A stretch of DNA of 64,000 nucleotides from contig NW_025407838.1 in the NCBI RefSeq assembly GCF_003324165.1, positions 625,389 to 689,388 of the forward strand, read 5' to 3'. This stretch comes from Naegleria lovaniensis. Taxonomy: Eukaryota; Heterolobosea; Eutetramitea; Acrasida; Naegleriidae. The stretch's first letter is position 1; the number at the start of each line of letters is the position of its first letter. Of the stretch, positions 1 through 64,000 are shown one piece after another. The notes beneath the pieces were generated by a model. The model worked only from the letters and a program-made list of their open reading frames with translations. It was not told the DNA's origin and did not search any database. The position numbers were made by a program, and so were the translations under genes.

Positions 1-1
1 G

Positions 2-3000
2 CTTTCTAATCTGAAACAGTTTGAAACAGACTCACAAAACAAAGGAAAGGACATTGAAAAGTTTAAGAGCGAGCTGAAATCGCTACAAGATCTTCGTGAC
101 AAAGAATCAAAAGACCATGAAGAGACTATCCAAAAAATTTTGAAAGAAAAGACTGAATTGTTATCCAAATTGGAAAAAACAAGTGAGAGTCTTGAAAAAT
201 CACAAAAGGAACATGAAATTCTTATTTCTTGCATTCAAGAGTATAACAAGCTAAAGAAAAAGCTTGAGGGAGCGATGGTGCATGTTACCGATGACTCCAA
301 TTTCAAACATAAGGTTCAAGAGGCAACCAAAATTTCTGATGACTTTGTCAATCACAGCAGAAACTCCAATTTTGAAAATGTTAACCTTCATGACATTCAA
401 AACGAACTTCAAGTCATGACAGATTTGTTACTGTTAAAACTCAACGCCATGAAAGAAGTCAATATTGAGCTTGAGACCTCCAAGACGAAACTCACTTCTG
501 AGTTAGAGTCTATTCGAAAGGAGAAAGACTCTACCGAGAATAATGTGAAAATTCTCAATCAAAAATTAGAACTATTGGAAAATGAAAAGAATAATCTTCT
601 TCAATCAGCCATGGAAAAGCATCAAGGTTTGTCGCAAGAACTTTTGAACACTATCAAACAAAAAGAGCAACAATTAGACGAAGCACTCCAAGAGAAGGAA
701 AGACTCAACAATGAATTGAAATCCTTAACCGAGAAGATAAATTCACTTGAGAATGAAATTGCACAACATCAAAACACAGAAAAAGAGTTAAAACTTGAAA
801 TTGAGAATAATGAAAAATCGCTCGAACAGGAAAAGAAGGAGAAGGAATCATTGCAAGACAAAATCAATGATTTCACTCAACAGATTTCACAGCTTGAGAA
901 AACTGTCGAAGATCTCAAGAGCAAGGAAGAACATCAAACTCAAGAATACAATCTACTTTCACAAAAGTACAACAGCGTGCTCAATGAGAGTGGTGAGTCG
1001 TCGAAACGACTCTCTCAGGAGAATGATTCGCTTCGAAAGGAACTCTCCGAAGCAGTAGAGAAAATGAGTCTGCTCGACAACGACCTAACCTCAACCAGGG
1101 AGGAAAAAGAAAAGGCCCTTTCACAAATTTCACTACTCCAATCTCAAATTCAACAACTTGAAAATGACAAATCGACTGAAGTGAATCGTTTAACTCAAGA
1201 AAAGAATTCTCTTGAAAAGAAACTGCTCGATGACTTGAAACAAGTTCAACAATTACTCGACACGACCGAGCAAGAAAAGGTCAAATTCTCTACAGAGCTT
1301 GCTGAACATAAAGAAACTATTGAAAGGCTTCTCAAAGAGAAAGATTTGAACAACCAGGATTCCAACCAACGATTGCAAAGTATTTCTTCGGAGCTCGATT
1401 CAGCTCAAAAGGCAACAGAATTAATCAAACAACAATTAGAATCTTCAACAAAACGTGTCGAAGAGCTTACCACAACTTGCACTCAGCTTAATGAAACAAT
1501 CGAAGGTCTCAAACAAGATCTTGCCAAATCGATCGAAGAAAAGGATTCTCTTGAGAAGGAACGAAAATCACTTGCTGACACTGTGCAAGAATACTCAAAC
1601 AAACTAGAACAATTGGAGCAATCTCTGCAAGAAGAAAAGAATAATTCGATCGAATTGCAAAAGGAGCTCAAATCCAAGTCAGATGAGCTCAGCAATTCAC
1701 TTCACGAGAATGAGAGCACCAAGATTGAATTGCATCGTGCCTTGGAGAGTATTACTAGCCTTGAAAGTCGATTAAAACTCCTAACGAGCGATAAGGAGAA
1801 TACAGCATCTGAAGTGAATGAACTGATGCAAGAAATTGAAAATATCAAGAAGGAACGAAATGAAATTGAGGACACACTACGAAATGAAAAGAAGCAACTC
1901 TCTGATTTACTCAAGCAAAAAGAAGAAGAACTGTCAATGGAAATTTCTGTTCGTGAGAAATTAGACAGAGATCTTGAGGAATATCAAAACAAGCTGCAGA
2001 GAACCACACAAGAATTGGAGAGACTTGGAAGCGATTCCGATACTCGCTATCAAGAGCTCCTGAAAGAAAAGGAAGATGTTTCTACCAAGTTGCAGGAACT
2101 CGAGGAACAAAGACGAGAACTCGAGTCACAATGGAATTCTTCAAAACAGGAATTAGAGACCTCCGATAAGAGAGTGAAGGAATTGGAAAACCTTGTTGAC
2201 ACAACTGAACAGAAAGTGCAAGAATTGTCTGAATTATTGGCACAAAAAACAAAAGAGTGCCAAGATCTTGTTAGAGAAAAGCAGCATCTTGATCAAACTT
2301 TACAGGAGCAAATCTCAGAGCTCAACAAGGAGATTGAAAAGTTAACTCATGACAAACATTCTCTTCTTTCAGATTCTAGTCATGCCAAGGACTCACTTGT
2401 GAAGGAACTGGAGGAAGTGTCTGAAAAGCTCAAAAAGCTTCAAGAAGAAAAACAAAAGTTGTCTAATGAATTGAATGAGCAACTGAATAGCAATCAAGTG
2501 CTCTCAGGAAAACTCTCAGACATTGAAAGAGAAAATCGTGAAAAGCAACAAGAAATTGAATCTTTGAAGGAACAAATTGCAGAGCTTCAAAACAACATTC
2601 ATCAATTGGGTGAATCTACAACACAAGAGAAAAACAAGCTCATGGAAACTATTTCCCAACGCGAAGAGAGAGTCGCACAATTGGAGCAAGATCTCAAGAC
2701 CAGCTCAGAAAAGTTAGAACAGGCCCTTCTTACTCACAACGATCTGAACGAGCAAATTGAAAAATTGAAGCAAGAAATTGCTGGGCTACGTGGTCAATTA
2801 GAGGCTGTACGAAGCGAGAAAGAATCAACTGTCGGCAAATTGCACGAAATGTTGGAGCAAGTTCAACAAAATGGGGCAGAGTTAGCCGAAAGTAACTCTA
2901 CTTTGAAGCAAGAACTTGACTCCATTAGAAAGAGTAAGGAGCAACTCGAAGTAGAGCTAAAGAAACTTGAAACTGAAAAGAATCATGTTGAAGATCGTCT

Positions 3001-6000
3001 GAAAGAAGTATCAAAAGAACTCACGACTGTCTCTCTCGAGCATGCTGATATCAAGAAGCAACAACAAGCGACAGAGATTAAGGTTGAAGAGTTGAACAAA
3101 TTGGTTGAATTTAAAGAGCAATTGTTGACAAAAGTCGAAGAGGAAAAGGAAACTCTCAACCAACAAGTTTCTGACATGGATTCTACTATCAAGAATCTCA
3201 CTCAACAATTGAAGAATGCCAATGAAGATGGTGAAGAATATAAGGGTCAAATCAGTCAATTAGAAAAACAAATCGAAGAATTGAAACAAGAAAAGAAGGA
3301 AATTCTTGAATCAAGTTTGAATGAGAAGGAAGAAATGGGAGGCAGACTCATGCAAGAATTGAATAAGGCTCAAGAAACACTCAAATCAGTGAATCAAGAG
3401 AAAGATGATCTTGCTGAACAATTGAAACAAGTCAAGAGAAGCAAGGAAGAGGTTGAACAAAATCTCGATATGTTGAAACAAGAGAAGGTTGAAATTGAGG
3501 AGAAACAGAAGGATCTCCTCGAGCAAATCAACTCTTTAGAGAAAGAAAAGGACACTCTCCTTAGACAAAGCGAAATCGAAAAGAAAGATTTGGGCATTGT
3601 CATTTCTGAGCTTCGACATACCATCTCATCATTGGAAGATAAAGCCACCGAACAACAACATCGTTTCCTGTTGCTTTCTAAAGAAGCTTCCGATAAACAG
3701 GAACTCATTGAAAGATTGGAGAACGAAAAGGAGCAGCTTATCAAACAAAAACAAACTTTAGAAGAGAGTACCAAGCAAAGTGAAACTTCACTTATAGAAA
3801 GCCTCCAAGAGAAGGAACAACATATTGCTGAAGTTGAGAAGGAACGCGAAAATTCTCTCAAAGAGTTATTTGAAAAGAAGAACAAGATTGTTGAGTTGGA
3901 GGACAATATCGCCAAGCTCGAACTTGTGTGTAACGAGACAAAGGAAAGTCTTTCCAATAATTCAACCATGTTGCAAGACCTGAAAAGAGAAATCGAAGAA
4001 AAAACCACTTCCATCGAAAAGTTAAATGAAACTCTTTCAAAACAAGAGAAAGATTATAAGAATGAAATATCTTCCATTATTGAAAAGTTGTCAGAGCTGG
4101 TTGAGGACATTGATGAAGAATGCGACTCTGCTGACAGCATCATTCAAGCATTGAAACGTAAGGACTCTCACATGAATCACGAGATCACTACATTGAAGGA
4201 ACAATTGAATTTCATCAAAGGAACTCTTGTTGAAAAGGACTCATTGATTGAAACGAAGGAAAGCGAGCTCAAGCAAAAGCAATCCGAGCTTGAAAACCTT
4301 CTCAGACAAGATCAAGAAGAAATCAACTCTCTTAAACAAGATATTCAAAGAAAAGCTGAAGAAAAAGACCATCTTGATAATGAAATTCAAAGACTCAAAG
4401 TTGAAATTCTCCAAATCAAGGAGAGTTTAGAATTGGAGAGACACGAAAAGACTCTTAACATTGAAAAATTAAGTCAAATGCTTGAAACACTTCAGAAAGA
4501 TAAACAAGAAATGGAGACATCTCATACCTCCGAAAGAGATGAAATGAAAAAACAGCTTGAGGAAGAGCAAGAAGAGCACTCCAAGACCTCTCAAAAGTTA
4601 CAAGAGGTGACCAAAGAATTGGAAGGTATCATCAAGAGTAAGGACAAATTGGAGGATGATCTTGAAAAGCTTGAAAATGAGAAGCAACAAGTTGAAAAAC
4701 ATATGGCCGAAGTGATGCATCAACACAAAGATATTTCTCTAGAGCTTCATGAAGTTAAGATTGCTCATCAAAACTCTCAAAATAAGATTGAAGAGTTGGC
4801 TACATTGATTGCAACCAAAGAACAAGAGCTGAATCTTCTCAACACTGAAAAGAAGCAACTCAATGAGCAAATTTCCACATTGGATGCCACCATTAAGAGC
4901 CTAAATCAACAATTGAAGAATGTCAATGAAGATGGTGAAGAATATAAGGGTCAAATCAGTCAATTAGAAAAACAAATCGAAGAATTGAAACAAGAAAAGA
5001 AGGAAATTCTTGAATCAAGTTTGAATGAGAAGGAAGAAATGGGAGGCAGACTCATGCAAGAATTGAACAAGGCTCAAGAAACACTCAAATCAGTGAATCA
5101 AGAGAAAGATGATCTTGCTGAACAATTGAAACAAGTCAAGAGAAGCAAGGAAGAAGTTGAACAAAAGTATGCCGACATGAAGAAGGAACGAGATGAAATT
5201 GAAGAAGAGAAGAATGACGTTTGTGATAAATTGAGAAACTTGGAAAAAGAAAAGGAAGCTCTCCTTCGACAAAGCGAAGTTGATAAGCAGGATTTGGGTG
5301 TTATCATTTCCGAATTGAGACGCACCATTTCCTCTGTTGAAGACCAATTAACAGAACAACAACATCAAAATCTCAAATTGGCACAATCTGTTGCCCACAA
5401 GGAAGAAATCATTGCAAGCTATGAAAAGGAGAAGGAAGAACTTTCAAAACAACTCTCGAATACCAATGAACAACTGGAAAACAGTACAACTGAATTGCAG
5501 ACTCTAAACGAGAAAATTTCAAACATTCAGGAGCAATTGAACAATGCTCAATCCAATCTGAATAACTCTTCTCAAGAAAAGTACGGTTTGCAAACTGAAT
5601 TGCAAGCCAATAGCGACAAAATTAATGAGTTGACACAAGAAATTGAAAGACAACGCAATGAATTGCAAAATATGAAGAATTCATTGGAGGAAACCACTCA
5701 GGATAGAAATCGGGTGTTGTCAGAACTCGAAGCAGCCAAAATTCAAATTACAACTCTCGAATCTAACATTCAAACTTTGGAAGAAAAGTGTTCCAATTTG
5801 ACTGAAGAAATTCAAACAAGCAAGACTCTTGGAGAAACACTTACTGCCTCTGTACAAGATAGAGAGCAAAGTATCACCAATTTGAACACTCTACTGAAAG
5901 AAAAAGAGGAAGAATATGAGAACAGCATCGCCGAGATTATTTCACAACTTGCGTTGTTGATCGACTCGACGACCGAAGATTCCAATGGAAATTCATCTCA

Positions 6001-8011
6001 ACTCGTGAGCAAGCAGCTCCAAAGATTGAAACAAAAACTTGCAGAGTTTGAACGATCCATCGAAGAAAAGAATTCCATCATTGAGTCCCGAGAAAAGGAA
6101 CTCCAACAAAAACAAAAAGAGTTGCGCGAACTCTTAGATTTACAAGTCAATGGTGAAGACGCATTGAATCGCATGAAGCACGAATTAGAGGAGCGAGTTG
6201 AAAAATTGGAGAGAGAAAAGATTGAATTGCAACAAGAGAAAACACAACTCATCGAAACCTCAGAAAAGCAAGGTAATGTCATTTCACAACTTACCTCTGA
6301 GCTCAGTGGGGTGACTGAGAGATTGACAGAGAAAGAGAGACATGCAACTGATCTAGAAGAGAGGCTTAAATCTTTGAATGAAGAATTGAATACAAAGGTT
6401 GTGGCATTGTCTGAGCATGAACAACGTATTTCCACTCTTGCCAGTCAACTCGAAACCAAGGAAAGTGAATTACAACAAGTTCTCGAAAATATCAAACAAA
6501 AAGACCATGAATTAGAAGAGAAAATTACAGAGTTGGAAGAAAAGACCAAGTCCATCAAGGAATTGGACTCCATTCTCGAGAAGCGTGATCAAGAAATGGA
6601 TAGTTTGAAACAAGTCAATGCTGAGGTAAATAAGGAGGCTGTCTCCAAACTCGAAGAAGAAACCAAAGCTCTCAAAGAGCAAATGCAAACCTTTATGGAG
6701 CAGTCTAAACTCATGGAAGTTCAAAGATTTATTGTGGAGTCTTCCATTTTGCATGTACAACTTGTCGATGTCATTATCCACAAGATTCCAACACCTGTCA
6801 AGGTTCTCTTCTTGTGCTTGAATAAGTGGAAGATCAACGACGAGGCACATCCAACCAACAAATTATTTGCTACCAACGTGGCACGTGCCTTGGATTATGT
6901 CGTGGATAAGAATTCTTTCAACGATGACTACTTGATATATTGGATGAATGCCATTTATCGATTGCTTGCCCTGTTCCATGCGCTCAGTAAGGATGTTGCC
7001 AAGTCTGTTGAGAATGCTCTGAGATCGATTGCTCCAACTGCAACAGCAGACGCCACTGTGATTTTGGACAAGACCAAACCATCCATCTCGTCAGCAGCAT
7101 CGAGTGACGAAGATTATCATTTATTCGACCCACCTGAATTCCCAACACTTTTCACACGACCTTTGAATGAGAATGAACTTCCAAGTGAGGGCTTGATTAA
7201 TGACTTGGATTCTCTTTTCGTGTCCATGTCCAAAACATTGGGTAAGGCCTATTCTTACTTGTGGATTAAGAATGTTCGTAAGGTTCGTGAGAAGCTCATT
7301 CGATCTCTCTTCAGCTCGAATCCAATGGACAGTGAAACTGGACCTGACATTAAGTTTGTATTGTCAAGCTTGACCGAATTGAAAACCAAATTTGACAGTA
7401 ACATGACAGATTCTAGAGTGACCAATCACTTCTTTGAATGGTTAGCAAGTGGATTAGATGCTGTCTGCTTTAATCACTTTTTACAAATCAAGATGAACAC
7501 CAATAGCGCCATCTCGATCAAGATGAGAGTTTCTTCCATTGAAAATTGGTTCAACTCGAGAGGAATTGTACACACATTGAAACAAACCACTTCGAGTGCG
7601 GAAGGAGAGTCCTTTGTTTTGTGTCGACAAGTTGCCGACGTGTGTATTGTACAGAAAGGTCTCTTGCAGGAAGAAATGCGATCTCTGGTTTGTCCCGAAC
7701 TCACAAAACAACAAGTTGGATTTGTATTGTCACACTTGTCTGAAGATTTTGCCACTGGAATTTCATCTTCAGAAATTATCAAGGAATTAGGAGAGGCACC
7801 TAAATTGGAACAAGTCTTTGCAAAACCAACCATTGACTTTAACAAGTATACCGATATCAAGGAAAAGAAGGTCAAACAAGATAGTCTTTTCAATTTCAAT
7901 AATTCCGAGTTGGATGGAAATGCCAAAGTTTTGGATTTGAAATCGGGTTCAGAATTACCCAAACGTTTCAAACCAAAGATGTTTGAAAATGAGCTGACTT
8001 TCTTAAAGTAA
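2..8011 (+). CDS. Giant coiled-coil protein with C-terminal DIL domain (5' end outside window)
   Basis: The frame is open from base 2, so the gene begins upstream; the first in-window candidate start (base 140) is only a TTG and should not be taken as the real start. About 2,669 residues are visible. Roughly residues 1-2240 are continuous charged heptad coiled coil. The last 400 residues are globular. Near residue 2480 a segment (SGLDAVCFNHFL, then SSIENWFNSRG) followed by ELTKQQVGFVLSHLSEDF matches the pattern of the DIL (dilute) domain, the cargo-binding tail of class V myosins. Function inferred: an elongated tether or cargo adaptor on membranes or cytoskeleton. Whether a myosin motor lies upstream cannot be seen; the coiled coil is much longer than in ordinary myosin V. 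The coil contains a large internal duplication (about 570-620 residues apart), part of it nearly identical at DNA level. Confidence 0.85.
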   Translation, partial: LSNLKQFETDSQNKGKDIEKFKSELKSLQDLRDKESKDHEETIQKILKEKTELLSKLEKTSESLEKSQKEHEILISCIQEYNKLKKKLEGAMVHVTDDSNFKHKVQEATKISDDFVNHSRNSNFENVNLHDIQNELQVMTDLLLLKLNAMKEVNIELETSKTKLTSELESIRKEKDSTENNVKILNQKLELLENEKNNLLQSAMEKHQGLSQELLNTIKQKEQQLDEALQEKERLNNELKSLTEKINSLENEIAQHQNTEKELKLEIENNEKSLEQEKKEKESLQDKINDFTQQISQLEKTVEDLKSKEEHQTQEYNLLSQKYNSVLNESGESSKRLSQENDSLRKELSEAVEKMSLLDNDLTSTREEKEKALSQISLLQSQIQQLENDKSTEVNRLTQEKNSLEKKLLDDLKQVQQLLDTTEQEKVKFSTELAEHKETIERLLKEKDLNNQDSNQRLQSISSELDSAQKATELIKQQLESSTKRVEELTTTCTQLNETIEGLKQDLAKSIEEKDSLEKERKSLADTVQEYSNKLEQLEQSLQEEKNNSIELQKELKSKSDELSNSLHENESTKIELHRALESITSLESRLKLLTSDKENTASEVNELMQEIENIKKERNEIEDTLRNEKKQLSDLLKQKEEELSMEISVREKLDRDLEEYQNKLQRTTQELERLGSDSDTRYQELLKEKEDVSTKLQELEEQRRELESQWNSSKQELETSDKRVKELENLVDTTEQKVQELSELLAQKTKECQDLVREKQHLDQTLQEQISELNKEIEKLTHDKHSLLSDSSHAKDSLVKELEEVSEKLKKLQEEKQKLSNELNEQLNSNQVLSGKLSDIERENREKQQEIESLKEQIAELQNNIHQLGESTTQEKNKLMETISQREERVAQLEQDLKTSSEKLEQALLTHNDLNEQIEKLKQEIAGLRGQLEAVRSEKESTVGKLHEMLEQVQQNGAELAESNSTLKQELDSIRKSKEQLEVELKKLETEKNHVEDRLKEVSKELTTVSLEHADIKKQQQATEIKVEELNKLVEFKEQLLTKVEEEKETLNQQVSDMDSTIKNLTQQLKNANEDGEEYKGQISQLEKQIEELKQEKKEILESSLNEKEEMGGRLMQELNKAQETLKSVNQEKDDLAEQLKQVKRSKEEVEQNLDMLKQEKVEIEEKQKDLLEQINSLEKEKDTLLRQSEIEKKDLGIVISELRHTISSLEDKATEQQHRFLLLSKEASDKQELIERLENEKEQLIKQKQTLEESTKQSETSLIESLQEKEQHIAEVEKERENSLKELFEKKNKIVELEDNIAKLELVCNETKESLSNNSTMLQDLKREIEEKTTSIEKLNETLSKQEKDYKNEISSIIEKLSELVEDIDEECDSADSIIQALKRKDSHMNHEITTLKEQLNFIKGTLVEKDSLIETKESELKQKQSELENLLRQDQEEINSLKQDIQRKAEEKDHLDNEIQRLKVEILQIKESLELERHEKTLNIEKLSQMLETLQKDKQEMETSHTSERDEMKKQLEEEQEEHSKTSQKLQEVTKELEGIIKSKDKLEDDLEKLENEKQQVEKHMAEVMHQHKDISLELHEVKIAHQNSQNKIEELATLIATKEQELNLLNTEKKQLNEQISTLDATIKSLNQQLKNVNEDGEEYKGQISQLEKQIEELKQEKKEILESSLNEKEEMGGRLMQELNKAQETLKSVNQEKDDLAEQLKQVKRSKEEVEQKYADMKKERDEIEEEKNDVCDKLRNLEKEKEALLRQSEVDKQDLGVIISELRRTISSVEDQLTEQQHQNLKLAQSVAHKEEIIASYEKEKEELSKQLSNTNEQLENSTTELQTLNEKISNIQEQLNNAQSNLNNSSQEKYGLQTELQANSDKINELTQEIERQRNELQNMKNSLEETTQDRNRVLSELEAAKIQITTLESNIQTLEEKCSNLTEEIQTSKTLGETLTASVQDREQSITNLNTLLKEKEEEYENSIAEIISQLALLIDSTTEDSNGNSSQLVSKQLQRLKQKLAEFERSIEEKNSIIESREKELQQKQKELRELLDLQVNGEDALNRMKHELEERVEKLEREKIELQQEKTQLIETSEKQGNVISQLTSELSGVTERLTEKERHATDLEERLKSLNEELNTKVVALSEHEQRISTLASQLETKESELQQVLENIKQKDHELEEKITELEEKTKSIKELDSILEKRDQEMDSLKQVNAEVNKEAVSKLEEETKALKEQMQTFMEQSKLMEVQRFIVESSILHVQLVDVIIHKIPTPVKVLFLCLNKWKINDEAHPTNKLFATNVARALDYVVDKNSFNDDYLIYWMNAIYRLLALFHALSKDVAKSVENALRSIAPTATADATVILDKTKPSISSAASSDEDYHLFDPPEFPTLFTRPLNENELPSEGLINDLDSLFVSMSKTLGKAYSYLWIKNVRKVREKLIRSLFSSNPMDSETGPDIKFVLSSLTELKTKFDSNMTDSRVTNHFFEWLASGLDAVCFNHFLQIKMNTNSAISIKMRVSSIENWFNSRGIVHTLKQTTSSAEGESFVLCRQVADVCIVQKGLLQEEMRSLVCPELTKQQVGFVLSHLSEDFATGISSSEIIKELGEAPKLEQVFAKPTIDFNKYTDIKEKKVKQDSLFNFNNSELDGNAKVLDLKSGSELPKRFKPKMFENELTFLK
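3221..3462 (+). repeat. Internal direct repeat copy 1 in coiled-coil gene
   Basis: This block begins with codons for NEDGEEYKGQIS and ends at EEVEQ. It recurs almost base for base 1,704 bp (568 codons) downstream. Flanking sequence is also homologous but more diverged, so this is the conserved core of a larger duplication. Confidence 0.9.
4925..5166 (+). repeat. Internal direct repeat copy 2 in coiled-coil gene
   Basis: Second copy of the 242-bp block at 3221. The exact in-frame spacing and near-identity inside otherwise diverged duplicate flanks suggest recent gene conversion or a younger secondary duplication. Confidence 0.9.
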
Positions 8012-8212
8012 CGGAATCATCATTATGCTTGAAAATAAAAAACAACCAAAGTTGTTCTCGTCATGCGCATGCTCTTTGGATCCTTCCAAGATTGTTGATT
8101 GGGGACTTTCTTAGAAACATTCAACCGCCCTAACTGTCCGCTACTGTAATTAATTATTTCCGTTACATATATCAAAAAAAAAAAACAAACTTCAACAACC
8201 CTTAACTGCAAC

Positions 8213-8746
8213 ATGTTTTCGTCGCCTCTCTCAACACGAAGTCTGACACGTCATGAAACCAGCCGAACCGGCAGTACTCGAAAATTATTCAGAAAGAATG
8301 GAGAATTATTCGGAATTGTTCATCCCATACATGTTACGAAACCTGCACGCGACGATCGGTTCTTTCCGGAATCTACCTACGATTCGACGTATATCACACC
8401 AGTAACGGCCGAGCAGTTACACTCATCACGAAGAGCTCGACCTCATTCAGCAGCTGCTGCTCCTTGTGTTTCATCTCGCTCCGTTCAAAAACCACTCGTG
8501 CCCTATAACGTCAATGCTCCACGGAATGTTTTACCAGTACATTTTCCCAATGAAAATGTCAATCGAAGATATCAGCGAAATGCATCACAATTTTCCTTAA
8601 AAGATGGATCCAATTCGGATAGGACTCGGTTCCGAACCACTAATCAAGTTACCTATGTCAATAATCAAGGATTTCCTGTTGGATTTGATAATAAGGGAAT
8701 TTTGTCAGAAAAGACGAAGTGGTTCCATCGTCGACAAAATGATTAG
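8213..8746 (+). CDS. Small basic protein of unknown function
   Basis: The ATG at 8213 opens a 177-residue protein; an A-rich leader lies just upstream. It is rich in Arg, Ser and Asn, with no signal peptide or membrane span. I do not recognise a named family. The segment FFPESTYDSTYITPVT and the C-terminal pattern FRTTNQVTYVNNQG ... TKWFHRRQ resemble the short Tyr/Thr-Asn-Gln motifs seen in axonemal microtubule-associated and microtubule-inner proteins. Such a role would suit an amoeboflagellate, but this is a weak inference. The 201-bp gap to the upstream gene and co-orientation do not indicate a shared transcript. Confidence 0.6.
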   Translation: MFSSPLSTRSLTRHETSRTGSTRKLFRKNGELFGIVHPIHVTKPARDDRFFPESTYDSTYITPVTAEQLHSSRRARPHSAAAAPCVSSRSVQKPLVPYNVNAPRNVLPVHFPNENVNRRYQRNASQFSLKDGSNSDRTRFRTTNQVTYVNNQGFPVGFDNKGILSEKTKWFHRRQND

Positions 8747-9247
8747 GAGTTTTGAACTTGCGATGAATGTTGTTTGAATCATTATCAGGCTATGGAAACG
8801 ATTTGTATTTATCTCTTCATGTCCCTAGGATAACAGGCTGTACCTCCTGTTGCATTTAAAAATTGTAATTTATTTAAATATATATACTCTAGAATATCTC
8901 TCAAAGCCCTTTTCAACACATGCATGTGGTCATTCTCGCTCGATAGAAACCATCAATGTCTCCACACTAAAACTTTTCCAGATCACAAGTCCGTTTGGTT
9001 GCAAGTCGAAAGAATCATTGTTCGTTAACTCCAATGTCCTTCTTTAGCTTTCGTTGAAACCAAACGAAGAAAAAAAATAAGGCGACGCTCAACACCAAAA
9101 AAATTTACAATTCGTTGTGGCTTGGGTTGTTGTTTCCTCTGAACCGTTTTCAAGAGATATTTTATCTTTACATTTTTATTCCAATCGTTGGATTATAACG
9201 AGCATTCATTCATTGAATACTTTGGATCAAAAAACATTGAGCTTCTC
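8747..9247. other. Intergenic, nothing convincing
   Basis: About 500 bp between two + strand genes. It holds AT-rich sequence and one short open frame (8850-9047) with no recognisable content. It presumably contains the 3' end of the small basic protein gene and the promoter of the F-box/cyclophilin gene. Confidence 0.5.
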
Positions 9248-10999
9248 ATGGATTCTAGGATGAGTTTTTCGGAAACAGGGTCCTCACAAAAACATTACGT
9301 GAACGGAGATGATGATCTTCTCATTATTGATAACATCAAGAAGGAAGTAGTCAAGCTTCCCGAAGATGTGGCTCAAGAAAATAAGGATCATCCCAATAAT
9401 GCTGAAGAGGAATGGCCTCGTATTGATGATGATGAGAATGGAAGTCGAGTCCTTATTGTAAGAAGGAGCTCAACTTCGGCTTCACCCACTCCCTTCACCC
9501 AATCCGAATCGGATGGAGAGACATCGGGAGATTTGAAATCTTCTTCATCTCCATTGCAACTACATACATTGCAATTAAGTACAACGATTACCACACGCTC
9601 TTCTCATGAAAGTTTAAGCCCGAGTAGTGGTGGAGTGTTGACGATTGGACATTATGGACATGGTGGTACTGGTCATTCACCCAATCAAGGCAGCACAGAT
9701 TGTTCCTCACGACAACAACAGTCGGCGTCGTCCACTCAGAGGAGGAGAGCCTCTCCGAACCCTCCCAATGGTTGTGGTGGTACTTTGTCGTGTCTCAAGG
9801 ACGATTTCATAATACTGTACAAAATATTTACATTCCTGAGGTTTAAAGACTTAATTCGAGTGAGCAATGTATCGTCGTATTGGAGGAAAATTTTAAGGGA
9901 TGCAGCTCTCAATAATTGTTCCAATGAGAGCCATATTCGAAAGACTATCATGAAACAAGAATTTACAGACCTGTACGAAAGAGAGTGCAGGCGATTATGG
10001 CCGTTTAATTGTGACGTTTCGAGGTATCCCAAACAATCTCAACCAAACACCAATAACAGCAATTCTGAGAATCCAGTACCAATCATTATTCGACAGGACG
10101 AAGACGACGACCAAATTCAAAACAGACCATCCATCCTGGAATTGGATGTGGGAGGTTATAGAGCCATGTTAATAGATGAGAATTCGGAAAACGAACTGTT
10201 TCCATTCGTCATGTTAAAGTTTGCCAAAATGTCACGCAAGAGATATTTAAATTTTGTCGCAGCTTGTTCGTCATCGTCTCTAGACACCTCAAATTCAGGA
10301 ATCATGGATATAGGAACCGTGGAAATTAAGCTAGATAAGAAACATGCAGCAAAGGCGGCAGAAAATTTTCGATGTTTATGTACAGGAGAAAAAGGTCTGT
10401 CTTCTCGGTCCATACCCCTCACTCTCAAAGGGTCAACCATTCATAAATCGATACAGGCAACACTGATTCAAGGTGGAGATATTGAATATTCGGGTACAAG
10501 TGGTTGGTGGAAATGCCATAACTATTTTGGTAAGGATTGTTCTTCGCCGTCTTCACACAGCAACAACTGCAAAGAAGGTGATGGAAATGAGTCAATATTT
10601 GGAAAAACTTTTGAGGACCACTCGACACAACCAAATATTCACCATGCAGGAACTGTTTCTTTGGCAGTGACGAATGGTGACAACGAGTCATATGGTTCAC
10701 AATTCATAATATGTGTGAATCGATGCAAAGAACTGGATGGCAAGAATATTGTCATTGGGGAGGTGACCAAAGGTCTAGATGTTGTACGTAGAGTGGAAGC
10801 AGAAGTACTTGGATCCATGTTACCTTCAGCAACATCACAAAGCGCAGATCACCAAGATAATGTGGTTGTGTTTATCAAAGAATGCGGACAGTTGGGCTAT
10901 ACAGGTCCAAATTTTGAAGAGAGCGTTAAAGAGCAATTCCAAAACAAAAAACAGGCAGTCCCAGAACCAGTGAAATCAAGAACTTGCCTCATCCTTTGA
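9248..10999 (+). CDS. F-box and cyclophilin-like fusion protein with C-terminal CAAX box
   Basis: I choose the ATG at 9248 (583 residues); an in-frame TTG at 9188 is not a likely eukaryotic start. Residues 1-180 are acidic and Ser-rich. An F-box-like segment (DDFIILYKIFTFLRFKDLIRV ... YWRKIL, about 184-220) suggests binding to SKP1 in an SCF ubiquitin ligase. Residues about 355-550 are a cyclophilin fold: KAAENFRCLCTGEKG, LIQGGDIE, GSQFIICV, LDGKNIVIG. Key prolyl-isomerase positions are changed compared with CypA: the catalytic Arg in FHR is Lys here (IHK), the Phe in SQFFIC is Ile, and the Trp and His around the WLDGKH segment are Glu and Asn. Catalysis and cyclosporin binding are therefore doubtful. 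The protein ends CLIL, a CAAX prenylation motif of the geranylgeranyl type, so membrane anchoring is predicted. I infer a membrane-tethered substrate receptor using the cyclophilin as a binding module. Confidence 0.8.
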   Translation: MDSRMSFSETGSSQKHYVNGDDDLLIIDNIKKEVVKLPEDVAQENKDHPNNAEEEWPRIDDDENGSRVLIVRRSSTSASPTPFTQSESDGETSGDLKSSSSPLQLHTLQLSTTITTRSSHESLSPSSGGVLTIGHYGHGGTGHSPNQGSTDCSSRQQQSASSTQRRRASPNPPNGCGGTLSCLKDDFIILYKIFTFLRFKDLIRVSNVSSYWRKILRDAALNNCSNESHIRKTIMKQEFTDLYERECRRLWPFNCDVSRYPKQSQPNTNNSNSENPVPIIIRQDEDDDQIQNRPSILELDVGGYRAMLIDENSENELFPFVMLKFAKMSRKRYLNFVAACSSSSLDTSNSGIMDIGTVEIKLDKKHAAKAAENFRCLCTGEKGLSSRSIPLTLKGSTIHKSIQATLIQGGDIEYSGTSGWWKCHNYFGKDCSSPSSHSNNCKEGDGNESIFGKTFEDHSTQPNIHHAGTVSLAVTNGDNESYGSQFIICVNRCKELDGKNIVIGEVTKGLDVVRRVEAEVLGSMLPSATSQSADHQDNVVVFIKECGQLGYTGPNFEESVKEQFQNKKQAVPEPVKSRTCLIL

Positions 11000-11184
11000 A
11001 AGTTTGCAAAAAAAAACAGACAATGAAATTACCTTAAGATCTTTTTCCTTCAAAAACAGATAAATTTATTAACTAAATTCATTCATAATGCTGCTGTTTA
11101 AACAAAGGAAATCGTGTCAATGTTTTCACAAGGAAGAAAATTGGTGTAATGATAGTTTTCCTTCGTCAAAAGTGTTAGTATTTA

Positions 11185-13259
11185 TTATTTTTCAATGGAC
11201 ATGGTCTTGATGTTACACCATTCAAGCATTCCTTCAGGTCCACACTCTCTTCCATAACCACTTTCTTTAACGCCTCCAAATGGAAGATCTGGACTCGATC
11301 TAACAATTCCATTCACAAATGCCAAACCACATTCCAATTTTTCAGCATATTTCATTCCCTTCTTCCAATCGCGAGAATAAACGCTTCCACCCAATCCATA
11401 AATACTGTTATTGGCCAAACTCACAGCATGATCTGCATTCTCAGCAGCAATGACCACAAAAACTGGTCCAAAAAGTTCATTATGGAAAGCAAAATTATCT
11501 GGTGTGACACCACTCAAAACAGTTGGTGCATAAAACCATCCCTCCTTATCTTTCACTTTAAAACCTCCAGCCAAAATTTTAGCTCCTTGTTGTTTACAGA
11601 GCTGAACTTGTTCATCCAACTTGTCTCTGAGATCTTTTCTTGCCATTGGTCCAACTTCTACACCATTCTCAAGAGGATTTCCTACAACAAGTTTGTTCAC
11701 TCGCTCAACAAGCATCTTTTCAAATTGTGGAAGAATATCCTTTTCTACGATAAACCTCTTTGCAGCAATGCATGTTTGTCCACAATTGTTAATTCTTGAT
11801 GTGACTGCATTCTTGACAGCAAGCTCCAAATCAGCATCTTTGAGAACAATAAAGGCATCAGCACCTCCCAATTCCAATACATGTTTTTTGAGATTTGCCG
11901 CTGCTTGTGTGGCAATAATTTTACCCACTTGTGTACTTCCAGTGAAAGCAACTCCACGAACTTTGGAATGAGCAATGGCTGTGCTCACTTGTTCATTTTC
12001 AAGGAAAAGATTTTGATAGAGTTTGCTCAATTCTTTTGGTGCATTACTATTGTAATTGTTAACATCAAGGAAAGTTGTTATAGGCATAAATTGTAAAAAA
12101 ATGATTAATTATGCGAATATGTATTTTCACAACATACCTCTTATCAAGAGCTTCTGTGAAAAGATGATTAATAGATTCGGCACATTGAGGAACTTGATGA
12201 TTGTGACGAATTAATACCGTGTTACCAGCAAGCATGGCAGGAACGCAAAACCTAATCACTTGCCAATATGGAAAATTGCTATCGTTTGTGTAAATTTGGT
12301 GATATATACAATCGACGAGAGGTGACATTAAAAGATAAAATCCAAATATTCCAAATGAGATACATGTATCAATTCGTTCATCATTGGGTCATGATTTTGG
12401 AGCATTTCCGAAAAATTTCATCCAACAACGTCATAATCAGCATTGAAAATCATTTTCACACACACAACAACAACTTACAATGGTGCGCATTGCAAAATTG
12501 GTCCCAATGGTTGATAAACCACCTTACTAATATGCTTTTCATTTTCTGTAACAATTCTTTCACGCATAATACTCTCGGCATTCTTGGCATAGTATCGAAT
12601 GAGCAAGGCACACTTCTCAGCTTCAGCGACACCTTGTGCCAATGGTTTACCCATATCCAAAGCCATCAATTTTGCTAATTCATGTTTTTTAGAATCAAAA
12701 AGATCAGCGAGAGGATTCATCACAGATTCACAACGCCATCTGATGAGGTCGGAGAGTTCCTTTGAATTGGCTAATTATTATGATGAAGAATTTTCAAAAA
12801 CAATTGTTGTTATTATCCATCGTTGTCGTCATCATTATGAAAAGAATAATAATATTTCAAATGAAATTCATCCAAATTTGGGATCATGATGATGATGATA
12901 GTAAAATGACATGCCGAGGGTCATGATGATTCGGAATGATTTGTTGTACGTTCGGGATGTCCCACCGTGATGATTCATAGGACATGATTTAATAGGAATA
13001 GAAATTACATACCACTATATAATTGCGGATTCCAAGCCTCAAATGATTTCCAACTTGCTTGAACCGCTTCTTCCAATTGTTCATTACTCAAACACTTAAA
13101 CTTCTTCTCGGACTCCTTTCCGGTTGTTGGATTTATTGAAACGTAATGATTTCTAACAGATGGATTGGATTGAGCCTTTTGTTGGATCAAACTTGAAGTT
13201 GGACTTTTCTTCAACACTTGACGAACAGCAGTGGTGGAACGAGTGGATGGTTTAAACAT
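11185..13259 (-). CDS. Aldehyde dehydrogenase, succinate-semialdehyde dehydrogenase type (4 exons)
   Basis: Exons on the minus strand are 13259-13013, 12770-12479, 12278-12138 and 12025-11185, with donors GTATGT, GTAAGT and GTATGT. They sum to 1,521 nt (506 residues), all in phase. The family oxidises aldehydes to acids with NAD(P)+. Visible motifs are NFPYWQV (cofactor/catalytic Asn), FTGSTQVG, LELGG (general-base Glu, about residue 277), GQTC (catalytic Cys, about residue 310), ELFGPV and PFGGVKESGYGRE. The overall pattern is closest to bacterial Sad/YneI-type succinate-semialdehyde dehydrogenases. The first 45 residues are basic and Ser/Thr-rich, consistent with a mitochondrial presequence. 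The usual PWNFP is PFNFP, the Phe codon being split by intron 2. Substrate specificity is inferred, not proven. Confidence 0.9.
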
Positions 13260-13452
13260 TTTTTTTTTCAAAATTCCAAAAAACCAAATGATAACGCAAT
13301 AATCCAACAATTATTTCAACAACAGTTTGAGAAATGAATTTGTAATGTAGTCAACAACATTGAAGAGTGTATTATTATTAATTATTGAATTATTATAGAA
13401 ATTTAAAAAAAGCCACGTTAATCAATGTCTGACAAGATTCATCACCTGGATC

Positions 13453-14668
13453 TTAATACCTATCAATGAATCGATCTCTTTCATCAGCTCTTGCCAACCA
13501 TCCCTTCAAGAAGACTATAAATGACAAGTTCAATATCATGCACAAATTCCATGACAATATTATCATGATTAAAAAACATTTCACACATATTCAACCACAT
13601 AAAAATTTCACACAAAAATCACACATAGAAATCAAATGATCTGATGTGATAAATTTCAGAACAACACATACCTCTATTCTTACAAGTTGGACATCCCCAT
13701 CTCTTATAATCTGCTCTATGTTTCTCGTTCAAAGCACGAGCAAATTGTTTAGCATCTTGTCCATGATATCCACCCAATTCAGCAATATATTGTCTCGATC
13801 TTCCAGTTCCAGAATTCACTGCAATATCTGCACACACATAGAACGCAGGCATTGGAAGAGGATTACAACCTCCAGGTCCAAAATAATTTTGAATATACAA
13901 TTGAGCTGCACATTGCTTAAACACGACAGTATTCTTATCATAGGCATATTTGCAAAAATCAGCAGGATGACCATTGAAACCTCCCAATAATGGAGCAAAA
14001 ATTCCATTTCGATTATTCCAACATTGAGAAGGAATGACTCCCATGCATGTGTATCCAATTTTACCTTGGAATGAATTTCCAGAATCGCTGGCCCAGTTTT
14101 GACATTTACCTTCAGAACGGAAAATTTGAACAAGAGATTCCTCTGCCTTCTTACTATTGCTATCATTGTTGGAAGGAGGAGGAGGAGTTGAAGGATTCGA
14201 GTTGGCACATGCCATTTTCAAAAACTTGGCAGAAACCCATTGACCCGTAGCAATGCGTGCCCATTTAGAACCATCGGCAGCATTGGCAACTTCATAAACA
14301 GTGACTTTGGTTTCAGGTCCAATCGTTTTCACAATACTGGCACTTGGAGAGGGTCCGGAACGAACATTGAGAGCTCCTTGAACGTTGGTACATCTACTTT
14401 CAGGCCACATGGCATCTGATGTTGGTTCAAAAGATTCCAAATGATCCTCCTCTTCATGGTCATCTTCATTGACATTTAACAAGGAATCAGATAAACTATC
14501 AAACAAGTCCACTTTTGGAGTGGTTGTTGTGGTTTGAGAACCAGCAGCTTCGGAAGCACCTGAACGACGAGCTTGAATGAGTTGACGAAGCTCAGCGACG
14601 GTCAAGGCGTGTGCGTAAATGGCGAGAGTGAGTAAAAGCACACAGAGAAGGATGGAGTGGACTCGCAT
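13453..14668 (-). CDS. Secreted SH3b plus GH108-type lysozyme (2 exons)
   Basis: Start is the ATG at 14668, which opens a classic signal peptide (MRVHSILLCVLLLTLAIYAHA); the longer open frame upstream is not needed. Exon 1 is 14668-13672, donor GTATGT. Exon 2 is 13514-13453 and restores the family's C-terminal FLKGWLARA segment, giving 352 residues in phase. Residues about 93-152 form a bacterial SH3 domain (GALNVRSGPSPSASIV ... WVSAKFL), a cell-wall binding module. Residues about 170-352 match the GH108 (N-acetylmuramidase) pattern: IFRSEGKC with the catalytic-position Glu, CAAQLYIQNYFGP, DIAVNSGTGRS. Extra cysteines suggest disulfide stabilisation for secretion or phagosomes. The probable role is digesting peptidoglycan of bacterial prey. 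The domain pair is bacterial in style, so an old transfer followed by intron and signal-peptide gain is plausible. Confidence 0.85.
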
Positions 14669-15112
14669 CGTTGTTGACGACTGACAGTTTTTTTTAGATG
14701 GTGGTTTGTGGTGTGTTCCTGACTTTGAGGTTTGGTTATGTTGAAAAATGTGTGTGATTACGATAATGGAAGAGAATGAAATTTGACAGGTGGTAATCAC
14801 GTGGATCAAATAGCCAAAGATCAATTTGTTGCAGATTGGTTTAAGGACTAGATGCAGAGAGGCAAGGTATGTATGAGATGATTTGGTATTAAACACTGAG
14901 AAATAAGGGAGAGATTTTAATGAAACCGTTTGATGATTCGCTTTTGATGAGGATTCGAAATTGGATAGGTTGCTTGAAGTACATTACGAATAACGTGTTG
15001 TTACAAATAGACAATGATGTATAACTGATGACATGTTATCGTTTTGTTCGAGATGCAAAAAAGTTGAATAGTCCCAAAGGCAATAATTCGATTGTTTTAT
15101 GAATCAGATTTT
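14669..15112. other. Intergenic region between lysozyme and tRNA-like loci
   Basis: About 440 bp upstream of the lysozyme. An open frame continues from the lysozyme start upstream to 14896 but lacks homology. No RNA or repeat is seen. It presumably contains the lysozyme promoter. Confidence 0.45.
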
Positions 15113-15186
15113 GAGGTTGTAGCTCAGTTCGGGAGAGCGTGTTCTCTGCATGAACAAGGGCAGGGGTTCAAATCCTCTCGGTCTCA
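15113..15186 (+). tRNA. tRNA-like gene, anticodon TGC (Ala by anticodon)
   Basis: A full cloverleaf can be drawn by eye: acceptor GAGGTTG/CGGTCTC (7 bp, three G-T pairs), D arm GCTC/GAGC, anticodon stem TGTTC/GAACA with loop TCTGCAT, variable AGGGC, T arm AGGGG-TTCAAAT-CCTCT, discriminator A. The anticodon by position is TGC. Two oddities: position 33 is C instead of the near-universal T, and the acceptor lacks the G3-T70 pair expected for alanine identity. It may be a decaying tRNA or misassigned. Confidence 0.65.
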
Positions 15187-15193
15187 ATTTTAA

Positions 15194-15268
15194 AGGCAGG
15201 TAGCTCAGTACGGGAGAGACTGTTCTTGCCAAGAATGAAGGTCAGAGCTTCAAATATTCTTCTGTCTT
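15194..15268 (+). pseudogene. tRNA-Gly(GCC)-like pseudogene or degenerate tRNA
   Basis: Starts 7 bp after the previous tRNA-like gene and shares its TAGCTCAGT.CGGGAGAG D-arm sequence. Acceptor AGGCAGG/TCTGTCT pairs with two wobbles. Anticodon loop TTGCCAA gives GCC (Gly) with normal T33 and A37. The D stem and the T stem (AGAGC/ATTCT) each contain a mismatch, and two anticodon-stem pairs are wobbles, so I treat it as probably non-functional. Confidence 0.5.
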
Positions 15269-15325
15269 GTCTAGAAATGAAAACATGTGTTTCAAAAACA
15301 AAAAAATTGTCGTTTCATCCAAATC

Positions 15326-16261
15326 ATGAACATTCCGTTGAATCGACTCATTCGAACGAGTGGTGGTTTCCAACCCTTTTTAGAATTTACATTATATTCG
15401 TTTCCTCCATCTACTTGCTCTTGGAGAGTTCGGGCAGCCTTGTATCATCATTTACCAATGTTAAGCCGATATGTTCGTATCGGAACCGATCATCAAGAGG
15501 AAAATAAGATGAAAAACAACGTCGATTCAAACAATTACTGTTTGGAATTGTATCAAAAATTTACAAGTCATCATTTGATCCCTATTGATTTATTTGCAAA
15601 GGAAAATGAAGAGAGTTCGTATTTGAAGATTAATCCAATGAAACAAGTGCCTGCATTGGTGGTAAAAGCACTCGATCGGGAAAAGGTGGAAGAGAAGGAC
15701 GGAATTGTACTCACTCAATCTTTACCTATTGTCGAGTTTTTGGATCATTTGGTGCAAGTGATTCGTTCGAATGATCAAAAGCATAGTAGTGGTAGTATCA
15801 ATAACAAAGAAACCTCTCAATATCCGTTGAGAACATATTTAATTCCCAAATCTGATCTATTTATTGAATTTAAAACTCGACAATTGAGTGAAATTATTAA
15901 TGCAGGAATTCAACCCATGCAAAATGTTCAGTTATTAAGAATGTTACCCAAAGAACTTCGTGGAGAACAAAACAAAAAGTGGATTGGAGAATGGCATCGA
16001 AAGGGTCTTCGACAGGTGGAATTAATTTTGAAAGAACAATACGAGTCGATGGAGAGAATGGATGAATTAGTGCATTCTGGAAAAACATTGTATTCCATTA
16101 GAGAGTGTGCACACTTGACCATGGCAGATTTGTGTTTGGTGCCAAGTGTGGAGGCCTCGATTCAACGAAGTGATATTCATATGGAAGAGGAATTTCCATT
16201 CTCATTTGCAGTTTATAATTCTTTGAAGAATTTAGATGTTTTTACGCATACTCGAAATTAA
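15326..16261 (+). CDS. Zeta-class glutathione transferase / maleylacetoacetate isomerase
   Basis: ATG at 15326 gives 311 residues; the frame is open a little further upstream from a GTG but without an ATG. The zeta-class active-site signature STCSWRVRAAL (SSCSWRVR in relatives) lies near residue 35. It is followed by NPMKQVPALVV (glutathione site), LTQSLPIVEFLD and, in the helical domain, IQPMQNVQLL and HLTMADLCLVPSV. The enzyme isomerises maleylacetoacetate to fumarylacetoacetate in tyrosine breakdown, using glutathione. It is longer than the usual 210-220 residues: about 20 extra N-terminal residues (basic, possible mitochondrial signal) and polar insertions in loops, for instance around SNDQKHSSGSINNKE. 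Confidence 0.88.
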   Translation: MNIPLNRLIRTSGGFQPFLEFTLYSFPPSTCSWRVRAALYHHLPMLSRYVRIGTDHQEENKMKNNVDSNNYCLELYQKFTSHHLIPIDLFAKENEESSYLKINPMKQVPALVVKALDREKVEEKDGIVLTQSLPIVEFLDHLVQVIRSNDQKHSSGSINNKETSQYPLRTYLIPKSDLFIEFKTRQLSEIINAGIQPMQNVQLLRMLPKELRGEQNKKWIGEWHRKGLRQVELILKEQYESMERMDELVHSGKTLYSIRECAHLTMADLCLVPSVEASIQRSDIHMEEEFPFSFAVYNSLKNLDVFTHTRN

Positions 16262-16449
16262 AGTGTGTATGACGACATTTAAGGTTGGCTCATCTGAAGT
16301 GTGTATGGAGAACCTTGGATAAGGAAATAATGTTCATCAACGTAAAAAATTGTTGAACCAATCACTCTGCTCGACAGATACAAATTCCAAGTTGAAGTAA
16401 TTCCTGAGCTTGAATCATCATTGTTGTTCATCATCATCATAAAACGATC

Positions 16450-17706
16450 ATGCTTAAAAAAATAGCTCCAAGCAAATCCTTGCTACTCTTCCGAGGACAT
16501 TATCATCAGTTATTAATTCATCATCCGATAATCATTTTCAAAAAATCGGAAATGTCTTTCTCATATAGTCAAGCCAATAACAGTGGGTTCCAACAAGGAT
16601 CATCATCAGGAGGAAGATCTAGAAATAATAATCAACGGAATGCATCATCAAATTATTCCAATAATTCTAATGATAGATTTAGATCGGAAAAACCAAAGAA
16701 TACTACAAACAAGACTGGATCATCGTCCTCATCAGAAGGAGGGTTGGAGGCCTACAATAAACAAGCCTTGGCAGAATTGGTAGAAATTTTGGATGAAACA
16801 CCAGATTTGGGATTTGTCGATACTCATGTCCATTTTGAATACATTTTACAAAGAATGTTTAAAGCACAATTGGGTGAAGTTTCTACCAGTGAAAAGAACT
16901 TGATAGATACCTTGTGTTTTGAAACAAAGGATAAGGAGCTTTCTGAGAGAATATTGTCAAGAATGAATGCATTTGTGTGTGTACAATGTGATCCAACTTC
17001 ATTCTCAAGTCTGGGATTGTGGAGAGATTTGATAGAAATGAAGAATTTGAATATTGGTGTGACATTTGGTTTACATCCACACAATGCATCGTACTATGAT
17101 GAAAAGATGCAAGACAGAATTAATCAATGTATTGCTGAAGCAGGTGATAAGTGTGTCGCGTATGGTGAATGTGGACTTGACTATCACTATAATAATTCGC
17201 CAAGAGAACAACAAATGTCATGCTTTGCCAAACAATTGCAAAATGCAGTGGCTCTCTCACTTCCAGTAGTTGTTCATGCAAGAGAGGCAGAAGAGGATGC
17301 TTTCAACATCATGAAAGAAAATCTCCCAAAAGATTGGAAGATTCACGTTCACTGTTTCACAGACAGAGAGGAATTTGCTCAAAAACTCATCTCACACTTT
17401 CCTAACTTGTATATTGGATTTACTGGTGTTGTGACCTATGCTCCAAGAGGAAACTCAAACAATAAGGACCAAAATTTGGAAGGAGTTGTTCGTTCCTTGC
17501 CATTGAATAGAATTTTATTGGAAACCGACGGACCTTACATGCCCGTTCGCCTTTCCAAATCACCCAATACAGGAAGCAAGAGACCCATTGCTCACTCTGG
17601 ACATATTCCATTAATTGCCAAGAGAATTGCTGATATTAAGAAGATTTCAATCAAGCAAGTTTTCGAACAATGTCGTCTCAATACGATGAACATGTATGGT
17701 TTGTGA
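16450..17706 (+). CDS. TatD-family metal-dependent deoxyribonuclease
   Basis: 418 residues from the ATG at 16450. A second in-frame ATG at 16552 would remove a hydrophobic/basic leader that may be a mitochondrial signal. Residues about 45-100 are low-complexity Ser/Asn/Gly. The TatD barrel follows with all metal-site motifs: DTHVHFE, GLHPHNA, YGECGLDYHY, VVHARE, HVHCFTD and LLETDGPYM. Family members are 3'-5' exonucleases or endonucleases acting in DNA repair and apoptotic-type DNA breakdown. The set is intact, so activity is expected. Confidence 0.9.
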   Translation: MLKKIAPSKSLLLFRGHYHQLLIHHPIIIFKKSEMSFSYSQANNSGFQQGSSSGGRSRNNNQRNASSNYSNNSNDRFRSEKPKNTTNKTGSSSSSEGGLEAYNKQALAELVEILDETPDLGFVDTHVHFEYILQRMFKAQLGEVSTSEKNLIDTLCFETKDKELSERILSRMNAFVCVQCDPTSFSSLGLWRDLIEMKNLNIGVTFGLHPHNASYYDEKMQDRINQCIAEAGDKCVAYGECGLDYHYNNSPREQQMSCFAKQLQNAVALSLPVVVHAREAEEDAFNIMKENLPKDWKIHVHCFTDREEFAQKLISHFPNLYIGFTGVVTYAPRGNSNNKDQNLEGVVRSLPLNRILLETDGPYMPVRLSKSPNTGSKRPIAHSGHIPLIAKRIADIKKISIKQVFEQCRLNTMNMYGL

Positions 17707-17791
17707 GCGAATGTTGGCTTATATTAAGCATTAATGTTTCATGAAATTTCAATTAAGAGATATAAAATCCAGATTTGCTTGTACAATCAAC

Positions 17792-17831
17792 GCGACGACT
17801 GGGTCAAAGGTTCAAATCCTTTTTCGTCTCG
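17792..17831 (+). pseudogene. tRNA-derived relic (T arm plus acceptor-like stem)
   Basis: AAAGG-TTCAAAT-CCTTT is a canonical T arm. The flanking GCGACGA and TCGTCTC pair at six of seven positions, like an acceptor stem, but D and anticodon arms are absent. It lies in the 213-bp spacer between the TatD and MAD1 genes. Best read as an internally deleted tRNA remnant. Confidence 0.35.
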
Positions 17832-17919
17832 ACAGTTTTGAGGGAATTTATGTTGGTGATATTATAATAACTTCCAATGCTGAGTATAAAAAATTTTATT
17901 AAATTTTTAAATTAAAAAA

Positions 17920-20900
17920 ATGTTCGCAGTGTTCGAAGATGAAAACAACGATGACGAAGTGATTTCCATCCAAGACGAAAACAATGACCAGCTGGAAAGT
18001 AATCAACATCTCCACCACTTGGAACACAATGTTCCACAACCAGCTACAACATCAAGCTTGACGCATCGATTAAATCCTTCAAAAGTCTTTAGCGATTCCG
18101 ATCGAACAGAAAACCTACCTCCGTCCGTGATGCAAGCACTAAATAATAGACGATTACTTCAGCAACAAGGCTCAGGTAGCAGTGGCAGTAGTGGTGGAAA
18201 TACAAGACCCACACGAACTTTCGGAGCAGTACTGTCCACTCACGAGCTTGAGAATGAAACCAATCATAACATTCATTCGGAATCTATACAACAACAACAA
18301 CGAAATGACGAGGAAGAGGAGGATCATCAAACGAATCCTTTTGATAAATATTGGAATATTCAGCTCCCTCCGAAACCTTCCTCATCATTGAGTGGTGCTG
18401 TTAGCAGTATTAATACGTCAGCTTCAACTTTTGGTGCTACAAATACAAGTAACCTTTTCAATAATAATTCATCATTTATGAGCTCGGGTAGTAATGTGAC
18501 GAATCAACGAAAGAAGAGTCTAGCAGCTTCTTCATCATCAATATCCAACAATGATCACAATACAACACGTGTAAGCTCAATGAATACAAATAGTGGAGAA
18601 GAAAATCAACCTTTAAAAGTACTACAATCTCCGATGGCATCACATTTGCTCAGCCCGTCAGTTCGAAAAGCAATTTCTAGTATTTATAATGAAAACAATG
18701 AGACCTCCATTTCTGGCTCATCATCTTCGTCAGCCAAGGATAAAGTCTCAAATCAAAATGTAAATAACACATTTCACATTCCATCAGACAGTAATATTAC
18801 AGAAAACACTGAAAATAATTTTATACATCATGTACATAACACATTTGGAACTAGAAAGCGAAAAAGCCACCTAGGTAAGTGCTACATTAATGTACATTAT
18901 GAGATCATTCTTCGAACATCTTTTTGAATATACAATTATACACATTTTCCTACTCTTCATCCACATCATCCACAGCCAAGAGTTTATTCACTGTATTTGA
19001 TGATTCTGCAGCCACTTCAACGGAAAATCAAACAACAGTTGCTACTTCTAGTGAAAACGATTATGCAAATGAGAAGGAAAAATATTTATTTGGTGATGAT
19101 ACTGAGGATGAGGAAATTATTCGTGAGAAAATACCTTCTCAACAATATTTATCATCAACATCACCATCATCTAGGAAAGACATGTTTGTTTCATCTGTGA
19201 CATCACCTCTTAAAAAAAGAAAGATGACAACATCTTTAAATACTAACATTGAAAACCCTTCTCAAACGCTCATAACGAATCAAGAAGAAGAAGAAGGAGC
19301 TGATCAAAATCCTCTCGACAGTAGCCACTCTTCTCTCAATATTTCACCTCCTCCAGTAGTGTTCGGATCTGAAAATGCAGAAAATATTTTATTTAGTGAC
19401 CATGTGGATGATACAGTGGAGAATCAAGAAAAACCTTCGTCGCCACATCTTCTCGAAGCTGGGCTTTATACCGGTAGATCTAGAGATAGAAAGAGCAGAA
19501 TTCAAAATGCATACTTGGAGAGTAATCCAATGCAATTGTCACCCATTCCAAACTCTGTAGAAAGAAACCAAGATTTTGCTACCAGTCGCATCTCACATTC
19601 TCCACTTTTAAAATACACAATTCCCTCACGAGGAGTCGATATGAACTTGAGCTCTTTTGACGTCTCAAATAATTCTGCACTCAATATTAGTATAAGAGAA
19701 CGTGATGAAATCATTGATCAGTTGAACAATGAATCTGAAAATGATCGAAAAAAGATTAGAGAAATGAAAGTAATTGTAGACAAATGGGAGAGAGAAAATT
19801 CTCATTTACGAAATCAAACTGAGCTTTATAAGAAACAATATGAGGAGTTGCTCAATGTCGTGGAACTTGAATCACAAAGTAAGAATGATGAAATTACTAA
19901 ATTGCATGAGCAAATTTTGGAACAAAACAACGCTATTCAAGAATTGCAACATACTCTAAACTCACAAAAGGACTTGATGATTGCCGAAGTAGAAACAAAG
20001 CTTTTGGGAATTGATAAAACAGTAGAAGCATTGAAAAGTGACATTGTACAGAAAGATATCCAGATCGATGCTCTCGAACGTCAAAATATGACATTACAAA
20101 CTCAAATTGAGGAGACGCACAAGTCAAGATCTGAAGCCATTCAAAAATCTCAATCACAGCAAAGGGAGTACGATATGTTGTCACAAAAACATGAGTCTCT
20201 TGTTTTCAAAATTTCCCAACAGGAAAAGAAGCTGGAAGAACTCAACACATTAGAATCCGAAATTAAGAATTTGCGTAATGAGATTTCGCAAAGAAATGAC
20301 GAAAAGAAGAGAATTAGAGAATTAGAAACTGAGCTCCAAAAAGCTCAATTATCGTTGGAGTCACAAGAATTGCTCAAAGAAAAAATTAGAGATTTGGAAT
20401 CGCAATTACTTGCCATCGAAACTTTAACTGTACAAAATGAGAAATTGAGCTCAAAAACACTCGAACTGGAATCATTGCTCAAGAAGTGGGAGCAATCATT
20501 TGTAGATTGTACTCCAGCAGACGTAGATTACAAGCTCAAAACAATTAATTCCAAGTGCTCACGATTAGAGGAACGTATTCAGGATCTGCTTATTGAAAAG
20601 AATGATTTATCTCAGCATGTACAAAGATTAACTAGCGAGATTACATTCCGAGAGAGTGACATTGCCCAATTACGGAGCGAAAATCAACTTCTGCAAGATA
20701 AACTAACCAACGCTGAAGTGAAATTATTTGGAGCTAAAAAGCAGTTAGAAAGCGCCACAAAATTTGCACATATCAACGACAAGGAGGAAGCATTTTCAAG
20801 CAACTCAGCGGAAGATGAAAAGAACTCGTATTACTTACAACGAATTACTTCGCTAGAGCAAATTATTGAAGAAAAAGATGCCATTATCAAGACATTGGCA

Positions 20901-21644
20901 GATAAAATGGAATCTCTACAGATCACTGTCACAGACAAGCAGACCTCATTGGAAACCTTGGAAAAGGAATTTGAGCGCATCAACACGAGCCGCCATGAAT
21001 ACAAACAAAAATCAGAAGATCTTCAGCAACAAGTGGAAAAATTACAAAAGCTTCGTGACGAGCTGGAAAATGAGATTGCTCGTTATGAACAAAAACTAGG
21101 ACGTGGAGAGTACAATAAGGACAAGGTAAAAATTCTTCACATGAAACTTAATCCAGAAACAGAGGCCAAAAAATCGAGTTCCAATGATGTGGAACGACTC
21201 AAAACTGAGAACAAGCTCTTAAATGACGAGTTGGAAACACTGAGACAACAATTAGAGCGCTCAGGAACAGCCATTCACAACGAGCAAGAAATTGTCAAAC
21301 TCAAAGAAGAGAATGCCGATGCTCAACGCCGAATTACCAAGCTCAAAGAAGTTTTCCAAAAGAAAATTAACGAATTTAGAAAATCTGTCTATTTGCTTTT
21401 CGGTTTTCGAGTGGATGTGATTGAGACCAATCGATTTAGATTGAGCAGTATGTATGCAGAATCGCCTGAAGATTATCTTCTTTTTGAAAGTGACGGAAAT
21501 GCCATGAAATTACTCTCCTCAGAATTTGCATGCTCGATCGATGAGAAAATTATGAAGTATCTTTCACAATTTCGATCCATACCAGGATTTTTATCTTCTC
21601 TCACTATGGATTTATTCAACAAACAAACTGTATTTACTCAATAA
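17920..21644 (+). CDS. MAD1: Spindle assembly checkpoint protein MAD1 (2 exons)
   Basis: Exon 1 is 17920-18874, the intron (101 bp) starts GTAAGT and ends CACAG, and exon 2 is 18976-21644; together 1,207 residues in phase. The N-terminal third is low-complexity with a KKKRK-type nuclear signal. Residues about 560-1100 are coiled coil. At about residue 1036, KILHMKLNP fits the MAD2-interaction motif ([KR]-hydrophobics-x-x-P). The last 100 residues match the MAD1 C-terminal domain: LKEVFQKKINEFRKSVYLL, then RLSSMYAESPEDYLLFE, IPGFLSSLTMDLFNKQTV. MAD1 recruits MAD2 to unattached kinetochores to delay anaphase. The Bub1-binding RLK motif appears only partly conserved (ITKLKEVF). Confidence 0.92.
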
Positions 21645-21762
21645 TAAGCATTCAAAATTTCATATTACTCATAATACTAGCTTTTTGTTAAGCAAGTTTT
21701 GATTCTGTGTGGAAGAAACTCGCGTTAGTCACTTGTTCAAGCAAGGTTCCACAGAAAAAAAA

Positions 21763-22695
21763 ATGAAACGTGCCAAACAAATCAACGAACTCAATCAGAA
21801 AGAACTCGCACTCGGATACACTAACACATCGTCTTCGTGGCATCAACAAGAAAAAAACAAAACAGCCTATATTTATGTCGGAGGTTTGGATTATCGGCTC
21901 ACGGAGGGAGATTTACTTTCTGTATTTTCTCAGTATGGAGAAATTGTGGATATTGATTTGGTTCGGGATGAACAGGAATTAACAAGTAAAGGGTTTTGTT
22001 TTATTGCGTATGAAGATGTACGATCGACAATATTGGCTATTGACAATTTGAACGGGATTGAGTTGGGAAGTAGAATTATTTGTGTGGATCATGCTCCGAA
22101 TTATTACAAGAAAATAGTGGAGGATCCCGAAGGAGACAAGAATCCATTAAAAGATTCTTCACATCATCGTGGAAGAAATTCAAGACATCGTTCTCAGAGA
22201 GAACAAAAAGAGCAACAAAAACCGAAATTTGAAAATATGGAAAAGAACGGAATGATTTACAAGAGGCCACTCCAGAGCTTGGGAGCCACCTCTACCACCA
22301 TGGAACAGCAGCACCTAATTACAGAGTGGACCATTGATCATGATGCCATGAAGAAACGTGACCCGAATTGGCTTCACAAATATCTCATGCAAACATTGTA
22401 TGAAGAAAATCCAAATTATTATTCTGATGAAGAGGAGGAATATGAAAAGGAGGTAAATGCTGATGTAAAGAAACATGAAAGGAAAACATCCTCATCAGTT
22501 GCAACAAATTGTGGGGGAGCGCCTGGCGATGATGCCACAACCCTCAATGAAAAACCAAAACTCAGTAAGGAAGAGAAACGTCAACGCAAAGAAGAAAAGA
22601 AAAGAAAAAAAGAAGAAAAGAGAGAACAAAAAGAGTTAAAGAAAATGAAGAGTATGCAAGAGCAAATGTTTGGTGGATTGGACGCAGATCTTTGA
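21763..22695 (+). CDS. RBMX2/IST3-type RRM splicing factor (RES complex)
   Basis: ATG at 21763 gives 310 residues; the frame's earlier GTG is not used. The start MKRAKQINELNQKELALG and the RRM (YIYVGGLDYRLTEGDLL, FSQYGEIVDIDLVRD, GFCFIAYEDVRSTILAIDNLNG) follow RBMX2/yeast Ist3 closely. RNP1 and RNP2 are both present. This protein joins Bud13 and Pml1 in the RES complex at the U2 snRNP and aids the first splicing step and pre-mRNA retention. The C-terminus is a long Lys/Glu-rich tail (EEKRQRKEEKKRKKEEKRE). It starts 119 bp after the MAD1 stop. Confidence 0.9.
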   Translation: MKRAKQINELNQKELALGYTNTSSSWHQQEKNKTAYIYVGGLDYRLTEGDLLSVFSQYGEIVDIDLVRDEQELTSKGFCFIAYEDVRSTILAIDNLNGIELGSRIICVDHAPNYYKKIVEDPEGDKNPLKDSSHHRGRNSRHRSQREQKEQQKPKFENMEKNGMIYKRPLQSLGATSTTMEQQHLITEWTIDHDAMKKRDPNWLHKYLMQTLYEENPNYYSDEEEEYEKEVNADVKKHERKTSSSVATNCGGAPGDDATTLNEKPKLSKEEKRQRKEEKKRKKEEKREQKELKKMKSMQEQMFGGLDADL

Positions 22696-22954
22696 TTTGG
22701 GTTACGATATTGTGACGTGGCAGCCGATTTCTTTCCATTTCTGTAGAGGACGAGACTTTTTCATGTAACGTTGTGATCAAGGCCACGCAGGATACAATTT
22801 ATACAACCTCAAACTTTGATTATGGCAATGCGTGTGAATTTACAGAACCTCTTTGAGGAATTGGCCCAAATTATTCCCCGCCTGGTTTTTACCGCTTTCC
22901 ATTGCTAGACAACATAACATTGCAGCCCCACGCACCTATACAAACAAGAGAAAA

Positions 22955-24051
22955 ATGGGTGCTGGTGTTTCAATGACGACCTCGACTCGCATTCCAGCCA
23001 TGAACAACTCTGTTGCTCCCAGCCTCAACAACAATGGTCACTCTACTGCTGGCTCGTCTCGCTTACCCCTTACTTCCCATTTTTCACTTTCACAGCTCGA
23101 TGAAAGACACGATAATCGAGTTACCAAAACGATGACACGATCCCGATCAGACATTGTTTCTTCACACAACTCTCATCCAAGGACATTGAATCGACTGAAC
23201 AGTCAGATAGACAGACCAACAACGAATGATCTTCCCCCCCCCCCCCNNNNNNNNNNCCCCCCCCCCCCCCGCATGCATGCAGTATCCACATATCTACACC
23301 ACGTAAACCTACGTTACCTCCCTTAACTTCATCTTCATTACTCACACGTGCACTTATTTCAGGTATTGAGGATGAACATGACTTTACTCGAGTTGATTTA
23401 GACGATGAACCAGTGAGAAAGATCTCTTCTCGAAAGAGCTCACAATACACAACCTCTACAAGGAAGCCCTTAAACAACTCCCCTTGTGAATGGACTTGTT
23501 TGCCCTCTTCGAAGTTTCTTTCAGCTGACAGCATTTCCAACTCTACCTCACTTTCCTTAACAACCTATGACCATCAAGAAAATGAAGATTCCACAGAGGA
23601 TGAAACAAGTTCTGAAGAAGAGTTGGATTCATTTTCATATAACCCCTCTGCTTCCTTCTCTTCTCTCAAAAAGATGTTATCCAATGATTTGTATCAATCA
23701 CACACTTCTCGTTTTGCAACACCTGTTAAGTCTTCCAAAGTCATCAGATCGAGTCGAGATGAATTATTTCCTCATGATCCATCATTGTCATCAACTCCAC
23801 CAAAATCACATCACTTGAACATTGGAAACAACAAGTATTGTGGTCATTTTGGAAATTGTGAATATCGAATTATTGTAACACCTCCTCCTTATAGTCCCTC
23901 TTCAAATGCATCCATTTTGAACATTTCAAGTAAAACCATTGAGGAAGAAAGAAAAGAGAGACAGAAAATAATTCTCGAAAAGCGAAGAAAATTGTATTAT
24001 ATTCAAAGTTTAAGAAATATTTCAGCCATGTTTTCACCATTGAAAGAATGA
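22955..24051 (+). CDS. Putative N-myristoylated Ser/Thr-rich protein, cluster member 1 (contains assembly gap)
   Basis: ATG at 22955 gives MGAGVSM, a textbook N-myristoyltransferase site (Gly2, Ser6). The open frame is interrupted at 23247-23256 by ten N inside a run of C; the frame on the far side is offset, so the gap size is not real. After the gap the protein continues in parallel with member 2 (SSSLLTRALISGIEDEHDFTRVDL), to an acidic patch (STEDETSSEEELDS), then NCEYRIIVTPPPYSPS and a basic tail SSKTIEEERKERQK. No enzyme domain. I recognise no named family. It is 65-85% similar by eye to the next gene, so the two are recent tandem duplicates. A role as a membrane-tethered adaptor or phosphorylation target is inference. 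Confidence 0.75.
23234..23270. other. Poly-C tract with 10-N assembly gap
   Basis: Thirteen C, ten N, then fourteen C inside the coding region of cluster member 1. Compared with its neighbour, the C run replaces a segment of ordinary coding sequence. The run is probably a sequencing or assembly artefact, and the gap is unsized. Confidence 0.85.
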
Positions 24052-24356
24052 TGCAGTGACAGTTGCTAATTTTCCAGAATGAAATATGTCTTTCATAACC
24101 TACCTGAAAGATGAATCATTGGTAGAACATATCTGAAATGTGTTCAGAAAAGAACTCGAGATCTCGCTTGCTGTGGCAATACTAGATCACATGAATGAAC
24201 CTCAAGATCCAATTTCTTTTCACCGCCATCTTTTCACCGCCTTCCATTTGTGCCGTGTTAGTGAAAGTAGTTGTTGCCTTTTCACTCCAAAAGGAAAATA
24301 ATGGTTACCTTAGTGAAACTTTATCCACCACGCACCAATACACACGAGAGAGAAAA

Positions 24357-25433
24357 ATGGGTTCTAGTGTTTCAATGGCAACTTCAACTCGTATTCCAGC
24401 CATGAACGATTCCATTCCCATCAACAACTTGGGTGCAATGACTCACTCGAGACTGAATTCTCGTCGATTGAAAGCATCGAGTGAAATATCCGATGATGCA
24501 ACAACACATTCACCAAAATTTCCACTTAAACGCTCTCCTCTTTCAGACTCTTCCAATGACATCCAACGGACAGAGAAACCAACCATTAATGTCATTGAAA
24601 AGAAATCCCTAATTCCATCCTCACATGCAAATGTGATGTTCACACCACCTAAAAAACAACAAAGTCCATTACCAGACTCGTCGTCTTCATTACTCACACG
24701 TGCAATTATTTCAGGAATTGAAGATGAACATGACATTACTCGAGTCGACTTGGAGTGTGCACAACCAGTTGCAGAAATCTCTTCTCGAAGAAGGAGCTCA
24801 CAATATAGTACCTCTACCAGGCCTGAATCCTTAAACTCCCGTTATGAATGGACGAATTCAAATTCGACCTCTTCGACGTTTCTTTCTACTGACAGTATTT
24901 CCAACTCGAGTTCACTCATCTCTTTGACAGGTTCCAACGACCATTCATTGGAAGAAGAAGACTCAACAGAAGACGCAGATGAAACAAATTCTGAAGAAGA
25001 GTTTGATTCGTATCAACCAAAATCCTCAGTTTCCTTTTCTTCACTCAAAAAGATGTTATCCAAAGATTTGTATCCATCACACACTTCTCGTTTTTCAGCT
25101 CCTTCCAAAGTCATCCAAGCGAGTCGAGATGAATTATTTCCTCATGATCCATCATTGTCAGCAACTCCACCAAAATCACATCACTTGAATATTGGAAACA
25201 ACAAGTGCTGTGGTCATTTTGGAAATTGTGAATATCGAATTATCATAACACCTCCTCCTTATAGTCCCTCTTCAAATGCATCCATTTTGAACATTTCAAG
25301 TAAAACCATTGAGGAAGAACGAAATGAAAAAAAGAAAATAATTCTCGAAAAGCGAAGAAAATTGTATTATATTCAAAGTTTACGAAAGAGTCCACTCATG
25401 GTTTCATCATCAAGAATATTGTCGAAAGAATAA
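24357..25433 (+). CDS. Putative N-myristoylated Ser/Thr-rich protein, cluster member 2
   Basis: I place the start at the ATG at 24357 (MGSSVSMATSTRIPAMN, 358 residues) although the frame is open to 24195, because member 1 starts the same way and the DNA just upstream (CCACGCACC..TACA) is conserved between the two. Features in order: myristoylation site; Ser-rich region; SGIEDEHDITRVDLE; FLSTDSISNSSSLISL; an acidic stretch EEEDSTEDADETNSEEEFDS; FSSLKKMLSKDLYPSHTSRF; HDPSLSATPPKSHHLNIGNNK; NCEYRIIITPPPYSPS; SKTIEEERNEKKK; and a basic end. The last 110 residues are almost identical to member 1. Function unknown; the protein is probably disordered and membrane-associated. Confidence 0.78.
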   Translation: MGSSVSMATSTRIPAMNDSIPINNLGAMTHSRLNSRRLKASSEISDDATTHSPKFPLKRSPLSDSSNDIQRTEKPTINVIEKKSLIPSSHANVMFTPPKKQQSPLPDSSSSLLTRAIISGIEDEHDITRVDLECAQPVAEISSRRRSSQYSTSTRPESLNSRYEWTNSNSTSSTFLSTDSISNSSSLISLTGSNDHSLEEEDSTEDADETNSEEEFDSYQPKSSVSFSSLKKMLSKDLYPSHTSRFSAPSKVIQASRDELFPHDPSLSATPPKSHHLNIGNNKCCGHFGNCEYRIIITPPPYSPSSNASILNISSKTIEEERNEKKKIILEKRRKLYYIQSLRKSPLMVSSSRILSKE

Positions 25434-25897
25434 TGTGGTGTTGCTTTGACACAGTAATTGATTGTAGATCAAATCAGTTGTCCCAATAAATTAACACCTG
25501 TACATTAAAAGGAATAGATTTATATTGAAAGTAACCAATTCTGGAATTGTGAGTGGCAATCATACATGAGGAAAATAAGGAAACGGTTTGTAACATTGTC
25601 TGATTGCGAAATGTGAAATCACAATAATGAACCTTAGATCAATAATCTTGCCATTGTAAACTTCCAAATCTGGAAAAGCTCGAGTTTTGGAATCTTTTTA
25701 AACAACCAAAAGCACACCTCTTTCATGGGAAACCTATTTAGATTTTCTCCATTCTGATCCATCATCCCCACTCTACCTCTTCCATTCCAGTCACTTCATT
25801 TACACCAACCCATCGGATACATTCAAAATTCTTTTTCTCAGAAAAACAATTACAACCATATATTAATATTAACACTTACTCTCTCTCGACATTGAAC
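25434..25897. other. Intergenic region upstream of LEA-like gene
   Basis: About 460 bp, AT-rich. It must hold the 3' end of cluster member 2 and the promoter of the LEA-like gene. No open frame of note. Confidence 0.45.
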
Positions 25898-27070
25898 ATG
25901 AAAAGAGTTTCCTTCTTACGAGTTGCAATGCAACAAGTGTGCCATTCCCGAGGCAACTACTTTCCAAGCAATTCTCGTGCAGCAATGTTTAGTTCCTCTC
26001 TCGTTCCACACGACGAGCAAGTCAGCGGAGATGTCTATGACAAGGGAAAGAAGGTGAATGAAACTTCTTCTTCAACTTCAGCCTCTCAAAAAGATCGAGA
26101 ACAGCAATTTCTCAAGAATAATCCCACCGTGCAATCGGTTTCAACATCTGATAAATCTCCAAGTGGTATTCGAAAAGAAAAGGAACAAGAAAGTTCCTTC
26201 TTTGACAATCCCAATCCAATTCCTAATTTGAACACGACTGAAAAGATGGCAAACAAAACTCCAATTGGATCCTATGTTCCTGGTTCGTATGTGGCTGGCT
26301 CTACAGAGGATTCAGACATGTCAGACATTCCAAGTCCTCATATGGGAAAACCCATTGATCGAGATCCCACTCAATTTTTCGGATTTGACAATAATATTTA
26401 TGGAGATGATTTGTATACAGCCAAAGATGCTACTGCCAAAGCTCTTGGAACTGACAAGAGTTTCGACACTGGATCGAGTGAGGAATGGAAAGGATCTCCA
26501 ATCAATAAGGATCAATGGAGTGACACCAAAGAAAAGGTCAAAGATCAATTCAGTGATACTAAGGAACAATTGAAGAGTCAATGGAGTGATACCAAAGAAA
26601 AGGTAAAAGATCAATTCAGTGACGCCAAGGAACAGGTCAAGAAGAATGTTTCTTCGTCTGAAAATTGGACTTCTGGTTATGACGATGTAGCTGGCTCCTC
26701 TTCGACCGCTGACACTCTCTATAACACAGCCAAAAATGTCAAGGATCAAGTGAAAGATGTGGCCAGTGATGTGAAGGAAACGATCAAAGATAAGGCAAGT
26801 AATCTCTTTTCACAAGATACCAAGGACGCTGCGTATGAAGCCAAAGAAAATCTCAAAGATACGGCTAGCAATTTGTTTGAATCTGGAAAGGACAAGTTCT
26901 ATGAGACGAAGGGTTATACTGAGGCCTATTTGGAAGAAGGTGAGGAGAAGGCCAAGGACACTGCTGAATCTGTGAAAGATACTGTGAAGCATATCAAAGA
27001 TAAGGTGGTCAATAAGGTCTCTGAATGGAAGGAAAATATTGTTGGTGGTAATCAACCTTCTAAACAATAA
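25898..27070 (+). CDS. Mitochondrial LEA-like (group 3) stress protein
   Basis: ATG at 25898 gives 390 residues. The first about 35 (MKRVSFLRVAMQQVCHSRGN...) are basic and free of acidic residues, as in a mitochondrial presequence. The C-terminal half is built of 11-residue amphipathic repeats: QWSDTKEKVKDQFSDTKEQL occurs in near-tandem, then KNVKDQVKDVASDVKETIKDKASNLF and KDAAYEAKENLKDTASNLF. This is the pattern of group 3 late embryogenesis abundant proteins, which fold into helices on drying and protect membranes and enzymes. A role in cyst desiccation tolerance is inferred. It interrupts the cluster of myristoylated proteins and is unrelated to it. Confidence 0.78.
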   Translation: MKRVSFLRVAMQQVCHSRGNYFPSNSRAAMFSSSLVPHDEQVSGDVYDKGKKVNETSSSTSASQKDREQQFLKNNPTVQSVSTSDKSPSGIRKEKEQESSFFDNPNPIPNLNTTEKMANKTPIGSYVPGSYVAGSTEDSDMSDIPSPHMGKPIDRDPTQFFGFDNNIYGDDLYTAKDATAKALGTDKSFDTGSSEEWKGSPINKDQWSDTKEKVKDQFSDTKEQLKSQWSDTKEKVKDQFSDAKEQVKKNVSSSENWTSGYDDVAGSSSTADTLYNTAKNVKDQVKDVASDVKETIKDKASNLFSQDTKDAAYEAKENLKDTASNLFESGKDKFYETKGYTEAYLEEGEEKAKDTAESVKDTVKHIKDKVVNKVSEWKENIVGGNQPSKQ

Positions 27071-27262
27071 TGAAAAGATGTTAATGGCATCTAATTAATT
27101 TAAATAATAAATACGACTACTACTCGTGTGGTGTTATTATCATGTGGATGCTGTTGCAATTGAATATGTGACAAATGTCTCTCGGTGTTATGAATACATT
27201 GGAGAAGCGTCACAGAAGGCCATGACACTCTTCTTCTTGGTGCATTAGCTTTAACCTTTCAA

Positions 27263-28006
27263 TTAAGCCTTTGTTAAATGACTCATCAGGTCCAAAAAGT
27301 TTGAATATTCCAAAATGTCGTGTTCATTCTTGGAGTTTTTAGCATTCTTTTGTATCATGCAAACTCCTTCATAAAATCGCTTCAATTCCCGTGTGGTTTC
27401 CTTGTCAACATCAATGCAAAGTTGTGGATTAATTTGACGACAGAATGCAATTTTTCCTTTCACTGTTTCACAAAATAGAATTTTCACCGAGTTGAAAAAT
27501 CCATACTTTTTCTCCAATAAATCTTGATAGTAATTTTGTTCCTCATCCGATGCAACTTGTACAATAATATACACATCACAATCGTTGGCCAATTTTTTAA
27601 GATGTTTCATACGTTCATCATTGGCATCATCCGTTTCGGTTGTGGAAGAAGCAATTTCCATGATACTCTCTTGTTGTTGATTGGTCGAGCGATTTTCATA
27701 CAATTCATGATCTAACAAGAAAGCCTTTGCATTGAGGCAAACTTTTCCAAATAATCCCGATGATTTACCTGATGAAGACCGATTTTGTTGTTGCGTGGAT
27801 TGTCCCGAAGATGTATTTCGTTGAGCATCTTCGGAGGAGGGATCTTTTCGTTTGAAAATTACTAACAAGAGAGGCAATAGCCCAATAATGATTACGGCAT
27901 ACCATATAATATTCATGATTCGTGCTGCACGGGGATTCTTTTGAGTGTATGTATTGCTGAGGGTGTTGATGAAAGTTGTTGTAAAATATTGATACGAGTC
28001 ATTCAT
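27263..28006 (-). CDS. PEX22-like peroxisome membrane protein
   Basis: The ATG at 28006 gives 247 residues; the frame is open to an ATG at 28114, which would add 36. A membrane span near residues 32-52 (NIIWYAVIIIGLLPLLLVIF) is followed by a basic linker and a soluble domain. That domain (CLNAKAFLLDHE, LKKLANDCDVYIIVQVASDEEQ, VKILFCETVKGKIAFCRQINPQLCIDVD) follows the PEX22 pattern known in plants and fungi: a DxYLxxQVxSDEE strand, then LFCxTxxGxxxxxRQLxPxxxID. PEX22 anchors the ubiquitin-conjugating enzyme PEX4 at the peroxisome for recycling of the import receptor PEX5. The family is very divergent, so the call rests on motif order rather than overall identity. Confidence 0.7.
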   Translation of the reverse strand: MNDSYQYFTTTFINTLSNTYTQKNPRAARIMNIIWYAVIIIGLLPLLLVIFKRKDPSSEDAQRNTSSGQSTQQQNRSSSGKSSGLFGKVCLNAKAFLLDHELYENRSTNQQQESIMEIASSTTETDDANDERMKHLKKLANDCDVYIIVQVASDEEQNYYQDLLEKKYGFFNSVKILFCETVKGKIAFCRQINPQLCIDVDKETTRELKRFYEGVCMIQKNAKNSKNEHDILEYSNFLDLMSHLTKA

Positions 28007-28383
28007 GATGATTATGTGTTGGATACAATGAAAGAAATTAACGAATTTTGAACACATTCCGATGACCGATGGATGGATATAATAATAAGAATAATTTTTA
28101 AAATCATTCATCATAATGGTTGTATGATATTAACAACATCCAATCGGAATGCAACCATCACAAAATTAATCACCCGTCGGATCATGTGATTTAACCATCT
28201 CCATATCAACCAAAACATCTCTAACAAAAAAACACCTACATGACTTTGCGTATGATTGCCAAAATATTGGACCAATGAATCATGCAAAATTTTTTTTAAT
28301 AATTAATTTTGTAAATTGAATTCCAGTGCTGTTGTCACCCTTCAAAATTCAAATAATGAAGGAACCTTATTGAAGTACATGCT
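28007..28383. other. Intergenic region upstream of PEX22-like gene
   Basis: About 380 bp, AT-rich, between the minus-strand PEX22-like gene and the relic of the myristoylated family. No gene seen. Confidence 0.45.
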
Positions 28384-28579
28384 CGACGATGTAGCCATGA
28401 CTGGACTCTTTCGTAAACTTTGAATATCATACAATTTTCTCGAATTATATTTCTTTTTTTCATGAAGAATTTTTCTTTTCGTTCTTCCTCAATCGCTTGT
28501 TGAGTGAACTCGAGCTGGATATACTGTCAGTGGAAAGAAACATCGATGAAGTCGAACTTGAAAGAGTAAAATCAGAAGC
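28384..28579 (-). pseudogene. Decayed copy of the myristoylated-protein family
   Basis: Read on the minus strand, 28579-28507 encodes SDFTLSSSTSSMFLSTDSIS..., matching the FLSTDSISNSSSL region of member 2. The sequence then jumps directly to the 3' end of the family (ATTGAGGAAGAACGAAA, then ATATTCAAAGTTTACGAAAG) in a shifted frame. The acidic region and the E-x-x-I-x-[VI]-T-P-P motif are missing. It is therefore an internally deleted, frameshifted relic, lying just 3' of member 3. Confidence 0.75.
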
Positions 28580-28809
28580 GGAAGAAGCATTTGTTTTTTG
28601 GGAGTGAATTTCAGTTCCTGTAGTGACATGTGAACTCGTGTTGTTGAAAAATGTCATTCGTTCTAGGCAAGTCAATACTTGACAGGCCCAAGTGTGAAAC
28701 ACAGATGATCTACGGGTGAGACTGCATGTTTGTTGGTATGTGAAGGAGAGATTTTGTTTCGAGGTAGTGAGGAATGGTAACTGAACGAAAGCCAGCTCAT
28801 CTCCATTCG

Positions 28810-29793
28810 TCATCGTTTTACATTTTCTTTCGAACAAAGTCTCAATGTCTTCTTTTTTTCACACCGCTCCATGTCAACAGTTTTGGATCCGTTCGATTTC
28901 ATTTCTGCTGCGAACGAGGGAGGTGTAACGACAATTCGTATTTCATCATTTCCTTCATTCATGTCCAAAGTCATGGATTGTTTTAACAATCCTTTTTGGA
29001 GGGACTGAAACACTTGTGAACGAATAGAACATTTGTTGTAAAGTACAGGGATAGAAACATCTTCTTTCACAGGCATTGAGGATCGAAATGAATTGCTGGA
29101 GCCAGAGAATTCAAAACTGGAACCGGTATCTATGGGAAACTTGTCAAAATTACTGGCATTGCCGTTGTCTTTGGATAAATCAGTTGAAGTAATGACAGAA
29201 TCAAATTGATCTTGTGTTGGTACATGATCGACCAGAGTGGTGTCTTGATCTTCCAACAGTAAGATTCGTTTTTTAACCAAGATGTTAATATAATGAGACG
29301 GTGAGTGGTTAGAGAGCGAGGATTGATGATGCTTCAATATTTCATTTGGAGGGTGATGTAAATGAAAATCATGTCGATGTGTATGAGTTCGAAGATGATG
29401 ATGAAGATGTTGTGAATGGCGATGGTTGTGTTCTGTTAACGGTAGAGTTTTCTTCTTCTTTTTTCGTCTTTCAAGGCAATGCAGGAGGACCGAAGAGTGC
29501 GTCGAATGAACGGTTTTTGAATGAGCTTGATCCCTTAATGCAACATCATGATCGATAAAAACCGAATGGCAAGATCTTTTCCGGTCATCCACGATTTCTT
29601 GTAATGAACGAGAGAGGGTTGGAATTGGATCCTTACTCGAATGAATCATGCTTGGTTGATTCATGGAAAGTCTAACATGATGAGCCTTAGAAGAAGGAGG
29701 TTTCGTGTGCCGAGTATTCAACTCAACTTGAGGTGCATGAAAGGGTGAAATTGAAGTCGACATTGCAGTGGTGGTGGAGGCCCCTGCACCCAT
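28810..29793 (-). CDS. Putative N-myristoylated Ser/His-rich protein, cluster member 3
   Basis: ATG at 29793 (MGAGASTTTAMS), 327 residues. Myristoylation site with Ser6; long Ser/His-rich middle; a basic KKKKKT patch; near the C-terminus NDEIRIVVTPPSFAAE followed by SKTVDMERCEKKK. This is the same motif order as members 1 and 2 (E-R-I-I-V-T-P-P, then SKTxxxER). Outside these motifs it is strongly diverged. It shares with members 1, 4 and 5 a short SxSxQEIV / SRSDIV-type element in the N-terminal third. Function unknown. Confidence 0.72.
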   Translation of the reverse strand: MGAGASTTTAMSTSISPFHAPQVELNTRHTKPPSSKAHHVRLSMNQPSMIHSSKDPIPTLSRSLQEIVDDRKRSCHSVFIDHDVALRDQAHSKTVHSTHSSVLLHCLERRKKKKKTLPLTEHNHRHSQHLHHHLRTHTHRHDFHLHHPPNEILKHHQSSLSNHSPSHYINILVKKRILLLEDQDTTLVDHVPTQDQFDSVITSTDLSKDNGNASNFDKFPIDTGSSFEFSGSSNSFRSSMPVKEDVSIPVLYNKCSIRSQVFQSLQKGLLKQSMTLDMNEGNDEIRIVVTPPSFAAEMKSNGSKTVDMERCEKKKTLRLCSKENVKR

Positions 29794-29937
29794 TTTTCTT
29801 GCTTGAAATTGTGCTTTTCATGTAAAGGAGAAATGGGATAACAAAAAGTCAATATCCACATTTGGACTATTTTACATTTAGATTTTTTATTGAATTCAAC
29901 ACAATAAAATGCTTCATGGACTTCCATGAAATTGGGA

Positions 29938-30555
29938 TTAAGGCACTGTGGGTGGAGTGATGATAATCAAAAATTCTTCCCGTTCATAATGGTTGGACTG
30001 ATGTTTCAATGAAAACTTTAGGGGTTGTAGCCGTTTTTGTGTGTTTGCAACATCTCTTCCGGAGGATGGTCTATATTTCACCTTGCGAACATGAAAACTG
30101 TCAATAACTTGATGCTCCAACGGATCGTCCTCCTCTTGCAGTTCATTACAAGTGGTACTTTGATGATATATTTGAGTGGAAGCAATCTGTTTTGTTTGAT
30201 GTTTTTTGGAATGATGAGGAGGAGGACCATTAGACTTTGTACCCTCTGAAAATAGTGGTTGAACAAATGTAAAGGAACGACCTCGCGTTTTATGAGATTG
30301 ATGAATCAACTCCTGAGAGTAAGTGGTAGAGGGGGAAGACTTGGGCAAAGGATGATGATGCGAACGTCCTGTGCTCGCGTTAGTAGATGACTTGATTGGA
30401 ACATGAATCAAATCTTGATAGGAGTATGAGCTTTTTCGAGACTGTTGAGATGGCGAGTATTTGGAAAATACATCTTTCAGGTCATCTTGATGTTGGCCTT
30501 CGTCCATCTTCATGTGCCGCATTGAGGCGGAAGAGCTGCTCACACTGGATCCCAT
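29938..30555 (-). CDS. Putative N-myristoylated Ser-rich protein, cluster member 4
   Basis: ATG at 30555 (MGSSVSSSSASM), 205 residues, the smallest of the cluster. Myristoylation site with Ser6. Two SYxxELI/DLI-type elements (SYSYQDLIHVPI and TYSQELIHQSH). The protein ends exactly in the family motif: EREEFLIIITPPTVP-stop, so the basic tail of the others is absent. The 144-bp spacer to member 3 and the same strand suggest tandem origin. Confidence 0.7.
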   Translation of the reverse strand: MGSSVSSSSASMRHMKMDEGQHQDDLKDVFSKYSPSQQSRKSSYSYQDLIHVPIKSSTNASTGRSHHHPLPKSSPSTTYSQELIHQSHKTRGRSFTFVQPLFSEGTKSNGPPPHHSKKHQTKQIASTQIYHQSTTCNELQEEDDPLEHQVIDSFHVRKVKYRPSSGRDVANTQKRLQPLKFSLKHQSNHYEREEFLIIITPPTVP

Positions 30556-30867
30556 TCATAGTAAGTATTGAATCAGCGCCATGAAGAAGAGAAGGACTGA
30601 GAACTATTTTTTAGGGTGGTCAGTGTGTTCGAAAAGGTCATTGTTCATTTCACGAATGGTTGTGTTCGTCGTTGAAAGGTCATCAAAATTCGGCATTTAC
30701 GAGACATTGTTTTCGCCTTAATGGGCGTGGGTATAACAGGAGGAGTTCGCGACCACAATTGGATACGAAGGAATTTATGGCCACACAATTGGACATTTTG
30801 AAACGTGTTAAATCAGGTTTGACTATAGCAATGGGATTCCAAGTCTGTCTGAATATTGATACCCTAA

Positions 30868-32295
30868 TTACACATCATCACTGGAATCGAGATCTGATTT
30901 TGACAACAGGCGAGGTAGTGCATCTTCCTCCATACTCCTGGATCGAACATGTGGATGAAAATGATGATGATTCGACATGTGATGATAGTTCTGATGAGAA
31001 GGTTTTTGATGACGTTGTGCATGATGGTGGTGAGGATGATGTGAATGCACTTGAAGAGATTGATTCTTTGAAATGTGATAATGTTTCTTGTGGGGATGGA
31101 ATCGATGCTTGGGTATCACACTGGGAGGAAATGGAGGGTCAGTCACAGTAATATGACATTCTTCATTGCCCAAGTTTGTTTGTGAATTGGAGCTGTCTTG
31201 TTGTTGTAATGGCGAATCTGGAGTTGGACTGATGGAACGATGTGAAGTTGTAGTGGTATTAAGGGAGCTTTGAGAATCGGATTGAAAGAATTTGTAAGGT
31301 GAATACGAACGCTGAAAGGGAAAGTCTGGAATTCGTTGTGAAGCTGCAGCACTTGTATTGGGCAAGTGACGCGAATCATGACTTTCACCAATGACTGGAG
31401 TTGAAACGCTGTTTGAGGTTGTGACCACATGAGAAGTAGCAGAGGCGCATTCTTGCCATACAGGCGCTTCTCTTCTTCTATGATTCATATGAGGCAAATG
31501 ATTGGAGGGCATCTTTCTATGATTGGTGTAAGAATCAGATGGCACGTAATTCGGATGTAAATGTGTACTGTGGCTGCTGGTTGATTTCGTTCTTCCCAAC
31601 GATGATCTGGTTGAGGATGATGCTTGAGTATGTTCACTCACAGTTGGAGGAGGAGGAGCTAAATAATGTGGACTGGTAGTTGTTGTTGTTGAATTATTAT
31701 AACTCATTGGCTTTACATAAATATGATCCGGAAGGGAAGCATATCGAGAGATTTTGTTTTTTGCTTTGGTGGCAGTATCGTCGGTTTCATGCGAATGGTC
31801 TTCTCCATTGGATGATGAGGACTTGTGAGTCGTGTTCGAATGATTCATTGTCGACGAGGATAACGAAGACGTTGAGGAAAACACTAGAGAATGAGGTTTC
31901 ATAAATTCCAGCTGGATGTGTTGAGGCTCATTAAGGCTCGAGGTTCCGAACACTTCTGGATGATGTTGATACATTTTCAGAGGATGAAACGGATACGAAT
32001 GATTCACGTGAATGGAAGAGGGCAGTGAGGAGGAGGCTTTCAGTGAGGGTCGCGTGGAACGACTCGACGAGTTCGAAATGCTGTGGTGGAACGACTCGTG
32101 AATGGTTTTCGTTGAAGATGTCCAATCATTCTTCTTTGGTTGTAGTTTGATTTCAGATGAAAAGCCTTCATGTGCAAGAAGCGAGTCGGATGAGACTTGT
32201 TGTTGCTGGGATTGATGAAACACAGAAGATGGATCAGCCACTCCACCATTGAGTGGATGAAGCGATGATGAGGAAGAAGATGAGGCTGAGCCCAT
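30868..32295 (-). CDS. Putative N-myristoylated Ser/His-rich protein, cluster member 5
   Basis: I prefer the ATG at 32295 (MGSASSSSSSSLH, 475 residues), which restores the MG...S signal of the other members; the frame's first ATG at 32334 would bury it behind 13 residues. Low-complexity Ser/Thr throughout, a SLPDHIYVKP element, the family motif NEECHITVTDPPFPPS at about residue 390, then an unusual His-rich tail (HSHHPHHHHAQRHQ) that could bind metal, and an acidic end (SDLDSSDDV). Function unknown. Confidence 0.68.
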   Translation of the reverse strand: MGSASSSSSSSLHPLNGGVADPSSVFHQSQQQQVSSDSLLAHEGFSSEIKLQPKKNDWTSSTKTIHESFHHSISNSSSRSTRPSLKASSSLPSSIHVNHSYPFHPLKMYQHHPEVFGTSSLNEPQHIQLEFMKPHSLVFSSTSSLSSSTMNHSNTTHKSSSSNGEDHSHETDDTATKAKNKISRYASLPDHIYVKPMSYNNSTTTTTSPHYLAPPPPTVSEHTQASSSTRSSLGRTKSTSSHSTHLHPNYVPSDSYTNHRKMPSNHLPHMNHRRREAPVWQECASATSHVVTTSNSVSTPVIGESHDSRHLPNTSAAASQRIPDFPFQRSYSPYKFFQSDSQSSLNTTTTSHRSISPTPDSPLQQQDSSNSQTNLGNEECHITVTDPPFPPSVIPKHRFHPHKKHYHISKNQSLQVHSHHPHHHHAQRHQKPSHQNYHHMSNHHHFHPHVRSRSMEEDALPRLLSKSDLDSSDDV

Positions 32296-32334
32296 ATAAG
32301 CGAGTCTCTTTTTTGAGGTAAAAGCACCCGGCAT

Positions 32335-32636
32335 GAAGTGTTATTTTGGCCGAGACCAGTTCCAAATTGGGGTGATGTACGTTTTTGACACAATTCGATT
32401 GGCCATAGGATCTCAATTTCTTAATGAAAGAGGATGTGACAGTTGCGTCGCATAGTCCCATAGGTCTCTCAATAATATCAAGTATTTATAAAAATCTCTT
32501 TCATATAGCAAGACGTTACTTACCTTTGTGTTGCTTAACTCTCATGCTTCTCAGCCTTTCTGCTTCAAGGTGATCCAATTTAAGAATAATTTTCAAAATT
32601 TATTAAATAATTGGACACTAGTAATTGTCCATAGAA
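32335..32636. other. Short intergenic region
   Basis: About 300 bp between the 5' end of cluster member 5 and the 3' end of the elongase gene. Nothing recognisable. Confidence 0.4.
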
Positions 32637-33895
32637 TTACTCGTGCTTCTTCTTTCCAGAAGTGGCTGCTGGTGCAGAACCAAAGTATTTTCTAACAAAG
32701 AAGTCAACAAACAAATACAAATAAGCACCATACATGGCAACACAGCTCAACATAATTTCATATGGAGCCTCACAACGACAATTCTTCTCAAGAGGCACGC
32801 CAGCTTCCTTATTCTTGAAGAACTTGTAAGCAAAGATCGAGTTGAAAACAATACCGAAAATCATTTGAGAAATTTGACCAACAGTCAACAAAAAGTTCCA
32901 GCTTGGTCTATAGCCCAACTCGGTCAATGCATAATAGTAGTACATGAAAGTGTGAATCAAAGCATTCATAATAATAAAGCAATATCCGACAGCATATTGA
33001 GTGTAGACAGCATACCAGGTGAAGAGTAAAACAGTCAAATGGTGGAACCAGTGCAAGAATGGGACCTTACGATCTGGATGCTTGATAACCAACAAGACAG
33101 TGTCAATGAGTTCCAAATACTTGGAGAGAGCGAAAATGTAAGCCCAAACAATGTGTGGAAGGCCTTGTTCAGGACCTATATGGCGGTGAGGGAAGTGCCA
33201 ATATGTGTGTGTGTCATTATGGGTCATTCATGTGTGCACAATTTCATGTCAACATTGACGACAGGATCATCGGGTTATTATCATTGCAGGTTGGTATCCA
33301 AGAGGTTGCAGTAGATGTGAAAATAAAACATCACAGGATCACACAAAAACAAGTAGGCAAAAACACAATCATTTCGAAGCAAATATAAACACAAAGAAGC
33401 AATTTCACCATTCCACTTACCAAGCACGTGCTTTTCTTCACAAATCAAAGCTGGTAAATCCCATTCGTACTCATTCTTCAAATAACTGAACCAAGGAATA
33501 GCAGCACCCAACAACATGGCTAAACTGAAAACACTCAAGAACATATTCCACAAGAACATGACCATCTTCAAGATTGGTCTCTTTGCGTCCTTAGCTGGAA
33601 CTGGCAACAACTTGGGTAAAACAAAAACAATGAACAAGTAAACAATCACAGAAGTAATTGGCAGCACGTTGGTATACTGTTTCATGAGGAAAGTTTCGTC
33701 CATAGTAAGTCTAAACTTTTGGTGATATTGGGTAGCGAGGAAATTCATATCCAAAAGTTTGGCTGGCTCTGCCATGATGAGTTGGCAGAACTCACGAAGT
33801 GGTCCCATAAGAAGGAGAGGCATTGTTGTTGTGGTTGTTGTACTAGTGTGTTGATAACTACTATTACTATTGTGTTTGTGAGGGAAAGGCATCAA
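32637..33895 (-). CDS. ELO-family very-long-chain fatty acid elongase (2 exons)
   Basis: Exon 1 is 33895-33421 with donor GTAAGT; exon 2 is 33175-32637 after a 245-bp intron ending TATAG; 337 residues in phase. Later ATGs at 33823 or 33775 are also possible starts. The ELO signature KVPFLHWFHHLTVLLFTW (HxxHH box) and NALIHTFMYYYYAL are intact, with about six to seven membrane spans. The family is the ER 3-ketoacyl-CoA synthase that condenses acyl-CoA with malonyl-CoA; the sequence style is that of the ELOVL6-type (saturated/monounsaturated substrates). The C-terminus KKKHE offers a KKxx ER-retrieval signal. Confidence 0.92.
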
Positions 33896-34546
33896 GATGG
33901 CACATGCAAATTATCATTATCATCATCATCATCATTGGACCACAATATCATTGTAAATCACGTGTTTGCACAGAGGAAAAAGGTATAGACATTTCGGAAG
34001 AGCCGTTGTGGTGGTGAGTGGATAAAATTTAAACAATGATGGTCATAAAAGAATATACCAACAACAGAGAGGTGAGTTCAAGTGAGAGAGAGGCCAGCAA
34101 CGAGAATAATCATCACCATCATGAAATATTTTGAAGTAACGGATAAATATGGAGGAGTACATCAAAACACAAGCCAACATCATCATTTTGGTGCAAAACA
34201 AAAGTAGTATCAAGCATGAGTATTCATTCAACAGGTCAGAAGAGCGACGCGTGTGTTATCTTTGCATGCAGCTGAAAGGAACGTACCTCAATGCGTTATT
34301 TTTTAAAACACGAAAACTTCTTGACGCGCGCCAAGTTTCACAACGTCTTTCAAAGTGAAAAGCTGACAGGTGTCCGAAGTTGCCCTCGCAGCAAATATTT
34401 ATTGAGGGATGAAATGTATGTCACCCAACGGCCCAATGGCCACCTGCCTTATTTAAAAATCTCATTCAGCACGATACTGCACCACAATATATGCGTCAAG
34501 GAATGTGAATTGCTTCATCTTGAATTATTGGGTGTATCCATTCCAC
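33896..34546. other. Intergenic region
   Basis: About 650 bp upstream of the elongase and downstream of the DUF4139 gene. It includes a short CAT-repeat stretch near 33915-33935. Small open frames (34149-34358, 34291-34611) have no supporting features. Confidence 0.45.
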
Positions 34547-36604
34547 TCACTCAGTGTAAGAAACAACAAATTCCAATGAGAGAATTTTTCGTTCATGGGG
34601 TTTCAAAGTGAATTCTCGTTCCATTACATAATTCAGCTTCTTAATTTTCACAAGAATGTTGTTGTCATTATCTTTAAATGTGAGATAGAGCGGCTCAACC
34701 GTATTTACGGACTTGGTATTCGATGTCGTGAACCATTCAGATAAATCGCTCTCTGGCTTTCCATCGAGCTTTGGTTGTGTAAGGAGAATTTTCAAGCTCT
34801 TGTCCTTGTGCCAATTTGTGATTTTTGGTAAGGCATCCATCACAGTAATGTTGATAGGAACGTCTTTCTTATTGTCAATTAATACTTTGAATAAATTCTT
34901 GACCATTTTCGTTTTTTGGAACCAGCCGGAATAATCTTCGTTAGAGCTCTTCTCTAAAACGGTCACAGAAACCATTTTATCAATTCCAGTATCCAAATTG
35001 AATGTTTGTTTTGGTAAAATATTCTTATCGATAGTAGTTTGCGAGGTCAGCATGTTGTCTACGAAAATATCAATAGCACCAGGTACAAGTTGTAATTTGG
35101 ACTTGTTCTTGATGCTCATATTGGTGTAAACTTTGGTCGTTTGTTTTGGAATCACTTTGTGGAACCATTGTGTTTCAAGCATGACTTGCCCGATGAGTAC
35201 CTTCTTGATCACATTGTTGTTTACCCTTGCCTTAGGAGTGAACATGGACGGTTGAGCGCTTGGTAAGGTTAATCGTCCTGCTATCACATACATGATAGAG
35301 GTGGACAGTAGAGGATTGTTTTTAACTTGTGCCGGTGATTGAAATTGGTCATCGCTGTTTTGACTCTGACCAAAGGATTCAGATTGAGGGGCATAGTTCA
35401 TATTTACGGCAGAACGAACCGTCATGGTATTCTTTAACGTGAGATCATTCAGCCAACTTCCTCGATTACTGTTTCCATCAAGATAAACACCCATATCAGC
35501 CAATGTGAGTTCTTGAACTTGAGGTAATGAAGGTGCTAGTGTCAAGGTATCTGTGCTTAATGTTATTTGTGCATTGGTCCAATTTTCACCACTGTACTGT
35601 TGAAGGTCTGCCATGAAAACAAGACGACCTGTTTGTTTCTTGCTGTCAATATGAAGAGAGTAGTATGGAATCCAAGTCAAAAGAGGATACGTATTGAATG
35701 ACGTCTCATTGGTGACAATGTATTTCACAATCAAATGTACTGAATGCTTTGGAAGTGTGGCAGAAAATGTGAAATTGTATGGGAGAAAGCTCCACGGGGT
35801 TGGCTTGCTATTCAATTGTTCTATCTTTTTCGAAATATCTCTCTTTTGTTTCGAGAGCTGTGAGATAATTTCCTCCAATTCCTTCAACGCTTGCATTTTC
35901 TCTGTAAATTCTTTTGTGTCAAACTTGGATGACAAAGACTCCCGTAAAATTCCATTCTTCAATTGCTCCATGTCTTGCAATTTCAATTCTATTGGCTTCA
36001 AGTCTTCCTCTAATGCTTCCTTTTCAGCTTTTTCTTTGCTATTTGAAATTGGTACCTCTTGTTCGAATTGTGTTTCTTTAAGAAAGAGTTGGGTGATGGT
36101 GGTGTGGTCTTTGGAATTCTCATCTTGAATCACAGCACTCACAGAAAAGCTTGATGTGTCCACATGTTGGGAGAGTTTTGTCAATGTGACTTGAACAGAA
36201 GTTGCTTCTGCTATGCCTGGTTTCACGTTAAAGGTTCTTTCTACACTTGCTCTATGATTGGTAAAGAGAGTCACTGAGGTTGAAATTGAATCTCTGTCAG
36301 TATGGAATTGATAAAGAGTTGGGATGGAGGTTGGGTCGTCGAGCTCTACATCTGTGGTTGCAGTGGTGAGGCTTGATAATTCGTTGTGTGATTTACCTGT
36401 TGTTGCTGTTGTTGTGGGAAGAGTTTGTTCCATGCGATCCTTGTTCATCGGTTCGGGTGTTAGGTTCATATCTTTAATAAGAGTTTCATGATCAAGATGT
36501 GCTCTTATTAAAGTGATCATCATGCTCAAAGTCATGACTAGTGCAAACACCATTGTTCCGATCGGATGTTTTCTACTTTTCGTTTTGCTGATCATTTGTT
36601 TCAT
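34547..36604 (-). CDS. DUF4139-domain membrane-anchored protein
   Basis: The ATG at 36604 gives 685 residues; the frame begins a little earlier with a TTG. An N-terminal span (GTMVFALVMTLSMMITLIRA) acts as signal anchor or signal peptide. A Glu/Lys coiled coil lies near residues 200-265 and a DUF4139 domain at about 290-680: LTWIPYYSLHIDSKKQTGRLVFMADLQQYSGENWTNAQITLST fits the family's WxPxYxLxxD ... NxTGExWxNxxLxLST pattern. The family has no agreed function; eukaryotic members are often extracellular or luminal. The position of the anchor suggests that the bulk lies outside the cytosol. Confidence 0.75.
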   Translation of the reverse strand: MKQMISKTKSRKHPIGTMVFALVMTLSMMITLIRAHLDHETLIKDMNLTPEPMNKDRMEQTLPTTTATTGKSHNELSSLTTATTDVELDDPTSIPTLYQFHTDRDSISTSVTLFTNHRASVERTFNVKPGIAEATSVQVTLTKLSQHVDTSSFSVSAVIQDENSKDHTTITQLFLKETQFEQEVPISNSKEKAEKEALEEDLKPIELKLQDMEQLKNGILRESLSSKFDTKEFTEKMQALKELEEIISQLSKQKRDISKKIEQLNSKPTPWSFLPYNFTFSATLPKHSVHLIVKYIVTNETSFNTYPLLTWIPYYSLHIDSKKQTGRLVFMADLQQYSGENWTNAQITLSTDTLTLAPSLPQVQELTLADMGVYLDGNSNRGSWLNDLTLKNTMTVRSAVNMNYAPQSESFGQSQNSDDQFQSPAQVKNNPLLSTSIMYVIAGRLTLPSAQPSMFTPKARVNNNVIKKVLIGQVMLETQWFHKVIPKQTTKVYTNMSIKNKSKLQLVPGAIDIFVDNMLTSQTTIDKNILPKQTFNLDTGIDKMVSVTVLEKSSNEDYSGWFQKTKMVKNLFKVLIDNKKDVPINITVMDALPKITNWHKDKSLKILLTQPKLDGKPESDLSEWFTTSNTKSVNTVEPLYLTFKDNDNNILVKIKKLNYVMEREFTLKPHERKILSLEFVVSYTE

Positions 36605-37576
36605 TTTCAAGACGATAGCCGATTTATAATTCTTTTCTTGTTCTATGAATTGCAAATTACAATTATTACTACAATTTAAAAGAAAATTAATTCACTGTAA
36701 GAACAAGAGACAATTTTTTGGTTAAATTGAAGGACCCGAACTATTACCTTAAAAGATCATTGCATGGTGATGCCATCAAACACGTAGAAAAAGTGCTGCA
36801 TCATCATTCATGATTTGATTGGAGGAATTTTTCGTGGTCCAATTAAACTGAAGGAGAAGTTATCCAAACTTAACACGTGTTTGAATTCGAAAATAATTGG
36901 AAATGCTGCTATGGAACAAAAAGCTTACCATGCTTGAAGGCAGGTTCAAAACAACCAACTAGAAATTTGATATCTGTCATACGCCGTTGTTGAGCGAAAT
37001 TTAACTTCCAGAGAGACCATCATCTGTTCCTTTTTTCTTTGACATCTCATCACATCAATGTTTCCACATGACAGCAATTAAACAAAATCTCTTGCTCATG
37101 TCTGATTTCCTCCATCTTCTTTCTCCGTTACACTAACATCTTATGCAGGTGATTATTTGTCTAGTGACCACATTGCCAACAATACAAATTAATAAAGGCA
37201 AACTCCAAAAAGGAGAAAACCAGAGAAACGCAAGTAAGAAGGACATGATGATGTTGTGATGGATGTTTCAATAACACCATACATCGTGGGTGGTGACAAC
37301 GTCATGTTGATGTTAAATAAATATTAAATTAAGGTTAAAAAATTAAAAATCAATTACTTGTGGAAAAGATTCGATCAGGCCAGTTGCACTGTCACACTGT
37401 TCTTCCTTACCACAAGAAGGTTAAGGATCTGCGAAAAAGGAACTTTAAAATTTCAAGTTCCTGCCCTTCACTACGTTCAGAATAAATCATGTTTGATGAG
37501 ACTTGCTCATTAATAAAATCAATAGCGAATCAAACCATTTCAATTCAAGCAAGACATCTTTGCTAACAAGACCACT
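36605..37576. other. Intergenic region
   Basis: About 970 bp between the 5' end of the DUF4139 gene and the 3' end of the kinase gene. AT-rich, no open frame of length, no tRNA-like or repeat structure seen. Confidence 0.5.
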
Positions 37577-38836
37577 TCAGGGAAGTTTACGTCTGTGTCT
37601 TACACGCTTAGGATTGTTCGATATCTTTACCTTTTCTTTCAAAACTTCTTCCAAGTTTTGATTAAAATCACATTTCCTTAACAAATCGAGGACCAATTCA
37701 CAAGAGGCTGGTCTATCATTAACATCTGTTGCACAACACCAGCACTTGACAATGCTTAATAATGGAGGACAATCAACAGGTAAGGTAAAGTCGTTGCCAT
37801 TCGCACAGCAAGCTTTAAATAATGTATTCCTATTCTTCACAGAATGGAATGGTTTCTTGCATGTCAGTATCTCACCTATGACTCTACCCAAACTGAAAAT
37901 ATCGCTTCTCTTGGAGTACGGTACTTCATCGTCTTCAGTGAGTATTTCAGGAGCCTGATACAGTAGTGTGTCCTTTTGCTTATCGTAAACAGTTCCCAGA
38001 ATAGAACTGACAGAATTATAGTATGTTTGGTATTCCCTAACATCAGCATATCCAAAGTCGGTTAAGACTAATTCATTCACTTGTATACCGTCGTTTGTCA
38101 CGAGAAAATTTTCAGACTTGATGTCATTATGGAGAATGCCGCTAGGATAGTCTTCCGATGGTGTATGCAGAGTCTGTAAACACTCCAAGCAAGATATTAT
38201 CAAATTCTTCTTTTGTTTCCAATCCAAATTACTCTCATTCTCTGACAAATATCTCCATAGATTTGAAGAATACTTTTTCATTACAAATCCCACTCTCATT
38301 GAATCAGTATGTTCATCAACAAAAACTCCATACGTTCGAACACAGTACTGATGAGGTAATTTCATTATTATATGAGCTTCCTTATATATATTTTCTTTGA
38401 CTGTTTTGATTTTACCTTGATCTTCAAAATCAACAATCTTTACAGCAACACTGGTGTTTGTATCCAAATGAATAGCGTTATAGATTGAAGCTTGTCCTCC
38501 TGAGGCTATTTTTCTAGAGTAATCAATACCAACATGTTGTGATGTCATATAGGATGGCAAAAAAACATCTTCAGGATCTATTGTACCTGTAGTGGATGGT
38601 TGTGCTAAAGCAACGTCGTAGGACACACGCGGAGGAAAAGCCTTCAATATTTTTTTAATCGTTTCCGTTGTTTCCCAACATTTGTTGATGCTGTTGTCTT
38701 TGGTATGGATGAGAAAATCCAACAACTTTTTCTTATCGTTTTCGTTCCATTCCTCCATCTTGGCATTTTTCAGAATGTTGGTTACTAGCGTGGAGGTTTG
38801 CGCGCTTTTGAGTCTCTCAATGAGTTGTTCAGCCAT
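37577..38836 (-). CDS. Protein kinase with atypical HND catalytic loop
   Basis: The ATG at 38836 gives 419 residues. The first 100 residues are helical. The kinase domain follows: glycine loop IASGGQASIYNA, VAVK (Lys), a catalytic loop HNDIKSEN where most kinases have HRD, LTDFGYAD (DFG), YQAPEIL (APE), SDIFSLGRVIGEIL. Lys, Asp, Asn and DFG are all present, so it should be active. The Arg-to-Asn change makes it a non-RD kinase, usually not controlled by activation-loop phosphorylation. Overall pattern is closest to TKL/Ser-Thr kinases. Confidence 0.85.
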   Translation of the reverse strand: MAEQLIERLKSAQTSTLVTNILKNAKMEEWNENDKKKLLDFLIHTKDNSINKCWETTETIKKILKAFPPRVSYDVALAQPSTTGTIDPEDVFLPSYMTSQHVGIDYSRKIASGGQASIYNAIHLDTNTSVAVKIVDFEDQGKIKTVKENIYKEAHIIMKLPHQYCVRTYGVFVDEHTDSMRVGFVMKKYSSNLWRYLSENESNLDWKQKKNLIISCLECLQTLHTPSEDYPSGILHNDIKSENFLVTNDGIQVNELVLTDFGYADVREYQTYYNSVSSILGTVYDKQKDTLLYQAPEILTEDDEVPYSKRSDIFSLGRVIGEILTCKKPFHSVKNRNTLFKACCANGNDFTLPVDCPPLLSIVKCWCCATDVNDRPASCELVLDLLRKCDFNQNLEEVLKEKVKISNNPKRVRHRRKLP

Positions 38837-39539
38837 TTTTTTAACTTTAACTTTACAATGTGGCTTAATGCAGCAAGCGAAAAGCTCATTGAGCTCTATC
38901 CACACCAACTCCCTACCTGTTCCATTGGGACTAACTAGAGATCTGGTGTCTAAATAAAGCTCGATGTATTTTTTAAAACTTTAAAACCTCGTTCCACAAA
39001 GATACAAGACAACGAGCTCTACAAATGTTGTCCAACAATAATCACAGGTGTTAAATTTTATTATTGATGTTCCAAATATACCTCCACTACTACTCATGAA
39101 ACATACAACAAATCCAAACTCATGTATTTTCTCAATATGGATCCATAGTAATCATCATTGTCAAATTTAACAACAGTGTTACCATCTCTGATTGACACAA
39201 GTACATCGTTTAAAACAACCCATCTGCAAACCACCCAGAGATTTTTTTTCCATAATCTGTTCCCTTAAATCTTTTTCCTTATTCGTCCTATTGTGCTTGT
39301 CTCTCTGGACTTTCTTTGATTATCTGAGCACTTCTTGGGCAACTTGTTTCTTTTGGCCTTGTTCAATGTTCTGCTGAGTCAAACTTCCGTGTTCCCCAAA
39401 TCCACTTGCTGTTTGTCATGTTATGTCAAATGTCAAGCATCTTTCAAAAAATTGTCAATACCTCAACAACGAAGACAACATTTGCACTTCTAGGTAACGG
39501 CCAACCACAAACGAAAAATACAGACAACAACCCACAGAA
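38837..39539. other. Divergent intergenic region between kinase and Rac genes
   Basis: About 700 bp between two genes transcribed away from each other, so it should hold both promoters. No gene or repeat seen; the open frame at 39192-39377 is without support. Confidence 0.45.
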
Positions 39540-40742
39540 ATGAGCAAGACCACCATCCAACATATTAAATGTGTCATTGTAGGTGACGGAGCTGTCGGTA
39601 AGACCTGTCTCCTCTATGTATATGCCAAGAATCACTTCCCTGAAGAGTAAGTAGTGCAGATGATGAACATCATCACATTTCTCATACGAACTACGTGTTT
39701 CATCCATCATCGATTGAATCATTGTGAATTTAAAATATATAATCATAATGATGTGAACCATTTTGATGTTACTATTATGTGATGATGATGATAATAATTG
39801 TGTGATGATGATGTGCGCAAACTCAATATGAATTCTCACATGGCCATAACTTTTCAAAATTGTCATGTTGCGAATCATCTTTTGGTTTTTTACAACAACA
39901 ATTTCATGATTCTTTACAACAATAACAACAACAACAAACGATTCGTTTCTCCAACCATCGTCATCGCTGAACTCTCCACACATTGTTCAATCATCACCCC
40001 ATCATCATACACATGATCACATACCGCAACCATCAATAACAATGACCATATGTTGTTATGACGACCCGAATAGATATGTACCAACGGTGTTTGATAACTA
40101 CTCTGCAAACGTTATGGTTGATGGAAAGACCATCAACTTGGGATTGTGGGATACTGCTGGTCAAGAAGAGTAAGTATTAACATCTTGTTGTTCTTTACGT
40201 GATGAGTAACCAATGATGATGATGATGATAACGGCTTTTGTACTCTTATTCTGTTTTGGATCAACACTTCTTTTGAAACCAAAATCTCATTGACAACCGT
40301 TAACCAATGACACACACCACTCATCGACACACACAATGTCATCAGATATGATCGTTTGCGTCCACTCTCCTACCCAGGAACCTCCGTCTTCCTCATTTGC
40401 TTCTCTGTCGTGAATCCATCCAGCTACGATAACGTTCGTTTGAAGTGGCATCCAGAAGTCTCTCACCACTGCAAGAATGTTCCAATCATTCTCGTTGGTA
40501 CACAAGTTGACTTGAGAGAGAATGAAAGTACCGTACAGAAATTGCGTGAGAAGGGTAAACAACCACTCACTGCTGATCAAGGAGAAAAGTTGAAGCAAGA
40601 AATCAAAGCTTTGAAATATGTCGAGTGTTCCGCCAAGACACAACAAGGAGTGAAGGGAGTGTTTGATGAGGCCATTCGAGCATTCTTGTTTAAACAAACT
40701 GAACCAGAGAAGAAACCTGCTGGCAAGTGTGATTTGTTGTAA
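39540..40742 (+). CDS. Rac/Rho-family small GTPase (3 exons)
   Basis: Exons 39540-39646, 40074-40169 and 40346-40742 sum to 600 nt (199 residues) in phase; donors are both GTAAGT. Both introns split the Glu codon of a PEEY or QEEY tetrapeptide. P-loop GDGAVGKT, effector loop [13 protein letters not shown], switch [19 protein letters not shown], base-binding TQVD and SAK, the Rho insert helix, and a C-terminal CDLL box for geranylgeranylation are present. Rac proteins switch actin polymerisation and drive pseudopods and phagocytosis, central to an amoeba. All residues for GTP binding and hydrolysis, including Gln in DTAGQ, are intact. Confidence 0.95.
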
Positions 40743-41011
40743 ATGATTTAAATGTTCATGAAAAATTGTACAATGTTTTCATCTTGAATAAAACCTCAAC
40801 TTTGTAATTGTTGAGAAGAGATCAATGTTGTTTCCTTCTCACACACGTCAAAAAATGGGTCGATTCACGCTTTTAAATTTTTCCCATCATTTCTATCGTG
40901 ATTATCGATTTTGACCACTGCAGATTTTGACCACTGCAGAATGATAACGTATGTTGTAATCACACCAATCAATAGGAACACCGGAAAGTTTTGAGATGGT
41001 GGCAGATTTAC

Positions 41012-41141
41012 TTTGCCATTCCGTACTTTCTCTCGTGTACCAACGAGAATGATTGGAACATTCTTGTGAAAAATTAAAAGCGTGATCATCTCCACTGCAA
41101 GAATGTTCCAATTATTGGTAGAGAAAGTACGGAACGGCAAA
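41012..41141. pseudogene. Inverted, duplicated fragment of the Rac gene
   Basis: On the minus strand, 41066-41012 carries a copy of the Rac exon 3 segment coding [10 protein letters not shown]. On the plus strand, 41098-41141 carries a second, deleted copy (CTGCAAGAATGTTCCAAT...). The arms face each other around a 31-bp spacer. A further pair (TCACGCTTTTAA near 40866 and its reverse complement near 41075) lies in the same 585-bp spacer. A relic of a rearranged Rac gene copy; no intact frame. Confidence 0.65.
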
Positions 41142-41328
41142 TGTGTACATAATCGACGTCGATTCACAATGAGCACGGTATAGAGCTCACTTCGTGGGTT
41201 GTTTTTAGGCCTCTATTTACGCTGGTTTGCCTTATCAAGGAGCAGAGCGAAAAAGGAATATTCAAATTTCGAAAACTCGTTTGGTGGCAAGCCAACCTGT
41301 GTTGTTGTACACAAAAAAAATCCTCAAA

Positions 41329-44300
41329 ATGGAAAATAAGGGACTCATATTTTTTCCAGCGTTGTTTGTTGGAATCTCGTTACTTTTTTGCTTACTACTA
41401 CACAATACTAAGGTGGTACAGTGTGCTAATTTCGAATACTATATGGAAACTCTTGCCGGCACGGTAGGTTACCTGTAACAATTCATCATGCGAACATGAG
41501 AATAATTTTTTCATCATCACACGGATTCGATATGATATAGGGAGGGAATGGCTTTGCTGGAGAAAATTTGACTTCATCTCAGTCTGGCATGTCCGGAGGC
41601 TTATCTTTGTTGCTAGATCCCACTCAATCCTTCATTTACTATTCAGACTATTATAGACTAAGAAGGGTTGATTTGAATACCAACATGGTGACTACGGTAC
41701 TTGGTACAGGGGTTAGAGGTTATAGGTATGTTATTGCGTTTCATGTATACAGACTCACATCATTACTTCTATGTAGCACTTCAACGGGGCTAGCAGCAAA
41801 TGCACAAGCATTATATTCTCCAAATGGACTTGCATGGTGGAGATCGAATTCCAAGCTCCTTGTAGGAGAAAATACTGCCATTAGACAAATTGATATGACT
41901 ACTGGATATGTTAGCTTATTGGCAGGTAAGTCAGGTTGTTGTTGAATAATAGCAATCATCATCAAACGAATATTGTTGTGCATATATTTCTTCCAATAGG
42001 AGGTACTTCTTCTGGAACAATAGACCACACTAACCCATTGTCTGCAAAATTTTCTTCAATATCTTGCCTATTTGTTCATTCAAATGATGACATTTATGTA
42101 TGTGATGGTTCTAGGATCAGAAAAGTAGATGGTTCAACATTGGCAGTAACAACTGTAGCAGGAGGAGCAAGTAGTGGTACAGTTGTAGAGGGAAGTCCTG
42201 TTAGCAGTACCTTATTTAATTCAATATATGATTTGAAAATTGTAAGTGTCTTTGAATTGTTGTTTTAGATAACGAGGAACATTTAAGGACAACCAAGGAA
42301 ACATTTTAGTATTAGTAAGTAATTCAATTTTTTATGACATTACTAATATACTTCGAAAAAAAGGACACGTTCAGAGTACGAAAAATTACAAATAATGGTG
42401 GAACATTGACAACAGTGAACACACTTGTTGGAACTGGAGGAACTGGATCTCTTGCATATCCTTCTAAAATGTTTTATGATAGTATTAGTGGAGATTTATA
42501 TATTACACAGTAAGTATTAGTATGAGCAAAAATAAGTCGACTTGAATTGAGTTGCTCATAGAAACTATTACATTTCAAAATATTCTTCTGGAGGTACTTT
42601 TACACATGTACTGGGAACTGGCCAATATTACTCAACAGGTATGTTTGTTATAGATTAAATTTAGTTACGGAATCATCATTTTCATCATTAACAAGCTGAT
42701 GGCTCTATTACATCTGGTACATCTGTTGCGCTTGCGGATGTGCGTGGTATTGCTATCGATAGTGCTGGCGTTATTTATTTCTCAGAAGCTTTTGGATCCA
42801 GACTTAGAAAATATACCGGTTCTATTCTAAGCTCGATCATTAATACTGCTAGTATTTTTGTAAACTATAATCCTGCAAAACAATCACCAATTAGCTCTTT
42901 TAGAGCGCAAGTGATGGATCGTGATGGAAACTTTTATTACAGCGAATCAGATTCCGCTTGCATCAAATTTTACAACATGACAAGCCAGTTAATCAAAACA
43001 TATGCAGGTAAGTTTATTCATCAATTACATTTACGAGACTCTTTTTGTCAATATTTAGGACAATGTTTCATTTCATCATATCAAGCACCTTCTTCTGCTG
43101 CTGGTTTGAATGGTCCAGCCATTATGGCAAGGTAAAGTTCAAACATATTAACAATTTCCAACACGAATTCTCATACTCTTTCAGATTTAACCAACTAAGT
43201 GGACTTGCGATAGATGATAGTGGAGACTTGATTATTGCTGAACAAGGAACCTACTCAATTAAAAAAGTTTCAAAACAAACGGGTATTATAATTTTGGTTG
43301 CTGGATCAGGAAGTAGTACAGACTGTGCTGATGGCACTGCTCCAACTGCTTGTGGGTTGAATGTAAGTTAATGTTTGAAAATGTGGAAAAGAGTTACAAT
43401 CATACTCGGGCAGTTTCCTCGTGCTGTAGCTTTTTATGATGGAGAATTATATTTCTCTGTCTATCAGAAAATAAGAAAAATTTCAAAAGTAGATGGAAAA
43501 GTTTATACTGTTGTAGGAGGAGGAGGTTCAAATACAGATAACATATTAGGAACAGCATCAAGTGTAAGTTTATTTTACTACATATTTGTTACTTTAATAG
43601 AGAATGATATAGGTAACATGTGGTAAGTATTTTTCAAAACAACAACAACGATTTTTCAACCACCATGAATCTTCTACAATTAAGGAACAACACTTCAAAT
43701 CACACCGAATGGTCTTCTATACTACGTGGACACCTCATTGAGCAAAATTAGAGTTTATAATATCAATTCTGGAATTGTAAACACTATTGGCAGATCGTTG
43801 TCAGTAAGTAATAGAATGTCAAACTATAATTCTTACTTTTAACAGTACGTTGCTGATATGGGTTGGGCATTTTCTATCAATAATGAAGTATTTTTTGGAA
43901 CTGGACAGCAATACTTGAAGAAAATAGATAGTGTTGGAAATCTGTATTCTGTAGCTGGAAATGGAATGGGTACATGTAAGTGCATGATTTTAAGAGCTTA
44001 ATTCAATATCATAATAACACTTAATATCACTTAATTCTTCTTGTTGAACAGCTGAAAATGCTAATGCAATTAATACAGCATTGACTTACATTTACAGCAT
44101 TGCATGGTCATCTCAAAGAAAAGAATATATTACTTTCGAAGCGTATAGAATTAGAAGAATGTATTTGGTGTGTTCTACCGGATGGCAGGGTGATTTTTGT
44201 GATGTTCCAGTATGCTCATCTATTTTAGCTTCTGATCCCAGTGTTTGTTCAGGAAATGGAAATTGTAGCTCTCCCAACAATTGTCAATGCTTTCCCAATT

Positions 44301-47300
44301 ATTTTGGAGCTAATTGCTCCGTTACCACTTGCTTTGGAGTTTTAAGTACTGATCCTACTACCTGCAACGGCAATGGAAATTGTTCAAGTCCGCATAGTTG
44401 TGTGTGTGAGCAAGATTATTATGGAAACTCTTGCAATATCACTACATGCTTTGGAAGATTTTCAAATGAATCATCTGTATGTGGGTCCAAAGGAAATTGT
44501 ATTTCCAAAGATCAATGTACATGTTATGACGGATATATTGGTAATCAATGTGAAATTCCAATATGTAATGGAACATTGGCAAACGACACAAAAGTTTGTA
44601 ATGGACATGGATCATGTATTCTTCGAGATACTTGTGCTTGTAACGAAACATATTTTGGAAATGTATGTGAGTTTACATTGTGTTTCGGCGTGCAATCCAA
44701 CTCCTCTCTAGCATGTAACTCACATGGACAATGTAGCAGCTTCAATAATTGTACATGTGACCATAATTACTTTGGAGCAAATTGCTCTCTCACAACTTGT
44801 TTCGGAATTAGATCTGATAACAATTCTGTTTGCAGTAACAATGGTGAATGCTTGCAGAATGACCGTTGCTCGTGCTACCCTCACTTCTATGGCGACAAGT
44901 GTGATTTGATGAAATGTTTTGGAACGATGTCAAATGATTCATTAGTTTGCAGCGGTCATGGATCTTGTGATGGGTTTGATAATTGCACTTGCTATGAGAA
45001 TTATTTTGGATCGAATTGCTCTATCACAACCTGTTTTGGAATTAGATCTGACAATAATTCCGTTTGCAACTCACTTGGAAAATGTACCAGCGTCAATAAT
45101 TGCAGCTGTGATTTGAATTATTTTGGATCGAATTGCTCTCTCACCACTTGCTTTGGAGTTAGATCTGATAACACATCAGTTTGCAACTCACATGGACAAT
45201 GTACCAGCTTCGATAATTGTACATGTGATTTGAATTACTTTGGATTGAATTGTTCTCTCACAAGTTGTTTCGGAATTTCAAGCAATGAAAGTTCAGTTTG
45301 TTCAGGTTCTGGGCAATGTATTGATTTCAACTCGTGTGACTGTCACGAATTTTATGAAGGTATGAACTGTTCATTGAGATATTGCAATGGATTATCGAGA
45401 AACAATTCAAATATTTGTGGAGGACATGGAACATGTCAAGATGATGGAGTTTGCAATTGTCAAAATGGTTGGGCAGGTGTAAATTGCTCGATACCCTATT
45501 GCTTTGGAATTATTGGTAATGACTCATCTGCGTGCAATTCACATGGACAATGTACCAGCTTCAATAATTGTACTTGTGACCACAATTATTTTGGAACAAA
45601 TTGTTCTCTCACCACTTGTTTTGGGCACGCCAGCAACGACAGCGATGGTTGCTCAGGTAATGGTGTCTGTATTGACTTTAATACCTGCAATTGTAAAGAA
45701 TTGTTTGAAGGCTACAACTGCTCGTTTAAATATTGCAATGGGATGTCTAGAAACAATTCAAATGTTTGTGGAGGACATGGAACATGTCAAGACGATGGAA
45801 TTTGCAATTGTTATAATGGTTGGGTTGGTTCAAACTGCTCGATACCGTATTGTTTTGGAATTATTGGCAATGACTCATCTGCCTGCAATTCTCACGGACA
45901 ATGTACCAGCTTCAATAATTGCAGCTGTGATTTGAATTACTTTGGAACAAATTGCTCTCTCACCACTTGCTTTGGAGTTAGATCTGATAACACATCAGTT
46001 TGCAACTCACATGGACAATGTACCAGCTTCGATAATTGTACATGTGATTTGAATTACTTTGGATTGAATTGTTCTCTCACAAGTTGTTTCGGAATTTCAA
46101 GCAATGAAAGTTCAGTTTGTTCAGGTTCTGGACAATGTATTGATTTCAACTCGTGTGACTGTCACGAATTTTATGAAGGTATGAACTGTTCATTGAGATA
46201 TTGCAATGGATTATCGAGAAACAATTCAAATATTTGTGGAGGACATGGAACATGTCAAGATGATGGAGTTTGCAATTGTCAAAATGTTTGGGCAGGTGTA
46301 AATTGCTCGATACCCTATTGCTTTGGAATTATTGGTAATGACTCATCTGCGTGTAATTCACATGGACAATGTACCAGCTTCAATAATTGTACTTGTGACC
46401 ACAATTATTTTGGAACAAATTGTTCTCTCACAAGTTGTTTCGGAATTTCAAGCAATGAAAGTGCAGTTTGCTCAGGTTCTGGGCAATGTATTGATTTCAA
46501 CTCGTGTGACTGTCACGAATTTTATGAAGGTATGAACTGTTCATTGAGATATTGCAATGGATTGTCGAGAAACAATTCAAATGTTTGTGGAGGACATGGA
46601 ACATGTCAAGATGATGGAGTTTGCAATTGTCATAATGGTTGGGCAGGTGTAAATTGTTCGATACCCTATTGCTTTGGAATTATTGGCAACGACACTGCTA
46701 ATACATGCTCAGGAAACGGTAACTGCATCTCAAACAATGTATGTGAATGTTTTTCGGGATGGCTGGCAAGTAACTGTAGTGAGTCAACATGTTTTAACAT
46801 ATCAGGAAGTTCTGCATGCAACTCTCATGGAAAATGTATTTCAAAAGATGTGTGCTATTGTGATGCAGATTGGGTGGGTGCAAACTGTTCTGTACCAATT
46901 TGTTTTGGTCAGTATGGCAACAGCTCTAACACGTGCTCTGGAAACGGAGAATGCATCTTGCCAAACTATTGTGCGTGTAATAATGGATACTATGGTCAGA
47001 GTTGTAACACATATGACTGCTTTTATGTGAGAATGAATGAAACGACAACATGCAATGGTAATGGCAACTGCACAGCTCCAAATATATGTAATTGTTCTCT
47101 CAATTATTTTGGGCAAGAATGCGAAACCACAACTTGTTTTGGTATCAATAGTTCAGATCCTTTTGTTTGCAACGGCCATGGAAACTGTTCTAGGTTTGAT
47201 CACTGCTCTTGCTACACAAATTACACAGGAAACAATTGCTCTATTAGAGTAGAGACTGGTTCTACAGCTAATAACAGCAACTATGTAGCTGATGTTCAAT

Positions 47301-50300
47301 GCTTTGGAATCAACTCAACAGATGGGAATGTGTGTAGTGGTCATGGATTTTGTTCCAGTACTAACAATTGCACTTGTTATGAGAATTATTTTGGAGATAG
47401 CTGCAACATTACTTCTTGCTTCAATAGTTGGAATAATGATTCTAATGCTTGCAACTCACATGGACAATGTACCAGCTTCAATAATTGTACTTGTGACCAC
47501 AATTATTTTGGAACAAATTGTTCTCTCACAAGTTGTTTCGGAATTTCAAGCAATGAAAGTGCAGTTTGCTCAGGTTCTGGTCAATGTATTGATTTCAACT
47601 CTTGTGACTGTAACGAGTTTTATGAAGGTACTAATTGTGAACTGACAACATGTTTTGGCATCAATTCTACAACCGTAAGCTCAGCCTGCTCTTCACATGG
47701 GCAATGCATTGCTCACAACAAATGTAAATGTATGAACGGATACAGTGGTGATCAGTGCCAATTTGCTACTTGTAATTCCATCCTGTCGAATGATTCCACT
47801 CGTGTTTGTAATGGAAATGGTGAATGTGTCTCTCCTGATACATGCACATGCTCTGGAAATAATTATGGTGGGCAATTTTGTGATACACCAATTTGTTTTG
47901 GCAAATTAGGGTCAGACAATGCAAGCGTTTGCAGCGGAAAGGGATTTTGCATGACTCCGAATCACTGTACTTGTGTCACATCCACTGGATATTCTTTAAA
48001 AGTCGATGGATTTGAATGTGAAAACTTGTCATGTAAAGGTTCTAATAACCGTTACTTTGCTTCAACTGATCAAAGAGTATGTTCTAACGGAAATGGAGAC
48101 TGCGTTTTAAATTCCACAACTCGTGAAGGAGGATGCAAATGTAACGACGGATATTCTGGAGAATATTGCCAATTAACAAGTTGCTTTGGAATTGACGCTC
48201 AAAATTCGAGTGTTTGTGGTGGACATGGCCAATGCATTGCTTATAATTATTGTAACTGCTCGAGCAATGAACAAGATGGCTTCTGGTATGGTTATAATTG
48301 TGAGAGTTGTCTTCCAACTCATACTGGACCAAAATGTAATATTCCAACATGTAATTCTACATCCACATGCAATAACCATGGAGAATGTGAAAATTTACAA
48401 TGCGCATGCAGGGACAACTGGAACGGAAGATTTTGTGATGAATGTAGAGAGAATTATTTTGGACAGTCATGTGATATTTATTGTTCCAAAGAAACTAACT
48501 GCTCTGGACATGGAGCCTGTATTGCGAATGGACAATGTTCATGTTATCAATCGTCATCACAAGGTTATTGGGCTGGCAATAGGTGCGACATGTGCTTAAA
48601 CGGTTATTATGGAGAGGAATGTGCAACCAAGTTTGTTGGTCAACCACAATTCAACGACTTGGGTAGTGCATTAATATTCCATGTGTTCGCTCCAGCATCT
48701 TTCAGTAGTGTCAATATTGAGTGTTCTAAGTTGTTAGAATTAACATCTAATGAATTTGGTACATCCCCTATTTGTGGATGGACACACAAGGATAGCGGGC
48801 TATTCATGATTCGATTTGGTGAAAATCCTTCGATTTTACCCAACCAGTTCATTAGATTGAATAGAAATGTTTTCAACATTCGCGTAAACGTGTCTGATTA
48901 TGTATCCGTACAAGTCATTGGAGCCACAACTCCCATACAACCGATGGCATTCGTTGATATTTCTTCAACACGTGTTGGATTGTGTAACGATATTGAATTG
49001 GATGGAAGTGCTTCATTTTCTGGAGATGGAAGAGAATTACGGTTTAATTGGACTGCAATGTCATCACCATCACAATCTATACTACAACAAATGTTGAACC
49101 AGATTAATGGTAACGCAACAATCAAACTCTCTTCCGCTCAATTGCAAAGCGGTATTCATACCATTTCATTGCAAGTTCGAAGCACATTCTCTGGTAGTTT
49201 GAGTATTGCAAAAACTGTGACATTTGAAAGAGAGCCAACACCCATTCCATCCATTGAAATTGTTGGCAAGAACGTTATTGCTAACATTACCTCTAATGAT
49301 CTTCCGTTATTGATCAAGAAGTCTCTGAAATTACCTGTATGCGATAATGGAGACCTTGCCACATCTGTAAAATTGGTTTGGAAACAACTGAGTGGACCAA
49401 AAACCGACTACCAATCAGACTCTTTCAATAATTTGTTAATTTCCAAATTTTACTTTTCTGGAGAACGTTCATACCAATATGCTCTTCAACTTTTAAGAGT
49501 AACCGACAATTCTCTTCTCTCAGAGCAATTAGTTACCATTTATACAGTACCACAAGACCTCATATTGGATATTTCTTCAGAAAAATTGACATCATCTACC
49601 ATTAATATTATTGCTGAAATGAATGATCCGGATGAAACTACGGACACCTTATTTTATCAATGGACGTGCAGAGATGTAGTTTACAATGGATTATGCTCGG
49701 ACAGCATTCAACAATTACTATCAGATGCTTCTGTTTTCCAAAATAACTCCATTCAAATAACAAACGAATATGCGGAGCAACTTGAGATTTCTCTGAAAGT
49801 AACTAAAGGAACACGAAGCGCACAATCCAGTGTTATGATTGCATTTGATAATTCTCCAATCATTAACATTATTGAAATCAAACCTTCCAAGCCCTCGATT
49901 ACTCAAGGCACAATATTGAGTATTCAATATTCCATTGCAAGTGCAAATGATGTTTTAACACAGTGGGCTCTTAATGGAAAATACATTGATGAAATACTTA
50001 TCAATAGAATGCCTGATAAGAGCCTCAATCATTCAGATTACATACTCATTGATTCTTCCAAGCTGGAAGAGGGTTCTAATCATTCAGTTTCTCTTACTGC
50101 CCTTGATTTACGTACAACATTGTCAGCAACTCGAACACATCGCTTCCAAATAGCTCGAAGTCCCAATTCTTGCATATGTTCATTAACCCCTACAGAAGGA
50201 GTGGCCTTAGAAACCGATTTTTTATTCAAATGTATTAATTGTAACAATCCAACAAAACTGGTAGAATACTCGTTCGGCTTTGTAGACGATAGATCTGGGG

Positions 50301-52024
50301 CTAATGTACCACTCTATCATGCAGGAGAAAGATACTCCACAAAACTCCCATTGCCTTTCCAAGGAAATACAATGAAGGTATTTTTAGATGTTTTTGACCC
50401 TCAAACCATGAGTAGAAACACTAAAAATATCAATGTTAAAATTTATAATCCACAAGTGATCTCCATGGCTGAACTTCGGGCCAAGACCATGCAATGGAAA
50501 ACGATTGAAAATAATTTAAGAGATGGAGATTCTGGCAAGAGTATTTACAATGCAGGAACCATTTCAAGAACAACTATTGGAGTTTTAAAGCAACTGAATG
50601 AAAATGTACAACGGAGAAGAATGACCACAAGTGACAAGTGTAATGGACAAGGCAGTTACAACGAAGAAAAAGAAATGTGTGATTGCAATACAGGCTACTT
50701 CAAACGTGATTGTAGCGTATCTAAAAGTACCTATCAATACTTGATTGACTTAAAGTTCAATGAGACACAAACATTTATTTCAAGCTATACCAATAGAAAT
50801 CGTTTGGAGAAATTAAGTGACGTGTATTTGACATTGCAAGCATATGGTCTACAATCTCTTACTTTCAATTATGATGAATTTAATGACTCATCCATAACAA
50901 GTGTTGTCGAAGTTACTGAAGATATTGTTCAGCTTGCGTTAAATACTACCAATCTAGTATTACCATATGGAGTGGACCAATTGATCATTGAGGCAATGAA
51001 CTCAATCTACAATTACATCCTCTACAAAAATAATGGTCCCTACATTTATATTCAAGAGAAGTTATTGAATATCATTCAGTGTGTCGGAAAGTTATTGCTG
51101 AGAGGTCAGCAAGTGGGTGAGAAGAATGTACATTTGAAAGCAAAATTTTCCACGCTAACCACTAACAAATTGTGGAGAAAAGACTTCCCAAGCCTTGTTG
51201 TACCATATTTCATGGATTCTTCTAACAAGGAACGAACTGTTTTATATCCAGAGAATATTATTCAATCGATCAATCAGAAATCAACAAAAACACCTGTCGA
51301 GCATGTTGTTTATACTATGAACGATTTTTATAATTGGAATAGCACATTACCACGCTCCTCTCAAGCGGGCTCTTTGAACACCACGGTTGATACTTATTCC
51401 TACTTTGTTTCCAAATATTTTGTATTTGTATCCATTGAATCATCACAAATAGCCTCACCCTCTCTTAATGATAGTAAGATTAGTGTTTCTATTCCTGTAA
51501 TAGACATAAACACTACAGGCCAAATTAAGAAAGCTTCTAGCAGTACTACATTATTTAACAACAATGGCACCTTATTCAACAAGACGATACAAATCGAGGA
51601 GACCTTTTCCTGCAGATATCTCCAACAGGGAATGTGGATTTCTGACACAACTTGTAATTTAGTGATGCCTATTACTGACCAAGTGATGACATGTCAATGC
51701 CTCCATTTTGGTTTGTTTGCCATTACCAAAGACACCACAGTTACAACAAATGTCAAGGTTTCAATTGATAATCTGCCAGAAGCAGAAAAATCTTCTCATC
51801 CAAAGCCACAAAATTCTTCGTCTACCGTTGGCACCACGTTTTTGTGGTTCCTTTTACCTGTTGGTCTGCTGCTAATGTGTCTCGTCATCATGTGTTGCAT
51901 GTGTGTCCTATTCATTTTGAGGAAGAAGTACAAGAAAAAGAGAGAAAACAAGAAAAAACCATCTATTTATACCGTGGAGCAAAGTCAAATTGATTTGATT
52001 CAAATGGATGTCTTTTCAATGTAA
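41329..52024 (+). CDS. Giant EGF-repeat cell-surface protein with NHL propeller, REJ-like region, GPS motif and one membrane span (15 exons)
   Basis: Exons: 41329-41463, 41541-41725, 41777-41925, 42000-42241, 42288-42314, 42364-42509, 42562-42638, 42696-43007, 43059-43131, 43185-43362, 43414-43563, 43613-43622, 43685-43803, 43846-43975 and 44052-52024. They sum to 9,906 nt (3,301 residues), in phase throughout. Order: signal peptide (1-33); NHL-type propeller repeats (about 35-640; e.g. LAIDDSGDLIIAEQGTYSIKKV); 35-40 EGF-like repeats of about 38 residues with six Cys each (about 680-2175), many carrying NCS/NCT glycosylation sites; a REJ/PKD-like region (IELDGSASFSGDGRELRFNW); one isolated EGF (about 2840); a GPS motif (about 3164-3203: SCRYLQQGMW, CNL, CQCLHFGLFAI); a membrane span (3239-3267); a short basic tail. 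Type I surface protein, probably for adhesion or prey/partner recognition (inferred). The GPS lacks the usual Thr/Ser at the cleavage position (Gly here), so self-cleavage is doubtful. Confidence 0.88.
45141..45606 (+). repeat. EGF array block copy 1
   Basis: About 465 bp (four EGF units) nearly identical to the block starting at 45960; offset 819 bp, exactly 273 codons. Confidence 0.85.
45960..46425 (+). repeat. EGF array block copy 2
   Basis: Second copy of the block at 45141. Parts recur again at 46420-46680 and 47450-47640, so the array is being homogenised by unequal crossing-over or gene conversion. Confidence 0.85.
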
Positions 52025-52115
52025 GAGGAGATGAAGTCTGTAACGTTGTGTTACATAATCGTTCCTCAAAGATCTCCTCAAATAAAACCTCAACTAACAA
52101 CAAGTTCTGCGACTG

Positions 52116-53336
52116 CTACAATTCATCCTCAGGGAAGAAGCCAGCATCTACAAATTTCTTTGATCTCGTATTCTTGTGGTCTTGTTGCACATTCGTTGGA
52201 CTTGATTGTTGTGGAGGTGGTTGATATTGAGGAGGGGTCTGTCGAGGAGATTGTTGTTGAGTCTGTTGAAGTATGGGTTGTTGTTGCTGAGTCGTAGTGG
52301 TCGTCGTTGTAGTGCTGAAAGAATTCAGCCTGTTGTTGTTTGGATTGGTCCCATTCGCTTGAACAGAACTTGATCTCTTCATGGGAGGAATTGGAGTATT
52401 TGGTTTTGTTGAAGATGATGCTGAATGAGGAAGTGTTGGCAAAGGTTTAGGATGATGATCCCTTCTCGGACTTACTTTGTCTGTCGAGTGTAGTTGTTCT
52501 TCCTGAGCACAATGATGATTACGGGGAGAAATTTGTTGAATTGTTGAGGAATGACCGCTCAGTGAGTGCATGCTCGACCCAGGATGATCTTGTTCAGCAT
52601 GATGAATGATGGGCTGAACAGTTGGAGTTTGAGGTTGTTTTGGAATTGCTCTCGGAGAAGTTTGTGAATCAACATTCTCATTAGAATCCACAACAGAAAT
52701 AGATTCATGATTTTCCGAATTTGAAAATGGTTCTGTTGTGGTTGTTGCAGACGGATAGGACAAGGAAAAGAGTTGTTTGGTTTGAGGTTGTTGCATCCAT
52801 TCTTCTTGTTCTTGTCTGAGTTTGTCCAATTTGGCAATAATGGAAATGGCAGCTCCTGTTGGAACTTTGAATTCAGTTAAATCTTTGGTTAAACAGAGAA
52901 TGGCATTTCCAGTGAGTTGTTGTTTCATGAGGACTGTATGTTGAGCCATGAGTGTCGAATGTCCATGCATTTGGACATGTTTTAAATATTTAATATAAAA
53001 TTTGAAATTGATTCAATGAGATAGATTCAAATGAAAAATAATCATCAAATGATGTCGGAATGAATATTATTTCAATTATTTCCACGTAAAACGTAGAGTA
53101 TTGAATGATTGAATACAAGATTGCGTGGAAAACATACCATCAATGACAGTTTTTTGGTCATATTTTTCACTCATCAGCCAATGTTTGAAATTCTCGCTGG
53201 TCCAGTTTTTGATAGCGATGTGTGTGACATCTGGCACAAATTCATGCGTGGATGTTGTACTCTTTAATTTGAATAGATTCATTTTTTTCTGTTGGTTTTT
53301 CCTGTGTCCTTTAAAGAACAAAAGGTCTTGTTCCAT
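52116..53336 (-). CDS. SAM-domain protein with disordered Pro/Gln-rich tail (2 exons)
   Basis: Exon 1 is 53336-53138 (donor GTATGT); exon 2 is 52933-52116 (acceptor CATACAG); 338 residues in phase. Joining the exons rebuilds a sterile alpha motif: IKNWTSENFKHWLMSEKYDQKT / VID / VLMKQQLTGNAILCLTKDLTEFKVPTGAAISIIAKLDKL. The middle of the domain is split by the intron, so neither exon alone looks like SAM. The rest (about residues 125-338) is Gln/Pro/Ser/His-rich and probably disordered. SAM domains mediate protein oligomerisation or RNA binding; partners are not indicated. The gene converges on the giant EGF gene with a 91-bp gap between stop codons. Confidence 0.8.
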
Positions 53337-53571
53337 ATCAAATTTCTAAAAAAGGAAGCCATCATTTATTCAGTCTGTGACAAGATTGTTCGTTGGATCG
53401 AGAATGGTTCCATTCGAATATTAAGGTTTTGAACAAATCCGAGAAAGCTCAGTGAGGGAACTTGCAACAGTTCAACTTCCTACTCCTGTCATTTCCTCAA
53501 TTCATTCAAAACATATTGATTATGTTTCGATAAAAATTAGTATTAAAATCCACTTGTTGCTGTAACAAATT

Positions 53572-55266
53572 TCATACATGAGCGTCTTCACTTTTGATGA
53601 CAGGACGGCATGGCGTCCCATTTTCGAAAGGAGGTGTTTCAAATTGTTGTTGCTCTTGTAAAGTTGAAGAAGGAGCATTCAAACTATGCGAGTTGGAGTC
53701 TGTTGTTTCCATTGCTCCATTCAAACATGGAGAATTCACGGTTGCAGCATTTGTACTCGTTGTCGAAGAAACAGTCGAATTCGGCAATGCACTTGAATTT
53801 CGTTTTCTCGTACTATAAATACTTTCATGATACGGATAGTCCGAGGTGGGAATTGGTTGCTCTTTGGTATTTCCAAAATGAAAGATGGGATGATACAAGG
53901 CCAATGCCACCACTGCAAATATTAAAATTCCCAAATTATTCAATACCAAATAAAACAAACTAAAATATTTCCATTCGGAAATGACAGCACCAAAAGCCAC
54001 AGCAATAATTTGAAGCAAGGCACTCAGCGTGAGAGTCACTTGTAAAATCACGACCTTAATGAAGGCACGTTTCATTTGAGAGTTGTTTTTGATGTGTTTG
54101 GAACGATTCGAGTTGATAACTTGTAAAACTTTGAAGGAAATGGCCTTGTCGTGTTCATGAAGGTAAGTACTTTACAAAAAAATACATGTAAGAATACTTA
54201 CAATGGTTGCAGCTAATTGGAGTAATATTTGGAAGAGAAAGATCAGAAATCCAATGACGTACAAGTAAATTTGAATATCCTGAACTAATTTCAATCGGAT
54301 GAAGGAGGACATGATGGCAACTGTCCATACCACTGCCAACACTGTTAAGGAAAATATAACTGTTGAAACATTAAAGATGAATGTTGCAGTCTTGTAGCCA
54401 GCACCTAGGAATGATTCTTGAGCATTGGCTAATTTCACGGTCCGAATGAACACATTACCAATAAAGCACATGATGGACATGAGAACACTCAAATTCGATA
54501 AGGTAAACAACAACTCGAGAGTATTGGCCACATTCATTCCCACGAGATGAGAGTATGGAATATTGGCATCCGTAATGATGAGAGAGCTATTCTCATAGAG
54601 AAAGGTTTCCATATAGAGTGTACTGTTGGTAGGGTAATGAGTGGAAACAAATTGTCGTGCAAGAGAAACAATGGACATGTTGATGGAAGTGTAAATACAT
54701 CGACAAGTCATTCCGAGTGCTTGAACGAGAACGAGGAGAAGGATCAGACCAATCATGATTCGTTGATTTCGTTTCATGGCATTCTCGGAGTGATGGTGTC
54801 CTTTGGATGATCGTAAAGCTTTCTTTTGCCAACACGTGTTGAAGAGGATGATAAAGATGGTCACTAGTAGGAGAGTACATGCAAGCAGGGAAGCTAATAT
54901 AAGGTCGGGAATGGAGAAAGATAGCTTGTCTAATTGTCCTAGTGTGATGGGAGGAGGTTGTTGTGAGCTGGTATTCGCAGATGATGAAGAGTTGTTGTTG
55001 TTGCTCTGTTGCAACATGTGATACATGGTGGTTGTAAGGAAAGATTCAAAGAGCAACCCGTCAGTCTTGAACGGCATTGGTAACCGATGAAGAGATATTG
55101 AACCAGCAGGGAGAGTCGGATGATTGTTTTTGTTGAAAATTAATGTCACAATGGTTAGGCGAAGGAGAGCAAGAATGAACTCTGACAGGAACAAATTTGT
55201 CAATGACACAATGCGAGTGAAGACTAGATCTGTAAAACATCTCCAGGTTTTGGTGAATGTGTCCAT
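53572..55266 (-). CDS. Orphan multi-pass membrane protein, seven to eight spans (2 exons)
   Basis: Start ATG at 55266; exon 1 is 55266-54202 with donor GTAAGT; a 57-bp intron ends GACAAG; exon 2 is 54144-53572; 545 residues in phase. The acceptor is the only one I found that keeps the frame. Hydrophobic spans lie at about residues 25-45, 120-145, 170-195, 245-275, 285-310, 320-355, 375-400 and 410-430. N-glycosylation sites (NSTLY, NSSLI) lie in the loop between spans 3 and 4. The tail is Ser/Thr/Asn-rich. Seven spans after a possible signal anchor recall a receptor-like layout, but no GPCR motif (DRY, NPxxY) is seen. I do not recognise a family. Confidence 0.68.
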
Positions 55267-55477
55267 TCTCAAGATGTCATTTCGTGCAAAATAGACAAGA
55301 TGAATCTCTCGAATGAGAATGGGAAAGTCATGATATCTCTTGTGGAATGAAACAACCAGTGTAAAACCATGGCATTGTCTTTGACGTATTTCAGCTCAAT
55401 TGTCATTCCTGCACTGAAAACCACAAAATGATGGGGCAACAAACTGCACCGTATGCGTCAACCCAAACTATGAAAAA

Positions 55478-56883
55478 ATGACTTCAAGTATGTCTCGCTT
55501 TCTTTGATCTCGTTCATATTGTTCAGACCCAAACAAAATTCAGATCAAGATCTCCTATTGCTTGAGAATGATAATATAATTCCCTTCCCCTCTGATTTTA
55601 TTTTCGGAACAGCCACAGCAGCTTATCAAATTGAAGGGGCCTACAATGATGATGGAAGGGGTATGAGTATTTGGGATGAGTTCTCACATACACTTGGAAA
55701 AACTGCAAATGGTGATACAGGAGATGTGGCCGATGATCATTACCATAAAGTGAGACAAGACGTCGATTTGTTGTATGATTTGGGAATTAAAAATTATAGA
55801 ATGTCAATTTCATGGACAAGGATTTTACCAAATGGATTGTTATCGGGAGGAGTTAATCAACAAGGAATTGATCATTATAATATGGAAATTAATTATTTAA
55901 TTTCAAAAGGAATTAACGTGATGATCACTTTGGTAGGTTTGTTCACATTCACAAGGATTGTTGGAATAATACTCACTCTTCATTGGCACTCTCTCATATT
56001 TCAACATCAAGTTTCATTGGGATTACCCTCAATATTTAGAGTCTGTATTTGGAGGCTGGCTCAATAAGAATGTTTCAATCTCTGCGTTTTGTGATTATGC
56101 GGATTTATGTTTTCAATTGTTCGGAGACCGTGTCAAGTTGTGGATTACGTTAAATGAGCCATGGGTGGTGGCATGGTTGGGTTATGGAGTTGGTGTTAAT
56201 GCTCCAGGAATACGCACTCCAGATAAAAGTGAAAACAATGATTCAAGTGTAAACAGCAGAACATATGGCAACAGCTCAACTGAACCATATTTGGCTGCAC
56301 ATCATCAATTACTTGCTCATGCTCATGCTGTTAAAATTTATCGCTCAAAATATCAGTCAATACAACAGGGAAAAATAGGTATTGCTTTAAATTCAAATTA
56401 TAACGAACCACTCAATGAAAATGATCCATTGGATATTGAAGCAGCAGAACGACAACAATTATTTGATCTTGGTTGGTTTGCTGATCCTATTGTTTTTGGA
56501 GATTATCCACAAGTCATGAAAGATTTAGTAGGCAAAGAACGCCTTCCTGAGTTTACCATTGAAGAACAACAGATATTAGCAAAGAGCTTTGATTTTATTG
56601 GATTGAATCATTACACCTCTCGTTATGTGAGCCATTGAATGATACATTTCGTTTAAATTATATTAAGGAATATTTGAAACAAATATCCATGTCCATTTTC
56701 AAAGATAAGGTCTCTGTGAAGGCATATTATGTATGGTCCATGTTGGATAATTACGAATGGAGTGATGGATATTCCAAACGGTTTGGCATTATTTATGTCG
56801 ATTACAAGGACTCGAATTTAACACGACATGTGAAAAATTCTGCGAAATGGTATTCCAGACAAATTCAGAATTTGAATCATTGA
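55478..56883 (+). pseudogene. GH1 beta-glucosidase with internal deletion and frameshift
   Basis: Likely exons: 55478-55487 (ATGACTTCAA, donor GTATGT), 55544-55932 (donor GTAGGT) and 56012 onward. GH1 enzymes hydrolyse beta-glucosides by a two-Glu mechanism. Visible: FIFGTATAAYQIEGA, MSISWTRILP, FHWDYPQYLE, ITLNEPW (acid/base Glu), FIGLNHYTSRYV. Then the frame hits TGA at 56636. The rest of the enzyme resumes at 56629 in another frame (EPLNDTFRLNYIKEYL, YYVWSMLDNYEWSDGYSKRFG). Between them, where relatives have about 70-90 residues including the nucleophile in [IV]TENG, nothing is present. The gene is therefore broken: a deletion of about 200-270 bp with frameshift, or an assembly collapse. 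The first 10-nt exon is tentative. Confidence 0.8.
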
Positions 56884-57100
56884 CAGCTTAACACGCTTTT
56901 TTTTCAATGTTGGGTGTGATTGACAATATTATTTGATGGACAATGAACTCATTCCAATAACCCTCTTTATTGAACTAGCAGTCATTAATTAGCCACCATA
57001 AGGAAAATGAGAACGAACCCAATCAACCATGACAAGACATTTCTCCCTGTTGCTTCATTCGCAATAGCTCTACTGTTCTTAGCGCTCACTGTTTTTGCTG
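56884..57100. other. Spacer before transposon remnant
   Basis: About 220 bp, AT-rich, between the GH1 pseudogene and the outer direct repeat of the DIRS-like element. A short reading frame (about 57007-57105) with a hydrophobic stretch is not supported further. Confidence 0.35.
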
Positions 57101-57135
57101 TGTAAAGAAACTATAGTAATAATATTTACAAATTG
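57101..57135 (-). repeat. Split direct repeat B2 (outer)
   Basis: 35 bp identical to 57957-57991 (TGTAAAGAAACTATAG ... ACAAATTG). It forms the outer 3' end of the element on the minus strand. Confidence 0.8.
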
Positions 57136-57862
57136 TTTATTAGCTCTATTAGAGATACTCTAACATGTTTAGCTCTGTCTAACTAGTGAATGAACCCTTA
57201 AAGTAAGGGTAATAAACCAATATAGATTGGTATCGAGGGAGAGTATCACAAATCACAGAGATGAAAAAACACAACAAACCAGATTGTGAAAAATCTCTGC
57301 CTAGTTAAAAGGAATGGATGACATGCCGTCTTTTAACTACCTTCGATTTATGATACTCTTGAAGTTAGAAATTAAAACAGGACCTGAATGACAAGGCCAA
57401 AGGAAACCAAGTACTTGTATTGAACAAAAACTGACTTACCAAATATTTCTAACTTCACACGTGAGTCATTGAAGAAATGTTAAATAAATCAGTCATTAAA
57501 TAAAAAATAGTTAATGAATAAAATAAAGGCTTCCATTTAAGCAACAAGATATCCCTGAGATATCTCCTTTATCCTTACCGGAAATAAAGGATACAAACTG
57601 GAAGCAAGATAATGATGATGTACAAATCTCAAAATCTCAAAAGTGATATAAATCTGATACATGATATCAGACAACCAACTATTATGAATAATTGGTAATC
57701 TCTACTGAGATCATTAATGACACAAGGTGTCGATAGTTGTGTATGTGTGAAAGTGAGTGAATATGTGAATATGTGTGACAAAGAGAAAGAAATGCGTAAT
57801 CCTTGGAATGAAAAAAACATTGCAAATTGCTGATAAGGGGAGGTAACTAAATAAGGGAGGGA

Positions 57863-57878
57863 GACACAAACTAAACAA
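57863..57878 (-). repeat. Split direct repeat A2 (internal)
   Basis: 16 bp AGACACAAACTAAACA on the + strand, identical to 59561-59576. Confidence 0.7.
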
Positions 57879-57956
57879 TTTTTTGAGCAATGTTTTGATC
57901 AATATTATTACTAAAATAGTTTTTTACAAACTTAAACACGTTCGTGTTACAGTCTA

Positions 57957-57991
57957 TGTAAAGAAACTATAGTAATAATATTTACAAATTG
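57957..57991 (-). repeat. Split direct repeat B1 (internal)
   Basis: Identical 35-bp partner of B2. Contains the stop codon of the recombinase. Confidence 0.8.
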
Positions 57992-59253
57992 GTTTGGTTC
58001 AGAGGGTGCAAGGATTGAGCATTTGGTTGTGAATTCTCTTTGAAAATCGTTGAGGATAGACCTCTGTTTGCTAAAGCAATACTCTTAATATAAGCTCTAT
58101 ATGATAGAGAATTCCAATTACCAGCAAACTCTACAATATCAAAATGTTCACCTTCTTGTGTAATTTTGGTTGCACTACCAATTCTCATTGAATGGCCTGT
58201 TAGGTGATCTTTGATATTGAGAACCTTGCAAAGGAATTTAAGAAAATAGCAAATATCGTCCCTTGTTAAGAACAAGTTATCCTTTTGAGAAAGGAACGGA
58301 CTGTTAGGATGTTTGATATTTTCAACTTCAGCAATGTACTGCTTAATGATTGCAACTGGGCATATTAAAGTGTTCTTTGCAGGTTCAATAACCACTACAT
58401 TATGATTCCTACCATCTTGATCAGTCTTATACCACCAATCTTTAATGGTAATCCAGTTAAAATGAGGTTTATCCACTTCAACATCAGACCATTTCATTGA
58501 TGCCAAGTCACTCGGTCTGAAAAGTGTTCTGAAACCAATGACTAGAGTTACCAAAATTAGTAGCTTGTCGAATTTGTCTTCTTGAGAAATTGGATTGTAC
58601 ATAGAATTGAATCTGGATATGTGTTCAATTAATAATGGTTCTCTTTCTTTTGTATGTCGTTGGGTTCTATTATACAATTTGTTGGCTCCACGAATAATAG
58701 AATCAATCTCTTCTTTCCATTCAAATGGAATTTTCAATAAAAAGGCGAAAAAGGAAAGAGAAGTTTTGATTAAAGGGATTTCCCAACCTTTTCCAGAATC
58801 TAATTCATGATAGATAAATTCTTCTCCGGACTCATAAGTGAACGGAAGTTGATACCAAAATCTATAATTTTGATATCTTTTAAAACATCTCCTTAGATTG
58901 AAAATGTAATTACTGGAATATTCAGTTTCAATACAAAGACGTCTATAACCTTCAGTTAATAGAGTTCTCCGTTCACTTTCATTGCTAAGAACTCGGTCCA
59001 TTTTGAGTTTTTCAATAGCTCTGAAGATTGCTTGTTGATAAGCATCTTTGGATGAAATGGTTCTGTCTTGACTGAGATTCTTAGCAGTAGTGGATACCAC
59101 CAAGAGCTGCTCCAATTGGGAATAATCAATAAACCCTTCGCTTGGTTCTTGATGATTTTCAAGATGGTTTGAGGAATCAGGGAAAGAGGAGGAACCATGT
59201 AATTGTTGTCTTGATTCCAATCCTCGTTGAAAGCATCTTGATGATGATTCCAA
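57982..59253 (-). CDS. Tyrosine recombinase of DIRS-like element
   Basis: About 423 residues in one open frame with no ATG at its 5' edge; the first ATG is at about residue 85. In DIRS elements this ORF overlaps the RNase H ORF in another frame, as here. Catalytic set: FRPSDLASMKW (Arg I), GHSMRIGSA (His-x-x-Arg), AGNWNS, and YRAYIK (nucleophile Tyr). All appear intact. The enzyme would integrate circular cDNA by site-specific recombination without target duplication. The stop codon lies inside repeat B1. Confidence 0.8.
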   Translation of the reverse strand: MESSSRCFQRGLESRQQLHGSSSFPDSSNHLENHQEPSEGFIDYSQLEQLLVVSTTAKNLSQDRTISSKDAYQQAIFRAIEKLKMDRVLSNESERRTLLTEGYRRLCIETEYSSNYIFNLRRCFKRYQNYRFWYQLPFTYESGEEFIYHELDSGKGWEIPLIKTSLSFFAFLLKIPFEWKEEIDSIIRGANKLYNRTQRHTKEREPLLIEHISRFNSMYNPISQEDKFDKLLILVTLVIGFRTLFRPSDLASMKWSDVEVDKPHFNWITIKDWWYKTDQDGRNHNVVVIEPAKNTLICPVAIIKQYIAEVENIKHPNSPFLSQKDNLFLTRDDICYFLKFLCKVLNIKDHLTGHSMRIGSATKITQEGEHFDIVEFAGNWNSLSYRAYIKSIALANRGLSSTIFKENSQPNAQSLHPLNQTNL

Positions 59254-59465
59254 GAATTGAATTTGATTAAATGGCGGTTGTCTTTGGAGGCAAACCTGTC
59301 CACTGTAAATGGGCCATATTTTTGATTGAGGAGGTTGAATTCTTCTTCAACATTTTCATTGTCTTCTTCATCAAGCTCTTCTCTACGATGAGATTTCTTC
59401 TCATGGTATTCTTCGGTTTCAGTGTGATGAGCTTCATGTGGAGATTGATTCAGAACTAGAGCTAG
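58956..59465 (-). pseudogene. RNase H C-terminal remnant of DIRS-like RT ORF
   Basis: Open on the minus strand from 59465 to 58956, overlapping the recombinase frame. FNLLNQKYGPFTVDRFAS and later WWYPLL mark the end of a DIRS/Ngaro RT-RNase H protein. Upstream is a stop (TAG at 59468-59466) and only 73 bp to the element's start ORF, so the RT body has been deleted. Confidence 0.72.
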
Positions 59466-59541
59466 CTACAGGTCTATTGCTATGGTGACCTTGATCAGTA
59501 CTCTTACTGGCGGTTGGTTTACTACAATGTGATGGATCCAT
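59434..59541 (-). CDS. Short leader ORF of DIRS-like element
   Basis: ATG at 59541, about 35 residues (MDPSHCSKPTASKSTDQ...), ending TGA at 59434. It lies just inside repeat A1, where a gag-like ORF would start. Probably the truncated beginning of the element's first protein. Confidence 0.4.
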   Translation of the reverse strand: MDPSHCSKPTASKSTDQGHHSNRPVASSSSESIST

Positions 59542-59560
59542 GTTGGTGGTAGGTAATGAT

Positions 59561-59576
59561 AGACACAAACTAAACA
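59561..59576 (-). repeat. Split direct repeat A1 (outer)
   Basis: 16 bp identical to A2, at the 5' end of the element read on the minus strand, 19 bp before the first ATG. Confidence 0.7.
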
Positions 59577-61930
59577 GGGTTTGGATAGGTGACCCGCTTG
59601 ACTTTTAATCTTAATTTTTCGACATGCTTAATATGCTTAATGATGGGATTTTTAATTTTTTTTTAAAGATCGTGTATGGAGGTATATCTATGTGTTGACA
59701 TGACTTTCATCCATTAATTAAGGGTAGTTATTGAACTGTATTCGCTTAAAGTAGACCTCTTTTGCATGGTCGGGGTTTTCGTCATCTTTGATGTTGAGCA
59801 TGATCCAAGCACATCATTCGATAGATTTTGAAGAGTAGTATATTCGTGCTAGCGACATCATTGGATAGTGAGCTAAGCTGGTTGAGTCGTTCAACAAATG
59901 GTAACAGGTGTCAAATTTTTGATAGAATTTAAGCGACACCTTTTTTGTAGATCTCACGAAAATAATGGGGGTCATGATAGAGCATTCGATCAGGTTTAGG
60001 GTAGTTTTCGAGAAAATCAAGTTTGAAGGAGTTTCATCGAGGTCAAAAATGAAATGAAAATTTTTCAAAAAAAAATTAAAAAAAAATGAAGCCAAAACTC
60101 CCTGCATTTTTGAGGTGATTATCATCAACATCGGGTCATGTTTCCATTCATCATCATGTCATATTTATATTGATCACATCAAATGTGCACATCATGGTCA
60201 ACATTCATCAGGAATATTTTGTGTGTATGAATACACATGGAAATGATAATCATCAAATAGTAGCGGTTAGAATTGTAGTGAACTGCTTCCGTTGGATATG
60301 ATGATCATGGAATGAATCTGATGATCGGAATGTTGTTACAGTGATCAGAAACCATAGAATTGATCGTTGATTCATTTCAAAGTGATGGTCATTTCATGAC
60401 TTTGTGTGATGTGAAGTGTGATGGTGGCTCTATGGTAGTACTGAAAAGTACGATCGAGACAAGTACTTCACATAACTACATGAAGTTGATATGGATGGAT
60501 GTTCTGATCATTCAAACAACAAATCATCAGTTTTATTCATTGACATGATTGTTTCATTGAACGGGAGCACTTCGCTTTTCTCGGAAATGATCATTTCTTG
60601 AGGAAGGGTATAACTCTCCTCTTTTGTTCATGTCATTCATTCTATCATCATGACACGTTATGATCATCATTGTAGAAGTGTTTCATGTGATTGTGAGTGG
60701 TTGAATGTGATCATGATGAATTGTTGTTGGTATGTATTGTTGTATGATTGAATGATCATTTTATAACAATTGATTGATTAAGTTTTTCGATAAACCGATG
60801 ATTGCAATGTTGTATAATACATTGTGGAGAGTATTTCTATGACTGTTGATGATGGATATGATCATTATTGGCGGAGTATCATGATGAATGTTGTAGAGGT
60901 GTGATACCATATCCTTCCAAGAGCGATTGTGTCATGAGCAATACACATCAACATGTTCATCATGATGAGTATGACACATCCATCTTGGTTGTACTCACTG
61001 ATTCATCAATTTGTGGAAGTGGTGTCTCACTCTTTCAATTCATTTTTCTTTTTCACATGATATTACGATATTGAACAATTACAAGAATATCACAGTGATT
61101 TTTTATGATTGTGCACACTAGGATACTGTTATTTTGAAATTTGTGGAATTTATCTATATGAGTTGATTTTGTTATGAGACACCTGAGAAGTGAAGAAAAT
61201 GATTATTAATTAATTTTTGAAGAGTTGTCAGGAGAGTGATACAGACAGTTTTTTACTGTTGCTGGGATGGAATTCAACACATTGACATTAATTGTTGTAT
61301 TTGTTCATGTCTAGAATGTATTGTTGTTGAGCACCTTAGAAGATTTCGTCATGAAGTGCATTACAATGTGAGACATGGTTCTTTCCTTGAGTTGTAGCAA
61401 TCATTCGTGTGTTGATCTTGTTCTATTGTGTAATTATTGATGTTGTGGAGTGTTGTGATTCATTGTGTGATGGAAGGATTCATTTATGTCACATTTGACA
61501 CTTTTTCATGGATAGCCTGTGTTGATTCATGATGGCTACGTTGAAAATAAAGAATTAATTCAGTGATTTTCATGATCAGTGCATGTGAAATGTATGGTGT
61601 ATGTGGTTGATATGCGTCAATGTTCATGTCATCTTGATTTTGAATTTTGTCTGGATTTACTGACCCTATACTTCCGCATTTAGAATTTATCCAAAAAAAT
61701 GTTGATGTGACTGATCAGTGTTGTTTGATGTTGTGATTACGGAATCATGATTGAAATCATTTGTAGTGATTGTAGATGTGTCCTTCAACCGTATTGGATA
61801 CGTCTACCATGTTCGTTGTTATCACCAAATGAATGAGTGTTCAAAGTTGTTCATGAAGAGTGATGAGATGAAACATAGTTGTTTGAACGTTCATTCAAGT
61901 TGATAAACATGCTTGTCATGATGGTGTGAG

Positions 61931-61957
61931 GGTTTTGGGGTTGGGTTTGGGGTTTTG
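61931..61957 (+). repeat. Interstitial degenerate telomere-like tract
   Basis: 27 bp mixing TTTTGGGG, TTGGG and TTTGGGG units, in the same orientation as the terminal telomere 1.7 kb away. Could be an old chromosome end or an insertion scar. Confidence 0.6.
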
Positions 61958-62524
61958 ACCCACGTAGGGAAGACTAAAATTTAATTTCAATTATTAAACT
62001 CAATATTATGCTCTTATCCAACAGTATAAGAACGAATCTAGCGTCATTATTACCGCTGACATGTCATTCTAGAGAAAAATAAAAAACGCAGATTTTCGCT
62101 GAAAGTTCGTGAGCGTAGCTTTTTTAGCTCCAAAGTCGATATGGTCCAAAGTCAGACGCAGACATGGAACCATCCCAGATAACTGGATTATGATAGTATC
62201 CCTTACGAATGATAGATATATCAATTTAGAAGGGTTGACTCAACCTCTGTCGGATCCTGTCTCTTCCCAAAGTGAACTACCTATAGTAGCCTCAGCGAAA
62301 AAACCAATCACTGGGAGGAGACGGACACCATTAGTAACACATAGTTATATGATGCAAGATATTATAATATCATGTTGTATACATCACTTAAAGCATATTA
62401 TGACATTTGTAACGCTTGTCCATGTCCATGATCACCACCACGGTATGTTATGTGAAGAGTGAGTCCTATGATAGTCATGGTGGTCACCAAGAGACGAAAC
62501 TTGAAATACACGTCGTTCATGAGT

Positions 62525-62760
62525 GTTTAAGTATGCATCCGTTGTTTGTGACGAGAAATTCGAATCATATGTTGAACAGAACAGCTCCTGTCTCAAGCAG
62601 TCAGGTTTTTGAGGACTTTGAAATTTTTTTAAAAAATATTTTGGACTCAAAAATTTCCAAGTTCAAAATGATAGAGAGGTCCAGCGAAAACATGAAATAA
62701 AGCTCTTTTTCAATAAATACTGATCAATTGTGTCTCAAATTGATATGTGAAGTGTTAATC
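62525..62760 (+). repeat. Diverged subtelomeric repeat, copy 1
   Basis: Shares with copy 2 the landmarks TTGTTTGTGAC, CAGCTCCT, TTTTTAAAAAAT, AAGTTCAAAATGATAGA, GCTCT.TTTC.ATAAATACT in the same order and spacing. Confidence 0.6.
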
Positions 62761-62909
62761 ACCATGTAGAACACTAATATTATGCTTGTGTGTTGATGAC
62801 TGACTCCTGACGCGGAATTGTGGTAATCCTAACTGCTGAGTGTGTCCGTGAGGGTGATGTTGCTTGACATGATATTCACCTGCTAATTAAACGTAGAGTG
62901 TAGTGTGTG

Positions 62910-63150
62910 TGTGAGATTTTTAGAGTATTTGTATTGTTTGTGACATGAACAGTGATGTACCTGTTGAATGAATCAGCTCCTATGTTGGAGAGTCAGTTTG
63001 TCGCTGGAGGTGGAATATTTTTAAAAAATTTCAAAGTTCAAAATGATAGAAAAGTCAAGCCAAAACTTGAAGTGAGGCTCTATTTCGATAAATACTAATT
63101 GATATCATCTTTAATTTAAATATATTGCATAACTCACTGTGTGGAATATT
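62910..63150 (+). repeat. Diverged subtelomeric repeat, copy 2
   Basis: Second copy, about 390 bp downstream of the first, same orientation; noncoding. Confidence 0.6.
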
Positions 63151-63634
63151 GTTATTAGATTTAAATTGATGAGAATGACTTGTGAAAGAACCATGATCAG
63201 AGTGGAAGCAGTGAACATGACAATGTGTGTTGTAGTGAAGAGTACAACCATGAATTTGCTTAAAAAGCAATACTATGTGATGTCGAAGATGTCTACATGA
63301 TGATGAATCGATTATGTGAGTTGTTCTGTAATATTTGAAAGACGAAAGCGCTCAACCTATCACCTACTCAAAATCAAGAAGAAATTTTTCAAGGGTGAAA
63401 CGAACATTTGGAGATATCTCCATGAATAGTTGCTATCAAGGAATGAAATCAGGAATACCCTTGTTTTTGATGTTGTAGAGCTGAACTAACAAGTTAATTT
63501 TTGTTGTTGACGTCAAAGATTACATGAATTGTTGGATATTGTGAGATTTTTCAGAGGACGAAGACAACAAACGATTACGTTGAAGAACACCACAACGTAA
63601 AAATGATATGAATGCATCTACATGGTGAGGAGAT

Positions 63635-64000
63635 GGTTGGGTTTGGGTTTGGGTTTGGGTTTGGGTTTGGGTTTGGGTTTGGGTTTGGGTTTGGGTTTGG
63701 GTTTGGGTTTGGGTTTGGGTTTGGGTTTGGGTTTGGGTTTGGGTTTGGGTTTGGGTTTGGGTTTGGGTTTGGGTTTGGGTTTGGGTTTGGGTTTGGGTTT
63801 GGGTTTGGGTTTGGGTTTGGGTTTGGGTTTGGGTTTGGGTTTGGGTTTGGGTTTGGGTTTGGGTTTGGGTTTGGGTTTGGGTTTGGGTTTGGGTTTGGGT
63901 TTGGGTTTGGGTTTGGGTTTGGGTTTGGGTTTGGGTTTGGGTTTGGGTTTGGGTTTGGGTTTGGGTTTGGGTTTGGGTTTGGGTTTGGGTTTGGGTTTGG
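63635..64000 (+). repeat. Telomere, (TTTGGG)n
   Basis: About 60 perfect hexamers TTTGGG to the end of the window. The G-rich strand runs 5' to 3' toward the terminus, as expected for a right chromosome end. The first repeats (GGTTGGG) are slightly irregular. The unit implies a telomerase RNA template reading CCCAAA. Confidence 0.95.

Follow-up and report, generated by a model that had tools for sequence, protein, structure and literature searches.

A cluster of probably N-myristoylated proteins in Naegleria lovaniensis sharing a peptide reminiscent of calcineurin-docking sites

Introduction

What might one short peptide do in a family of proteins that have diverged almost everywhere else? The question is raised by a locus at positions 22955–32334 of a 64,000-nucleotide stretch of Naegleria lovaniensis contig NW_025407838.1 (the window, to which all coordinates below refer). 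A sequence-only reading had described five genes there with myristoylation-type starts and one conserved peptide, and had proposed a common partner for that peptide. The peptide resembles the calcineurin handle of some animal proteins, so the family may park calcineurin on membranes. Calcineurin docking rules derive mainly from animals and fungi. If this family binds calcineurin, then the design of an acyl anchor joined to a docking peptide would also have arisen in a eukaryote very far removed, disordered proteins that otherwise escape annotation would acquire a named partner, and the variation seen in nature at positions 1 and −1 would allow the docking rules to be tested directly. A search of the open-licence literature, which was its scope, for PxIxIT together with Naegleria found nothing.

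Results

Five MGxxxS-start reading frames in one cluster

The cluster of five reading frames was confirmed, yet the MG is not the first ATG in two of them. Member 1 (22955..24051, forward strand) starts with MGAGVS and is broken at 23247–23256, within a poly-Pro stretch, by an assembly gap of ten Ns; because a gap of 10 bases shifts the frame, its N-terminal (22955–23246) and C-terminal (23257–24051) pieces were read apart. Member 2 (24357..25433, forward strand) was read from MGSSVS, and its in-frame ORF opens earlier, at an ATG at 24195. This extension is probably non-coding, because the similar DNA upstream of the MG in members 1 and 2 has a 2-base indel. The other three lie on the reverse strand: member 3 (28810..29793) starts with MGAGAS, member 4 (29938..30555) with MGSSVS, and member 5 (30868..32295) was read from MGSASS, with an in-frame ATG 13 codons upstream at 32334. 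In members 1, 3 and 4 no in-frame ATG lies between the preceding stop and the MG, and the ATG of member 4 is abutted by the stop of an 8-codon upstream ORF. By sequence, MGxxxS, the Gly2 myristoylation signal, is present in 5/5 members, and the proteins are probably N-myristoylated.

Members 2–5 are 205–475 aa long. The longest ORF in 28800–32400 has 488 codons, whereas the longest from 300 base shuffles was 216 (mean 83), so that members 3 and 5 lie beyond every shuffle while member 4 (205) falls within the shuffle range. Codon usage carried little information on coding: in-frame scores were close to zero for members 3, 4 and 5 (0.018, 0.017 and −0.031) and for the N-terminal piece of member 1 (−0.041); another frame scored higher for members 2, 4 and 5 and for the same piece.

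One conserved peptide in proteins that are probably mostly disordered

All five motif peptides named earlier were found exactly as given. Motif and profile searches place them at 23851..23889 in member 1 (GNCEYRIIVTPPP) and 25221..25259 in member 2 (GNCEYRIIITPPP), both on the forward strand, and on the reverse strand at 28915..28953 in member 3 (GNDEIRIVVTPPS), 29947..29985 in member 4 (EREEFLIIITPPT), where the peptide sits at the very C-terminus, and 31132..31170 in member 5 (GNEECHITVTDPP). The consensus originally drawn from them, E-x-x-I-x-[VI]-T-x-P-P, held for members 1, 2 and 5 (3/5) and failed for members 3 (T-P-P-S) and 4 (T-P-P-T); the form common to 5/5 is E-x-x-I-x-[VI]-T-x-P. 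Every member also fits a pattern with a hydrophobic residue at position 1, hydrophobic1-x-I-x-[IV]-T. The motif is preceded by G-N-x in all but member 4, and TPP, thus Thr-Pro, occurs in all but member 5, which has TDPP. SKT(I/V)xxER is confined to members 1–3. No second motif shared by members 2–5 emerged, since shuffled sequences gave equally good ones in 140/200 and 94/200 cases.

Members 2 and 5, the two that were folded, are predicted to be mostly disordered, with low pLDDT around the peptide. The sole confidently predicted helix comprises residues 318–343 of member 2 (25308..25385, forward strand; pLDDT blocks 96 and 95), directly after SKT. A basic amphipathic helix following the peptide was considered but found no support in the hydrophobic moment (0.12 vs. 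a shuffle mean of 0.34). A Pfam scan of the pieces returned nothing at the cut-off; the sub-threshold matches to DUF4632 (0.084, member 2), PI31_Prot_C (0.39, member 4) and Pect-lyase_RHGA_epim (0.014, the short ORF next to member 3) were regarded as fortuitous. A PDB search with a 27-residue member 2 peptide gave 0 matches up to E 10, and among viral contigs queried with member 2 a pattern matched in 7 stretches, 0 of which were confirmed as relatives.

Kinship of the five members

A profile built from members 1 and 2 and run over 69,581 six-frame windows placed members 3, 5 and 4 at ranks 3–5, with scores of 46.5, 35.5 and 29.5; the next window scored 21.5. Local shuffles reached these scores in 0/1000 cases for member 3, 0/1000 for member 5 and 11/1000 for member 4. 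A blind four-way search of members 2–5 at width 12 scored 195, compared with a shuffle mean of 122.5 (sd 9.6; 0/300 as good), and shuffles did as well in 0/300 cases at width 10 and 3/300 at width 8. Taken two at a time, members 2 and 3 (0/200) and members 2 and 4 (1/200) beat their shuffles, whereas pairs 2–5 (34/200), 3–4 (22/200), 3–5 (80/200) and 4–5 (24/200) did not. Finally, among 27 ORFs of at least 150 aa, the pattern ..I.[IV]T.P occurs in 4/4 family ORFs (members 2–5) and 1/23 others (hypergeometric 2.85e-4), where family assignment was made by the analyst and the MG is internal in members 2 and 5.

It could be argued that only members 1–3 are related, and that members 4 and 5 carry the peptide by chance or bare ancestry, with no docking role. 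The trio of members 3–5 shows no excess over shuffles (91/200 as good), member 4 is reached by 11/1000 shuffles, and the near-identity of members 1 and 2 at the peptide may be a recent exchange (dS 0.11 vs. 0.53). Against this stand ranks 3–5 among 69,581, clear of the next-scoring window, the result of the ORF test, and the MG start and clustering that members 4 and 5 have in common, and we consider the argument unlikely to hold. The profile search, the shuffles, the lack of a second motif and the lack of a Pfam match thus bear out the proposal of a fast-diverging family with one conserved peptide. The kinship of members 4 and 5, previously conjectural, is supported by the profile search, MG start and clustering, and by shuffles this sequence-based support is firmer for member 5 than for member 4.

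Resemblance of the peptide to PxIxIT sites

The proposed common partner can plausibly be narrowed, on sequence grounds, to calcineurin as a candidate. The best reading, by analogy, is that the members would work like C16orf74 (calcimembrin/MICT1) without being homologous to it: locally duplicated, N-myristoylated calcineurin anchors with a PxIxIT-type peptide of the CABIN1 and C16orf74 kind, a reading to which we assign slightly less than an even chance. The peptide would dock the Ca2+/calmodulin-dependent phosphatase as a PxIxIT-type edge strand, through positions 1–6 ([Y/I/F/C]-x-I-x-[V/I]-T) and then x-P, which CABIN1 and C16orf74 also have; the acyl chain would tether calcineurin to a membrane, and the Ser/Thr-rich body might be a local calcineurin substrate or a carrier of other partners.

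A 9-mer profile of C16orf74, CABIN1, AKAP79 and TRESK, for which CABIN1 and C16orf74 were picked after the motif had been seen, ranked members 3, 4, 2 and 1 first to fourth among 16,322 windows and member 5 12th. With a profile of the 6-mer core built from six natural sites (16,478 windows), members 2, 3, 1, 5 and 4 ranked 3, 4, 7, 46 and 49. Removing the two TPP-bearing peptides from the vertebrate profile dropped the ranks to 12, 33, 52, 57 and 172, and a TRESK-only profile gave 217–907. Member 5 did no better against the vertebrate profile than its own shuffles (288/1000).

Residue by residue, Ile3, Ile/Val5 and Thr6 of PxIxIT are present in 5/5 members, Pro1 of the canonical site in 0/5, Glu at −1 in 5/5, and Arg2 in members 1–3. 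Strict LxVP is absent from the six pieces scanned, and relaxed forms occur in 2/5 members. For human calcineurin, Arg or Lys at position 2 is reported to improve PVIVIT binding, and Asp or Glu at −1 to lower binding strongly on three Pro1 scaffolds, the flank data on the AKAP79 scaffold being qualitative (PMC6728138). Two designed peptides without Pro still compete, albeit weakly (IC50 57 and 69 µM; PMC9928118). A calcineurin B orthologue has been reported in Naegleria gruberi (PMC4415241), and calcineurin B is listed in PMC7350353. Querying the PDB with part of calcineurin A returned 26 distinct sequences, none named Naegleria in a table that gives molecule names rather than organisms.

C16orf74 offers one of the closest comparisons. 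It is a disordered, membrane-bound calcineurin binder with a Gly2 acyl signal and an IxITPP-type peptide (PMC12170882, PMC5584151, PMC11070784, PMC9928118); its peptide, DIIITPPTPT, was the top binder in the panel tested (PMC9928118), and Gly2 is needed for the plasma membrane and PNIIIT for calcineurin (PMC12170882). In contrast to members 2–5, it is only 76 aa long, and it has both Pro1 and an adjoining LxVP (composite LxVPxIxIT), neither of which the family has, whereas Glu at −1 is a feature of the family. Beyond the short peptide there is no sign of homology. CABIN1 has PEITVT followed by PPTP, each residue of which matters in cells; its ITVT core then PP recalls member 5, which also has ITVT, and member 4, which has xTPPT, but it retains the Pro1 that the family lacks, and an acyl signal goes unmentioned in the portion of the source available (PMC9166766). 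AKAP79, a membrane-located calcineurin anchor as proposed here for the family (PMC6728138, PMC5653234), likewise lacks Pro1, its PIAIIIT placing Ile in the Pro1 pocket of human calcineurin (PMC6728138); its site is followed by DTE rather than PP, and it has an LKIP site (PMC5653234).

The invariant Glu and the G-N-x lead are reasons to consider another, unnamed partner docked by strand addition, to which the Glu and the G-N-x-E lead would belong and which would make the likeness to calcineurin sites coincidental. Human calcineurin disfavors Glu at −1 (PMC6728138), and nothing like the lead (4/5) was seen among the calcineurin peptides compared; even so, constraint is tightest at I3, V/I5 and T6, the positions that define PxIxIT, and CABIN1 and C16orf74 likewise have x-P next (PMC9166766, PMC9928118). 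Such a partner is a serious contender, if a doubtful one.

The [I/V]-T-P-P core is also that of the AGC-kinase turn motif, and the peptide might instead be a turn motif or proline-directed phosphosite read by a kinase. With two Akt/PKC turn motifs as the profile, members 2, 1, 4 and 3 come first to fourth and member 5 12th, equaling the calcineurin set, and TP is present in 4/5 members. Nevertheless, the TDPP of member 5 means that Thr-Pro is not conserved, and this reading leaves the invariant Glu and Ile3 unexplained. A turn motif belongs to a kinase tail and acts in cis on its own kinase, but the Pfam scan found no kinase domain in the pieces. We regard a phosphosite as very unlikely. Patterns for a SUMO-interacting motif (a run of four residues, three aliphatic) and a WW ligand (PPxY) fit members 3 and 4 and members 1 and 2, respectively, but with just 2/5 members each, either role seems barely credible. 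LC8, B56 and RVxF patterns were absent from the site stretches.

Within the calcineurin reading, we can tentatively be more specific, although this form of it is itself doubtful: the peptide may be a Pro1-lacking docking variant with an invariant Glu before it, and the members lineage-specific, multi-copy calcineurin anchors that arose independently of vertebrate calcimembrin. If so, the calcineurin groove would differ in what it prefers at −1, and, in a protist distant from animals, membrane-local Ca2+ signaling would be under the control of a gene cluster subject to copy gain and loss.

A decayed copy and a near-identical tract

Two features of the locus are new here, having been absent from the sequence-only reading. 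One is a decayed sixth copy (28379..28582, reverse strand), composed of two DNA segments that resemble member 2 with broken frames; the segments are joined by deletion of the part expected to hold the peptide, and the motif is absent. The other is a near-identical tract around the peptide in members 1 and 2 (dS 0.11 vs. 0.53). Identity in this tract was rejected as proof of constraint because dS is low there too, and the tract suggests sequence exchange between the two genes.

A small gene family sharing one peptide

The five ORFs between 22955 and 32334 (members 1 and 2, plus strand; members 3-5, minus strand) are a real, small, fast-diverging gene family. Member 1 contains a 10-N gap, and its two pieces (22955-23246 and 23257-24051) were analysed separately. 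All five motif peptides listed in the sequence-only reading were found in the sequence; aligned with Thr at position 6, they read YRIIVT-PP, YRIIIT-PP, IRIVVT-PP, FLIIIT-PP and CHITVT-DP in members 1 to 5. When 69,581 six-frame windows were scanned with a 13-column profile built from members 1 and 2, the highest scores after both training sites belonged to member 3 (46.5), member 5 (35.5) and member 4 (29.5), the next being 21.5. None of 1000 local shuffles matched the score of member 3 or of member 5, and 11 of 1000 matched that of member 4 (2 of 1000 with member 3 included in the profile). Members 2-5, searched blind as a set of four, again yielded the peptide block, which scored 195 at width 12 vs. 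a shuffle mean of 122.5 (0/300 shuffles as good; 0/300 at width 10 and 3/300 at width 8). The trio of members 3-5 alone showed no excess over shuffles (91/200), four of the six pairs tested in a pairwise search did no better than shuffles, and a search across members for a second common motif found none. The only invariant columns in a plain multiple alignment were the motif's E, I, T and P and one further Pro. Among the 27 window ORFs of at least 150 amino acids, ..I.[IV]T.P occurred in 4/4 family ORFs vs. 1/23 others.

With residues 3-5 restricted to sets of our own choice, M-G-x-x-x-S occurs at five places in the six frames of the window, and these are members 1-5. Under a filter modelled on PROSITE, 13 of 63 MG dipeptides passed. 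Seven of the 13 have Ser6; five of these belong to the family and two lie elsewhere (14044 and 50351). The MG had been read as the start of every member; in members 1, 3 and 4 no in-frame ATG of the ORF precedes it, but in members 2 and 5 one does. The DNA immediately 5' of the MG codons is similar in members 1 and 2 except for a 2-base indel, so this stretch is probably untranslated. The stop codon of an 8-codon upstream ORF (30556-30582, minus strand) adjoins the ATG of member 4, possibly for reinitiation control; alternatively, transcription may start downstream of it.

Apparent sequence exchange and copy turnover

The post-gap piece of member 1 is 71% identical to member 2 over 240 alignment positions. 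In 60-column blocks, DNA identity is 0.90-0.97 at 23671-24030 (member 2 counterpart at about 25050-25400, plus strand) vs. 0.30-0.82 outside it, with one exception (0.90 at 23338-23397), and synonymous sites diverge by 0.11 in the C-terminal block vs. 0.53 in the remainder. This pattern suggests gene conversion or recent sequence exchange, and, given that apparent exchange, identity there is no independent proof of constraint. Adjoining member 3 lies a sixth-copy remnant (28379-28582, minus strand), in which two DNA segments resemble member 2 (66/82 and 93/121 positions match; E = 5e-17 and 9e-22, searching a 731-base stretch). It lacks the intervening peptide-bearing part of member 2, and its matches lie in differing frames. 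Together with the family copies, the remnant indicates that the cluster gains and loses copies.

Ser and Thr make up 21-29% of the member pieces, and a Pfam scan of the seven pieces returned no model at or above cut-off. AlphaFold2 predictions, which cover members 2 and 5, gave pLDDT < 50 for 299 of 358 residues in member 2 (two sequences) and 443 of 475 in member 5 (no alignment). Residues 318-343 of member 2 are the exception, forming a confident predicted helix that starts directly after the SKT common to members 1-3.

A candidate calcineurin-docking peptide

Our best reading of the sequences is that the family may work like calcimembrin (C16orf74/MICT1), which gives it a named, testable candidate mechanism. 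C16orf74 is reported to depend on Gly2 for its plasma-membrane location and on PNIIIT for binding calcineurin (PMC12170882). From these roles and the likeness of the peptides, we propose an acyl anchor at one end of the protein as candidate membrane attachment, a putative calcineurin handle (the conserved peptide) near the opposite end, and, in between, a disordered body rich in Ser and Thr. In published work on calcineurin, PxIxIT residues 1, 3 and 5 are buried, Ile of AKAP79 occupies the Pro1 pocket, and Arg or Lys at position 2 improves PVIVIT binding (PMC6728138); Arg2 is present in members 1-3. The human sites of CABIN1 (PMC9166766) and C16orf74 (PMC9928118) both continue as TPPTP, the latter being its panel's best binder (IC50 1.17 µM), and two designed Pro-less peptides in that panel's report still competed at 57 and 69 µM. 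Naegleria gruberi has a reported calcineurin B orthologue (PMC4415241).

A 9-mer profile of C16orf74, CABIN1, AKAP79 and TRESK, the first two selected only once the motif had been seen, ranked members 3, 4, 2 and 1 first to fourth and member 5 12th among 16,322 windows from 50 ORFs; ranks dropped to 12-172 once the two TPP-bearing peptides were removed and were 217-907 with TRESK only. Per 1000 of their own shuffles, 13 (member 2), 2 (member 3), 2 (member 4) and 288 (member 5) scored as well. When six natural sites were made into a 6-mer core profile, members 2, 3, 1, 5 and 4 took ranks 3, 4, 7, 46 and 49 of 16,478. Two AGC turn motifs performed no worse than the calcineurin set in ranking the family, such that the profile test alone cannot separate docking from a turn motif; the latter is less likely, however, because the scanned pieces contain no kinase domain and member 5 lacks Thr-Pro.

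Against calcineurin docking, Pro1 is absent and Glu stands at -1 in all five members; in three scaffolds, human calcineurin bound far less strongly when the residue at -1 was acidic (PMC6728138). No strict LxVP was found in the member pieces, and in member 2 a PxIxI match that does have Pro1 (KPTINVIEKK) lies outside the conserved peptide. Since the family departs from canonical PxIxIT at Pro1 and -1, and from C16orf74 in LxVP and size, we file it as a possible variant, not a member, of either class. Member 2 and the C-terminal piece of member 1 also carry a second TPP stretch, PSLS(S/A)TPPK, about 24-28 residues N-terminal to the main peptide; it has Pro1 but a weak position 5. Its two copies come fifth and sixth with the 9-mer profile, and first and second when CABIN1 is used by itself.

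Neighbouring genes

Between member 2 and a Pex22-like gene (27263-28114, minus strand) lies a repetitive KDQFSDTKEQ-type protein (25898-27070, plus strand) with sub-cut-off Pfam matches, which resembles LEA proteins. An ELO fatty-acid elongase (32637-33227, minus strand), also a cluster neighbour, may continue into the ORF at 33281-33892. Elsewhere in the window, the gene at 13619-14668 (minus strand) matches a bacterial-type SH3 domain and glycosyl hydrolase 108 (lysozyme-like) and is a candidate for bacterial origin, and a Phage_integrase (tyrosine recombinase) match at 57982-59001 (minus strand; 6.9e-08) perhaps derives from a mobile element. A single ORF at 9248-10999 (plus strand) combines an F-box with a cyclophilin-type isomerase, and translation of 44159-52024 (plus strand) yields a very long Cys-rich protein with EGF-like repeats.
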